Assembly (NCBI GenBank): GCA_010031735.1
Contig: RGZB01000013.1
Location: 1-50,185, forward strand
Direction: 5' to 3'
Source of the DNA: Pseudomonadota bacterium
GTDB lineage: Bacteria; Pseudomonadota; Alphaproteobacteria; Rickettsiales; RGZB01
DNA: 50,185 nucleotides
Under the pieces are notes generated by a model. The model was not told the DNA's origin and did no database searches. It saw only the letters and a program-made list of their open reading frames with translations. Shown here piece by piece: positions 1 through 50,185 of this stretch (position 1 is its first letter; every line of letters begins with the position of its first letter). The translations under genes and the position numbers were made by a program.

Positions 1-209
1 TGCCGTGCGCGTGGTATCACGCAGGTTGCTGTGGCGGATTATCTCGGTATCACCTTCTCGAACATACACTCGCGGAAGCGCAGTATGTAGCGACGATCTC
101 GAGCCCCTTCAAAAAAGAAGAGTCCGCAGTATATCTGCATAAATTGCAGGTGATACAAAAGAAACTGACCGATCTATCGTCCTTTATCCGCAAGCAAACG
201 CATCACTAA
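1..209 (+). pseudogene. Possible Xre-type HTH regulator remnant, frameshifted
   Basis: Frame 1 from the window edge reads a helix-turn-helix-like stretch (GITQVAVADYLGITFSNIHSR) and stops at 88-90. Frame 3 stays open from the edge to the stop at 207-209 and ends KKLTDLSSFIRKQTHH. The first half resembles the Xre/HipB-like HTH of alphaproteobacterial regulators, where TQ..VADYLGITF..I is usual. The second half could be its C-terminal helix after a frameshift. The 5' end lies outside the window, so truncation, frameshift or two unrelated fragments cannot be told apart. Confidence 0.3.
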
Positions 210-362
210 ATTTACAATTCTAATGCGAAAAACAAATCCGTTGCTCAACAAAACGAGCGGATGGTAGCGTTACGGAACGATACAAAAATCGTTACTACTA
301 AACGATCAGGTTGAAGTATGCTGGTGAATAATACGAAACACATTTCAACTGGAGATTTAAGA

Positions 363-845
363 ATGCGAATTATTTTACTTCTATTATTATTCACTTCTGT
401 TCCTGCTAGTGCATTAGCATGTGTTCCATCGATCAGTACTTGGGAAGAGCGTCTACAAAATGCAGAGCACATGGATTATATATTCATTGGCCGCGTCAAA
501 GATATCAACGATGGGGGACTATATGTAAAAACTGCAGGTGCACACATGGCGGATGCTAAGGGGGCAAAACAAGTAACGTTCAAAGTCATTCAAAATTTTA
601 AAGGTGCTAACGAAAGCACTATAGTTACTGCTTCGATGAGATCTGATTGCTCACAAACGTTCATAGATAATGAAAAGTACTTGATATTTATGCCTAAGCA
701 AATAAGTGCCTATACATCTAAAGATGATTTGAATTCTGGAATACCAAACATTTACAGCACAGATGTATTCTTATTTTCAGAGATAGAACCGGATGTAGTT
801 GAAAAGTTAAACACTCTTTTTAAGGAGAAAAAGAATGACCATTAA
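363..845 (+). CDS. Secreted NTR/TIMP-like protein
   Basis: 160 aa. The start at 363 is chosen over the upstream in-frame start at 318 because it follows GGAGATTTAAGA and begins directly with a signal peptide (MRIILLLLLFTSVPASALA, cut before Cys20). The mature protein begins with Cys, as NTR/TIMP domains do. It then has the pattern FIGRVKDI, VTFKVIQNFKG, a second Cys (SDCSQTF) and YLIFMP. This matches the two proteins at 14785 and 15337 (C..., VFLGTV, F.V...WKG, C.., YLVY). TIMP-like bacterial proteins are exported and their substrates are unknown; protein binding or inhibition is only an analogy. The DNA is AT-rich, unlike the two core-genome relatives, which suggests it came with the island or an older insertion. 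Confidence 0.65.
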   Translation: MRIILLLLLFTSVPASALACVPSISTWEERLQNAEHMDYIFIGRVKDINDGGLYVKTAGAHMADAKGAKQVTFKVIQNFKGANESTIVTASMRSDCSQTFIDNEKYLIFMPKQISAYTSKDDLNSGIPNIYSTDVFLFSEIEPDVVEKLNTLFKEKKNDH

Positions 846-876
846 CACAAGCGGAAAACCTGTCGGAATGAAGTAT

Positions 877-900
877 GTTTGTCTGTAATACAGACCAAAC
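877..900. repeat. Inverted repeat between two small genes
   Basis: Arms GTTTGTCTGT and ACAGACCAAAC pair around AAT with one bulged C, giving a stem of about 10 bp. It lies 32 bp after the NTR-like gene and 25 bp before the membrane-protein gene. No T-run follows, so a processing or protein-binding site is as likely as a terminator. Confidence 0.4.
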
Positions 901-925
901 CATCCGTAACTGAGTGAGGATTTTT

Positions 926-1261
926 ATGAATGATATGTTAGAGAAAATAACGAATACAAAGCGGAAACGTGTGTATGCATTTACGTTGTTTTGGATTATA
1001 TCGGCAGTTGCGATGTTCTTTTTAGGAGGCGCGTTGCCAAAAATGTATTGGGCGGGAGTACGATGGAATGAGCTAATTGGATGGTCATCTTACGGAAGTG
1101 CATCTTATCCCATAGCTCTGCTGATTTATCTTTATTTGGATGACAAGTTGAAAAATCGCAGAAAATTGTTTTTACCACTGCTAGCGATTGCTCTTCTAAT
1201 ACTTTGTCCTTTGACTGTCATAGTTGCCTTTAAAGCATTTTATCTAATTTCTAAATTATAA
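926..1261 (+). CDS. Small three-helix membrane protein, unknown
   Basis: 111 aa. ATG at 926 is preferred over GTG at 914 because GAGTGAGGA lies just before it. After a basic N-terminus (KRKR) there are three hydrophobic segments at about residues 18-40 (FTLFWIISAVAMFFLGG), 55-72 (YPIALLIYLYL) and 82-105 (LFLPLLAIALLILCPLTVIVAF). No family is recognised. It follows the NTR-like gene on the same strand at a distance of 80 bp. Confidence 0.6.
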   Translation: MNDMLEKITNTKRKRVYAFTLFWIISAVAMFFLGGALPKMYWAGVRWNELIGWSSYGSASYPIALLIYLYLDDKLKNRRKLFLPLLAIALLILCPLTVIVAFKAFYLISKL

Positions 1262-1296
1262 GAGGTTATTTATGCCACTTCTTTCGATCGAATCGT

Positions 1297-1312
1297 GGGG
1301 GCTGGATTTGAA
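1297..1312. repeat. att-like core repeat A (outer element end)
   Basis: GGGGGCTGGATTTGAA is identical to 16 bp inside the tRNA-fMet gene at 10862-10877. The 15-bp GGGGCTGGATTTGAA also recurs at 3303. This is the T-arm/acceptor part of the tRNA, the usual crossover target of tRNA-specific tyrosine integrases. It is read as the far end of an older tandem integration. Confidence 0.8.
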
Positions 1313-1365
1313 TAAATTAAGTAATATGTTGATTTAAATAAGTTATCCCTGATTCAATTTTGCTC

Positions 1366-1396
1366 TGTACCTATGTTTATACCCCAACTGGTACCT
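1366..1396. promoter_or_regulatory. Integrase arm-type repeats near att A
   Basis: TGTACCT at 1366 and GGTACCT at 1390. The first begins 54 bp after the att core, the same spacing as at att B. They are interpreted as integrase arm-binding sites. Confidence 0.55.
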
Positions 1397-1538
1397 ACTT
1401 TCACTGGATACTAATAGACCTCTAAAGACTACTGCCAGCTTTAGTTTCGTTAGTTCAATTTTGAATTTCTTTATTCAAAAACCGATGAAACCCGCTTAGT
1501 TCTGCGATTCTTGTAAACAGACTATACCCAATCTTTTG

Positions 1539-1796
1539 TCAACAGCCGCATGTGGGGCTATAAGTCCCATCACAGCAAACCGTTCTGCCGTTAGAACAGC
1601 CGCATACTCCATTATGCCACGAGCAACAACCCTGCCTTGCCTCGTCAACGCCTATTGCGCTTTTCTCCTGAACTTGTGGTGTGACATGGCACATCGATTC
1701 CGTTTGAGCACAAGATACATCGGTATGTACGGGCTTTGATGCCAAAGCTGAGGTGCATACTGTTAATAGGAGTAAGAATATAGCAAATGCACGCAT
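1539..1796 (-). CDS. Secreted Cys-rich small protein
   Basis: 85 aa with a signal peptide (MRAFAIFLLLLTVCTSALA, cut after residue 19). The C-terminal third is packed with cysteines: GCCSWHNGVCGC, then GRTVCCDGTYSPTCGC. The CC..H.GVCGC...R.VCCDGT.SP.C.C pattern recurs in small proteobacterial proteins of unknown role and suggests a disulfide-stabilised or metal-binding fold. The start lies 2 bp after the stop of the membrane-protein gene at 1798-1995, so the two are probably co-transcribed. The last gene of the minus-strand trio inside the outer element. Confidence 0.65.
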   Translation of the reverse strand: MRAFAIFLLLLTVCTSALASKPVHTDVSCAQTESMCHVTPQVQEKSAIGVDEARQGCCSWHNGVCGCSNGRTVCCDGTYSPTCGC

Positions 1797-1797
1797 G

Positions 1798-1995
1798 TTA
1801 TCTCTTCCAATTACGATAGATTTTAATGGTTAACGCCATAACTATTACCAGAAGAGAACTGCCATAAAAAAGTAAATTCCAAACTTGTGCCAAAATGGGA
1901 CTAAAAATCCATCCATAATTCAATATAGCTAGAATCATCAGTAAAAGCAGAAGCCCTGAATCAGAGCTAAAAACTTTATCGAGCCTATTAAACAT
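1798..1995 (-). CDS. Small two-helix membrane protein
   Basis: 65 aa. Two hydrophobic segments, about residues 14-33 (GLLLLLMILAILNYGWIF) and 40-58 (WNLLFYGSSLLVIVMALTI), end in a basic KIYRNWKR tail. Its ATG overlaps the stop of the 50-codon ORF upstream by one base (TAATG), and its stop lies 2 bp before the Cys-rich gene. The arrangement points to one coupled transcript. No family is recognised. Confidence 0.55.
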   Translation of the reverse strand: MFNRLDKVFSSDSGLLLLLMILAILNYGWIFSPILAQVWNLLFYGSSLLVIVMALTIKIYRNWKR

Positions 1996-2147
1996 TAGTG
2001 TGATGAACCTTTATTTTTAGTATTCATGATGTCTTCTATCGCGCTTATTATTGACCACCATATACTTGCAGCTTTCATATCATCGCGTACCATAAATTCA
2101 AGCCACTTCTGATCTGCATAAGCATAAGCGTCTATCCGCACAAGCAT
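1995..2147 (-). CDS. 50-aa ORF, possibly 5'-truncated
   Basis: Reads MLVRIDAYAYADQKWLEFM and ends SIISAIEDIMNTKNKGSSH. Its TAA shares a base with the next ATG, which supports real translation coupling. Its 5' end falls exactly where the serine-recombinase remnant on the other strand starts to read, so it is probably the C-terminal end of a longer gene cut by that insertion. No family is recognised. Confidence 0.4.
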   Translation of the reverse strand: MLVRIDAYAYADQKWLEFMVRDDMKAASIWWSIISAIEDIMNTKNKGSSH

Positions 2148-3053
2148 GGGGCTCTAATATCTGAGGAATTGTACGAGAAATGCCAAAGAATAATGCTTTT
2201 AAGGAGAAACAATCCCTTATACGCATTCCACAATTATGGCAGAACATTTCTTCATAAAATTGCTGTCTGTGGATTTTGTGGAGGTCGCATTGTCTCATGT
2301 TATTATAATAGATATTATACTTGCACTAGAGCTAGCAATAGCTCAAGGACAGTATGCAAGGAAGGAATGATTCGCGCAGATAATCTAAACATCCAATGCC
2401 TTGAGATGTTAAAGAAGATAGAGTTATCTACAGATATGCGAGACAATCTTGAAATGCATTTGTCTGATATATTTTTAGGAAAATTTAAAGAAATTAAAAT
2501 GCTTCAAGTGTCTGCTGAAATGGCAGTTAAGAAACTAGATAATAAAATTCAGACTTTAATACAATCTTACACAGAAGGTATTGTATCTAAAGAAATCTAT
2601 TTAAAACTATATAACCAATTTGCTTTAGAGCGTCTTGATTGGAATAAAAAGCATTACATTGCAAATACTGCTCACCAACAATTTAATAGTAAATTAATGT
2701 CTATTATTGATTTTGCTAGTAATGCAAAGTCTTCTTACCAAGATACTCAAGACCACCTTGAACGAATGAAAATCTTGTACATGGTTTGTGACAATATCGT
2801 ATTAAAAAATCGTACCCTCGAATTTAGCTATCGCCCTCCATTGAATATTCTTGCTACAAAAGGCAAGAAAACATGGAAGAATATAGTTACTGAAATGAGA
2901 GAAAAATACTTTGAAGAAATTATACTTTTTTCTACAAAAACGGAGGCTATTACACATTATGATCTAATATATAATCATAAGTCAGAAAGTAATAGTTCTG
3001 TACCGCAGCCAACTATGTTTAATAGTCCTCAATATAGGAATAAAAATTTATAA
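2139..3053 (+). pseudogene. Serine recombinase remnant (C-terminal half)
   Basis: The frame is open from about 2139: HKHGALISEELYEKCQRIML is the end of the Recombinase domain. It is followed by the zinc beta-ribbon (CGFCGGRIVS, then YYTC and C before KEGMIRAD) and a coiled-coil region (about residues 95-190). Large serine recombinases carry an N-terminal catalytic domain of about 150 aa with the nucleophilic Ser; nothing like it is visible upstream. The fragment cannot catalyse recombination. It marks a second, unrelated mobile element that broke into the outer tRNA-fMet element. The ORF has a usable internal TTG start at 2169, so a DNA-binding fragment could still be made. Confidence 0.75.
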
Positions 3054-3062
3054 TGAATTTAG

Positions 3063-3139
<77 letters not shown>

Positions 3140-3302
3140 ACTATTTGAGTTGGTACTCTTAACATAGGTACTTAAAGGATAAAACTGACAAAGCATTTCG
3201 TATCAGTAGTATTTATATTAGTTCAAATCCGAATTAAGAGCACGCCAAGCCAAATCAATTTAACGCACAGATATTTAAGAACATTATGTGGTTTTTTGCT
3301 TT

Positions 3303-3317
3303 GGGGCTGGATTTGAA
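3303..3317. repeat. att-like core repeat B (inner element left end)
   Basis: GGGGCTGGATTTGAA is identical to part of tRNA-fMet (10863-10877) and to att A. With the integrase next to the tRNA at the other end, it defines the inner element as about 7.6 kb. Confidence 0.85.
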
Positions 3318-3370
3318 TATTTCTGATAAGTGTTTGAGATATTGGAATTTACTCCAATCCAAAAATCTCC

Positions 3371-3389
3371 TGTACCCTAGACTGTACCT
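3371..3389. promoter_or_regulatory. Integrase arm-type repeats near att B
   Basis: TGTACCC at 3371 and TGTACCT at 3383, the first 54 bp after the core. The same two heptamers in opposite order lie beside the integrase gene at 10709 and 10720. Confidence 0.6.
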
Positions 3390-3464
3390 AGAAGAGATTT
3401 AGAGCGTTTACTAAGAAGTCCTTTCTAACTATTCTAACACATCTTTCCAATAAAAGTAAAAGCC

Positions 3465-4736
3465 ATGAAATTAGCAAAGATAAAGACCCGGTATAGTGGT
3501 GACTTGTCCCTTGGCAAAGTTACAGTTTTTGTGGGCCCCAATAATTCTGGAAAATCTAGAGCGCTTGTAGATATCCACCATCTTTTTAATACACCGGAGA
3601 GAGACAAACCCAATACCACTGTTATCATTGATAATATAGAAGTAGAAAAACCTGCTAAGGTTGAAGATTTATTTATTGGACTTAATCGCGTTTATGATAA
3701 TGGAAAACCAGAGCGCGTACTGTATCAAGGCTTTGGGCCACAATTAGAAGGATCAGATACATTTGCAGAAGAAAGTACTGATGTTTTAAAAAGAAAATTT
3801 GATAAGAATTTAGATCTTTCTTGGGCCTTTCCTCATCTAAGCAAATTATGGATAGCTACGGGCCAATTTATTATATCAACTCATAACTATAATTTTCTTA
3901 TGGGAATAATATCAACAAATTGTCCTGTAGATATTTTTCGTCTTAATAGAAGTGATAACATAACGAAAATTACTCCTATTCCAGTGCAAGACGTTGCTAA
4001 TCTAACAAAGTCACCTATACTTTCTAGCCAGCGTGTTCTTGAAGCTATGTTTGCTGATGGAACAATAATTTGTGAGGCAGATAGCGATAGAATCATATAT
4101 CAAACCGTAGCTTCTCAAATATCGCCAAATCTAGATGATTTGTTTATCCATGCAAACGACAAGCAATCTATTCATAAAGTTGTAGAATTAATAAGTAAGA
4201 CGGCGAGCCCTTTAGCCGCAATAGTTGATATCGATATTTTAAACGATCAAACAAATTTTCAAAAATTAATTGAAAAATTTCCTAACTGCACAAATGCATC
4301 AGAACTTATAGAAATTCAAAAGAGAATTAAAAAAGCTATCGAGAGTCAAAGTGACGAGGAGATATTGGATAAAACTATTTTAGAAGTTGAATTATTGACT
4401 GATGCATTTTCAAAAAAGAAACCATCCTTATCGGAACTAAGAAGAAGATTAAGGGATATAGAAGACGCTGGCTCTATATGGAAGCCCTTTAAGGAAAAGG
4501 GAATAAGAGTATTACCATGCTTACTCCGTCGTGATGCTTTCCATCTTCTTAAAGAGTGTAAGAAGTTTGGACTTTTTATTGTACCTGTTGGGGAGCTAGA
4601 AAGTTGGATACCTCTTGGAGTAAGAAAGGATAGGTGGATTAACGAAGCATTGGAAAAACTACGAAATGGCGAATGTCCACCCAGACTAACAAAGTTTACA
4701 AATGAGGTAATCACCTATCTTAGAGGAAGAAAGTGA
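3465..4736 (+). CDS. OLD-like ATPase/TOPRIM protein with shortened ATPase core
   Basis: 423 aa. Residues 1-50 carry an ABC-type Walker A (VGPNNSGKS). Around residue 130 the chain jumps straight to an H-loop-like QFIISTHNYNFL, without a clear signature motif or Walker B (acidic ...DEP). The C-terminal half has a TOPRIM-like core: IICEADSDRIIY, then AAIVDIDIL, and a tail with LESWI. Full OLD/RecF-like defence nucleases usually run to 550-700 aa, so 100 or more residues of the ATPase head seem to be missing, in frame. Activity as an ATPase is doubtful; the TOPRIM part may be intact. First gene inside the inner element, alone on its transcript, AT-rich like its surroundings. Confidence 0.7.
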   Translation: MKLAKIKTRYSGDLSLGKVTVFVGPNNSGKSRALVDIHHLFNTPERDKPNTTVIIDNIEVEKPAKVEDLFIGLNRVYDNGKPERVLYQGFGPQLEGSDTFAEESTDVLKRKFDKNLDLSWAFPHLSKLWIATGQFIISTHNYNFLMGIISTNCPVDIFRLNRSDNITKITPIPVQDVANLTKSPILSSQRVLEAMFADGTIICEADSDRIIYQTVASQISPNLDDLFIHANDKQSIHKVVELISKTASPLAAIVDIDILNDQTNFQKLIEKFPNCTNASELIEIQKRIKKAIESQSDEEILDKTILEVELLTDAFSKKKPSLSELRRRLRDIEDAGSIWKPFKEKGIRVLPCLLRRDAFHLLKECKKFGLFIVPVGELESWIPLGVRKDRWINEALEKLRNGECPPRLTKFTNEVITYLRGRK

Positions 4737-4847
4737 TTATATTTCAGTCTATTGATATAGATCTGGCTAATATATTTCATTAAATAAATTTGGTGACAAT
4801 CAAATTGGCTTCTTTTATAAACCTAGCTCCAATAAAGTCCAATAAGT

Positions 4848-4923
4848 GCCTCGATAGCTCAGTTGGTAGAGCAAGGGATTGAAAATCCCTGTGTCGCTGG
4901 TTCGATTCCGGCTCGAGGCACCA
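4848..4923 (+). tRNA. tRNA-Phe (GAA)
   Basis: 76 nt including an encoded CCA. Acceptor GCCTCGA/TCGAGGC with A73, D-arm GCTC/GAGC, anticodon loop TTGAAAA (anticodon GAA) and T-loop TTCGATT. All stems pair. It lies inside the inner element, 41 bp before the AbiV-like gene. Confidence 0.95.
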
Positions 4924-4964
4924 CTTCTCCTACGCTCAAGATACTCGTGGAGTACAGCAGCTGC

Positions 4965-5924
4965 ATGGACGATATTTTAAAGAAAATTATTAAAACCTGC
5001 ATAAAGCATGCTTCCGATCTTATTGAAGCCGCTGAAGCTGTTTTTATAAACGGGAAATATAACCTTTCTTATCATCTTTCAGTTTTAGCCATAGAGGAAA
5101 TTGGAAAGGCAAATCTTCTATTGGCCAAGCATTTAGATAAAAGCTCTCCTGAAGAAAAAACTAGATGGCTTGATAAAAAGGCTTCCGATCATGAGTTAAA
5201 GCTTTTCTGGGCATTTTGGACACCGGCTTTCAGAAGTGGAACAATAACTGAAAAAGAAATTACACAAGCGAAAGATTTTGCTCGCAATGTTCATAATCTT
5301 CGAATGGAAGGCCTTTACGTAAACTACGAGGCAAAAGCCACAAAAGATATAATAAGGAAGATTCCAAAGAGTCAGGCAAGAGGCATGATAGACCTTGCTA
5401 AGGCACGAATAGATATTGAAGCTTCAAGAAAAATAAAGCCCCTGACAAAAGAACGCGCACAAATGCTTGACTGGTTCGTTTCTGCTACAGCAGATGAAGA
5501 GCAAAGAAAATTTATCTTTAGTAATTCCTCTCTTAAGGAATTACAGGAATTAAAGGATGTAATTAAATGGTTCGCTTGGCTAAAAAAACAATTTGAAGAT
5601 GCTGATAAAGAGGCTCAAGCTTTATTAGAAAAAGAGCTCAGAAGGCAAAAGCCAGAAGAGGAAGAAAAGTTTTCTCCTAAATGGAAAATAAGAACCAAAT
5701 TAATATGCTTATCTCATTCAATACGCCAATCAGCATTGAATCAATGGAATGACCATTCTCGAGGAATCATAAAGTTATACGAAGGAGACAAGAAAAAGGG
5801 TGAAATAATCGTAGATATTGTCCTTCCCAAAATTGTCCCCATGCAATCGCTCTGGTCTGCAGGGTATGGCCACATGAGACGATTTATAATAGCACTAAAT
5901 ATGGCTACTTTCAACCATCACTAA
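4965..5924 (+). CDS. AbiV-like abortive infection protein (HEPN)
   Basis: 319 aa. ATG at 4965 is chosen because the longer frame runs back into tRNA-Phe. The N-terminal helix pair AEAVFINGKYNLSYHLSVLAIEEIGKANLLL (residues about 19-50) is the hallmark of the AbiV/HEPN family, followed by the usual KASDHELKLFW. HEPN AbiV proteins act in lactococcal-type abortive infection by arresting translation; that role is carried over by family only. The middle is long, charged and helical; a second conserved-looking helix LSHSIRQSALNQW lies near residue 250. I could not place a clear RNase R-x4-6-H motif. No antitoxin-like partner is adjacent. Confidence 0.7.
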   Translation: MDDILKKIIKTCIKHASDLIEAAEAVFINGKYNLSYHLSVLAIEEIGKANLLLAKHLDKSSPEEKTRWLDKKASDHELKLFWAFWTPAFRSGTITEKEITQAKDFARNVHNLRMEGLYVNYEAKATKDIIRKIPKSQARGMIDLAKARIDIEASRKIKPLTKERAQMLDWFVSATADEEQRKFIFSNSSLKELQELKDVIKWFAWLKKQFEDADKEAQALLEKELRRQKPEEEEKFSPKWKIRTKLICLSHSIRQSALNQWNDHSRGIIKLYEGDKKKGEIIVDIVLPKIVPMQSLWSAGYGHMRRFIIALNMATFNHH

Positions 5925-6201
5925 AACAGCTCTGCTTGTAGATAGGCTTGCTGCAGATGGAATAACTCCTCTGGAGTTTTTACTTTTGGTTATGAGGGAT
6001 GAGACCAATCACATTTCTTTAAGATTTGATGCCGCCAAAGCTGCCGCGTCATTTATTCACCCCCGTCTTTCTTCTGTAGATAAGAAAATAGGTGTCTCCC
6101 TTGTAAGTAAGGAAGAAGTGCGCCAAGCTCTTTTTGATGCATGGGAAACTGCCAAGAAAAATATAGAAAAATCTAAGTTAGTTGTCGTTACTACACCATA
6201 A
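5923..6201 (+). pseudogene. 5'-truncated phage-type protein fragment
   Basis: The frame reads KTALLVDRLAADGITPLEFLLLVMRDE, then LRFDAAKAAASFIHPRLSSV. This is the layout of small phage packaging/terminase-associated proteins (GITPLEF.L.VMRD, then R.DAAKAAAP..HP.L). It has no start of its own: the frame enters from the last codons of the AbiV-like gene, and only a weak internal TTG (5986) is available. Read as a fragment left by a deletion that joined it to abiV. The terminase link is from pattern memory and is tentative. Confidence 0.5.
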
Positions 6202-6239
6202 AGGGTGTAGTTATAAATTCTAATAATTCTAAGTAGCTC

Positions 6240-6400
6240 TGAAAGCGTGAAATGTCGGTAAGTATCTGTATATAATATAATATATAGATAATTATTATAC
6301 GCTTTATTCCATTTCACGATTTATTTTAATATTCCGTTTTTTATTAAATCCTATATTAGACAATATTTTCTTTATGAAAGCGTTGAAGTCGTGAAAGCGT
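6240..6400. repeat. TGAAAGCGT iteron-like repeats
   Basis: Three exact direct copies of TGAAAGCGT at 6240-6248, 6375-6383 and 6392-6400. An inverted pair CGTGAAAT (6246-6253) / ATTTCACG (6311-6318) flanks a very AT-rich core (ATATAATATAATATATAG). Repeats plus an AT-rich unwinding-like stretch just downstream of a primase gene resemble the replication origins of phage satellites and small plasmids. Confidence 0.5.
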
Positions 6401-6416
6401 AAAATTTAATCTTTTA

Positions 6417-6785
6417 CTACTCTATTCTTTTGTATTCCTTTCTTCGCTGTCCTTGGGCGTTGTAAACTATTTCCTGTACTTCAATTTGTTCACTATCTAC
6501 AAGTTGTTTAAGAATGTCCTCTCTGTCTCTTGTGCTTAACCACTGGGATTTTCTTGTAATTACAGATTTTATAGTCCAATCGTAATTTATAATATTAAGT
6601 AGTTTTTTGGTATTGGACTCCCGCTCATTATTTGCCACATGTTGCTTTACATTTTGTGCGAGATAGTCAGCACAATAATTCGCAACATTGATTCCCCATT
6701 CCATGCAGTCTTTTGTTATCTCATCGCCGTCAGTGACGATAAGAGCAAGCTTTATGGCATGCTCGGCACATCGGGCGTAAATTGC
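6417..6785 (-). pseudogene. DUF3987-type primase/helicase remnant (C-terminus)
   Basis: The frame reads YARCAEHAIKLALIVTDG, then a winged-helix-like tail: IKSVITRKSQWLSTRDREDILKQLVDSEQIEV. This is the usual C-terminal end of satellite/prophage DUF3987 replication proteins (W.R..E.A.KLAL, then a small HTH). The frame has no proper start; an internal ATG at 6704 would give 95 aa. The matching N-terminus lies in another frame in the neighbouring AlpA gene, so about 300-400 residues, including the ATPase, were deleted and the reading frame was lost. Confidence 0.6.
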
Positions 6786-7084
6786 AGCGTAGGTTGAGGA
6801 TATATAGATATATCATTAATCCACTTTGCTATCTTACCTGCAAGGCCTGGAGGATTTAGAAGCTCCGGAGGGAACCTAGGAGGAGACATAAATTTATAAG
6901 GGCAATTTTCTAGCCAGGTCGTCACATCGTTCTCTACCCAGCCGATAGCTCGTGGGCCAATTTTCTTTGGAGAGGGGAAACATCCCTTAGATATATCGCT
7001 GTAAATAGAAGATCGGCTTCTTCCAGTGATTTTGATTACTTCAGGTAATCTAAGAATTTTTAAATGGTGTGTTTTGTCATTCAT
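6752..7084 (-). CDS. AlpA-family regulator fused to primase N-terminus
   Basis: 110 aa. Residues 1-60 are an AlpA/MerR-like winged HTH: LRLPEVIKITGRSRSSIYSDISKGCFPSPKKIGPRAIGWVENDVTTWL. In prophages and satellites this regulator controls excision and integrase expression. From residue about 66 the same frame continues into PPELLNPPGLAGKIAKWIND, which looks like the start of a DUF3987 primase, and stops after a junction. A primase start (ATG within ...YKFMSPP) in the same frame suggests either an original fusion or loss of the AlpA stop. The regulator part looks intact; the primase part is dead. Confidence 0.7.
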   Translation of the reverse strand: MNDKTHHLKILRLPEVIKITGRSRSSIYSDISKGCFPSPKKIGPRAIGWVENDVTTWLENCPYKFMSPPRFPPELLNPPGLAGKIAKWINDISIYPQPTLQFTPDVPSMP

Positions 7085-7089
7085 AAGAT

Positions 7090-7117
7090 ATGTCCTTTAA
7101 TAAGTTTATTTGGACAT
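7090..7117. promoter_or_regulatory. Palindromic operator before alpA-like gene
   Basis: Arms ATGTCC (7090-7095) and GGACAT (7112-7117) enclose an inner AATAA/TTATT palindrome. It begins 5 bp upstream of the AlpA-like start codon, a position suited to autoregulation. Confidence 0.5.
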
Positions 7118-7137
7118 AGCCTATCTTTACGAAGTGG

Positions 7138-7173
7138 TCATTGTAGCCAATTAGCTTTGTTTAGGTACAATGA
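7138..7173. promoter_or_regulatory. Perfect 8-bp inverted repeat
   Basis: TCATTGTA (7138-7145) and TACAATGA (7166-7173) are perfect complements 20 bp apart, in the gap between the alpA-like start and the end of the 149-aa gene. It could be a second operator or a stem at the 3' end of the OLD-type operon mRNA. Confidence 0.4.
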
Positions 7174-7190
7174 GCTTCAGATAATGATCT

Positions 7191-7640
7191 TCATGATTTA
7201 TTTTTTGATTTGCGAGGGTAAATTATACTTCTTGCAGATTCATCACTTATATTAAACTTTTCAGCAACGATCATTATTGCTTCCAATGCAGGTTTTCCTA
7301 CTTTTCTGAGCTGCTGGAAGGCCTCTTGTATAGGCTCTTCTTTATTAAGCTTCTTAAAATAATCTAATTTTCTTCCTCTCCGCTTTAACTTGAATGCAGT
7401 GTCTGCCTCTTCACCATTTTCAACTAATTTTAATGCCTCAATAATATAATAGACCAATCCTCTATCTATTTTACAAACAACTAGATTGCTCTTAATAACT
7501 TTTCCTTCTTCTAAGTAGCTTTTTAAATAACTAAGCAACGATCGAGCACATTTAGTGTCTCCTGCTTTTGCGCCTTCAAGAGGTAATTTAATAGTAAACT
7601 CTCTGAGGTCAAAATCTTTTATAAGTTTACTAGATGGCAT
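7191..7640 (-). CDS. Unknown protein coupled to OLD nuclease gene
   Basis: 149 aa, no recognised family. The start codon lies 11 bp inside the end of the OLD-type gene, so the two are translationally coupled. The protein is charged and helical. The C-terminal segment ALEAIMIVAEKFNISDESARSIIY looks like a helix-turn-helix, and RRGRK in the middle is basic. A regulator, partner subunit or immunity factor for the nuclease are all possible; no function can be assigned. Confidence 0.6.
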   Translation of the reverse strand: MPSSKLIKDFDLREFTIKLPLEGAKAGDTKCARSLLSYLKSYLEEGKVIKSNLVVCKIDRGLVYYIIEALKLVENGEEADTAFKLKRRGRKLDYFKKLNKEEPIQEAFQQLRKVGKPALEAIMIVAEKFNISDESARSIIYPRKSKNKS

Positions 7641-9438
7641 TAGAACTCCTAATAAAATCTACTAGGGCTTCGAGCTTTTCCGTTAAATCCAATTGGCTTA
7701 TATCTGGCTTCTGCTGTACCACCAGATGGGCAATTTTAACTTTATCTGCAGTCCGGTATTCCACTTCATCCTGAAGTTTAAACTTTAAGCATTTACTAAA
7801 TTGGGAAAAATCTGAAAACTCTTCAATCGCTTCTTGGTATAACTTATCGAGCGCTGATTTTAAGATATTTTTATCTATATAATTTTCGATTTCCCTGCCT
7901 TGAGTAACCCAAGCAAATCCTTTTCTATCTTGGGTAAATTCCTTGACTACTCTTTTTTTTGTTTCATTGATTTCTCCAGATTTTTTTGTTCCATCAGCAG
8001 TTTTGATATCACTGTCGATTACTATGCATGTGTTTCTATTGAGACTTCTAAGTGAAATGAATTCATTTATCACTTCATCTGTAGCGGTGAGATGTGATAG
8101 TAATCTTCCACCATAAAACATTATCGAATAATGCAATCCTTCTACTAAATTCTTGTCTAATTGATTGATCCAATAATTTAAATAAATTCTATCAGAAGGA
8201 CCTTCTACCCATACAATGCAATTAGACTGCATTAGGTCACTAGCGTGATAGCCTAAATCTTCGCACAAATTAAACTTATCTTGATTCGCTGTTACTGATT
8301 TTACTGCTGATTCTCCATTTTCTAATGCAACATGAAATACAGAAGCTTCTGGAAGATCTAAAATATGGGCGGAATGTGTGGTAATGAAATATTGATTATT
8401 TGTCTTTTCATGAAGATATTTAATTAATTTTCTTTGAAGAGTTGGATGTAGGTGGATTTCTGGCTCTTCAATACATACGATTTGATTTTCTAAAATAGTT
8501 GCTGCTGCAGCAATAATTAAAACTTCATGAATTCCTGTGCCAAAGGATTCAATGGGTAATACTTTATTTTCAAATTTTATAAGAATTGTGTCGGGCCTAT
8601 TACCACCTGTATTTTTACGTGGTGCATAAGGAATTTCTAATTCTGCAGATGAAATTCCTGTTACCTCCCTAACAAATTCATTAATTTTTCTGAATCGTTC
8701 TTTTTTACTTCTATACTCTAGATCCGTCGTATGTTGTGGGCTTTGTAAATCTGCAAGGCGCGGAATAATTTCCAAACCATCAAAACTTTTCTCAGCACTA
8801 TATCCCACGCCTGGTATAGCCTGCTTTGAAATTTCCCTTATGGCCGGAATAGTCTCTATCTTTATTTGTTCTGTTAGACTAAGTTGTGCTAACAAATCGG
8901 GTAAAAAACCTTCAATATTTCCGCCTGTATAGGGTAAGAAATTAATTTGAAGTTCCCGCCATGCACTTTGATTTATTGGTTTAGAAGGTCGCGGTTCTAA
9001 TATTTTTTTTATATATTGAGTACAGAACTGATGCATGGAGCTATCATTACCCCTTACGATATTAAGATCGTAAACAAACCAACAGATATCGCTTTCTGTG
9101 ATGACATTAAGTAAAAGCTCCGCTTCTGAAGCCTTATTAAGGTGCTTTTTGTATTGAGCACTATTTTTAGTAAATCCAGTAGCGATGGAAGGCAGATCTC
9201 GTGTATGAATTTTACCTTCCTGATCTCTGTGTTTATCATCTTCACCAAAACTGTATTTTCTTTGAATAAAACTATTATAGTGATTCTGTAAGAATCGAAG
9301 AATATTAGACTTTCCAGAGTTATTCTGACCGATAATAAAATTTATTTTTTTGAAAGGTCCAATATATTGGAGTGATCCAAAACTTCTATAATTCCCAATT
9401 CCTACAGCTTCTAAGAATATATTATCAGCAGAACTCAT
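7630..9438 (-). CDS. OLD-family ATP-dependent endonuclease
   Basis: 602 aa. An ABC/SMC-like ATPase head with Walker A IIGQNNSGKS (about residues 35-44), a signature-like ESFGTGIHEVL, Walker B IVCIEEPEIHLHP (about 320) and H-loop YFITTHSAHIL is followed by a TOPRIM domain with VWVEGPSDRIYL (Glu and Asp) and CIVIDSDIK. This is the full class 1 OLD architecture used in phage defence (e.g. P2 Old, GajA). No UvrD-type helicase (GajB) is present; instead the gene overlaps a 149-aa unknown gene. It lies next to the integrase in the inner element. All motifs look intact, in contrast to the shortened relative at 3465. Confidence 0.85.
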   Translation of the reverse strand: MSSADNIFLEAVGIGNYRSFGSLQYIGPFKKINFIIGQNNSGKSNILRFLQNHYNSFIQRKYSFGEDDKHRDQEGKIHTRDLPSIATGFTKNSAQYKKHLNKASEAELLLNVITESDICWFVYDLNIVRGNDSSMHQFCTQYIKKILEPRPSKPINQSAWRELQINFLPYTGGNIEGFLPDLLAQLSLTEQIKIETIPAIREISKQAIPGVGYSAEKSFDGLEIIPRLADLQSPQHTTDLEYRSKKERFRKINEFVREVTGISSAELEIPYAPRKNTGGNRPDTILIKFENKVLPIESFGTGIHEVLIIAAAATILENQIVCIEEPEIHLHPTLQRKLIKYLHEKTNNQYFITTHSAHILDLPEASVFHVALENGESAVKSVTANQDKFNLCEDLGYHASDLMQSNCIVWVEGPSDRIYLNYWINQLDKNLVEGLHYSIMFYGGRLLSHLTATDEVINEFISLRSLNRNTCIVIDSDIKTADGTKKSGEINETKKRVVKEFTQDRKGFAWVTQGREIENYIDKNILKSALDKLYQEAIEEFSDFSQFSKCLKFKLQDEVEYRTADKVKIAHLVVQQKPDISQLDLTEKLEALVDFIRSSNAI

Positions 9439-9482
9439 ATTGCCTCACCTGGTTGTGCCCTAAGCATAATGATTTACTAATA

Positions 9483-10670
9483 TTATGCTAGCTGCGCCAA
9501 ATAATCACCCCACCATTGCATCATGCGCTTACGCTCTTCGAGGTATTCAGTGTGATGGTAAGCTCCACGAATCTTGTTTTCTTCGATATGTGCAAGCTGG
9601 CGTTCTATGGCATCGCGGTTAAACTGTCCGTTTTCGTTTAGGATAGTGGATGCTGTCGCACGCATACCATGAGGAACCACTTGGCCGTGCCACCCAATAA
9701 GCTTAATCATCTTTATCAGGGTGACATCGGATATAGGCTTGTTATAGCTTACTACGCCGGGGAAAAGCACTTCGCGGTCGCCACTAATTTTGTGGATTTC
9801 CTTAAGCACTTCTAAAGCTTGAGTGGAGAGGGGTACTACATGCTCCCGGCGCATTTTCATGCGCTCTGCCGGAATGCGCCAAATAGCTTTTTCTAAGTCG
9901 AATTCAACCCAACGTGCTCCTCGTAATTCTCCCGGACGCACAAAGGTAAGCATAAGGAGCTTCATGGCGAGCTTAACAATAGGCTTCTTTCCTTCATAGG
10001 CTTCTACAGATTTTAAGAAGTCTGGGAGCTGGTGTGCCCTGAGATAGGGGCGATGTTGCCTTTTATAGCTCTTTACGTATTTAGAGCGTCCTGCAGCCGG
10101 ATTCTGGTCACAGAGGTCTTGAATGATGGCAAACTCGAAGATGTTGGTGCAGTACTGATTGATGCGCTTGGCAACATCCAAAGCACCACGCGACTCAATC
10201 TTCTTAAGAATAGCGAGTATATCATGAACGTTTACCTTCTTAATGGGCTTGCGGCCTATAATAGGGAACACGTCTTTCTCGAGGCGGCTGATAATGTTGG
10301 CGCCATACTTCGGAGCCCATGACTGCTTTTCACACCATTCCTGCGCTATCGCTTGAAAGGTGTTTTTATGTTCGCTGATGTTATCTTGTTTCTTTTTCTC
10401 TTTATGGCTATTCGGGTCAAAGCCTTCGCGCACCATCTTCCTAACATCATCTCGGAGTCTTCTGGCATCACCAGAGCTGATTTCTCCCACTCTGCCGATG
10501 GTATAGATATTATGCTTTCCGTCGAATTTGTAAGGGTATTGCCATACCTTTGTGCCGCTAGGGCGTACCAAAAGTCTTAAGCCGCCTTCATCGTACAGCT
10601 TGTAGTCCTTTTCTTGGGGCTTAGCGTTCCTTATTTCAGTTTCGGTCAGTTTACGGTTTACCTTAGGCAT
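9483..10670 (-). CDS. P4-type tyrosine integrase
   Basis: 395 aa. An N-terminal DUF4102/arm-binding domain (residues 1-90, LTETEIRNAKPQEKDYKLYD) is followed by a SAM-like core-binding domain (about 100-190) and the catalytic domain. Catalytic residues are visible: R245 in FVRPGELRGARW, K272 in MKMRREHVVPLS, HGMR (H334, R337), H361 in RQLAH and Y371 in GAYHH. It is intact and reads away from the tRNA-fMet gene, whose 3' half holds the att core. TGTACC repeats between its start and the tRNA are the expected arm sites. It should move the 3303-10877 segment; its own repeats also match those at the outer element. Confidence 0.93.
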   Translation of the reverse strand: MPKVNRKLTETEIRNAKPQEKDYKLYDEGGLRLLVRPSGTKVWQYPYKFDGKHNIYTIGRVGEISSGDARRLRDDVRKMVREGFDPNSHKEKKKQDNISEHKNTFQAIAQEWCEKQSWAPKYGANIISRLEKDVFPIIGRKPIKKVNVHDILAILKKIESRGALDVAKRINQYCTNIFEFAIIQDLCDQNPAAGRSKYVKSYKRQHRPYLRAHQLPDFLKSVEAYEGKKPIVKLAMKLLMLTFVRPGELRGARWVEFDLEKAIWRIPAERMKMRREHVVPLSTQALEVLKEIHKISGDREVLFPGVVSYNKPISDVTLIKMIKLIGWHGQVVPHGMRATASTILNENGQFNRDAIERQLAHIEENKIRGAYHHTEYLEERKRMMQWWGDYLAQLA

Positions 10671-10689
10671 AAAATTCCTCTATCGGATT

Positions 10690-10726
10690 TGTACTTGCAC
10701 CTTCTTCTTGTACCTAATTTGTACCC
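10690..10726. promoter_or_regulatory. Integrase arm-type repeats upstream of integrase gene
   Basis: TGTACTT-like at 10690, TGTACCT at 10709 and TGTACCC at 10720, all in the same orientation. They sit between the integrase start (10670) and the att core in tRNA-fMet, and probably also overlap the integrase promoter. Confidence 0.55.
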
Positions 10727-10854
10727 TAAAGAATCATGGATGCCATTAAACACGATGAAACAATATTAGACAAGAACATTGCCTAAAGCGCGCAGAAATC
10801 AGCCATTATTTTGGATTTTATGGGATGTCGTGGAATCTTATTGAATCTGGAAGT

Positions 10855-10931
<77 letters not shown>

Positions 10932-11243
10932 ACAATTGATATGGATGTTGAAAATCCTTAAGAACAGGCCAGTTTCTATACCAGTGTCGGATAATAAGCA
11001 AATCTTTTCATTATAAGGAAGGTATTCATGCCTCTAAACGCGCCTCATGCCCTGATTATACAGGCACAAAAACCTTACCCACTGCAGTGAAGCAATTTTT
11101 CGGAATTTTGATTCCTAAAGCTAATGATATTTGGATATACGCATGACTCTCTCAGCAGTGTGGGGAAATATATCCCGTTAATGGCCGGGAATGCGCGCTT
11201 TTGGTACCATTAATTCTCTGAAGGTGGGAACCTAGAGACTTAA
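10932..11243. other. Intergenic, nothing clear
   Basis: 312 bp between tRNA-fMet and tRNA-Ser. No credible ORF, repeat or terminator was seen. Confidence 0.6.
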
Positions 11244-11335
11244 TGGCGGAGCGGAGAGGATTCGAACCTCCGATACGGTGTTACCCGTATAACGGTTTAG
11301 CAAACCGCCGCCTTCGGCCACTCGGCCACCGCTCC
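11244..11335 (-). tRNA. tRNA-Ser (GCT)
   Basis: 92 nt including an encoded CCA. Acceptor GGAGCGG/CCGCTCC, anticodon loop TTGCTAA (anticodon GCT), a long variable arm with paired TACGG/CCGTA ends (class II tRNA) and T-loop TTCGAAT. Confidence 0.94.
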
Positions 11336-11594
11336 GTATCACTAAAATTAATGTATTCCCCTATAAAGAGGGACTTCGTTTTATACCATTAATCCTGTTT
11401 TGCCAACCTTTTAAATCACCGGGCGCGGAATGTCATGTGCACACAGGCGCATAGTAATTTTCTCTATATATCAATATATAAGTCGATCCTTGCGGGTTCA
11501 CGCTGATTTTTTACGCGCTTGTCATGAAGCTGTCATACACAGGACGTATAGTCCGCGTTGAAGGTTTTGGTGTTTCATTACAAGGGAGATTCCC

Positions 11595-12155
11595 ATGAAG
11601 AATAGCGTGCGCGCTCTGTTTTTTATCGCTGCATTCACTCTTGCCCCGGCGCTCCAGGCAGAAGAGCCCAAATATAATTATTACATCGGTGCAGGGTATT
11701 CCCATATCGTAGCGGAATACAACAATACCAATCTATTCGAAGACAGTTTTCCGGGTGGCGAGATTTATGGCGGTTACCAGTTCCATAAAAACGCGGCACT
11801 CGAACTTGGCGGTTTCTTCACCGGCGATGAAGATAAACAGACCGGTGCGGTCAGCACCAGTTTCCAACTGGCAGGATTCTATGTGGGCCTGCTCGGTATC
11901 TTACCCGTGTATGAGCGCGTGAATCTGCTGGGCGATGTCGGCTATATGTTCATGAGTAAAGATATCGAAGCCTCGAGCGGCACCTCCACCGCATCCGTCG
12001 ATGATGTGCAGGATGCCTTCCGCGTCGGTGCGGGCGCGGAATTCATGATGACCGACCAAGTGGGACTGCGCGGCATGGTGCATTATATCTACGATAATTC
12101 GGACGCGATCGACTACCTGATGCAGTATAGCGCTTCGGTGGTTTATCACTTCTAG
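11595..12155 (+). CDS. Outer-membrane beta-barrel protein (OmpA/OmpW-like porin family)
   Basis: 186 aa. Signal peptide MKNSVRALFFIAAFTLAPALQA (cut after residue 22), then alternating amphipathic strands: YYIGAGYSHI, EIYGGYQFHKNAALELGGFF, AGFYVGLLGILPVY, VNLLGDVGYMFM, AFRVGAGAEFMM, VGLRGMVHYIY. The chain ends ASVVYHF, the aromatic terminal residue recognised by the BAM machinery. Size and strand count fit an 8-strand barrel. The ATG follows a good AAGGGAGA. In the 259-bp gap upstream there is an AT-rich inverted stretch (TATATATCAATATATA at 11465-11480) that may belong to its promoter. It is probably monocistronic. Confidence 0.8.
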   Translation: MKNSVRALFFIAAFTLAPALQAEEPKYNYYIGAGYSHIVAEYNNTNLFEDSFPGGEIYGGYQFHKNAALELGGFFTGDEDKQTGAVSTSFQLAGFYVGLLGILPVYERVNLLGDVGYMFMSKDIEASSGTSTASVDDVQDAFRVGAGAEFMMTDQVGLRGMVHYIYDNSDAIDYLMQYSASVVYHF

Positions 12156-12254
12156 TGGTACCCTCAAACAGGGCGTTAAACGTACCTTTAAACGGCGATG
12201 TACATCTATTCGTAAACCTGCTAGATACGGGTAACGACAGAAGAAAACGACGCC

Positions 12255-13076
12255 ATGATAAAAACCCAAGCCAAATCCTCTCAATCGATAAACGCGAAGA
12301 GTGCCGCTGCCAAAAAAGAATCGAAGGCAGTAGCCCAAGATACGAACACAGAGAAGAAGCCGCGCTTTTATGAAAGCTGGACTTTCCTGATCCTGTTCTG
12401 CGTGGTGCTGCCGATGCTGATCCGCAGTTTTCTTTACACACCGTTCCATATTCCCTCTGGCTCGATGAAATCGGGGCTCTTGGTCGGGGACTATATCTTC
12501 GTTTCCAAATACGCCTATGGTTACAGCAAATATTCGCTGCCCTTCTCGCCCGATATCTTCGAAGGCCGCAAATGGTTCACGCCGCCGAAGCGTGGTGACG
12601 TCGTGGTATTCCGCCTGCCTACCAACACCAGCATCGACTACATCAAGCGTGTGATCGGATTGCCGGGCGATAAGATCCAGGTGCAGCAGGGCGTGCTTTA
12701 TATCAACGGTAAAGCGGTACCAAGAAAGAAAACCGGCACGTTCGTCGACAATGAACAGGGCCAAGAGACCACACTCGATACCTATACCGAGACCTTACCG
12801 AACGGCGTTTCCTATACCGTACTCGACCAAACACCTTACGGCATGCTCGACAACACCCAGATCTATACCGTGCCGGAGCACCACTATTTCATGATGGGCG
12901 ATAACCGGGACAATTCCCAGGACAGCCGTGTGCAGGAGATCGTAGGCTATGTACCAGAAGAGAATCTGATCGGACAGGCGAAGATGGTGCTGATGTCGGT
13001 CGACTCCCCCTTCTGGCAATTCTGGCGCTGGCCTTTCACACTGCGTAGCGGACGTTTCTTCACGTTGATCCATTAG
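12255..13076 (+). CDS. lepB: Signal peptidase I
   Basis: 273 aa. The inner-membrane enzyme that cleaves Sec/Tat signal peptides. A charged, Lys/Ala-rich cytoplasmic N-terminus (1-36) is followed by one membrane segment (about 41-60) and the catalytic box HIPSGSM with Ser70. The Lys box IDYIKRVIGLPGD holds K131, and the conserved GDNRDNSQDSR (box E) lies near residue 215. The protein has one membrane segment rather than two, as is usual in alphaproteobacteria. First gene of lepB-rnc-era; the rnc start follows its stop by 2 bp. Confidence 0.95.
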   Translation: MIKTQAKSSQSINAKSAAAKKESKAVAQDTNTEKKPRFYESWTFLILFCVVLPMLIRSFLYTPFHIPSGSMKSGLLVGDYIFVSKYAYGYSKYSLPFSPDIFEGRKWFTPPKRGDVVVFRLPTNTSIDYIKRVIGLPGDKIQVQQGVLYINGKAVPRKKTGTFVDNEQGQETTLDTYTETLPNGVSYTVLDQTPYGMLDNTQIYTVPEHHYFMMGDNRDNSQDSRVQEIVGYVPEENLIGQAKMVLMSVDSPFWQFWRWPFTLRSGRFFTLIH

Positions 13077-13078
13077 CC

Positions 13079-13744
13079 ATGAACACACTGCAAGCCCGCA
13101 TCGGATATCAGTTCAAGGATACAGAGTTACTCAAAGAGGCGTTGACGCACCCTAGTTTTGTGCCGGGTTCCTCCCGCCATTATGAACGTTTGGAACTGCT
13201 CGGCGATTCGGTGGTGAATCTGCTCGTCTCCGAATACCTGCTCGCGAATTACCGTGATGAGAAAGAAGGCGATATCGCCAAACGCCGCGCGGCCCTCGTG
13301 TGCCGCGATTCGCTCGCGTCGATCGCACGCCTGCTGGAACTCGGGCAGGTGATTTTCTTCAGCGACAGCGAAGCACAGCTCGGTGGCCGCGACAATCCGG
13401 CCAACCTGGAGAATGCATTCGAAGCACTTGCGGGTGCCATCTATATGGATGGCGGGCTTGAAGCGGCGCGCACGGTATTACTGCCGTATTTCGTAACCCT
13501 TTCGAGCACGATGCTCGCACCCCCGCGCGATGCGAAGACCACGCTGCAGGAATGGCTGCAGGCAAGCAGCAAATCGTTGCCGAATTACGTTGTCCTGACA
13601 CAGGATGGCCCGCCACATGCACCGGTCTTCACGGTGGAAGTGCAGGTTGGTGAGGATGTGCGCGCGACCGGCACCGGTGCCACCAAGCGCGCGGCCGAGC
13701 AGGAAGCGGCAAAAGAGGTGCTCATAAAGCTCGGGGTGCAATAA
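13079..13744 (+). CDS. rnc: Ribonuclease III
   Basis: 221 aa. Cleaves double-stranded RNA in rRNA and mRNA processing. The signature YERLELLGDSVV carries E39 and D43; the second acidic pair lies in ENAFEALAGAIYMDGG. The C-terminal dsRNA-binding domain (about 148-221) runs from DAKTTLQEWLQ to GATKRAAEQEAAKEVL. Length is normal. The family signature usually reads ERLEFLGD; the Leu for Phe is a mild change. Confidence 0.95.
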   Translation: MNTLQARIGYQFKDTELLKEALTHPSFVPGSSRHYERLELLGDSVVNLLVSEYLLANYRDEKEGDIAKRRAALVCRDSLASIARLLELGQVIFFSDSEAQLGGRDNPANLENAFEALAGAIYMDGGLEAARTVLLPYFVTLSSTMLAPPRDAKTTLQEWLQASSKSLPNYVVLTQDGPPHAPVFTVEVQVGEDVRATGTGATKRAAEQEAAKEVLIKLGVQ

Positions 13745-13823
13745 TCTGTCAGATTAGGTGCATACCGGCCCTGAAACGTAAGCATCAGTGGCTTTTTGCC
13801 GCATTTCGGTCTATGATATGCGC

Positions 13824-14780
13824 ATGAAAAAAGACGCCGCCAGAACCCCGAGTGAAACCGCTACCTCCCGCTGCATCGTCACGGCTGTGATGGGGCCGAC
13901 CAATGCCGGCAAATCGACGCTCGTCAATGCGCTCACCGGCAGCAAGATATCGATCGTCACCCCGAAGGTGCAAACCACGCGTTCCCGCGTGATCGGTCTC
14001 ACCGTACAGGACAACACGCAGTTTGTTTTCATCGATACGCCCGGCATCTTCGCGCCGAAACGCAAACTCGACAAGGCGATGGTGAAGGCCGCGTGGGAAG
14101 GGCTCGATGGGGCGGATGCGGCACTCTTGGTGATCGATGTGCAGCGTGGCATCTGCGAATTCTGCGAGATGGTGATGGATGCGCTCACGCGTTTTAAGTC
14201 GGAGGACCGACTGGTGTCTGCGGTGATCAATAAAGTCGATACCGTTCCGCCGGACCGTTTACTGATCCTTGCCTCCGAACTCGGCAAACGCCACCTCTTC
14301 GATGAGATATTCATGGTCTCGGCACTCAAAAACGATGGGGTGGATGCCATCATGTCCTATCTCGCGCAACGTGCGCCCGAGATGCCGTTCCTCTATCCGG
14401 AAGATCAGGCGGGCACGATGCCGATGCGCCAGTTCGCCGCTGAAATCACGCGCGAGAAACTTTTCCTCGCACTCCATCAGGAAATCCCTTACGGCCTGGT
14501 GGTGGAAACCGAGCAATGGGAAGATCGCGACAAGACAGAAAAAGATCCCAATGGCAGTGCAAAGATCCAGCAAGTGATTTATGTCGAGCGCGAAAGCCAC
14601 AAGAAGATGGTGATCGGTGCGGGCGGTGCACTCTTGAAACGCATCGGCGAGACCTCGCGCCGTGAGCTCGAGAAACATTTAAGTATGCGTGTGCATCTGT
14701 TCCTGTTCGTGAAGGTACGCGAACAATGGCAGGATGACCGCGAGCGTTATGTCAACATGGGTTTGGAATTCCCGGAGTAA
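13824..14780 (+). CDS. era: GTPase Era
   Basis: 318 aa from ATG 13824; the frame is open further up to 13788, but those residues do not look like Era. The GTPase binds 16S rRNA during 30S assembly. G1 GPTNAGKST (24-32), G3 DTPG, G4 NKVD and the C-terminal KH domain with the GxxG loop (IGAGGALLKRIG) are all present. The motor end VHLFLFVKVREQW is typical. It lies 79 bp after rnc and its stop abuts the next Shine-Dalgarno, so transcription probably continues into the NTR-like genes. Confidence 0.95.
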   Translation: MKKDAARTPSETATSRCIVTAVMGPTNAGKSTLVNALTGSKISIVTPKVQTTRSRVIGLTVQDNTQFVFIDTPGIFAPKRKLDKAMVKAAWEGLDGADAALLVIDVQRGICEFCEMVMDALTRFKSEDRLVSAVINKVDTVPPDRLLILASELGKRHLFDEIFMVSALKNDGVDAIMSYLAQRAPEMPFLYPEDQAGTMPMRQFAAEITREKLFLALHQEIPYGLVVETEQWEDRDKTEKDPNGSAKIQQVIYVERESHKKMVIGAGGALLKRIGETSRRELEKHLSMRVHLFLFVKVREQWQDDRERYVNMGLEFPE

Positions 14781-14784
14781 AGAT

Positions 14785-15333
14785 ATGAAAAAATACCTGA
14801 TGGCTTTGATGGTGCTTATCGTACTGGTGTACACACCGAATGCGCACGCACTCGCGGTGTGCGGATGTGACGAGAAGGGCACGGCGGTCGAAGCCGCATC
14901 GCGTGCAGAATCGGTTTTCTTGGGCACTGTAACGCGTATCAAATCGCGCGGCTCGAAATACGAAGTGTATTTCACCGTCGATAAAATCTGGAAAGGCAAC
15001 CAGAACAAATTCCTCAAAGTGGAAACCGATCGTGGCGATGCTTTCGGGACGATCACGTATGGCGTCAGCTGCGATTCGTACATCTTCGATGAGGGCGCGC
15101 GCTATCTGGTCTATACCTACCGCGACCGCTTATCACCGGAAAAGGTCTCACGCTGCAGCCGTACGCAGAAAGCCGAGGCCGCTGCTTCCGATATCGTAGA
15201 GCTCGGAAACCCGGTCTATGATTTCACCGTAGTGCCGGTCACGCACGAAGAGCCGACACTCGAGAAGAAATTCTTTGGTGAGCCGCTTGAGAAAAAAGAC
15301 GCGGACGAAGACCTCTTCAAACTGGAACATTAA
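14785..15333 (+). CDS. Secreted NTR/TIMP-like protein
   Basis: 182 aa from ATG 14785, whose ribosome site GGAGTAAAG overlaps the era stop. Signal peptide about 1-22 (MKKYLMALMVLIVLVYTPNAHA). The mature part starts CGCDEKG and shows the NTR pattern AESVFLGTVTRI, VYFTVDKIWKG, FLKVETD, VSCDSYIFDEGARYLVYTY, RCSRTQ. Cysteines near the mature N-terminus, in the middle and near the end fit the disulfides of the fold. The tail is acidic and Lys-rich. Unusual position: inside the era-recO interval, followed 3 bp later by a second protein of the same type. Confidence 0.7.
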   Translation: MKKYLMALMVLIVLVYTPNAHALAVCGCDEKGTAVEAASRAESVFLGTVTRIKSRGSKYEVYFTVDKIWKGNQNKFLKVETDRGDAFGTITYGVSCDSYIFDEGARYLVYTYRDRLSPEKVSRCSRTQKAEAAASDIVELGNPVYDFTVVPVTHEEPTLEKKFFGEPLEKKDADEDLFKLEH

Positions 15334-15336
15334 TCG

Positions 15337-15861
15337 ATGACACGTCTGTTTCTCCCCCTGTTCTGTTTGGTGCTGATGGTGATGCCGTTGTCAGCGCAGG
15401 CGGAGAGGCGTGCAGCAACACTTTCGACCACGGAACAATTCTGCGGCTGCTATCACCGCTTCGATCCGGCGAAATCCAAGGTTGCGTTCAAAGGTCGCTT
15501 CGATCATTTCGAAGAGATCACCACCAAAGAAGAAGTCTTCAAGCACAGCAAGGTCGATCTGCATTTCGTGATCGAGGATGTGTATGCGGGTATCCCGATG
15601 GGCCAGCAGACGATGGTGGTCAGGACGGATACGAGTTCGTGTGGATACGGAGCACTCTTCATGCCGAACGATGGTACGTCGCTTGTCGGCGGAACATTCT
15701 TGGTGTTTGCGGAAAGTGGGTATGTCGATATCTGCAATAGCGTGATCGGTGATGAAACCTGGGCAGTGAAGAACGTGAACCCGTTTATCCAGCATCATCC
15801 GTACCGCCCGGCGATCCCGAATTTCCACCGGAAGTTACAGCAGCAAGAGGATGACGAATGA
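15337..15861 (+). CDS. Secreted NTR/TIMP-like protein (second copy)
   Basis: 174 aa. Signal peptide MTRLFLPLFCLVLMVMPLSAQA (cut after 22). The mature sequence has FCGCYHRF, SKVAFKGRFDHF, FVIEDVYAG, VVRTDTSSCGYGALF, GGTFLVFAESGYVDICNS: the same C..C / F.G.. / F.IE.V..G / C / FLVFA / C order as the gene before it. It ends QQEDDE and its TGA overlaps the recO ATG by 4 bp (ATGA). The pair diverged strongly but looks like an old tandem duplication. Role unknown. Confidence 0.65.
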   Translation: MTRLFLPLFCLVLMVMPLSAQAERRAATLSTTEQFCGCYHRFDPAKSKVAFKGRFDHFEEITTKEEVFKHSKVDLHFVIEDVYAGIPMGQQTMVVRTDTSSCGYGALFMPNDGTSLVGGTFLVFAESGYVDICNSVIGDETWAVKNVNPFIQHHPYRPAIPNFHRKLQQQEDDE

Positions 15862-16595
15862 AGTGGAACGACCGCGCCTTCGTACTCTCCTCTGCACCTT
15901 ACGGTGAAGGCTCCTACCTCGTAAAACTCTTCTCGGAAACGGAAGGCGTATTTGCTGGCATGGTGCGCTGCAGTCGTAAAAACCGTGCGATCTTAGAGCA
16001 AGGAAACTTGGTGCAGGCAAGCTGGAGCGCCCGTTTAGAAGAACATCTTGGAACCATGACGCTGGAGATGATCGAGCCGTTTTCGGCCTATTTGATCCAG
16101 GATTCGCTGAAATTGAAGGCGCTCGGTGCCATTACGCTCACCCTGCTTTCACTGGTGCCGGAGCGCGATCCGCACCCGGAACTTTTCCGGGCTATTTATC
16201 AATGGATGGGGGAGTTGAAACACGAGGAAAACCCTGAAAACTGGCTCTCATCCTATGTTTCCTTAGAACTTATCTTGCTGAAAGAACTGGGTTTTGCGCT
16301 CGATCTCTCGTCATGCGCCGATTCGGGCACAGACAAGAATCTCACCTATGTTTCGCCGAAAAGTGGCCGGGCGGTATCCAAGGAAAGCGGCGAGCCCTAC
16401 CATGCAAAGCTCTTGGCACTGCCTCCGTTCCTGACTCCGGAAAAGGCAAGAAATAAGGCAAAACCCGCAGAAATCCTTGACGGGCTCCGCCTCACCCGTT
16501 ATTTTCTGGAGCAATTCGCATGCCGTGCGGTGGGGCGTGAACTCCCTTATGCACGGCGTGAAATGGAAATGTTTTGTGTGGCGGTGCCCGCGTAA
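15858..16595 (+). CDS. recO: DNA repair protein RecO
   Basis: 245 aa. RecO loads RecA onto SSB-coated DNA with RecR. The N-terminal OB fold starts WNDRAFVLSSAPYGEGSYLVKLFSETEGVFAGMVR, typical of alphaproteobacterial RecO. The C-terminal helical domain includes ELILLKELGFALDLSSCADSG and the conserved PPFL. A zinc-finger-like Cys set is incomplete. The start overlaps the previous stop (ATGA), and parC follows by 11 bp. Confidence 0.9.
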   Translation: MKWNDRAFVLSSAPYGEGSYLVKLFSETEGVFAGMVRCSRKNRAILEQGNLVQASWSARLEEHLGTMTLEMIEPFSAYLIQDSLKLKALGAITLTLLSLVPERDPHPELFRAIYQWMGELKHEENPENWLSSYVSLELILLKELGFALDLSSCADSGTDKNLTYVSPKSGRAVSKESGEPYHAKLLALPPFLTPEKARNKAKPAEILDGLRLTRYFLEQFACRAVGRELPYARREMEMFCVAVPA

Positions 16596-16606
16596 AAAGA
16601 AGATAG

Positions 16607-18820
16607 ATGGCAAAAAAAGAATCCGAAATCGTCAATGTCGATTTTTCCGAAGCACTTTCGGAACGGTATTTCGCGTATGCGATGTCGACCATCACGTCGC
16701 GTTCGCTGCCCGATGTGCGCGACGGCTTGAAGCCTGTCCATCGCCGCTTGCTCTACGCGATGCTGCAACTGAAACTCGAGCCGACCTCCGGCTATAAGAA
16801 ATGCGCCCGCGTGGTGGGCGACGTCATCGGTAAATACCATCCGCACGGCGATATCGCGGTATACGACACGATGGTGCGCCTTGCACAATCCTTCTCGGTA
16901 CGCTACCCGCTCGTAGACGGCCAAGGGAATTTCGGTTCGGTCGATGGTGATAATGCCGCGGCGATGCGTTATACGGAGGCGCGCCTCACCGAAGTGGCAC
17001 TCGCACTCATGCAGGATATCGAAAGCGACACGGTTAATTTCCGCCCGACCTACGACGGGTCCGAGAGCGAACCGGTGGTGATGCCGTCAGCATTCCCGAA
17101 CCTGCTCGCGAACGGTTCGGAAGGTATCGCCGTCGGTATGGCAACGTCCGTTCCTCCGCATAACGTGGGTGAGATCTGCGATGCGCTCCTGCATCTCATC
17201 AAATCGCCGAACTCCCATCTCTCCACACTTGTCGACTGCATGCCGGGTCCGGATTTCCCGACGGGCGGTGTGCTCGTGGAACCCAAAGAGAATATCCTGA
17301 AGGCCTATGAAACTGGCCGCGGCAGTTTCCGCCTGCGTGCGCGCTGGGAAAAAGAAGAACTCTCGCATGGCCTTTACCAGATCGTCATTACCGAGATTCC
17401 GTATCAGGTGCAGAAAAGCAAACTGATCGAGAAACTCGCCGAAGCTTTCAAAGCGAAGAAACTGGCGCTGCTCGGCAATATCCGTGACGAATCGACCGAA
17501 GATATCCGCATCATCCTCGAGCCGAAATCACGCACGGTGAAACCGGAAATGCTGATGGAGTCGCTGTTTAAACTGACAGATCTTGAAGTGCGCATCCAGC
17601 TCAATATGAACGTGCTCGATGCCAAAGGCTCACCGCAGGTGATGGACCTGCGTGAAGTGCTCCGTGCATTCCTTGACCATCGCCATGAGGTGCTCGAGCG
17701 CAAAGCGAAATTCAGACTCGGCAAGATCGACCACCGCCTGGAAATCCTGGACGGCTTCCTCGTCTGCTACCTGAACCTGGATGAAGTCATCCGTATCATC
17801 CGCGAGGAAGACGAACCCAAAGCGGTGATGATGAAGAAATGGAAACTGTCCGACGTGCAGGTGGATGCAATCCTCAATATGCGCCTGCGTAGCCTGCGCC
17901 GCTTAGAAGAGATCGAGATCAAAACCGAGCACGCCAAACTTTCGGCAGAGAAGAAAGAACTGAAAGCACTGCTCGCAAGCGAAGATAAGCGCTGGGCGGC
18001 GATCGCAGAAGAAATCAAACTGACCAAACAGAAATTCGGTGCCAAGACCGCACTCGGTAAACGCCGTACGAGCTTCGGTGATGCACCGACGACGGATGTG
18101 GTGTCGATCGAGGCCTTCGTCGAGAAAGAGCCGATCACCGTGATCCTGTCTGAACAAGGGTGGATCCGTGCGCATAAAGGCCACTTGGAAGAAGTGGATG
18201 ATCTTAAATTCAAAGAAGGTGATGCGCTGCTCCTCACCATCAAAGCACAGACGACGGATAAACTCTTGGTGTTTGCGACCGACGGGCGCTGCTTCACCAT
18301 CGGCTGCGATAAGCTGCCGGGCGGTAAGGGGATGGGCGAGCCGGTGCGTCTCATGATCGACCTGCCGCAGGAACATGCGATCCTAAGCCTGCGCGTATTC
18401 GAGGCCGGTAAGAAATACCTGGTAGCGTCGAGTGCGGGCAAAGGGTTCATCGTGAAATCCGATGATGTGGTGGCGCAGACACGCCAAGGTAAACAAGTGA
18501 TGAATCTGGACAATGCGAAAATGATCGTCGCAACGCCGGCAGAAGGCGATGCGGTCGCGGTCGTGGGCGACAACCGTAAGCTCCTGGTGTTCATGCTGAA
18601 CGAGATCCCGGAAATGAAACGCGGTGCTGGCGTGCAACTGCAGAAATACAAAGATGGCGGCTTATCGGATGCGAAATGCTTCACGCTGAAAGAAGGCCTC
18701 ACCTGGCAGCTTGGGCAGAACACGCGCAATGAAGCGAGTATGACGGAGTGGATGGGTAAGCGTGCCGGCGCCGGCAAGATGCCACCGAACGGTTTCCCGA
18801 AAACCAATAAATTCAGTTAA
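16607..18820 (+). CDS. parC: DNA topoisomerase IV subunit A
   Basis: 737 aa. Decatenates daughter chromosomes together with ParE. The N-terminus has [20 protein letters not shown] and the quinolone-region [13 protein letters not shown]; the catalytic Tyr122 lies in [11 protein letters not shown]. The C-terminal part (about 500-737) shows imperfect beta-pinwheel repeats ([39 protein letters not shown]). ParC rather than GyrA is supported by length, gene order after recO, and the lack of a clear GyrA-box QRRGGKG. Confidence 0.95.
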
Positions 18821-18842
18821 ACGTTTCCAGAGATATAAAACA

Positions 18843-19196
18843 ATGACAGACGACGTGCAGGTCTATTTCAATCCGCAATGCAGCACCTGCCGGAACGGTC
18901 TCTCCCTGCTTGAAGACAAGGGTGTGAAACCGACCCTCGTCAAATATATGGATACGAAAGTCACCGCCGATGAACTCGAGGCGCTGGTGAAAAAACTAAA
19001 AGCGCCTGCGCGTATCCTGCTTCGTGAAAAAGACAAGCTTTATAAAGAGCTTGGTATGGACGACCCAACACTCAGCGACCGTGATATCTTCGCAGCGATC
19101 GTCGAACATCCCTCCCTTCTGCAGCGCCCGATCATCGTGAAGGGCAATAAGGCCATGATCGGCAGACCGATCGAGAAAATGCTTGAGATCCTCTAG
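18843..19196 (+). CDS. ArsC-family thioredoxin-fold reductase
   Basis: 117 aa from ATG 18843. N-terminal NPQCSTCRNGL is the ArsC active-site loop with Cys13 and Arg17. LLREKDKLYKELG, then LLQRPIIV and GRPIEKML supply the other conserved Arg positions. These fit arsenate reductase ArsC/YfgD. No other arsenic gene is nearby, so a YfgD-type housekeeping role is just as likely. It follows parC by 22 bp. Confidence 0.85.
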   Translation: MTDDVQVYFNPQCSTCRNGLSLLEDKGVKPTLVKYMDTKVTADELEALVKKLKAPARILLREKDKLYKELGMDDPTLSDRDIFAAIVEHPSLLQRPIIVKGNKAMIGRPIEKMLEIL

Positions 19197-19241
19197 TTTC
19201 TCTGCCCTGATTTAGAGGCGGATTTCGTTTCCGGCTTCTGG

Positions 19242-19247
19242 TATAAT
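19242..19247 (+). promoter_or_regulatory. -10 box (TATAAT) of FliK-like gene
   Basis: A perfect TATAAT lies 17 bp before the ATG at 19264, with GGAGGA between. No clear -35 hexamer was seen. Confidence 0.45.
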
Positions 19248-19263
19248 CGGTGCAGGAGGATAC

Positions 19264-21015
19264 ATGGTTGAAACCCCGCGTATCAGCAATACCACATCGG
19301 TGACGCCGACCAATACGGCGCGTACGGTACCGGCGCAAGTGCCGCAAGCGATCGCATCGCTCCCTGCGGGAACGGTGCTGAATGCTCTCGTGCTGAAGAA
19401 TGATAAGAACGGTAACGTGGTGATCTCCACCACGCAAGGTGCGTTCACGGTCTCGAGCCCGATACCGCTCAAAGAAGGTGCAACGCTACAGTTGCGTGTA
19501 TATCTCAACCAACCGGTCACGGGCGGCAGCAACAGCCTCACGAGCGCGCAACATTTCCAGGCGCAGATTTTGAGCATCGATGGCAAACCCGCTCCGCTTC
19601 CGACACAGAATCCGAATCCAACCGCTGCTACGACGCAACCTCAGCCGAATACCAATCCACCAACCTCGCAGGTATTGGTCGCGACCGATCCCGCGACAGG
19701 TAAACCTGCACCTATCATCACCGCGGTCAACCAACAGGGCCAGCAGACGCTTGTGGACAATGCCGCGAAAGCGTCGGTGAATACAGTCGTCCCCGCAGCA
19801 GCCACAGTGGTGCGTGTAACCGGGGGTGCCACGCTTCGCGCGGTATTGATTTCACCTGCGCCCGATGCAGAAAACTTCCTGCCGCCGGCAACGACGCCGG
19901 CACTCAGTGCTGCGGCGAAACAAGCGGCGGCGGTGTATGGCAATACCAATGCAGGCAATCCTGCGGCGCAGACCCAGGCACAACCATTACTGAAAGGCGG
20001 TGATGTGCTGGTGTTGAGAGTGGCAAGCCCGCCGACGCTGCCCGGCGCTGCACCCACGGTTTCTCCTACGACGACTACAACCACACTGCTGACTGCAGCA
20101 CAAACGACGACGCAAACTGCAACACCCACCACAGTGCTGCCCCAAAACACATTCATTGCGACGGTGATCGGCACGGAGGCTTCCGGCGAAGCGGTGCTGC
20201 AAACACCTCTCGGCACGATTAAACTGCTCGCACAAAATGAATTGCCGAACGGTGCAAAACTGACGCTCGAGATCGTGAAACTCCAAGCAGGTGAAGCACC
20301 GCTTGCCACGGCCGCACAGGATACGGATGCGTTCTTACCCCCGCCGCTCGATAGTGATCTGACGGAACTTGCAACCTTAGTGAAAACGCAAGGGAGTGCC
20401 GCGCAGCAAGCAGCCCTCGACCGCATCCTGCCGCAGGCGAACGATCCGCAATTCGCAGCGAAACTCCTGTGGTTCTTAACCGGTGTACAGCAAGGGGACG
20501 CAACGCAGTGGATGGGTGCGCAGCTTACGCGCTTCTTAGAGCAGAATGATAAAGTCGGACTGATACAGAAGATACAGAAAGATTTCGGACGTCTCAAACA
20601 AGTATCGACGGAGGGTGTCAGCCAATGGAATACGATGTTCTTCCCGGTGCTGAACGGCAATACGATCGAGCATGGTGCGATGTTCACCCGCCACTATCCC
20701 GCAGACCAGGATGGTAACCAGGAAGATGGTACACGCTTCATCGTTGAGGTCGATTATTCGACCCTTGGGATGGTGCAGCTGGATGGGTTTGTCAAAAACA
20801 AAACGGGCAAGAAGGCATTCGACTTGTTCCTGCGGAGTAAAGAAGCGCTGCCCGATGAAGCACGAAGCGATATCAGCAGCATCTTCTCGACCGCGCTCGA
20901 GATCGGCGGCTTCACCGGCGCATTACAATTCCAGCAGGTGAAGGAATTCCCGGTCGACCCGCTGGTGGATATCAAAGAATTCCAAGCCAAAGGGGCCGGT
21001 GATATCGTGGCATAA
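19264..21015 (+). CDS. FliK-like protein with low-complexity linker
   Basis: 583 aa. Residues 1-100 look folded (LPAGTVLNALVLKNDKNGNVVIST...LKEGATLQLRVY). Residues about 110-300 are a Pro/Thr/Gln/Ala-rich linker, including T-rich runs. Residues 400-583 resemble the FliK/hook-length C-terminal domain: QWNTMFFPVLNG, RFIVEVDYSTLGMVQLDGFVK, FDLFLRSKEALP, GFTGALQFQQV. FliK-type proteins measure flagellar hook length, but no flagellar gene is in the window and alphaproteobacteria keep several non-flagellar relatives. No signal peptide. Confidence 0.6.
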   Translation: MVETPRISNTTSVTPTNTARTVPAQVPQAIASLPAGTVLNALVLKNDKNGNVVISTTQGAFTVSSPIPLKEGATLQLRVYLNQPVTGGSNSLTSAQHFQAQILSIDGKPAPLPTQNPNPTAATTQPQPNTNPPTSQVLVATDPATGKPAPIITAVNQQGQQTLVDNAAKASVNTVVPAAATVVRVTGGATLRAVLISPAPDAENFLPPATTPALSAAAKQAAAVYGNTNAGNPAAQTQAQPLLKGGDVLVLRVASPPTLPGAAPTVSPTTTTTTLLTAAQTTTQTATPTTVLPQNTFIATVIGTEASGEAVLQTPLGTIKLLAQNELPNGAKLTLEIVKLQAGEAPLATAAQDTDAFLPPPLDSDLTELATLVKTQGSAAQQAALDRILPQANDPQFAAKLLWFLTGVQQGDATQWMGAQLTRFLEQNDKVGLIQKIQKDFGRLKQVSTEGVSQWNTMFFPVLNGNTIEHGAMFTRHYPADQDGNQEDGTRFIVEVDYSTLGMVQLDGFVKNKTGKKAFDLFLRSKEALPDEARSDISSIFSTALEIGGFTGALQFQQVKEFPVDPLVDIKEFQAKGAGDIVA

Positions 21016-21378
21016 GTGCTTATTATACCTAAGCGCACCCCGATGATTTGGCGCTAAAAATGGCGGGATTTCAGCAAAAACTATACACATGAAGCATAAA
21101 GCTTCGCCCATAGGTTGAGAAGAAATCGCGCTATCTTAGCAGAAATATAGATTTTCTTTATTTATCAATACCAAGGTCGCGTGTGCATTTGTATAAGAAA
21201 TCGGTTAGCAAGCACAGGAAACTGCAAAAATCTGAAAGTTATCCACAGAATTATCCACTGGTTGTGTGGATGAGTGCACTCGATTAAAATAGCGCAGAAA
21301 TCCTTACAAAAATCACCCGCGTATTTTTTTCTTCGGCCTGGCATTGCTAACCCACATCCAAATCTCTACTAAAGAACT
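21016..21378. other. Gap with DnaA boxes
   Basis: 363 bp. AT-rich stretches (TAGATTTTCTTTATTTATCAA near 21149) precede the DnaA-box cluster listed next. No ORF is credible. Confidence 0.6.
21239..21273. promoter_or_regulatory. Cluster of three DnaA boxes
   Basis: TTATCCACA (21239-21247, exact consensus) and TTATCCACT (21251-21259) are followed by the opposite-strand box TGTGGATGA (21265-21273, one mismatch). Such a cluster either marks a replication origin or a DnaA-regulated promoter; uvrC starts 106 bp downstream. Confidence 0.6.
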
Positions 21379-23241
21379 ATGGACGAGACTTTACCTCCCT
21401 CACGCGGGCCTGCACATGGGCTTGCCATTATCGCCGCGGAAGTCGAAAAACTTCCTGTGACCCCGGGCGTATACCGCATGCTGGGCGAAGACGGGAAATA
21501 CCTCTATGTCGGTAAGGCACGTAACCTGAAAAAGCGCGTGGTGAACTATACGCAGCTGAATCGCCTTTCGGTCAGGATCCAGCGGATGGTGATGGCGACC
21601 GTCAAAATGGAATACACCGTAACGCAGACGGAGGCAGAAGCGTTGCTCCTTGAGGCGAATCTCATCAAGCAGCACCAGCCACGCTATAACATTCTGCTCA
21701 AGGATGATAAATCCTATCCCTATCTCGAGATCGATCTCACGCATGAATACCCGCGTATTGCCAAACACCGTGGCGTGAAGAAAAAGCATGCGCGCTATTT
21801 CGGACCGTTTGCTTCCGCCGCTGATGTGAACAGCGCGCTCGTTTCGCTGCAGAAAAGTTTCCTGCTGCGACCGTGTGCGGATACGGTGTTCCGCAACCGC
21901 ATACGCCCCTGCATGGAATACCAGATCAAGCGCTGCAGCGCGCCATGTGTACGCAAGATCAGTAAAGAGGAGTATGCTGAACTGCTCGAGGAGGCGATGA
22001 AATTCCTCTCGGGCAAAAGCCAGGAGGTGCAGCAAGTACTCGCGGAACAAATGCGGCAGGCAAGTGAGCGGATGCAGTATGAGAAGGCGGCCAGTTTGCG
22101 CGACCGCATCCGGGCACTTACGCAAGTGCAGGCAAAACAATATGTCGAAAGTTCAGCCGTGAAGGACGCGGATGTCGTGGGTGTGTATCACGAAGGCGGG
22201 CAGGTGGCGATACAGGTCTTCTTTTTCCGTGCGGGACAGGCGTTAGGCCACCGTGCATTCTTCCCGCAGCATGCGGAAGAATACCAGGAAGGGGAAGTAC
22301 TCGAAGCCTTCCTCGGTCGGTTCTATCAAACCAATCCGCCCCCGGCACTTGTGCTCTTAAGCCATCAGGTCCCGGAACGTGAGGTGCTGGAAGCGGCGCT
22401 CCGGTTGGTGTCAGAACGCAAAGTGAGTGTCGAGACCCCCGCGCGTGGAGAGAAACAGAAACTCGTACAGGTCGCGGTGATGAATGCCCGTGAGGCGCTC
22501 GAGCGTAAACGCACCGAAGACGCATCGACACAAATGTTACTCAAGGGCCTGGCAAAACTCTTTGATCTGGATACACCGCCCCAACGTATCGAGGTCTATG
22601 ACAATAGCCATATCATGGGTAAACATCCCGTCGGTGCGATGGTGGTGGCCACTGCGGAAGGGTTCCAGAAAAACAGCTACCGCAGGTTCACGGTGGATGC
22701 CGGGTCGCTCACCGGCGGGGATGATTACGCAATGCTGAAAGAGACCCTGACGCGCCGGTTTGCACGACTCAAGACCGAACATCCGGAGCGCGACGCCAAC
22801 TGGCCGGATCTCGTGTTGATCGATGGGGGTGCTGCGCATCTGACGGTGGCAGAAGGTGTGTTCGCCGATCTCGGCATCAACGATATCGTGTTTGTGTGTA
22901 TCGCCAAAGGACCGGACCGTAATGCCGGGCGCGAAGTATTCCATATGAGCACGAAATCGCCCTTCCAGCTGCCGGTGAACGACCCGGTGTTATTCTATCT
23001 TCAGCGTCTTCGCGACGAAGCCCATCGCTTCGCTATCTTCTCGCACCGCGATAAGCGTTCCCGCGCGATCAAGCAATCACTGCTCGATGGTGTGGAGGGA
23101 ATTGGCCCCACACGTAAACGTGCGCTCCTCTCGCACTTTGGTTCCGTGGATGCTATCCGCAAGGCAAGCCCCGAAGACATAGCGAAGGTTCCGGGCATCA
23201 GCCTGAAACTCGCGGAACAGATATTGGGACAATTGAAATAG
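21379..23241 (+). CDS. uvrC: UvrABC excinuclease subunit C
   Basis: 620 aa. Makes both incisions in nucleotide excision repair. It contains the GIY-YIG domain (PGVYRMLGEDGKYLYVGKARNLKKRV, about 28-53), a Cys cluster (RPCMEYQIKRCSAPCVRKI), the UVR motif (MQYEKAASLRDRIRAL), the RNase H-like endonuclease part (IEVYDNSHIMGKHPVGAMVV, LIDGGAAHL) and C-terminal helix-hairpin-helix motifs (GIGPTRKRALLSHFGS, VPGISLKLAEQI). Full length and intact. Confidence 0.96.
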   Translation: MDETLPPSRGPAHGLAIIAAEVEKLPVTPGVYRMLGEDGKYLYVGKARNLKKRVVNYTQLNRLSVRIQRMVMATVKMEYTVTQTEAEALLLEANLIKQHQPRYNILLKDDKSYPYLEIDLTHEYPRIAKHRGVKKKHARYFGPFASAADVNSALVSLQKSFLLRPCADTVFRNRIRPCMEYQIKRCSAPCVRKISKEEYAELLEEAMKFLSGKSQEVQQVLAEQMRQASERMQYEKAASLRDRIRALTQVQAKQYVESSAVKDADVVGVYHEGGQVAIQVFFFRAGQALGHRAFFPQHAEEYQEGEVLEAFLGRFYQTNPPPALVLLSHQVPEREVLEAALRLVSERKVSVETPARGEKQKLVQVAVMNAREALERKRTEDASTQMLLKGLAKLFDLDTPPQRIEVYDNSHIMGKHPVGAMVVATAEGFQKNSYRRFTVDAGSLTGGDDYAMLKETLTRRFARLKTEHPERDANWPDLVLIDGGAAHLTVAEGVFADLGINDIVFVCIAKGPDRNAGREVFHMSTKSPFQLPVNDPVLFYLQRLRDEAHRFAIFSHRDKRSRAIKQSLLDGVEGIGPTRKRALLSHFGSVDAIRKASPEDIAKVPGISLKLAEQILGQLK

Positions 23242-23242
23242 A

Positions 23243-24490
23243 CTAACGGCCTTGCCAGATTTGCGGCTTACCGGTGTGGTCGGTCACCATCTCGATGAAG
23301 CTCTGTTCGCTCTGTGCGAGGCGTAGTCCTGCTTCGCGTTTTGCTTCGGATGAGAGTAAAAGTGCCTGAAGGGTACGAAGCCATTCCGTGCTGTTGCGTG
23401 CGATGTTTTCATGCCCGCACTCGATGCAGGAACCGAGCATCGCATTGCCGAATGCCTGGATGATATGTGCGGTAGGGGAAGTTTGGAAATAACTCATACC
23501 GCGCGAACGATTCATGCGGTTGGTGTTGAGAATCGCGCGCGGATCATGGCCTTGCTGGTCCGGAAAACGGTTACCCGTGATTTCCCACAAAATCTCCGGT
23601 GCATCGCCTGGTCGGGGCAGGTGGCTCACCTCGGGTACAGGACGCGGACCGGGTCCGATCCAATCCAATTTTGCCGATAGTATCTCACGCTTCGGAGGAC
23701 GCGAGACAACGAAAAGCGTGCGTGGATCGACCCAGTGATCCATGATCATGGCTTCCGGCGCCGCGGCAGACAAACGATCCATCAACGCCGCATTCTTCTC
23801 GCTGCGGAAGCGGACAAAATCGTCGTATATCGAAACGAAATGGCCGGTAGGTATATTATGTGGCTTGGCGATGGCATCGGAGGTGGGACAGGCCGTAAGG
23901 CCCATCAATGAACCGGTGCAGGCGACTATCTGCGCTTCGGAATAACCACGCTCCGTCATCAAATGATGGAGGGCATTGCCCACTTGTTGCATGAACACAC
24001 TGCCGAAACTGATGCCTGCAAAACCGGTCTTGCTGAACAGGCGTTTTAAAGCCAGTGTCGCGCTATTCGACTTGGGGGCATCCATGCCCCGCACATCAGG
24101 GATGAACGGGCCCCACATCGCGGTTACGAATTCCATCGCGGGAATATCGAAATGCTTCGCGGGATCATCGTTGAAATTCCGCGTCATGTTCCAGGTGGTG
24201 AATTCGTTCGGGAAGGTGAAGTCGGCGGTGACGATCAATGTCTCATAATCGCCGGGATCGGGTTTTTCAGTGAGTGGGTTGGTCTCGATCATGTTATATA
24301 AAGTGCCGGCCGTGCGGCCTAATTCATCTTCAAGGGTGCTGCCTTTGCGGTTCTCGAAGATCTCGCGGCCCGGGAACATAAACATATAGGCTTTGCCAGG
24401 CGGCAGGCTCGTCACCGGCGTGAAGCCCGTTGCCCGTCGCGACATGTCACGAGAAATATGCCAGATATCAATGTGATGTAGTGGTCCCAT
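23243..24490 (-). CDS. Unknown 415-aa protein with GxSxG motif
   Basis: 415 aa, no family recognised, no signal peptide. Residues 159-163 read GISFG, a nucleophile-elbow-like GxSxG after the hydrophobic-looking stretch TGFA. Aspartates follow in MIMDHWVDPRTLFVVS and there are many His residues, so a serine hydrolase is conceivable. Cysteines cluster in GSCIECGH. It converges with uvrC (1 bp apart) and its start faces a CtrA-type box 25 bp upstream. Real by codon use and length; function unknown. Confidence 0.6.
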   Translation of the reverse strand: MGPLHHIDIWHISRDMSRRATGFTPVTSLPPGKAYMFMFPGREIFENRKGSTLEDELGRTAGTLYNMIETNPLTEKPDPGDYETLIVTADFTFPNEFTTWNMTRNFNDDPAKHFDIPAMEFVTAMWGPFIPDVRGMDAPKSNSATLALKRLFSKTGFAGISFGSVFMQQVGNALHHLMTERGYSEAQIVACTGSLMGLTACPTSDAIAKPHNIPTGHFVSIYDDFVRFRSEKNAALMDRLSAAAPEAMIMDHWVDPRTLFVVSRPPKREILSAKLDWIGPGPRPVPEVSHLPRPGDAPEILWEITGNRFPDQQGHDPRAILNTNRMNRSRGMSYFQTSPTAHIIQAFGNAMLGSCIECGHENIARNSTEWLRTLQALLLSSEAKREAGLRLAQSEQSFIEMVTDHTGKPQIWQGR

Positions 24491-24514
24491 CCTAAGAGCT
24501 TACTCCAGGAATGG

Positions 24515-24530
24515 TTAAGAAAGATTTAAC
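24515..24530 (+). promoter_or_regulatory. CtrA-type box upstream of 142-aa gene
   Basis: TTAA (24515) -N7- TTAAC (24526-24530), with the -10 candidate TAGATT starting 11 bp later at 24541. A GANTC (GATTC, 24543-24547), the CcrM methylation site of alphaproteobacteria, overlaps that -10. The box also reads as TTAA-N7-TTAAC on the other strand, towards the 415-aa gene. Confidence 0.65.
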
Positions 24531-24563
24531 GATTATCTGGTAGATTCAATACGAGGAGAATAT

Positions 24564-24992
24564 ATGGATTTACGTACCATTACCGATGGCCGGTATTCTG
24601 TGACGCGGCGTGATTATATCGAATGGTTCCTGAACGCGGCGGGTTCAAGCGTGGAAGAATTCCGTGCATCCGCCCCCATTTCTGCAGTGGATTTCGGTCA
24701 CTGGTTAGCTGCCAGTTATACGGATGATATGTTCCTGAATACCAGCAGAAACGGTGCAGAAGGACAGAAAGTATATATTACCGCTTCGATGATCACGGGT
24801 AATTTTATTGCTGCCGTTACCGGCGGATTGGGATTGACCGAGGAAGAGAGGGATGTGGTCCGCGCACCCCTGGACCAAGCGAGGAATAGCTTCCCTATCG
24901 GAAGGCAGGTGCTATCACTGATCAAACAGAAGACGCGCGACCCTGATTTGGGTGGAGGCCTTGGTAGCCAGAGCGGTCTGGAACGGAGATAA
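24564..24992 (+). CDS. Unknown 142-aa protein, CtrA-type promoter
   Basis: 142 aa, soluble, no recognised family. Starts MDLRTITDGRYSVTRRDYIEWFLNAAG behind GAGGAGA. The middle is Gly/Ala-rich (IAAVTGGLGLTEEERDVVRAPLDQAR) and the tail is GGGLGSQSGLERR. It is monocistronic: 71 bp from the divergent gene and converging on purL. The promoter has a full CtrA-type box, so expression is probably tied to the cell cycle or motility. Confidence 0.6.
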   Translation: MDLRTITDGRYSVTRRDYIEWFLNAAGSSVEEFRASAPISAVDFGHWLAASYTDDMFLNTSRNGAEGQKVYITASMITGNFIAAVTGGLGLTEEERDVVRAPLDQARNSFPIGRQVLSLIKQKTRDPDLGGGLGSQSGLERR

Positions 24993-24994
24993 CG

Positions 24995-27187
24995 CTACGC
25001 CAGATACTTCGGCAAGGTTGCTTCGTGTGCGGATTTCAATTCCGCAATCGAGATATATTTACCGGAAAGCGAGATACCTTCACCACCCGTATGGCCGATG
25101 ACGGTCACTTCCACACCTTCTTCGGGCGCACGCATCAGGATGCGTTCTGCCATATCGGATTTCGCGGTGATGATATAGCGGCCCTGATCCTCGCCGAAGG
25201 CACGTGCCGCATCAAGTGCGATATCGAGTTCTGCGCCGATGCCACCCGCCATCGCCATCTCGGCAATCGCGACCAACTGGCCGCCATCCGACACGTCGTG
25301 GCATGCCGTCACTAAGCCTTTCTCGATCATAACGCGGACGAAATTACCGTTCTTCTGCTCGATGCCCAGGTTGACCGGCGGCGGGGCGCCTTCTTCGCGG
25401 CCTAAGATCTCACGCAGATAGAGCGAGCTACCCAGATGCCCCTGCATATCGCCGATACGGATGATGACCTCGCCCTCGCCTTTGAATGCAATGGATGTGT
25501 GCTTGCGTGAATCTTTCAGTAAGCCCACACCGCCAATCGCAGGCGTCGGCAGGATCGCGTTGCCGTTGGTTTCGTTATAGAGCGACACGTTACCCGATAC
25601 GATCGGGAAATCGAGCGCTTCGCAGGCCTTGCTCATGCCTTCCAGGCAACCCACCAGCTGACCCATGATCTCCGGCTTTTCCGGATTACCGAAATTGAGG
25701 CAGTTGGTGATAGCAAGAGGCTTCGCACCGACGGCTGTGATATTGCGCCAGACTTCCGCGACCGCCTGCTTGCCGCCTTCGACCGGATCGGCATAGCAAT
25801 AGCGCGGCGTGCAATCCGCCGTGAGGGCGAGGGCTTTACCCGTACCGTGGATACGCACGACCGCAGCATCGCCACCTGGAATCTGCAGTGTATCGTTCAT
25901 CACGCGGTGATCGTATTGTTCCCAGATCCAGCGCTTGCTACAGAGGTCAGGAGTTGCGATCAGTTTTTTCAGCGCTTCTAAGATATCGCTGGCAGAGGTT
26001 TCCGTATTCGGAATGGAAACATTCTCGCGTTTCGGCGTCGGTTTCCACGGACGGTCATAGACCGGCGCCTCTTCCGAGAGCGGACCGATCGGGAGATCGG
26101 CTTCCGTTTTACCGTGCATCTTGATGATCATGCGGCCGGTCTTCGTCACTTCACCGATCACGGCGAAGGCAAGTTCCCATTTCTCGAAGATCCTGCGTGC
26201 GAGGGCTTCTTTCTCCGGCTTTAACACCATGAGCATACGTTCTTGTGACTCGGAGAGCATGATCTCGTAACCGGTCATGCCTTCTTCACGCGTCGGCACT
26301 TTATCAAGGTGCAGTTCGATGCCCGTGCCGCCTTTGCCCGCCATCTCGAAGGAGGAGGAGGTGAGGCCCGCAGCACCCATATCCTGGATCGCTAGGATCG
26401 CATCTTCTTTCATCAGTTCCATGCAGGCTTCGATGAGCAGCTTTTCCGTGAACGGATCGCCCACCTGCACGGTTGGACGTTTCTCCTCGGATGCATCGTC
26501 GAATTCCGCGGATGCCATCGTCGCACCATGGATCCCGTCGCGTCCGGTCTTGGAACCGACATACACCACCGGGCTTCCGACCTTCGAGGCAGCGGAATAG
26601 AAAATCTTGTCTTTAGTGGTGAGGCCCACCGTCATGGCATTCACTAAGATGTTGCCGTTGTAGCTCGGGTGGAACGTACATTCCCCACCCACTGTCGGCA
26701 CGCCGACGCAGTTGCCGTAACCACCGATACCGGAGACGACACCGTTCACCAGATGTTTGGTTTTCGGATGGTTGATATCGCCGAAGCGGAGTGCATTTAA
26801 GTTCGCGATCGGGCGTGCGCCCATGGTGAACACGTCGCGGAGAATACCACCGACACCGGTCGCTGCACCCTGGTACGGTTCGATGAAGGACGGATGGTTA
26901 TGCGACTCCATTTTGAAGATCGCCACCTGGTTATCGCCGATGTCGATGACGCCCGCGTTCTCGCCCGGCCCACACACCACACACTCACCTTTGGTCGGGA
27001 GTTTGCGGAGGTGTTTACGCGTGGATTTATACGAGCAGTGTTCGCTCCACATCACGGAGAAGATGCCGAGTTCGAGCAGGTTCGGTTCACGCCCTAAAAT
27101 GGAAAGGACGCGTTCGTATTCATCGAGTGTCAGGCCGTGGTCTTCGACGATCTCAGGCGTGATCTTTTGGGCGTTCGATTTGCTCAT
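24995..27187 (-). CDS. purL: Phosphoribosylformylglycinamidine synthase subunit PurL
   Basis: 730 aa from ATG 27187, chosen because it overlaps the preceding stop as ATGA; the in-frame ATG at 27220 would run 34 bp into the upstream gene. It is the ATP-dependent synthetase of step 4 in purine synthesis, the small form that works with PurS and PurQ. It has [40 protein letters not shown] and [26 protein letters not shown], and ends [18 protein letters not shown]. Intact. Confidence 0.95.
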
Positions 27188-27837
27188 ACTTTCAGGCATC
27201 GGGTTATCTGTTGTTGCCACTTCGCCAGGTCTTCCGGCTTCAGCTTATCCGCTACGTTCTGTTTCCAGATATCGCAGGGAACGCCGGGGTTATACAGTAT
27301 TGCGTTACGAACTGCACTATCATTTTGAAAGCGACCGAACATATCACGCAGGACGTCTTCCGGCGCATCGGTTTTATTGACGATCGGGAGGGCATACCAG
27401 CTGAAATGTTTGAACGGAAGATTTGCAAATTGGCGGATTTGTGCGGAATCCAGGATGGTGTTATCGACATACTGCTTGGCGTAATAGGCTGAAGTAGAAC
27501 CCGAAAATGCGCCGAACATGCTGGTGGTGAGGCCGACGGCCATGAATTTCGGCAGGCGCTGCATCACGACCGAGAAGGCCGATAAGCCGGTGAAAGCCGA
27601 AACGGCACAGACCGGGGTACCGAGCAGGATCTGGAGCGATGCCATGTCGGTTGCCTTACAGGTGGTCTCGAGTTTGAAATAACCGGCAGCGATGCCAAGC
27701 GCGGAAAGCAGCAAGGCCATGCGTAGTTTAAAGGAAATGCGGAAGAAGCGGCGCACCACACGCCAGAAGATGTAGATGGAGGCCATACTGCCGAGCCCAT
27801 ACATCCCGAATATTTCCATCAGTCCCATTGTGCCCAT
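27184..27837 (-). CDS. Unknown membrane protein between purQ and purL
   Basis: 217 aa. Hydrophobic segments at about residues 5-24, 36-51, 68-88 and 96-113 (the last Gly/Ser-rich, [19 protein letters not shown]), then a soluble tail with two Cys ([14 protein letters not shown]). No family is recognised. Its TGA overlaps the purL ATG (ATGA). A 130-bp gap separates it from purQ, with a possible -10 (TATCCT near 27870), so it and purL may form a separate transcript. No link to purine synthesis is evident in the sequence. Confidence 0.6.
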
Positions 27838-27967
27838 ACATATCCCCCTTCATAGAATGTATATTAGGATACTGGAATCAGGGCGTAAAAGCATCCTGAC
27901 AGTGGGGATTTTTAGGGTTTAAGTAAGGTTTTTTTAAGGATTGTGGCGTTCAAGCGCGGGTGGCAAT

Positions 27968-28657
27968 TTAGCTAAAATGCTTCACCAGGCTATCGAAGAG
28001 GGCTTTGCCGTCCGTACCACCGATCGCCGCATCGGCAAGACGTTCGGGGTGCGGCATCATGCCCAGGATCGTTTTCTTTTCGTTGAAGATTCCCGCGATA
28101 TTGCCAAGCGAACCGTTCGGGTTGGTATTGTCGTTGACCGCCCCTTCGGTATCGGAATAACGGAACGCAACCTGACCATTCCCCTCAAGCGTTTTCAAGC
28201 CATCTGCATCGATGAAATAGTTGCCATCGTGGTGTGCCACCGGGATCGTGATGACCTGGCCTTTATCGTAGCCCTTGGTGAACGCGGTATCGGTGTTCTC
28301 CACTTTCAAGCTGAGGTCGCGGCAGATGAATTTGAGTCCGCGGTTACGAAGGAGCGTGCCCGGCAGGAGTTTTGCTTCGGTCAGCACCTGGAAGCCGTTG
28401 CAGACGCCGAGTACATAACCACCGTTATTCGCATGCGTAACCACTTCGCGCATGATGGGGGATTGTGCGGCGATCGCACCCGAGCGGAGATAATCCCCGT
28501 ACGAGAAACCACCCGGTACCACGACGAGATCGAGTTTCGGAAGCGAGGTATCCGCATGCCACACCATCTGCGGTGCCGTTCCCATGGCGTTCTTCAGCGC
28601 ATCCGCTACGTCGCGGTCGCAGTTCGAACCCGGGAATACGATGACGCCTGCTTTCAT
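27968..28657 (-). CDS. purQ: Phosphoribosylformylglycinamidine synthase subunit PurQ
   Basis: 229 aa. The class I glutaminase that feeds ammonia to PurL. Nucleophile Cys86 in [10 protein letters not shown], the His/Glu pair in [11 protein letters not shown] near residue 205, and [14 protein letters not shown] are all present. It follows purS by 17 bp. Confidence 0.96.
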
Positions 28658-28674
28658 GCCAGTACCTTCTTGTC

Positions 28675-28920
28675 CTAGTCCACCAGCTCGTAACGGTAGT
28701 TCTCGACCACCGTGTTCGCGAGCAGTTTCTTACAGGCGTCTTCCAGCGTTTTCTTCGCTTCGTCGGCCTTCAGGTTCTTATCGAGTTCGATCTCGATGAA
28801 TTTGCCCTGACGGACACCTTTGATGCCGTTGAAACCAAGGTTGCCGAGTGCACCCTCCACCGCTTTTCCTTGCGGGTCGAGTACACCGTTCTTCAGCGTG
28901 ATGAATACGTTTGCCTTCAT
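28675..28920 (-). CDS. purS: Phosphoribosylformylglycinamidine synthase subunit PurS
   Basis: 81 aa. The small structural subunit that bridges PurL and Pur[30 protein letters not shown], then [11 protein letters not shown] and [15 protein letters not shown], match the family along its full length. It follows purC by 9 bp. Confidence 0.95.
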
Positions 28921-28929
28921 GACTAAACC

Positions 28930-29772
28930 TTACTTTTTCTTCTTCGGATTATCGTTATCCGGTTTGGCTTTTGCCGTTTTTTTGACTTTTTTGCCGAGCG
29001 GATTGTCTTTGGTTTTCTTCTTCGCGGTGATGCTGGCGATCGGGCCGGCATCCATCAGCACACCCAAACGGCGCGCGACTTCCTGGTACGCTTCCTCGAC
29101 ACCGCCCATATCGTGGCGGAAGCGGTCTTTATCGAGCTTCTCGCCGGTCTTGATATCCCACAGGCGGCAGGAATCCGGAGAGATCTCGTCGGCGACGATG
29201 AGGTAGGAATTGCCTTCTTCATCATACACGCGGCCGAATTCGATCTTGAAATCGACGAGTTTCAGACCCGCACCTAAGAACAAGCCGGATAAGAAGTCGT
29301 TGATGCGGTACGCCTGAATCTTGATCTCTTCGATCTCCGGCACTTCCGCCCACTGGAAGAAGAAGATGTGTTCTTCGGACACGAGCGGGTCATTGAGCTC
29401 GTCGCTTTTAAGGTAGAACTCGATCAGCGGACGCGGGAGCGGCAAGCCTTCTTCCACGCCGAAACGACGGGCGAGGGAACCGGCGGTCACGTTACGGACC
29501 ACAATCTCGATCGGGATGATCTCGGCGGCTTTGATGAGTTGTTCGCGCATGTTGAGCGCTTTGATGAAGTGTGTATCGATGCCGATCTCTTCGAGTTTCG
29601 TCATGATATATTCGGAAATGCGGTTATTCAGCACGCCTTTACCGGAAATGACACCTTTTTTCTGGTTGTTGAACGCAGTGGCGTCGTCTTTGAAATATTG
29701 GATCAGGGTCCCCGCTTCCGGTCCTTCGAACAGGATCTTCGCTTTGCCTTCGTAAACTTTTCTGCGTGTCAT
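28930..29772 (-). CDS. purC: SAICAR synthetase with Lys-rich tail
   Basis: 280 aa. Joins aspartate to CAIR in purine synthesis. [17 protein letters not shown], the conserved [34 protein letters not shown] and [12 protein letters not shown] are present. Usual length is about 235-255 aa; here about 40 extra residues rich in Lys ([20 protein letters not shown], ending PKKKK) are added. The tail is likely disordered; function unknown. First gene of the minus-strand purine run. Confidence 0.95.
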
Positions 29773-29928
29773 GGATTGCTTGCTTTCCGTGAAGTTTTGC
29801 GCTAGCTAATAGCCGGCGGCTGCCTACGGCTTATTGCCGTACGCCACTAATACCCCGTGAAAGGCAATTAGACAAGAAAATTCAGCACCTAACCCGTGCC
29901 CATTTTAGAGAGAAAACCAGAGGCTATT

Positions 29929-30255
29929 ATGACCACTTTCGACCGCCGCGAACAGGCATTTGAAAACAAATTCATGCATGACCAGGAAATCCAGTTCAAG
30001 ATCATCTCCCGCCGCCGTAAATTACTCGGCCTGTGGGCTGCAAAACAGATGAATATGAAGGGTGAGGAGGCGGAACTCTATGCCCTTGGCATCGTATCGT
30101 ATGGTATTGATGATAAGCGCGAAGGTGCGGTGGTGAACCACATCCGCGATGACTTGGAAAAAGGCGGCGTTCAGGTGACGGAAGAGAAAATCCGCGACAT
30201 GATGGACGAGCTGCACCAGCAGGCATCCCGCGAAATCATGGAAGACGTAAGATAG
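29929..30255 (+). CDS. DUF1476 / F1-ATPase inhibitor zeta subunit
   Basis: 108 aa from ATG 29929. Starts FDRREQAFENKFMHDQEIQFKIISRRRKLLGLWAAKQM, the diagnostic start of the alphaproteobacterial family. In Paracoccus this protein (zeta) blocks ATP hydrolysis by F1; the N-terminal helix is the inhibitory part. The rest forms the four-helix fold with DDKREGAVVNHIRDDL. Divergent from purC, a neighbourhood common in alphaproteobacteria. Confidence 0.9.
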   Translation: MTTFDRREQAFENKFMHDQEIQFKIISRRRKLLGLWAAKQMNMKGEEAELYALGIVSYGIDDKREGAVVNHIRDDLEKGGVQVTEEKIRDMMDELHQQASREIMEDVR

Positions 30256-30280
30256 TCTAAAAAACCACTGCTAAAAGGGT

Positions 30281-30874
30281 CTAGCTGGTCGGCTGTGCGC
30301 CTTTTTGGAAGTGTTCCTTGATCTCCGGCGCGCCGCTCCTGAAATACTGGGCCAGACGCTGGATGCGGTTCACTTCGTTCTTCGGCACCTTGCCTTTCGG
30401 CTTCAGGTGGCAATCGTTACCGAACGCGAACATCAGCGACTGCTCAAGGCCGTTACGCACTTGCTCCTGCTCGCGCACGAACTCCGCGAAACCTTCGCTT
30501 AAACTCAGGCCGTTTTCCTGCGAATCCGCTTGAAGCAGCCCCTCGAAGGCATCGATCATCACATTATGTTTCACATGGATCGCCATGTTGGATACGCCAT
30601 GGATGGAGTTGGCTTTCTCCGCACGAAGCCCTTTGCCTGCGAAGGCACGGAGTAGTTGCTGCGTGCATTGGATCTTTGCGCGGTCATCCAGTCCTGCGAT
30701 CTCGAGTTCGATATACGGATCGCCGTCTTCGCCGACACCGCGGTTGATCGTAAGGGTCGCGGTTTGATTCACACCACCCTCCGTATTCAACTGCATGGTG
30801 CCTTTGTATCCGGTTGCGGTCCGAGAGATACGTTTGGTACCAAATTTACCGTTATCTGACTTGAATTCTGCCAT
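30281..30874 (-). CDS. Unknown 197-aa protein with CtrA-type box upstream
   Basis: 197 aa, soluble, no family recognised. The N-terminal third looks beta-rich (GKFGTKRISRTATGYKGTMQLNTEGG, ATLTINRGVGEDGDPYIELEIAGL); the rest is helical with FAEFVREQEQVRNGLEQ. It converges with the zeta-subunit gene. The 228-bp region upstream holds a TTAA-N7-TTAA box, so it may share control with the 142-aa and 162-aa genes. Confidence 0.55.
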   Translation of the reverse strand: MAEFKSDNGKFGTKRISRTATGYKGTMQLNTEGGVNQTATLTINRGVGEDGDPYIELEIAGLDDRAKIQCTQQLLRAFAGKGLRAEKANSIHGVSNMAIHVKHNVMIDAFEGLLQADSQENGLSLSEGFAEFVREQEQVRNGLEQSLMFAFGNDCHLKPKGKVPKNEVNRIQRLAQYFRSGAPEIKEHFQKGAQPTS

Positions 30875-30989
30875 ACGCGCTACGCTCCTTCATAAAAAGT
30901 CTAATGGTTATTTTAGACCTCTCCCCATCCATCCCTGCCTGTAGTCATGAGGCAGTTCCGGCTTATAGGATTAGAATGACAGAAAGAAA

Positions 30990-31005
30990 TTAAATAACCG
31001 TTAAC
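30990..31005 (-). promoter_or_regulatory. CtrA-type box upstream of 197-aa gene
   Basis: On the plus strand TTAA (30990) -N7- TTAAC (31001-31005); on the minus strand also TTAA-N7-TTAA. The best -10 for the minus gene is TCTAAT at 30975-30970, 14 bp from the box. Less certain than the other three boxes. Confidence 0.45.
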
Positions 31006-31070
31006 ACGGGCGCGAGAAAATGCTCCCGCCCTTGTAAAATAGGGTTTGGTTAATTAGATGAAAAATAAGG

Positions 31071-31102
31071 ATTTTTATGCTCGCTTTACAAGCGATAAAA
31101 AT
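31071..31102 (-). terminator. Terminator after aspC
   Basis: ATTTTTAT / ATAAAAAT and CGCTT / AAGCG pair around TAC with a 3-nt bulge, starting right after the aspC stop. A/T runs on both sides make it a possible bidirectional rho-independent terminator. Confidence 0.6.
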
Positions 31103-32350
<1,248 letters not shown>

Positions 32351-32418
32351 TTACAAAAAGGTTGAGAAGGCGCCTTTTTACCGCGAGAGACCGGCGCTGT
32401 CTAGGCTTTTTTGGCGGC

Positions 32419-32907
32419 TTAACGCTTCGGTTCTGTCGTACTGCGAAGCTGTGCAACGGCCTGGGAGAGTTGGGTAAGACCGGGCGAGGTCGTAACGATC
32501 GCAGGGATCGGAAGATCAAAGTGGGTAAAGGCCTGCTCGATCAGGGTGCGGGCGGTCTGGCCTTTTGGATGGTTCGGGTCGATGTTACCGTACGCTTCCC
32601 CGAGGGCGTTTGCGAGCATATCCGCATCGACATTACGTGTGTTGCGATGGGTGAGGTTCTCAAGTCTGCGACCAAGGCGCATGTGTGCATTCTCTTTCTG
32701 GCCGGCCTCAGGGTCTTCTAAAAAACGCGCGCGTGCTTCGGGTGTAAGCGGGGCTAATACCGTTTCTGCATCGTTAGTCCTTCCAATGGATATAAAACTC
32801 GCGCGGACAGAGGCGCCTGTCAGGAATAACGGCTGTAACGCCGTATTCAATCGGCGGAATATAGCCTCATGTTCTGGCGGTAATTCGTCGCGGTTGATGA
32901 TAGCCAT
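32419..32907 (-). CDS. Unknown 162-aa protein, CtrA-type promoter
   Basis: 162 aa, soluble, mostly helical, no family recognised: MAIINRDELPPEHEAIFRRLNTALQ at the start, PLTPEARARFLEDPEAGQKENAH in the middle. Preceded by GGGGAGG. The opposite frame is also open (32326-32721), but the minus gene has the ribosome site and a well-formed CtrA-type promoter. Probably monocistronic. Confidence 0.6.
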   Translation of the reverse strand: MAIINRDELPPEHEAIFRRLNTALQPLFLTGASVRASFISIGRTNDAETVLAPLTPEARARFLEDPEAGQKENAHMRLGRRLENLTHRNTRNVDADMLANALGEAYGNIDPNHPKGQTARTLIEQAFTHFDLPIPAIVTTSPGLTQLSQAVAQLRSTTEPKR

Positions 32908-32931
32908 AGTAAAGCCTCCCCTTTCGGGATC

Positions 32932-32964
32932 ACTATAGCAGGAAACGACTTAAAGATTGATTAA
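32932..32964 (-). promoter_or_regulatory. CtrA-type promoter of 162-aa gene
   Basis: On the minus strand TTAA-N7-TTAA (32964-32950) is followed by the -10 TATAGT (32937-32932), which starts 12 bp after the box. The layout is the same as at 24515 and 36994. Confidence 0.65.
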
Positions 32965-32991
32965 GAATAAAAGGGATAAAGCTAAAATGCT

Positions 32992-33315
32992 TTAATTCGG
33001 TACGGTTAAACTCGAACCCTTTTGCAGGATGTGCTCTTCGAGCTGCTGTTCTTGGAAGAAGCATCGCCAGGTCAATTTTTCACCGGGCGGTAGTTGGGAG
33101 AGCTGGGGTTTCACGGTGGTTTTAGCGAATTTTTTACACAGATCCGAACACGCATTCACATCGGTCGCGGCGACTTGCATTTGCGCTACATCTTTTGCCT
33201 GCGACGTGGTGGTGGTGAGTTTGCATGGCGGCGTATTTTCCGGTGCGGCGACCTGCGCCTGTACCGGCGTATTCACCGACAACATCAACAGGAATGCGAA
33301 GAGCCACTTCTTCAT
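32992..33315 (-). CDS. Small secreted Cys-containing protein
   Basis: 107 aa. Signal peptide MKKWLFAFLLMLSVNTPVQA, then a mature part with four Cys (PPCKL, NACSDLCKKF, WRCFF). No family recognised. It starts 2 bp after the pccA stop, so it is the last gene of the pccB-pccA transcript; why a periplasmic protein should be tied to a carboxylase is not clear. Confidence 0.6.
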   Translation of the reverse strand: MKKWLFAFLLMLSVNTPVQAQVAAPENTPPCKLTTTTSQAKDVAQMQVAATDVNACSDLCKKFAKTTVKPQLSQLPPGEKLTWRCFFQEQQLEEHILQKGSSLTVPN

Positions 33316-33317
33316 GA

Positions 33318-35306
33318 TCAGTTCTTGAACTCGATCAGCATCTGGCCGGCTTGAACGGAATCACCCGCTTTGAAATGCACCTTCTTCACTTCGGTGTCTT
33401 TCTGCGCGGATAAGACGTTTTCCATTTTCATCGCTTCTAAGATCACGACATCCTGACCTTCTTTGATCTTGTCGCCGTCTTTGACTTTGACCTCCACGAC
33501 GAGGCCCGAGATCGGTGCCACGATACCTGGCGTTTCCGGCTCTTCTTTGGGTTTCGGCATGAAGCGGCCAAGTTCCGCGGAGCGCGGAGAGCGCACGGTA
33601 ACACCAACGGTGGAACCTGCATGCGTCAGCTGGAAGCCACCCGGCACGAGTTCGATACGTGCGGAGACGGGTTTACCATCGAGCACGCCTTGGAACAGGC
33701 GGTTACCGAGGATCCAGTTGCTCGCGATCGTGAAGTGGTAGTTCTCATGGCGGATCTCGTAACCGTCTTTGCGGTCACGGATGTAGATGGAATAGCTGTG
33801 GTCATCGATGGTGACGACCCAGCGTGTACCGATCTGGCGTTGGCGACCCGGGACTTGCCCTGTGGTGCCGGCCGCGCGGTGCGCATCGCGGAGATAAATG
33901 AATACCGCGACGCCGATGAAGACTTTGGTGGTCTCTTCGGTAACGAGTGCGCCGGTGAATCCGCCCGGATATTCTTCCGCGATGAAGTTGGTGGAAAGAT
34001 TCCCTGCCGCAAAACGCGGATTCGCCATCACGGCCTCCAGGAAGGAGATATTGTGCGAGATACCGCCGATCACGAATTCGCCGAGTGATTGCTGCATCGT
34101 CTTGATCGCTTCGGTGCGGTCTGCGCCGTAGGTGATCAGTTTCGCGATCATCGGATCGTAGAACATGCTGACTTCGCCGCCCGCGTACACGCCGGAATCG
34201 ACGCGCACGTTGGTGGATTTCTTCGGCTCTTTATATTCGGAGATACGGCCCGAGGAAGGCAGGAAGCCGCGTTTCGGATCTTCCGCGTAGATACGCGATT
34301 CCATCGCCCAGCCTTTGATCTCGACGTCTTCTTGTTTGAACGGGAGTTTTTCGCCGCTCGCAATACGGATCATGAGTTCGACGAGGTCGGTGCCGGTGAT
34401 GTATTCCGTGACCGGGTGTTCGACCTGCAGACGCGTGTTCATCTCAAGGAAGTAGAAGTTCTTCTTCGGATCCATGATGAATTCCATGGTGCCCGCGGAT
34501 TTATAATGCACTTTTTTGGCAAGCGCGATCGACTGCTCGTACATTTTCTTGCGCGTTTTATCGTCCAGGAACGGCGACGGCGCTTCTTCGATCACCTTCT
34601 GGTGGTGACGCTGGATGGAACATTCACGTTCGCCCAAACATACGACATTTCCATGGCCATCGGCGATGATCTGGATCTCGATATGGCGTGGGTTCTCGAT
34701 GAATTTTTCGATGAAGATGCGGTCATCGGAGAAGCTGTTGCGCGCTTCGTTCATCGCGGATTTGATGGCCTGTTTCAGCTCTTCTTTCTCGCGCACGATG
34801 CGCATGCCTTTACCGCCGCCGCCCGCTGCCGCCTTGATCATGATCGGGAAGCCGATCTTCTGTGCTATTTTAAGCGCTTCCTTCTCATCCTGGATAACAC
34901 CCATGTAACCCGGGATGGTGTTCACTTTCGCTTTCTCCGCGAGTTTTTTCGCTTCGATCTTGTCGCCCATCTTGTCGATGGCGAGTACGTCCGGCCCGAT
35001 GAAAGTGACACCTTCTTTTTTGAGTGCGCGTGCAAACTTACCGTTCTCCGATAAGAAGCCATAACCCGGGTGGACAGCATCGGCGCCACTGCGGCGTACC
35101 GCGTCCATGATGTTGTCGATCTTGAGATAGCTTTTATCGGCAGGCGACGGCCCGATGAACACAGCTTCGTCCGCTTGTGCGACGTGCATGGCGTTCGTAT
35201 CGGCTTCGGAATAGACCGCCACGGTCTTGATGCCCATTTTCTTCGCCGTGCGGATGACACGAAGGGCGATCTCGCCGCGGTTAGCTATTAATATTTTCTT
35301 GATCAT
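33318..35306 (-). CDS. pccA: Propionyl/acetyl-CoA carboxylase alpha subunit
   Basis: 662 aa. A biotin carboxylase domain (1-450: IKKILIANRGEIALRVIRTAKKMGI, ATP-grasp KAAAGGGGKGMRIV, FLEMNTRLQVEHPVTE) is followed by the BT linker domain and a biotinyl domain with the biotin Lys in EAMKMENVL near residue 630. It carboxylates biotin, and PccB transfers the CO2 to propionyl-CoA. Fused BC-BCCP and pairing with PccB favour PCC over the separate AccC. 18 bp after pccB. Confidence 0.93.
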   Translation of the reverse strand: MIKKILIANRGEIALRVIRTAKKMGIKTVAVYSEADTNAMHVAQADEAVFIGPSPADKSYLKIDNIMDAVRRSGADAVHPGYGFLSENGKFARALKKEGVTFIGPDVLAIDKMGDKIEAKKLAEKAKVNTIPGYMGVIQDEKEALKIAQKIGFPIMIKAAAGGGGKGMRIVREKEELKQAIKSAMNEARNSFSDDRIFIEKFIENPRHIEIQIIADGHGNVVCLGERECSIQRHHQKVIEEAPSPFLDDKTRKKMYEQSIALAKKVHYKSAGTMEFIMDPKKNFYFLEMNTRLQVEHPVTEYITGTDLVELMIRIASGEKLPFKQEDVEIKGWAMESRIYAEDPKRGFLPSSGRISEYKEPKKSTNVRVDSGVYAGGEVSMFYDPMIAKLITYGADRTEAIKTMQQSLGEFVIGGISHNISFLEAVMANPRFAAGNLSTNFIAEEYPGGFTGALVTEETTKVFIGVAVFIYLRDAHRAAGTTGQVPGRQRQIGTRWVVTIDDHSYSIYIRDRKDGYEIRHENYHFTIASNWILGNRLFQGVLDGKPVSARIELVPGGFQLTHAGSTVGVTVRSPRSAELGRFMPKPKEEPETPGIVAPISGLVVEVKVKDGDKIKEGQDVVILEAMKMENVLSAQKDTEVKKVHFKAGDSVQAGQMLIEFKN

Positions 35307-35324
35307 AGTAAATGTTCTTTAAAT

Positions 35325-36854
35325 CTATAACGGTAAGTTATCGTGTTTCTTCCACGGGCGATCCTCTTCTTTATTCGCGAGGATGCGCAGCGCGCGGCAC
35401 AGGCGCCAGCGCGTGTTCTGCGGACGGATCACGTCGTCGATGAATCCGCGTGAAGCGGCCACGAACGGTGTGGTGAATTTCTCACTGTATTCTGCCGCGC
35501 GTTTCTCGATCTCGTCTTTGGTAAGTCCGCGGTGGAGAATCTCTACCGCACCTTTGGCCCCCATCACTGCGATCTCGGCATTCGCCCACGCATAGTTAAG
35601 GTCGCCGCGCAGGTGTTTCGAGTTCATCACGATGTAGGCGCCGCCATACGCCTTACGTGTGATGACGGTGATTTTCGGCACCGTGGCTTCCGCATATGCA
35701 TATAAGAGTTTCGCGCCGTGTTTAATGATGCCACCATGTTCTTGGCTTACGCCCGGCAGGAAGCCTGGCACGTCCACGAAGGTGATGAGCGGGATCCCGA
35801 ACGCATCGCAGAAACGAATGAAGCGCGCGGCTTTACGCGAAGCATCGATATCCAAGCAACCGGCGAGGTTCATCGGCTGGTTCGCAACGATACCGACGGT
35901 CGAGCCTTCCATGCGGCCGAAACCGACAATGATGTTCTTCGCGAAGTTCGGCTGGATCTCGAAGAAGTCGCCTTCGTCGATGACGCGCTCGATCAGTTCC
36001 TTCATGTCGTACGGCTTATTCGGGTTTTCCGGGATGAGCGTATTGAGCGAAAGTTCCAGACGGTCTGACGGATCCTGCGTATCACGCACCGGGATCTGCG
36101 AACGATTGGAAGAAGGAAGGAAGTTGATGAGGCGACGAGCCTGGATCAATGCATCGATATCGCTATCGAAGGCAAGATCGGCAACACCCGTTTTCTGCGT
36201 GTGGATTTTTGCACCCCCTAAGTCTTCCTGTGTCACGTCTTCATGCGTCACGGTTTTTACGACCTCAGGGCCGGTCACGAACATATAAGACGTGTTCTTC
36301 ACCATGAAGGTAAAGTCGGTGAGTGCCGGAGAATACACCGCACCACCCGCGCATGGGCCCATGATGAGGGAGAGTTGCGGGACGACGCCGGAGGCAATCA
36401 CGTTACGCTGGAAGATCTCGCCGTAGCCGCCTAAGGAATCCACGCCTTCCTGGATGCGTGCGCCGCCCGAATCGTTGATACCGATGACCGGCGCGCCGGT
36501 TTTCAGTGCCATATCGGTGATCTGGCAGATCTTGCGCGCGTTGGTTTCAGAGAGTGAGCCACCGAGCACGGTGAAATCCTGACTATATACAAAGACGAGG
36601 CGTCCGTTGATGGTGCCATGTCCGGTGACGACGCCGTCGCCCGGTATCTTTTTCTTTTCCATGCCGAAATCATGGCTACGGTGTTCGACGAACATGCCGT
36701 ATTCCTCGAACGAATCCGGATCGAGCAATACTTCGATACGTTCACGTGCCGTCAGTTTGCCTTTGGCATGCTGGGCATCGATCTTGTCTTGCCCGCCACC
36801 TAAGCGTGCCAAACGGCGTTTTTCTTCCAATTGCTGGACGATGGTTGGTTTCAT
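35325..36854 (-). CDS. pccB: Propionyl-CoA carboxylase beta subunit
   Basis: 509 aa carboxyltransferase. [37 protein letters not shown] is the family start. The acyl-CoA site ([38 protein letters not shown]) and the C-terminal carboxybiotin site ([55 protein letters not shown]) are intact. First gene of the pccB-pccA-secreted protein run. Confidence 0.95.
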
Positions 36855-36993
36855 TATTTGTTTCCCAAAACCCTTAAAAGAGGGGGGGAGATTAGCAGAC
36901 TAGTTCAAGCCAGGCAACTATTGAGGAAATAATTATGTATATCAATAAGTTAATATGGTACGAAAAAGGCTGGTCCGAGGGTTGTTTTTGGGG

Positions 36994-37025
36994 TTAACCG
37001 AATCTTAACCGCCAGGCCGTATACT
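36994..37025 (+). promoter_or_regulatory. CtrA-type promoter of the four-gene unknown operon
   Basis: TTAA (36994) -N7- TTAAC (37005-37009), then the -10 TATACT at 37020-37025, starting 11 bp after the box. A GANTC site (GAATC, 37000-37004) lies inside the spacer, the arrangement in which CcrM methylation can affect CtrA binding. Confidence 0.7.
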
Positions 37026-37051
37026 AAGGGTATAAAATTGTGAGAGGGAAT

Positions 37052-37762
37052 ATGCCTGATTTCAAAACACTACCGATAGTGGATGCAAGTCTTGGACTAA
37101 ACATAGTATTTACCACCCAGCCCACCGGCCAGAGGTCCATCCTTTTTTCCGCGGGTCTCACGGATGCCCCTGCCGTATTCGATGGTAGTCCGGTTGATCC
37201 TGCACGCCAGGAAAAGATCACTAAAGCAGCAGAAAAGATAACCAAGTATCTGGGAGGTATCGGCTGTACCGCCGAACCGCTTGGTGGTCCTGTCAATTCA
37301 GAAGGCGTGTGTCTTACTATCAGCCACGCACGCAAAAGTGCCGCGGATATCGAAGGGTTCGTCGAAGTCGCGGTCGGCAAACTTGAAGGACATAAAGGCG
37401 ACCTCGCGGCACTCTTTTCACGTATCGATGCAAAACATGCCGATGCTGCAAGAAGGGCCGATATGGATGCGCCGACAGAAATGGTGCAGCTTTCCCCCGC
37501 AGAACTGGAGCGCCTGAAGATGATGGCCGTTGGTGCGAAGTTACTGACCGATAAAGGTACGAACGGTATGGTGGTCAAGGCGATGGGCGAGGATATGAGG
37601 GTCGCTATCGGCCGTGCAGCGACCATGCTGGTCGAACAGGGTATGGATCGGGAGGATGTGGTGAAAATGGATCATAACCTGCTCACTAAAATCGGTAAAG
37701 GTCTGGAAGCGGAGCGCACCAAAGGTCTCGCAGAAGGCAAACAAAGCAGTATCCGATTATAA
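37052..37762 (+). CDS. Unknown operon protein 1
   Basis: 236 aa from ATG 37052 behind GAGAGGG. No signal peptide or membrane segment, no known family. An N-terminal beta-like part (residues 10-100: LGLNIVFTTQPTGQRSILFSAGL, GVCLTISHARKSAADIEGFVEVAV) is followed by a helical C-terminal half rich in Lys/Glu/Met (LSPAELERLKMMAVGAKLL, MGEDMRVAIGRAATMLVEQGM). First of four genes separated by 17-19 bp gaps. Confidence 0.65.
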   Translation: MPDFKTLPIVDASLGLNIVFTTQPTGQRSILFSAGLTDAPAVFDGSPVDPARQEKITKAAEKITKYLGGIGCTAEPLGGPVNSEGVCLTISHARKSAADIEGFVEVAVGKLEGHKGDLAALFSRIDAKHADAARRADMDAPTEMVQLSPAELERLKMMAVGAKLLTDKGTNGMVVKAMGEDMRVAIGRAATMLVEQGMDREDVVKMDHNLLTKIGKGLEAERTKGLAEGKQSSIRL

Positions 37763-37779
37763 GTCTCAAGAGAGGTGCT

Positions 37780-38472
37780 ATGAGCAAACTTACGATCACA
37801 CAAGTACCCCATCTGGATAATGAAGCCGGTGCATGGGTATTCGGCAAGGACATCGTGGCGGTTTCTATGAAAACCCCCGATCCAGAGACAGGTTACGTCT
37901 TTTTCACCGATATCAATCGTAATCCTATCGAAAAAGCGAGTGCGCATGTCGAGCGGATGCATGCGGTCGCCATTACATTCAAACGGATATTCACAGGCAC
38001 AGATGAAACAAAGATCATCGGCGTTTCAGGGGAAGTGCGCCCACTACGATCCGAACCGGGCAAGCCGCGTGGCTTTGTGGTGAAATCGCCAGGCGATCCG
38101 GATTCCACCGCTACGGTACACGATAAGATAAGTGTGACGTTCAGTGTTATGGGACGTACACCTGCAATAGCAGAGAGACTATCAGAACAGTTCGATGCGA
38201 TCGATGCAAGGCATGGCGTGGTAAAACCTGCTGCCGGCTGGCTTGCGACCCATGGTGACATCCATCTGAACGATGCCGCTCCTGCAGGAAATACATTGCA
38301 AACGCAATTGGGTGGCACGAGTGGGGTAACGGGTGTGCATGATGCACGCGAGCTTGCCGCACAACTGGCGAGGAAGGGCCTTACTCCGCTCGGAGAGAAA
38401 GAAAGTGGCCTTGGTGAACTCGCCAAGGATGCGAAGAAACCGGACCTGCCGAAAAAATTGCCGCCTAAATAA
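37780..38472 (+). CDS. Unknown operon protein 2
   Basis: 230 aa, soluble, no known family. Beta-rich N-terminal half (GAWVFGKDIVAVSMKTPDPETGYVFFTDINRN, HAVAITFKRIFTG), then HDARELAAQLARKGLTPLGEK and an ending ESGLGELAKDAKKPDLPKKLPPK. That tail aligns with the end of operon protein 3 (TPLG..E..LG.L..D.K...L.K.LPP). A shared tail on otherwise different proteins suggests a common docking or export signal, or a common C-terminal domain edge. Confidence 0.65.
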   Translation: MSKLTITQVPHLDNEAGAWVFGKDIVAVSMKTPDPETGYVFFTDINRNPIEKASAHVERMHAVAITFKRIFTGTDETKIIGVSGEVRPLRSEPGKPRGFVVKSPGDPDSTATVHDKISVTFSVMGRTPAIAERLSEQFDAIDARHGVVKPAAGWLATHGDIHLNDAAPAGNTLQTQLGGTSGVTGVHDARELAAQLARKGLTPLGEKESGLGELAKDAKKPDLPKKLPPK

Positions 38473-38489
38473 CGAGCCAAGAGTGTGGT

Positions 38490-39842
38490 ATGCGTGTCAA
38501 CGGTGAAAAATTAAAGGGCTGGATCGATTACCTTCAGGTAGCAAGTGTTCTGCGCTTTGACACCATGGGTGTGGTGATGCGTGGTATCCCGCTTACCTAC
38601 GATAACCAGCAAGCAGCCTTAGTATCGAGCGATAATGTGGGGCCGGATGTGCTCGCCGGTATCAAGCGCAACGTCGACCGTCTGGGTTTTGAAGGTGGTA
38701 TCACCGAATCGGCGGGTGAATACGGCAACGTGAATTTCGAGACTGTCATCACCGCTCTTGATACCGATGCACTTGCACCACGCGAGGTGGCTGCCAAAGA
38801 GCGCGCAGATACGCAAAAGAAATTAGGACATGCTGCGGAGGTACTAGAGGAACTCGTGGATAAATTTCGCAAGGAACTACCGTATGACCAGTTGCCGAGT
38901 ACGGTGAAGCAGGCGCTTCGTGATCATACCAAAACGAGTACCCATGCACCCATCAAAGGCATACGTGAACGTATCGAAGGCAGTGAGCCGGAACGCGCGA
39001 AGCCACACTATCTGACACTCACGATGTTCGATGCTTTTCGTTTATTCGCCTGGGCCAATGTGCAAGGCTCTCGCGATGCCGATCTCTACCAGCGTTTCGA
39101 ACTGGCCGATCTGGAGCAATTGACCGAGAGGGTGAAACGTGTGAACACACTGATCGCACCGGACCGCAAGGATCCGATACGCACGGCAGATGTCGAAGTG
39201 ACGGCGCTACCCGGTGGTGGCTACAACAGCGTACGCCGGATTGCGGAACAGACGAAAGACCGCATCGATATGGTGGCAGAGCTGATCGAGATCGCCAGCC
39301 AGGGTGCGCGTAAACTCCGTCCTAGTTTTGTAAAACTGGATGAAGAGCTTAAGACAGCAAATCTCGTTCTTGGCACGGCACTCTATCACAACAGCGGTTT
39401 CTCCGACCGGGTCGAAGATGCACTTCTGGATACCATGTACGGGATGTTGGTGGAACGCAAACAGGAACGTCCGAATTCGCTCATCGATCAGATACGACAA
39501 GCCATTGCTGGCAACACCGCGACATTTAACAAGAAGACCCAACCTATGTTCAAGGACGAGATACGTCTGGACGAAACACAAAAGCCTGCGCGCGTGGTGC
39601 TGCTCGTGGACGATACCACGAGCTTCGATGAAGTGGCGAAAGCGCTCAAGGTGGCACGCGGTGCAGTCGGTCGTGTTCCGAAAGGGCCGGTGCATGAAGT
39701 GGTCGTGAATGTGGAGATACTCACTGCGGCACTGGGGATCCGAGTGGGTGCTATTACACCGCTTGGTGCAGGAGAGGAGAACCTGGGTCAGCTCTCGAGG
39801 GATACCAAAGCGCGACTGTCCAAGAACCTACCACCGCAATAG
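38490..39842 (+). CDS. Unknown operon protein 3
   Basis: 450 aa, soluble, no known family. Begins MRVNGEKLKGWIDYLQVASVLRFDTMGVVMRG. A helical, probably coiled segment (about 105-145, VAAKERADTQKKLGHAAEVLEELVDKF) is followed by a central helical part (LTMFDAFRLFAWANVQGSRDADLYQRF). Near the end, VVLLVDDTTSFDEVAKALKVARGAVG precedes the shared tail ITPLGAGEENLGQLSRDTKARLSKNLPPQ. The largest protein of the operon and possibly its scaffold. Confidence 0.65.
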   Translation: MRVNGEKLKGWIDYLQVASVLRFDTMGVVMRGIPLTYDNQQAALVSSDNVGPDVLAGIKRNVDRLGFEGGITESAGEYGNVNFETVITALDTDALAPREVAAKERADTQKKLGHAAEVLEELVDKFRKELPYDQLPSTVKQALRDHTKTSTHAPIKGIRERIEGSEPERAKPHYLTLTMFDAFRLFAWANVQGSRDADLYQRFELADLEQLTERVKRVNTLIAPDRKDPIRTADVEVTALPGGGYNSVRRIAEQTKDRIDMVAELIEIASQGARKLRPSFVKLDEELKTANLVLGTALYHNSGFSDRVEDALLDTMYGMLVERKQERPNSLIDQIRQAIAGNTATFNKKTQPMFKDEIRLDETQKPARVVLLVDDTTSFDEVAKALKVARGAVGRVPKGPVHEVVVNVEILTAALGIRVGAITPLGAGEENLGQLSRDTKARLSKNLPPQ

Positions 39843-39861
39843 ATGAGATACGTAGAGAAAT

Positions 39862-40710
39862 ATGGGCATCGATACGAAAATAGCAGGCGTAACCGTAAAG
39901 ACCCACATCGACGGTGGTCGTATTTTATTGGTGTTCGATGCCGATCGTCCCGAAGGTGCGAAGGTCACGCCGTTCCATGTGGCGCGGACAAAAATAGTCC
40001 ATGGGGAAATGTATTTTAGCCAATTCGAGCTAGCAGGCGTGGAGCGTATCAAAAACGATGCACCGCCGGGCTCGCCGAACAGTGCCGCCATCATTTTACG
40101 GGTTCCCGGTGGCGAGGATTCCCTCGTTATGCGAGAGATCGGCGATTTCGTACGCTACCTGCAGAATAATGCGACTGGCCTTATGCTGCGCATGGCAGTC
40201 GCGTGCCGCCGGATCGCGCGTGCGGAAGCGCTTGATGAAGCGTCTCGTCATGCGCGTCTGCAATTAGGCCTGGGGCTAAAAGCACATCCCGGCGAACACT
40301 TACCGGACGATGCCATCGCTGCTATCGTACAAGAAAAGGTCTATGCATTGCTGCACGGCAAGCCGCTCAATCCTGCGTTCGACATGACGGAAATCGTGCC
40401 TCCGGTGCCGGAGGGCAGGATGAAAGCGGCAGGAGAACATCTCTATGGTATGCTGAATCGTATCACCACGCGTCCGCCGGTCGAAGGCACGAATATAGAC
40501 GGACTCTTGACGCTTGGCCTCGTAGAGGTAATCACCGGTAGTACGGATATCGTGCCGAGCGAAGCGCCACTTGCAACGCGTGAACTCGCCGAGGAAATGG
40601 TACCCTCACTCACCGGCATGTTGCTTGAGCTTGGCAGACGCGGAGAGGCGCCACCCCGGTTCGATCCGCGGGGTAGGATCATCCCGAATACAGGCCGTAC
40701 AGGCAGGTAG
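39862..40710 (+). CDS. Unknown operon protein 4
   Basis: 282 aa, soluble, no known family. Beta-rich start (DGGRILLVFDADRPEGAKVTPFHVARTKIVHGEMYFSQFELAG), then helices (EIGDFVRYLQNNATGLMLRMAVACRRIARAEALDEASRHARLQLGLGL). The tail is Arg/Gly/Pro-rich (PPRFDPRGRIIPNTGRTGR) and differs from the tail of proteins 2 and 3. Last gene; a T-run (TTTTTTT) follows the stop, without a clear stem. Confidence 0.65.
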   Translation: MGIDTKIAGVTVKTHIDGGRILLVFDADRPEGAKVTPFHVARTKIVHGEMYFSQFELAGVERIKNDAPPGSPNSAAIILRVPGGEDSLVMREIGDFVRYLQNNATGLMLRMAVACRRIARAEALDEASRHARLQLGLGLKAHPGEHLPDDAIAAIVQEKVYALLHGKPLNPAFDMTEIVPPVPEGRMKAAGEHLYGMLNRITTRPPVEGTNIDGLLTLGLVEVITGSTDIVPSEAPLATRELAEEMVPSLTGMLLELGRRGEAPPRFDPRGRIIPNTGRTGR

Positions 40711-40715
40711 TTTTT

Positions 40716-41675
40716 TTAGTGATGTTGTGGCTCGAAACCCATCATCTCGAAAGTCTCTTCCATATGGGGTGGAAGGGGGGCCTTCACATCGATCTTCTTC
40801 CCGTAGAAATTCGGAATCACGATGCGGCGTGCATGCAGATGCATCTTCTCGGAGATACCTTCGATGAAGGCATCTGTGCCACCGTATTTCCCATCACCCA
40901 CGATCGGATGGCCGATCGCACTCATATGCACACGCAGTTGGTGCATGCGTCCGGTGACCGGTTGCAGCTCCATCCATGATAGTCTGCGCGCAGCTTTCTC
41001 GATGATACGGTACAGCGTGATCGCAGGTTTACCTTCGGATTCATCCACGACAGATTTTTCATTCTTACCATCGGACTTTTTTGCGAGCACCGGCATCGAT
41101 ATTTTGCCGGATGGGATCTCCGGTTCGCCCACGACGATGGCCCAGTAGGTTTTCTCAAGCGTCTTTTCTTTGAAGCGTTTGCCGAGTTCGGTCGCTGCCT
41201 TCGCGCTCTTCGCTACAATCATGACACCGCTCGTGTCTTTATCGATACGGTGCACGAGTTTCGGTTTCGATCCACCTTGCGCGAGGAAATACAGTAGCGA
41301 ATCGACCGAGAGTTTGATCTTGCTTCCGCCTTGCGCCGCAAGCCCTGCCGGTTTATTGAACGCGATCATGTGCTGGTCTTCGTACAGGATATTGTCGATC
41401 AGCAGACGTTGTGCATCCTCGAACGTCGCTTCGTATTTCGGCTTGGGTACATAGACTTCTTCCTGCGGGCGCTCGTTTACGTGTGGGACGCGGATCTCTT
41501 GACCGGCGCTGATGCGTGTCGAGGTCTCGGCTTTCTTGCCGCCGACTTTAATAGCACCTTTGCGGAGCAATTTCTGCACGAGTCCGTGCGGTATATCCGG
41601 ATAATGGCGCTTGAACCAGCGGTCAAGGCGGATGCCATCATCCTCTTCGTGAACGGTTACGATCTGATGGCTCAT
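40716..41675 (-). CDS. rluC: 23S rRNA pseudouridine synthase, RluC/RluD family
   Basis: 319 aa from ATG 41675, which overlaps the crcB stop as ATGA; the frame is open far upstream, but that part is antisense-like noise over crcB. N-terminal S4 domain (IRLDRWFKRHYPDIPHGLVQKLLRKGAIKV), catalytic Asp in LVHRIDKDTSGVMIVAKS, then GRMHQLRVHMSAIGHPIVGDGKYGG. RluC versus RluD cannot be settled from sequence alone. Confidence 0.88.
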   Translation of the reverse strand: MSHQIVTVHEEDDGIRLDRWFKRHYPDIPHGLVQKLLRKGAIKVGGKKAETSTRISAGQEIRVPHVNERPQEEVYVPKPKYEATFEDAQRLLIDNILYEDQHMIAFNKPAGLAAQGGSKIKLSVDSLLYFLAQGGSKPKLVHRIDKDTSGVMIVAKSAKAATELGKRFKEKTLEKTYWAIVVGEPEIPSGKISMPVLAKKSDGKNEKSVVDESEGKPAITLYRIIEKAARRLSWMELQPVTGRMHQLRVHMSAIGHPIVGDGKYGGTDAFIEGISEKMHLHARRIVIPNFYGKKIDVKAPLPPHMEETFEMMGFEPQHH

Positions 41676-42049
41676 GTGAAACTCCGGATGATGAATACGC
41701 CGCCCGCCAGTGCCGCAACACTGATGACGACCGATGCAATGATATAAAAGGATGCGAGTAACAGTTCGCCCTTCTCGAGCAGCACCATCGTCTCGAGCGA
41801 GAAGGCAGAGAAGGTGGTGAAGCCGCCGAGTATACCGGTGGTGAGGAATAAGCGAAGCATATTTTGCTCCGGATAATGGCGACCCAGATATTCCGCGATC
41901 ACGCCCATCGCAAAACCACCGAGGATGTTGACGATGAGTGTGCCATAGGGAAAGCCATTGCTCACCATCGCCATGATACGGCCGGAGAGCAAATAGCGGA
42001 GCACAGAACCGATGGCGCCACCGGCGGCGATTGCAGCAAGGAATTGCAT
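41672..42049 (-). CDS. crcB: Fluoride exporter CrcB/FluC
   Basis: 125 aa, four membrane helices. GGAIGSVLRYLLSG, YGTLIVNILGGFAMGV and TTGILGGFTTFSAFSLETM are the Fluc signature motifs: the Asn and the TTFSxFS track that lines the fluoride path. Its ATG shares a base with the rarA stop (TAATG). No fluoride riboswitch was seen; the gene sits inside the degP-rarA-crcB-rluC run. Confidence 0.93.
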   Translation of the reverse strand: MQFLAAIAAGGAIGSVLRYLLSGRIMAMVSNGFPYGTLIVNILGGFAMGVIAEYLGRHYPEQNMLRLFLTTGILGGFTTFSAFSLETMVLLEKGELLLASFYIIASVVISVAALAGGVFIIRSFT

Positions 42050-43380
42050 TATTTCTCTCCTTTGTTCTTGTCGCGGATCTGGGCAAAACGCTCTAGACGC
42101 GCTTTCACTTCACGTTCATAACCGCGCGAAGTGGGTTGATAATAATCACGGCGGCCCATCTCTTCTGGGAAATAATCCTGACCGGAGAATCCCTCCTCCG
42201 TATCGTGATCGTAGTGATATCCTTTGCCGTAGCCTTCGTTCTGCATCAGTTCGGTCGGTGCATTCAAAATATGCTTCGGCGGCATGAGAGAACCTTTCGC
42301 GCGGGCATCCTTCATCGCAGCGCCGAAAGCGACATACGCTGCATTTGATTTCGGTGCGGTTGCGAGATACACCACCAGCTCCGCAATAGCAAGTTCCCCT
42401 TCCGGTGAGCCTAAGAAATCATACGCCTCTTTTGCTGCATTCGCTTTTACGAGGGCATGCGGGTCGGCCATGCCGACATCCTCGACGGCAAAGCGTACCA
42501 AACGGCGCAGAATATAGAGTGGTTCCTCGCCACCCGCGAGCATCCGCGACAGCCAGTAGAGTGCGGCATCCGGATCGGAACCGCGGAGCGATTTATGGAG
42601 GGCGCTGATGAGGTTGTAATGTTCTTCGCGCGATTTATCGTAACGTAGCGCACGTTTGCGCAAGCGCTTGGCGAGTTCCTCGGGACTGAGCGGTGTGCTT
42701 ACTTTCAGTGTCAGTAATTCTTCGACGAGATTGAGGAGGTATCGGCCGTCACCATCTGCGAGCGCGAGTAGGTTCTTTTTTGCCTGTGGAGTGAGCGGCA
42801 AGCTGCGTCCCATCGTTTTCTCCGCTTGCGCTACGATCTTCTCGAGTGCTTCTTCGGTGAGCGGTTTCATCATCACCACTTTTGCGCGCGATAAAAGCGC
42901 TGAATTGAGTTCGAAGGATGGGTTTTCTGTGGTAGCGCCGATCAACGTGATGGTGCCATTTTCCATATATGGCAGGAACAGATCCTGCTGTGTACGGTTG
43001 AAGCGGTGGATCTCATCCACCAGCATCAAGGTGTTCTTGCCCTGTGCACGGTACATCTCCGCTTCGGCGAAGGCTTGCTTCACTTCGGTTGTGGAATGCA
43101 GTGCCGCAGAGAGTGCGACGAAGCGGTAACCCGATTCGCGTGCAAGCACATGCGCAAGGGTGGTTTTCCCGCAACCGGGAGGACCCCAGAGGATAAGCGA
43201 TGGTAATGCCCCCTCGTTCAGCGCCTGACGGATGGTGCCTTCTTCCGCAAGCACGTCTTCATGTCCGAAAATAGCACCCAAGGATTGCGGACGCAGTACA
43301 TCCGCGAGCGGGCGGCGCACATTCTTCGCCGTTCCCTTTTCTTTCTCGTTCGTAGTCAGATCGAACAACATCGCGTTCAT
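42049..43380 (-). CDS. rarA: Replication-associated recombination protein A (RarA/MgsA)
   Basis: 443 aa clamp-loader-like AAA+ ATPase acting at stalled forks. RPQSLGAIFGHEDVL, Walker A WGPPGCGKTT (66-73), Walker B LMLVDEIHRFN (about 118) and sensor 1 ATTENPSFELN are present. The C-terminal tetramerisation part includes SALHKSLRGSDPDAALYWLSRML. Its ATG follows the degP stop directly, with no gap. Confidence 0.94.
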   Translation of the reverse strand: MNAMLFDLTTNEKEKGTAKNVRRPLADVLRPQSLGAIFGHEDVLAEEGTIRQALNEGALPSLILWGPPGCGKTTLAHVLARESGYRFVALSAALHSTTEVKQAFAEAEMYRAQGKNTLMLVDEIHRFNRTQQDLFLPYMENGTITLIGATTENPSFELNSALLSRAKVVMMKPLTEEALEKIVAQAEKTMGRSLPLTPQAKKNLLALADGDGRYLLNLVEELLTLKVSTPLSPEELAKRLRKRALRYDKSREEHYNLISALHKSLRGSDPDAALYWLSRMLAGGEEPLYILRRLVRFAVEDVGMADPHALVKANAAKEAYDFLGSPEGELAIAELVVYLATAPKSNAAYVAFGAAMKDARAKGSLMPPKHILNAPTELMQNEGYGKGYHYDHDTEEGFSGQDYFPEEMGRRDYYQPTSRGYEREVKARLERFAQIRDKNKGEK

Positions 43381-44820
43381 CTACGGTCCTTTGGGCGCAT
43401 CGATATTCAGGTTGAGCACTTGTTTGCCACGTACGATCTGGATGGTCCAGTGGCCGGTAGGTTTGAGTAGCTGCTCAGCCAGCTCGCGTACGGTTTTCAC
43501 TTTCGTGTTGTTCACGGTTGCAATGATGTCGCCACGTTTGATACCGAGCCTATCCGGCGGTGAACCTTTCGCCGCATCGGCGATTACCACACCTTCGTAG
43601 AGATTGAGCTGCATTTCATCCGCGACTTTCGGGGAAAGATTCATCACCGTGAGCCCTGCGAGGGGATGGTTGCCGGATAGTGTAGAGGTTTCACGCGGTG
43701 GCGTTTCCGGTGCCCCGAGCAAGGTCAGGTCGAGTGTTTTCTCTTCCCCGCTACGAAGGATCGTAAGCGTGGTTTTTGCACCCACACCGTAGGTCAGGAT
43801 GCGGTAGCGGAGTGTTTGTTCATCTGGCACGGGCTTGTCGCCGATAGCGAGGATGACATCGCCTTTTTTAAGGCCTGCCTCGTCGGCACTGCCACCCGGA
43901 TGGGTCGCACTCACCAGTACGCCGCCCGGTTTTTTTAGCCCCATCGAGTCGGCGAGCTCTTGCGTGATGTTCTGCCCGCTCGCGCCGAGCCACGGACGCT
44001 CGACCGTTTTACCGGCCTCGGCACTCTCCAGCACAATCTTCACCATGTTCACCGGGGTTGCAAACCCGATACCGTTCGAGCCACCCCCTTTCGAATAGAT
44101 CGCGGTGTTAACGCCGATCAGTTTGCCCTGCATGTCGATCAGCGCGCCACCGGAGTTACCCGGGTTGATCGCGGCGTCGGTCTGGATGAAGAAACCGAGG
44201 TCATTGATGCCTGCCGTGGTGCGTGCCTGTGCGGAGATGATGCCACTCGTCACCGTTTGGCCGACACCGAATGGATTGCCGATCGCGAGCACCATATCGC
44301 CGACTTCGAGCGTATCCGAATCACCGAATTTCACGTACGGGAGTTTTTCGTCCTTCACATCGATCTTCAGTACGGCGAGGTCGCTCTTTTTATCGATGAG
44401 TAATACTTTGGCGGCGAACTCACGGCGGTCGGTCAAGACGACTTTGATCTCCTCGCTGCCATCCACGACGTGGTTGTTCGTGATGATGAGACCTTGCGGA
44501 CGCACGATGATGCCGCTGCCGAGCGATTGCACCATCTTCTCTTTCATGATGCCTGCCGCACCACCCTCAAAGAGTTGGCGGAACAAGGGGTCGCTTAAGA
44601 ACGGTGACGCCTTCACTTTCACCTTTTTGGAAGTGTAGATGTTTACCACCGCGGGCGCGGTTTCTTTGACGAGTGGGGAAAAAGAGAGGATCGCTTCCCC
44701 ATGTGAGCTAGGCAATACGCGGTTTTGTGCCAGGGCTGAAGCCGGCAGAACCAATAGCATTCCGCAGATTAGAACTTGAAAAAAGCTTAGATTTCGGCTA
44801 AAAAAACGCATCTTTACCAT
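43381..44820 (-). CDS. degP: Periplasmic serine protease DegP/HtrA-type
   Basis: 479 aa. Signal peptide (about 1-31, ...LVLPASALA), trypsin-like domain with His117 (TNNHVVDG), Asp147 (KSDLAVLK) and Ser223 (GNSGGAL), then two PDZ domains (about 270-370 and 385-475). Do-like protease/chaperone for envelope proteins. First gene of the degP-rarA-crcB-rluC run. Confidence 0.93.
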   Translation of the reverse strand: MVKMRFFSRNLSFFQVLICGMLLVLPASALAQNRVLPSSHGEAILSFSPLVKETAPAVVNIYTSKKVKVKASPFLSDPLFRQLFEGGAAGIMKEKMVQSLGSGIIVRPQGLIITNNHVVDGSEEIKVVLTDRREFAAKVLLIDKKSDLAVLKIDVKDEKLPYVKFGDSDTLEVGDMVLAIGNPFGVGQTVTSGIISAQARTTAGINDLGFFIQTDAAINPGNSGGALIDMQGKLIGVNTAIYSKGGGSNGIGFATPVNMVKIVLESAEAGKTVERPWLGASGQNITQELADSMGLKKPGGVLVSATHPGGSADEAGLKKGDVILAIGDKPVPDEQTLRYRILTYGVGAKTTLTILRSGEEKTLDLTLLGAPETPPRETSTLSGNHPLAGLTVMNLSPKVADEMQLNLYEGVVIADAAKGSPPDRLGIKRGDIIATVNNTKVKTVRELAEQLLKPTGHWTIQIVRGKQVLNLNIDAPKGP

Positions 44821-44883
44821 CGTTTGTTAGGTGATTTCGTAAAACAGGGGACGGTGCTGACATTGCAAGCGTAATGCCGGCAC

Positions 44884-44889
44884 TATAAT
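44884..44889 (+). promoter_or_regulatory. -10 box close to start codon
   Basis: A perfect TATAAT lies only 4 bp before the ATG at 44894. If used, transcription would start at or next to the ATG, giving a leaderless mRNA. No Shine-Dalgarno is visible there. The -35 is weak (TTGCAA at 15 bp spacing). Confidence 0.45.
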
Positions 44890-44893
44890 CGCT

Positions 44894-45172
44894 ATGGCCA
44901 TTATATTCAATGCTATCGGTGTGCTTGGGGTGTTTGCCATCCTTGCGGCCTATTTTGGTCTGCAGGCGCGTAAACTCTCGTCCAATGATATGGTGTACTG
45001 GCTGCTGAACTTATCCGGTGCCTTACTCGTGCTGGTCTCGCTGTATTGGGACTGGAACCTGCCACAATTCGTGCTCGAGGTATCATGGTCGACCGTCAGC
45101 ATCTTCGGTATTTATAAAATACTGAAAAAGCAGGAAGAAAATAAAAGCCCGCCGACCGGAGGGAGCCTGTAA
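44894..45172 (+). CDS. CBU_0592-like small membrane protein A
   Basis: 92 aa, three hydrophobic segments (about 4-22, 34-50, 56-74). LLNLSGALLVLVSLYWDWNLPQFVLEVSWSTVSIFGIYKI is the family core (NLSGA....S...DWN...F.....W...S..GIY). Its TAA shares a base with the next ATG. The following gene is a paralog, so the pair may form a hetero-oligomer. Role unknown. Confidence 0.75.
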   Translation: MAIIFNAIGVLGVFAILAAYFGLQARKLSSNDMVYWLLNLSGALLVLVSLYWDWNLPQFVLEVSWSTVSIFGIYKILKKQEENKSPPTGGSL

Positions 45173-45462
45173 TGGATGGTGCGCTCTATAACCTTCTGGG
45201 CTTGCTTGGTGTCGGTATCACGCTGCTTGCGTACTATCTAATGCAAAGCGGCAAGGTGGACGGTCACAGCGTGCAATACCCGGTGTTGAACCTCTCCGGT
45301 GCGCTCCTGATCCTGATCTCGCTCTTACTCGATTGGAATTTGGCCTCGTTCCTGATCAACAGCTCCTGGGTACTGATCAGCCTGTATGGCATCTATCTCG
45401 CGCGTAAGGAGGCCAAGGAAGGCCCCATGGATGACGAACCGCGCATCGAGGGTGGGCAATGA
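45172..45462 (+). CDS. CBU_0592-like small membrane protein B
   Basis: 96 aa, paralog of the preceding protein: VLNLSGALLILISLLLDWNLASFLINSSWVLISLYGIYLARK. The charged tail (MDDEPRIEGGQ) is acidic, while the first copy ends in a Lys/Pro-rich tail. Start and stop overlap both neighbours (TAATG before, ATGA into mnmA), so it is coupled to mnmA translation. Confidence 0.75.
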   Translation: MDGALYNLLGLLGVGITLLAYYLMQSGKVDGHSVQYPVLNLSGALLILISLLLDWNLASFLINSSWVLISLYGIYLARKEAKEGPMDDEPRIEGGQ

Positions 45463-46604
45463 TTCGTCTCGATATCAACAAACCGATTGCAGAAACCAAG
45501 GTCGTGGTCGCCATGTCCGGTGGTGTGGATAGTTCCACGGTCGCAGCACTGGTGAAAGAAGCGGGCTATGAAACGATCGGTATCACCTTGCAGCTTTACG
45601 ACCACGGTGCGGCGCTTCAGAAAAAGGGGGCGTGCTGCGCCGGCCAAGATATCCACGATGCCCAGCGTGTGGCCGAGAAAATCGGTATCCCGCATTACGT
45701 GCTGAATTATGAAAGCCTGTTCAAGGAATCGGTGATGGAAGATTTCGCCGACAGTTACCTGCGGGGTGAAACACCGATCCCGTGCGTGCGCTGCAACCAG
45801 TCGGTGAAATTCCGTGATCTCTACAAAGTCGCGAAGGATTTGAATGCTGATGCGCTTGTCACCGGCCACTACGTGCAACGTATCCGCACACCGGAAGGCG
45901 TGCAGCTGCTCCGTGGCTCCGATCCGGATAAAGACCAGAGTTATTTCCTGTTTGCCACGACGAAAGAGCAACTCGATTTCCTGCACTTCCCGCTCGGTGG
46001 CATGACGAAAGAAGAAACACGCAAGCAAGCCGAGCGTTTCGGACTTCCGGTCGCGGATAAACCCGATAGCCAGGATATCTGTTTCGTGCCGAACGGTAAT
46101 TACGCGAAAGTGATCGAGAAACTCCGTCCGCAAGCCTTCGACCCGGGCGAGATCGTGCATATCGATGGCACGGTGCTTGGGCGTCACGAAGGCATCGTTC
46201 ACTATACGATCGGGCAACGCCGCGGTATCGGTATCGCGTGGTATGAGCCGCTCTATGTCGTGAAGGTGGATGCGGCAGCGAAGCGCGTGATCGTCGGGCC
46301 GGAGTCGGCACTCGATACGCAAGCCTTCACTATCCGTGAACTGAATTGGCTCTCCGACAAAACGATTCCGGAGAATGGACTCCCTGTGGAAGTGAAACTG
46401 CGCAGTGCGCAGGAGCCGGTTCCGGCAACCTTATTCCCGAAAACAGCCGATGGAAAATACGGCGTGACCGTGCGTCCGGCACAGCGCGCCGTGACACCCG
46501 GGCAGGCGTGCGTGATGTATCAAGGCGCGCGTGTGCTCGGCGGTGGGTGGATCACCACCGACCATAAAAACAACCATGGGAGCACGGGTGCAGGAGCAGT
46601 TTAA
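45459..46604 (+). CDS. mnmA: tRNA 2-thiouridylase MnmA
   Basis: 381 aa. Thiolates U34 of tRNA Lys/Glu/Gln. P-loop AMSGGVDSS (18-26), Cys112 in PCVRCNQSVKF and Cys208 in SQDICFVP form the catalytic pair; VTGHYVQR and GQRRGIGI are present. ATG overlaps the previous stop by 4 bp. The C-terminus overlaps the next gene by 29 bp. Confidence 0.95.
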   Translation: MIRLDINKPIAETKVVVAMSGGVDSSTVAALVKEAGYETIGITLQLYDHGAALQKKGACCAGQDIHDAQRVAEKIGIPHYVLNYESLFKESVMEDFADSYLRGETPIPCVRCNQSVKFRDLYKVAKDLNADALVTGHYVQRIRTPEGVQLLRGSDPDKDQSYFLFATTKEQLDFLHFPLGGMTKEETRKQAERFGLPVADKPDSQDICFVPNGNYAKVIEKLRPQAFDPGEIVHIDGTVLGRHEGIVHYTIGQRRGIGIAWYEPLYVVKVDAAAKRVIVGPESALDTQAFTIRELNWLSDKTIPENGLPVEVKLRSAQEPVPATLFPKTADGKYGVTVRPAQRAVTPGQACVMYQGARVLGGGWITTDHKNNHGSTGAGAV

Positions 46605-48126
46605 GAAATACCTTACCTTCCTGCCTTACGTCGTTCTCCTAGCGGCGCTCGTTATCCAATATGTCCTGATCGTAGATGCAACCGACGGCCATTTCGTTTA
46701 TGGGATGGACGACCCTTATATTCATCTCGCGCTCGCCGAGAACATCGCGCGCGGGCATTACGGGGTGAACTTGGAGGAATATTCTGCACCGGCCTCGAGC
46801 ATCCTGTGGCCGTTTCTACTCGTGCCGTTTGCAGCAAGTGCGGTCTTTTTGTATGTGCCGCTATTCCTGAATGCCCTGTTTGCGGGCCTGGCATTACTGG
46901 CGGTACAAAAATCCATTCGCTTGATTCTGGGTGAAACATACTATACGCGCTCACCAGGGTTGGTGGCGCTTTCGCTCTGTTGCCTCATTTTTGGCTTCAA
47001 CCTGATCGGTCTTACGTATTTGGGCATGGAGCACATGATGCAGGTGTGGGTGTCCCTGCAACTGCTCTACGGATTGCTCATCATCACCGAGAAGGAACGT
47101 TGCCCGAAATGGTTGCCGTGGATCATCCTGCTTGGGCCGCTCGTGCGCTATGAGAATCTGGCGCTCTCCGGTGTCGCCATTCTGTTCTTATGGTATCGCG
47201 GCTTCTGGAAGCAGGCGATACTTCCGGCGATTATCATCCTCTTGTCCACCGGTGGATTCAGTGGGTTCCTGATGCATATCGGACTCTCCCCGCTGCCGAG
47301 TTCGACCTTGGTGAAGTTGCAATATCAGACCCAGGCACCGTCGATGTGGTTGCAGAAACTGACCCACCCGAACCATATCATCATCTTGCTGCTCGCCATA
47401 ACCCTGCTCGTCACCGCATGGAAGCGCCGTACCGTGAAACATGAGATCGCATGGCTGATCGCCTTGGCAGGATTTACGCATGTTGCTTTCGCGGCGGTGG
47501 CAGCTGGCGATCGCTACGAGGCCTATATCACGGCGGTGCTGATGATGACGGTGCTCTATTACCATAAAGCACAGGTGAAGGAAGTGTTCGATGCGCATCC
47601 GGAAATGGCAGCGCTCCGTATCACGGTTGCGCTCGGTGGCGTGCTGGTGATGTACGTGATCGCGAGCACGTATAATGTGCCGCTCCGTTCTGAGAGTATC
47701 TACCGCCAGCAATTCCAGATGCAACGTTTCATCAAGGAATTTGCTCCTTCGCCCGTGGCGGTGAATGACATCGGGTTGGTGTCGCTACAAAACGATCATT
47801 ATGTGCTCGATCTGGTGGGCCTTGCGAATGAAGAGGGAAGGCACCACCTGTTCACTAGTCCTGAAGAGCGTCGTAAGTGGATCAACGAGGCTTCACAGGC
47901 CCACGGCGTGAAATATGCAGCGATCTATGCCGACTGGTTCGAGGGTGTGCTGCCAGAAACATGGAAGCCGGTGGCGCAGATGAAGTCCATGCACGCACGC
48001 GATGTCGGTGACGATACGGTGACGTTCTATGCTATCGCGCCGCAATATACGGACGCGCTTAAAAAATCCCTCAAAGCCTTTGGGAAGACATTGCCGGATT
48101 CGGTCAAGCTGATATGGCTGCAGTAG
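46576..48126 (+). CDS. Multi-pass membrane protein, GT-C glycosyltransferase-like
   Basis: 516 aa from ATG 46576, 29 bp inside mnmA; the longer frame to 46531 is less likely. About ten membrane helices. The first periplasmic loop has YGMDDPYIHLALAENIARGHYGVN, the DD/DxH-like acidic motif and layout of GT-C lipid-linked sugar transferases. The C-terminal soluble part (about 390-516) includes VAVNDIGLVSLQNDHYVLDLVGLAN, found in such proteins. Substrate unknown. Confidence 0.65.
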   Translation: MGARVQEQFKKYLTFLPYVVLLAALVIQYVLIVDATDGHFVYGMDDPYIHLALAENIARGHYGVNLEEYSAPASSILWPFLLVPFAASAVFLYVPLFLNALFAGLALLAVQKSIRLILGETYYTRSPGLVALSLCCLIFGFNLIGLTYLGMEHMMQVWVSLQLLYGLLIITEKERCPKWLPWIILLGPLVRYENLALSGVAILFLWYRGFWKQAILPAIIILLSTGGFSGFLMHIGLSPLPSSTLVKLQYQTQAPSMWLQKLTHPNHIIILLLAITLLVTAWKRRTVKHEIAWLIALAGFTHVAFAAVAAGDRYEAYITAVLMMTVLYYHKAQVKEVFDAHPEMAALRITVALGGVLVMYVIASTYNVPLRSESIYRQQFQMQRFIKEFAPSPVAVNDIGLVSLQNDHYVLDLVGLANEEGRHHLFTSPEERRKWINEASQAHGVKYAAIYADWFEGVLPETWKPVAQMKSMHARDVGDDTVTFYAIAPQYTDALKKSLKAFGKTLPDSVKLIWLQ

Positions 48127-48132
48127 ACCGCG

Positions 48133-48459
48133 TTACGCGGCCTGGGATTTATCCGCAGGGATATTCGCCGGTTGGATCTGTTCGAAATATTTCACGAGAG
48201 CCGCTGCACCCTCGATCGGGGCAGAAACAAAATAGCAGCGATGGATCGTACCTTCCGCCACTTTACGGAGCAGACCGGCTTTTTCCAGAACCTTGATGTG
48301 TTTCGATACGGCAGCGAGCGACATCTCGAACGGGGAGGCGAGCTCGGTGATCGTCGCGGAGCCATCCCGTGCCAGGCGTGTGAGGATCTTACGGCGTGTG
48401 CTGTTCGCAAGGGCACCGTAAACGTTATCGAGTTCTTGTGAACTGTATTTTTGTGTCAT
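48133..48459 (-). CDS. ArsR-family winged-helix regulator
   Basis: 108 aa. YGALANSTRRKILTRLARDGSATITELASPFEMSLAAVSKHIKVLEKAGLLRK is a standard ArsR HTH, followed by the wing EGTIHRCYFVSA. Metal-binding Cys motifs (ELCVCDL) are missing, so it is not an arsenic sensor of the usual kind. It lies 83 bp downstream of virD4 on the same strand and converges with the GT-C-like gene. Confidence 0.85.
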   Translation of the reverse strand: MTQKYSSQELDNVYGALANSTRRKILTRLARDGSATITELASPFEMSLAAVSKHIKVLEKAGLLRKVAEGTIHRCYFVSAPIEGAAALVKYFEQIQPANIPADKSQAA

Positions 48460-48542
48460 GGTGGCGCAGTCTATTCTTCCTTATCGGATTGTCAACCGCC
48501 AGAAATACAATTCGTCAGAAGGCATGGAAACCCAAGGGTTTT

Positions 48543-50180
48543 CTACCGTTTTTTCTTCACGTCTTTGGTTTTTTCTTCTGTTTTCTGATGTTTGCGCGGA
48601 TCGTACGGCTCTTGTTGCGGTACGAACGTCTTCGGCAACAATTTGGACGTGAAGAATTTGTCTTTGTAGTAGAAAATTTTCTTGGTTTTGATCGGCGGGC
48701 AGGATTCGATCAGGATGATCTGCTCGTCGCGCGGCAACCCGATCACTTCTTGCGGCAGCAGTAGGGCACGTTGCGCTTCCGACACGTTCTTCGAGCGTGA
48801 AGCTGGGTTTAGGTCAAGGAACACCGGTGCGTTACGCGAGTATTGTTTCACGGTTTTGTTGCCGATCAGTTGCGAGATCAGGTTCGCGGTTTCCATGTTG
48901 TTCGCGGAGAACGTGATACGGTACGTCGAGTTCGACAGGAACGAGTTCATGCCGGATTCCTCGTAGATACCTTTCAGCTGTTCGGTATCTTGGATGATGA
49001 GGAAGAGACGCACTTTATAACCGCGGAAGTAGGCGATACCGGTCTGGAAGATTTCCATTTTCCCTAAGCTCGGGAATTCGTCCATCACGAACATGATACC
49101 GATCTTCTCTTCCGGAAGCGGCATGTGTTTAGTGAGGATGGATGCCGCCTGCTGGTAGAAGATCTGCATCAAAGGTTTCAAGCGGGCGATGTTATCCGGT
49201 GTCAGGCCCACATAGATGGTGGTCGCCTCACGCTTCACCATGTTGAAGTCGAAATCGCTCTTCGCCGTGGTGGCGTCGATCAGCGGGTTCGCCCAGAGTT
49301 CGAGCGAGGAGTTGAGCGTGGAGATCACGCCGGAGCGTTCTTTGTCGGCTTTCTGCAGGAAGGCCGCGATGTTCATGTAGGCGACCGGGTGGATCTCTTT
49401 GCCGATGGTATCTAAGACCACGGCCAAGTTATAGACCACGTCGTCGCTACGCAGTGTACGGACGACCTCGCCGAAAGATTTCGTTTTTTCCGGTACCGCA
49501 AGGAGATAGAGCACCACGCCAAGGAAGAGGGAGCGTGCCTCGTTCTGCCAGAATTCTTGTTCCGGGAGAAGTAAGCTTGCGATCTTCTGTACGTCGTCGA
49601 CCATCTGGCCCATTTTCGGGCTTACCCAGTCAAGCGGGTTGTAGCAGTGGCTGGTGCCGTCCGGTGATGCCGCATTCCAGAGATAGGTTTTTTGTTTCAG
49701 TTTGTCTTTGCGGTAGCCGCTCGTCAGTTCGTAGTTCTCGAGTTTAATATCGTGCACGACCAGTGAATCCTGCCAGTAGAGCAGGTTGGGGATGACGAAG
49801 CCCACACCTTTACCGGAGCCGGTCGGTGCGAAGAGCAGTGCGTGCTGGTAGCCATCGGCGGTCAGATATTTACCCTTGTAGGTGCCAAGCAGCATGCCCT
49901 TTTTCGACAGCAGCTTCGCCTTCTTCACGTCGCTAGGCGTTGCCCATTTCGCATCACCGTGGATTTTCTCTTTCGCTTTGAAAGGACGGAAATCCGCCAT
50001 CGGCGCGCGGAGGAAATAGAATACCACGAGCATAATGACCAGGCTTGCGATGACCGGCGCGAAGATCGTCGCGGCATACGAGGTCGGCAGCTGTGAACTA
50101 TATTGCAGGTAATAGCTGATGAGACCGGAGAAGGTTTTGATGAGCTGAGTCGGATCGGAGATGAGCGGCGCATACGCCAT
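48543..50180 (-). CDS. virD4: Type IV secretion coupling protein VirD4/TraG
   Basis: 545 aa, with the 5' end only 5 bp from the window edge, so the start is not certain. An N-terminal membrane segment (about 37-57) is followed by GDAKWAT and Walker A FAPTGSGKGVGFVIPNLL (about 118-134). Walker B FVMDEFPSLGKM and a Lys-rich end (EEKTKDVKKKR) follow. It is the ATPase that hands substrates to a type IV secretion channel. Other vir genes are expected to the right of the window, given that this one reads leftward. Confidence 0.9.
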   Translation of the reverse strand: MAYAPLISDPTQLIKTFSGLISYYLQYSSQLPTSYAATIFAPVIASLVIMLVVFYFLRAPMADFRPFKAKEKIHGDAKWATPSDVKKAKLLSKKGMLLGTYKGKYLTADGYQHALLFAPTGSGKGVGFVIPNLLYWQDSLVVHDIKLENYELTSGYRKDKLKQKTYLWNAASPDGTSHCYNPLDWVSPKMGQMVDDVQKIASLLLPEQEFWQNEARSLFLGVVLYLLAVPEKTKSFGEVVRTLRSDDVVYNLAVVLDTIGKEIHPVAYMNIAAFLQKADKERSGVISTLNSSLELWANPLIDATTAKSDFDFNMVKREATTIYVGLTPDNIARLKPLMQIFYQQAASILTKHMPLPEEKIGIMFVMDEFPSLGKMEIFQTGIAYFRGYKVRLFLIIQDTEQLKGIYEESGMNSFLSNSTYRITFSANNMETANLISQLIGNKTVKQYSRNAPVFLDLNPASRSKNVSEAQRALLLPQEVIGLPRDEQIILIESCPPIKTKKIFYYKDKFFTSKLLPKTFVPQQEPYDPRKHQKTEEKTKDVKKKR

Positions 50181-50185
50181 GCCGT

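What the first reader, a model, noticed from the sequence alone, without database searches (positions are those of the whole stretch)
36994..40710. Four-gene operon of unknown soluble proteins behind a CtrA-type promoter
Genes of 236, 230, 450 and 282 aa follow each other at 17-19 bp gaps; none matches a family I know. Proteins 2 and 3 end in alignable tails (TPLG..E..LG.L..D.K...L.K.LPP). Each of proteins 1, 2 and 4 has a beta-rich N-terminal part, which may be one repeated domain. A regular operon, one shared tail and cell-cycle-type control suggest subunits of one machine. This is the best candidate in the window for a new system.
Basis: partly seen in the sequence, partly recalled or inferred. 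Interest (0 to 1): 0.8.

Follow-up and report, generated by a model that had tools for sequence, protein, structure and literature searches.

The report
CtrA-driven operon of candidate secreted orphans
Four genes found in no other genome we searched are switched on by a cell-cycle-type promoter that drives about fifty transcription units in the same Rickettsiales bacterium, mostly unknown soluble proteins with similar polar protein ends, so they look like part of a set of exported proteins rather than the parts of one machine.

Summary
The operon is real: 236, 230, 450 and 282 aa, gaps 17/17/19 bp. No relative was found in 263 genomes of its order (P1, P4), 385 of its class (P3), phages or plasmids (P3), IMG/VR, or Pfam, NCBIfam, PHROGs and PDB sequences. 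The host is a flagellated Rickettsiales MAG with CtrA and an rvh-type T4SS.

Its promoter has a CtrA box at 36994 and a -10 (TATACT) exactly 26 bp downstream. Genome-wide, 57 of 227 oriented boxes carry a -10-like hexamer at that offset, against about 4 at other offsets. About 52 such promoters are found. About 34 of 46 lead genes tested match no Pfam family, against 1 of 20 random genes. The encoded proteins are soluble and end in polar, Arg/Gly-rich C-termini, not seen at mid-protein or N-terminal control positions.

The tail shared by P2 and P3 is conserved at protein level and recurs in proteins from at least two unlinked CtrA-box units. The proposed repeated N-terminal domain has no sequence support; a weak P1 model resembles secretion chaperones.

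Best reading (about 0.5): P1-P4 belong to a CtrA-controlled set of exported proteins, probably T4SS substrates. "Subunits of one machine" is not supported. Secretion was not tested; T4SS co-regulation is unproven.

The parts
36994..37009 (+). CtrA box TTAACCGAATCTTAAC
   Evidence: intergenic, near-palindromic
37020..37025 (+). -10 hexamer TATACT, 26 bp from the start of the box
   Evidence: same offset as the genome-wide peak
37052..37762 (+). P1, 236 aa orphan; low-confidence model of residues 1-126 is bbb-a-bb-a, weakly like class I secretion chaperones
37780..38472 (+). P2, 230 aa orphan, carries the LG[E/Q/K]L[A/S] tail
38380..38469 (+). P2 C-terminal tail, residues 201-230
38490..39842 (+). 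P3, 450 aa orphan, carries the same tail
39750..39839 (+). P3 C-terminal tail, residues 421-450
39862..40710 (+). P4, 282 aa orphan, ends in an Arg-rich tail (RFDPRGRIIPNTGRTGR)
32950..32964 (-). Further CtrA box with -10 at +27, promoter of orphan 32419-32907
32419..32907 (-). 162 aa orphan of the same regulon, tail ...RSTTEPKR
30281..30874 (-). 197 aa orphan downstream of CtrA box 30990-31004 (no consensus -10)
23243..24490 (-). 415 aa orphan next to CtrA box 24515-24529
48543..50180 (-). VirD4 coupling protein of the rvh-type T4SS, the proposed receptor
   Evidence: NF010472, 966.7 bits against a cut-off of 728; 78% identical to Rickettsiales MAGs

Best explanation
P1-P4 are one transcription unit of a CtrA-activated regulon whose products are mostly lineage-specific soluble proteins made for export, most likely through the VirB/VirD4 (rvh) T4SS, when CtrA is active (perhaps the motile, dispersing cell type). 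Shown: the operon, the promoter architecture, the size and orphan-rich content of the regulon, and the C-terminal signatures. Inferred: that CtrA activates these promoters, that the polar Arg/Gly C-termini (and, in P2, P3 and a few others, the LG[E/Q/K]L[A/S] tail) are recognised by VirD4, and that the proteins act in another cell. P1 may be a secretion-chaperone-like partner of P2-P4; this rests on a weak model.
For: Promoter: CtrA gene present (NF045991, 394 bits against a cut-off of 350). 63 of 65 strict boxes are intergenic although 82% of the sequence is coding. The -10 peak is at +26 (57 boxes, about 4 at other offsets) and control boxes give 0-2, apart from one shifted overlap. Content: 46 lead genes tested hit 23 Pfam families, which I group into about 12 proteins; 1 of 20 random genes has no hit; Fisher 2e-7. 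Proteins: 3 of 51 with a TM-like segment against 389 of 1524. Tails: last 10 aa, hydrophobic residues 2.46 against 3.81 (p 4e-9), Arg 1.25 against 0.65 (5e-5), Gly 1.35 against 0.61 (1e-5); mid-protein and N-terminal controls flat; Arg in the last 3 residues 26/51 against 324/1524. Tail motif LG[EDQK][LVI][AS]: 4 of 73 regulon proteins, 1 of 1524 others. By reasoning, that one is probably C175_6715, which follows a CtrA box by 138 bp. Apparatus: VirD4, VirB8 and VirB9, a second VirB8/VirB9 pair. Box-linked enzymes with known folds (asparaginase, deaminases, LOG, adenosine deaminase) carry the same kind of tail.
Against: No translocation or VirD4 binding was tested. Net positive charge of the tails is only weakly raised (p 0.055 at 10 aa, 0.009 at 20 aa). 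The tail comparison is with all other genes, not with orphans outside the regulon; orphans as such may have polar tails. A box lies 40 bp upstream of virB8, but the -10 at the right offset serves the divergent 1395-aa gene, and VirB8 relatives in other genomes lack a strict box. The tail motif was chosen after seeing hits. No P1-P4 relatives exist to test selection.
Confidence: 0.5

Rival explanations
1. P1-P4 form one intracellular complex of the CtrA-phase cell; the P2/P3 tail is a docking peptide for a common scaffold inside the cell.
For: Compact operon with regular gaps; tail conserved as protein; soluble proteins without signal peptide-like segment.
Against: The tail recurs in proteins of unlinked units and is absent from P1 and P4. 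Some 50 other units share the promoter type. No sequence relationship among P1-P4 outside the tail.
Confidence: 0.2
2. The regulon is a collection of young, fast-evolving lineage-specific genes controlled by CtrA without any export function; polar tails are a by-product of being orphan proteins.
For: No homologs even in the order; orphans often have disordered ends (general knowledge).
Against: Box-linked members with known enzymatic folds carry the same tails; the tail motif is under protein-level constraint.
Confidence: 0.2
3. The proteins are exported, but by another route or at another target: a type I system, the flagellar exporter, or a bacteria-killing use of the T4SS as suggested for basal Rickettsiales (PMC9352585).
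For: RTX proteins occur in this genome and in the CtrA-linked set; flagellin and cheA operons have boxes; P1 model weakly resembles type III secretion chaperones.
Against: P1-P4 have no RTX or flagellar features; the flagellin and cheA boxes lack the consensus -10.
Confidence: 0.1

Closest known systems
Effector genes under PmrA or CpxR elements in Legionella (PMC2701608)
   Same: A response-regulator binding site shared by many scattered, unrelated genes for proteins with C-terminal export signals
   Different: Here the regulator is CtrA, the secretion system is VirB/VirD4 type, and export is not shown
VirB/VirD4 T4SS substrates (PMC8714903)
   Same: Short C-terminal signals with a few positively charged residues, read by VirD4
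   Different: Arg/Gly-rich with only weakly raised net charge; no family match of P1-P4 to any known effector; an LG[E/Q/K]L[A/S] tail not known to me elsewhere
CtrA regulons of alphaproteobacteria (PMC2877005)
   Same: CtrA boxes upstream; flagellin and chemotaxis genes are also box-linked
   Different: Enriched categories reported there include signal transduction and cell wall; here the targets are mostly genes without any Pfam family
Class I type III secretion chaperones (SigE, SicP, VecA)
   Same: Weak fold resemblance of the P1 model, residues 1-126, best Z 6.2 (rmsd 3.0, 92 aligned)
   Different: No sequence match; model pLDDT 52; unrelated folds score Z about 5

Membership tests
CtrA regulon | CtrA encoded in the genome | tested here: met
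   NF045991 above cut-off
CtrA regulon | TTAAN7TTAAC box upstream with a -10 at the genome-wide consensus distance | tested here: met
   36994 and 37020
CtrA regulon | CtrA binding and CtrA-dependent expression | not testable with these tools
   needs ChIP or RNA-seq; uncultured MAG
VirB/VirD4 T4SS substrate | A T4SS with coupling protein in the same genome | tested here: met
VirB/VirD4 T4SS substrate | Hydrophilic, positively charged C-terminal signal | tested here: inconclusive
   Polar Arg/Gly ends significant for the regulon as a group, net charge weak; cannot be assigned per protein
VirB/VirD4 T4SS substrate | Co-expression with the T4SS | tested here: inconclusive
   Box 40 bp from virB8 but its -10 fits the divergent gene
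VirB/VirD4 T4SS substrate | VirD4-dependent translocation | not testable with these tools
Class I secretion chaperone (P1) | CesT/SicP-like fold | tested here: inconclusive
   E 0.066, prob 0.97 for VecA; SigE Z 6.2, several chaperones at 4.8-5.4, unrelated folds close behind
Class I secretion chaperone (P1) | Pfam or NCBIfam family match | tested here: not met

The most novel reading that the evidence does not exclude
A Rickettsiales bacterium runs a dedicated arsenal of some 50 CtrA-activated units, mostly of lineage-specific proteins exported through its VirB/VirD4 system by an Arg/Gly C-terminal signal and an LG[E/Q/K]L[A/S] tail, tying protein injection to the cell-cycle master regulator. 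P1-P4 is a four-gene unit of it, possibly with its own chaperone.
Probability: 0.4. Interest if true: 0.8.

Novelty: new variant of a known kind. Interest (0 to 1): 0.62.

Why it matters
Basal Rickettsiales carry an rvh T4SS, but hardly any known effectors could be assigned to it in two basal families (PMC9352585). A promoter signature that picks out about 50 units, mostly orphans with a common kind of C-terminus, would give a short, testable list of candidate substrates and would link secretion to CtrA. G009, of another family, has 92 boxes against 6 in the control, so the idea can be checked elsewhere.

Tried and rejected
Paralogs of P1, P2 and P3 in the own genome: none beyond the tail. Relatives: P3 in 55 relatives and 385 genomes of the class, P4 and P1 in 263 of the order (only chance-level hits), P3, P1, P2, P4 in IMG/VR, P3 in phages and plasmids, P4 in GTDB contigs by short exact patterns, PDB sequences. 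Weak AbiEii hit of P3 (E 0.004) set aside: 62 residues, far below a family match. Common N-terminal domain: Smith-Waterman z-scores at most 4.4 in 705 pairs. Structure of P3: pLDDT 35, unusable. Structure of P1: pLDDT 52. CtrA box upstream of virB8 as a conserved feature: absent in relatives. Promoter class in 537 kb around virD4 of 80 named relatives: 4 boxes, none with the -10. First tail test on the looser box set gave no charge difference; the promoter-defined set is sharper.

Full report
WHAT IS THERE. Four genes on the + strand at 37052-40710 (P1 236, P2 230, P3 450, P4 282 aa; gaps 17, 17 and 19 bp) lie between a carboxyltransferase gene that I read as pccB (- strand, from its sequence) and a pseudouridine synthase gene (- strand). 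All have positive coding scores, no strongly hydrophobic segment by hydropathy, and GC like the window. No Pfam, NCBIfam or PHROG family is met. Searches for relatives in the own genome, the order, the class, phages, plasmids, IMG/VR and PDB sequences found nothing beyond chance; not every protein was searched in every collection. The genome is a 2.38 Mb MAG in 251 contigs, 98.7% complete. Its VirD4 is up to 78% identical to that of Rickettsiales MAGs and passes the NCBIfam VirD4 model, so it is a Rickettsiales member; no other genome of its family appeared among the relatives held.

THE PROMOTER. I rebuilt 2.07 Mb of the genome from fetched stretches. TTAAN7TTAAC occurs 65 times there, 63 times between genes although 82% of the sequence is coding, while spacings N3-N6 and N8-N11 give 4-11 each. 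Aligning the boxes showed a second element: a -10-like hexamer TAnnnT starting 26 bases after the box start (22 of 58). With all 227 oriented TTAAN7TTAA boxes it is 57 at offset 26 against about 4 at most other offsets. Control boxes give 0-2 (one overlapping control gives 13). The operon's box at 36994 has TATACT at 37020, exactly at that offset. CtrA itself is encoded. This is the strongest single result.

THE REGULON. Fifty-two such promoters have a gene start within 180 bp. I scanned 46 lead genes with Pfam: 23 families, many belonging to one protein (glutamate synthase, a histidine kinase, helix-turn-helix proteins), which I group into about 12 proteins with any hit; if the grouping is wrong the number could be a few higher. 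Among 20 random genes only one has no hit; Fisher 2e-7. The encoded proteins are soluble (3 of 51 with a TM-like segment against 389 of 1524). Within the looser box-linked set, members with known folds include cytidine-deaminase-like, LOG/SLOG, adenosine-deaminase-like, asparaginase and PfkB-like proteins; one box at C47 stands between two divergent operons with two deaminase/LOG pairs and an adenosine-deaminase-like protein.

THE TAILS. Against soluble, length-matched other genes, regulon C-termini have fewer hydrophobic residues, more Arg and more Gly; mid-protein and N-terminal stretches do not differ. The P2/P3 tail is 48% identical over 31 aa (E 6e-5), with 10 of 14 shared residues encoded by different codons. 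LG[EDQK][LVI][AS] in the last 32 residues occurs in 4 of 73 regulon proteins (P2, P3, C187_3016, C2_16995) and 1 of 1524 others. By reasoning the one is C175_6715, found downstream of a CtrA box. The pattern was refined after seeing hits, so the p-value (2e-5, and it includes P2 and P3) is optimistic. An earlier, stricter pattern at a fixed position gave 3 of 4 new carriers box-linked (binomial 0.0014).

STRUCTURE. P3 gave no usable model. P1 gave pLDDT 52 with bbb-a-bb-a in residues 1-112. Foldseek's top hit and several others are class I type III secretion chaperones; VIA-align gives SigE Z 6.2 (rmsd 3.0, 92 aligned) and SicP, VecA, ExsC and SycT at 5.1-5.4, but topoisomerase and LuxS rows are at 5.0-5.5. 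This is a hint, not an assignment. I found no sequence support for a common N-terminal domain.

HOW IT LIKELY WORKS. When CtrA is active, it activates some 50 promoters, this operon among them. The products are soluble proteins with a flexible polar C-terminus. [quoted passage not shown] I therefore infer export through the T4SS whose VirD4 gene lies 8 kb away. Not shown: CtrA dependence, VirD4 binding, export, target. T4SS co-regulation is not demonstrated: the box upstream of virB8 has its correctly placed -10 on the other side, in front of a 1395-aa exported-looking protein, and relatives lack the box.

Operon, CtrA-type promoter and shared tail stand. 'Subunits of one machine' and 'one repeated domain' do not have support. 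The finding is more interesting as a member of a genome-wide promoter-defined set than as a stand-alone system.

Noticed in passing
L065:1434-9063 (G000 C47): One CtrA box (4196) between two divergent operons that carry two deaminase/LOG pairs and an adenosine-deaminase-like protein, several with Gly/Arg-rich ends.
   Followed up: partly
L190:375-4562 (-): 1395-aa protein with a signal-like start and a Ser/Gly repeat C-terminus, divergent from virB8-virB9 and with the correctly placed CtrA -10; function not identified (NCBIfam only a low-complexity hit).
   Followed up: partly
G009 (whole genome, no locus): Member of another family of the order with 92 TTAAN7TTAAC sites against 6 in the reversed control, and the closest VirB8 (42%). 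G020 and G021 are also enriched.
   Followed up: partly
L194:4622-4783: Small ORF that looks to me like a TIGR02996 repeat-companion domain, overlapping the start of the tail-bearing protein C175_6715, next to flagellin genes.
   Followed up: no
G000 C180 (L128): Contig with a prepilin-type protein that looks planctomycete-like; possibly part of the 3.35% contamination of the MAG.
   Followed up: no
window 19264-21015: 583-aa protein without Pfam hit that resembles a FliK-type hook-length protein by eye.
   Followed up: no
window 3465-10670: OLD-like TOPRIM/AAA protein, a 602-aa AAA-like ATPase and a phage integrase: probably a mobile or defence island.
   Followed up: no
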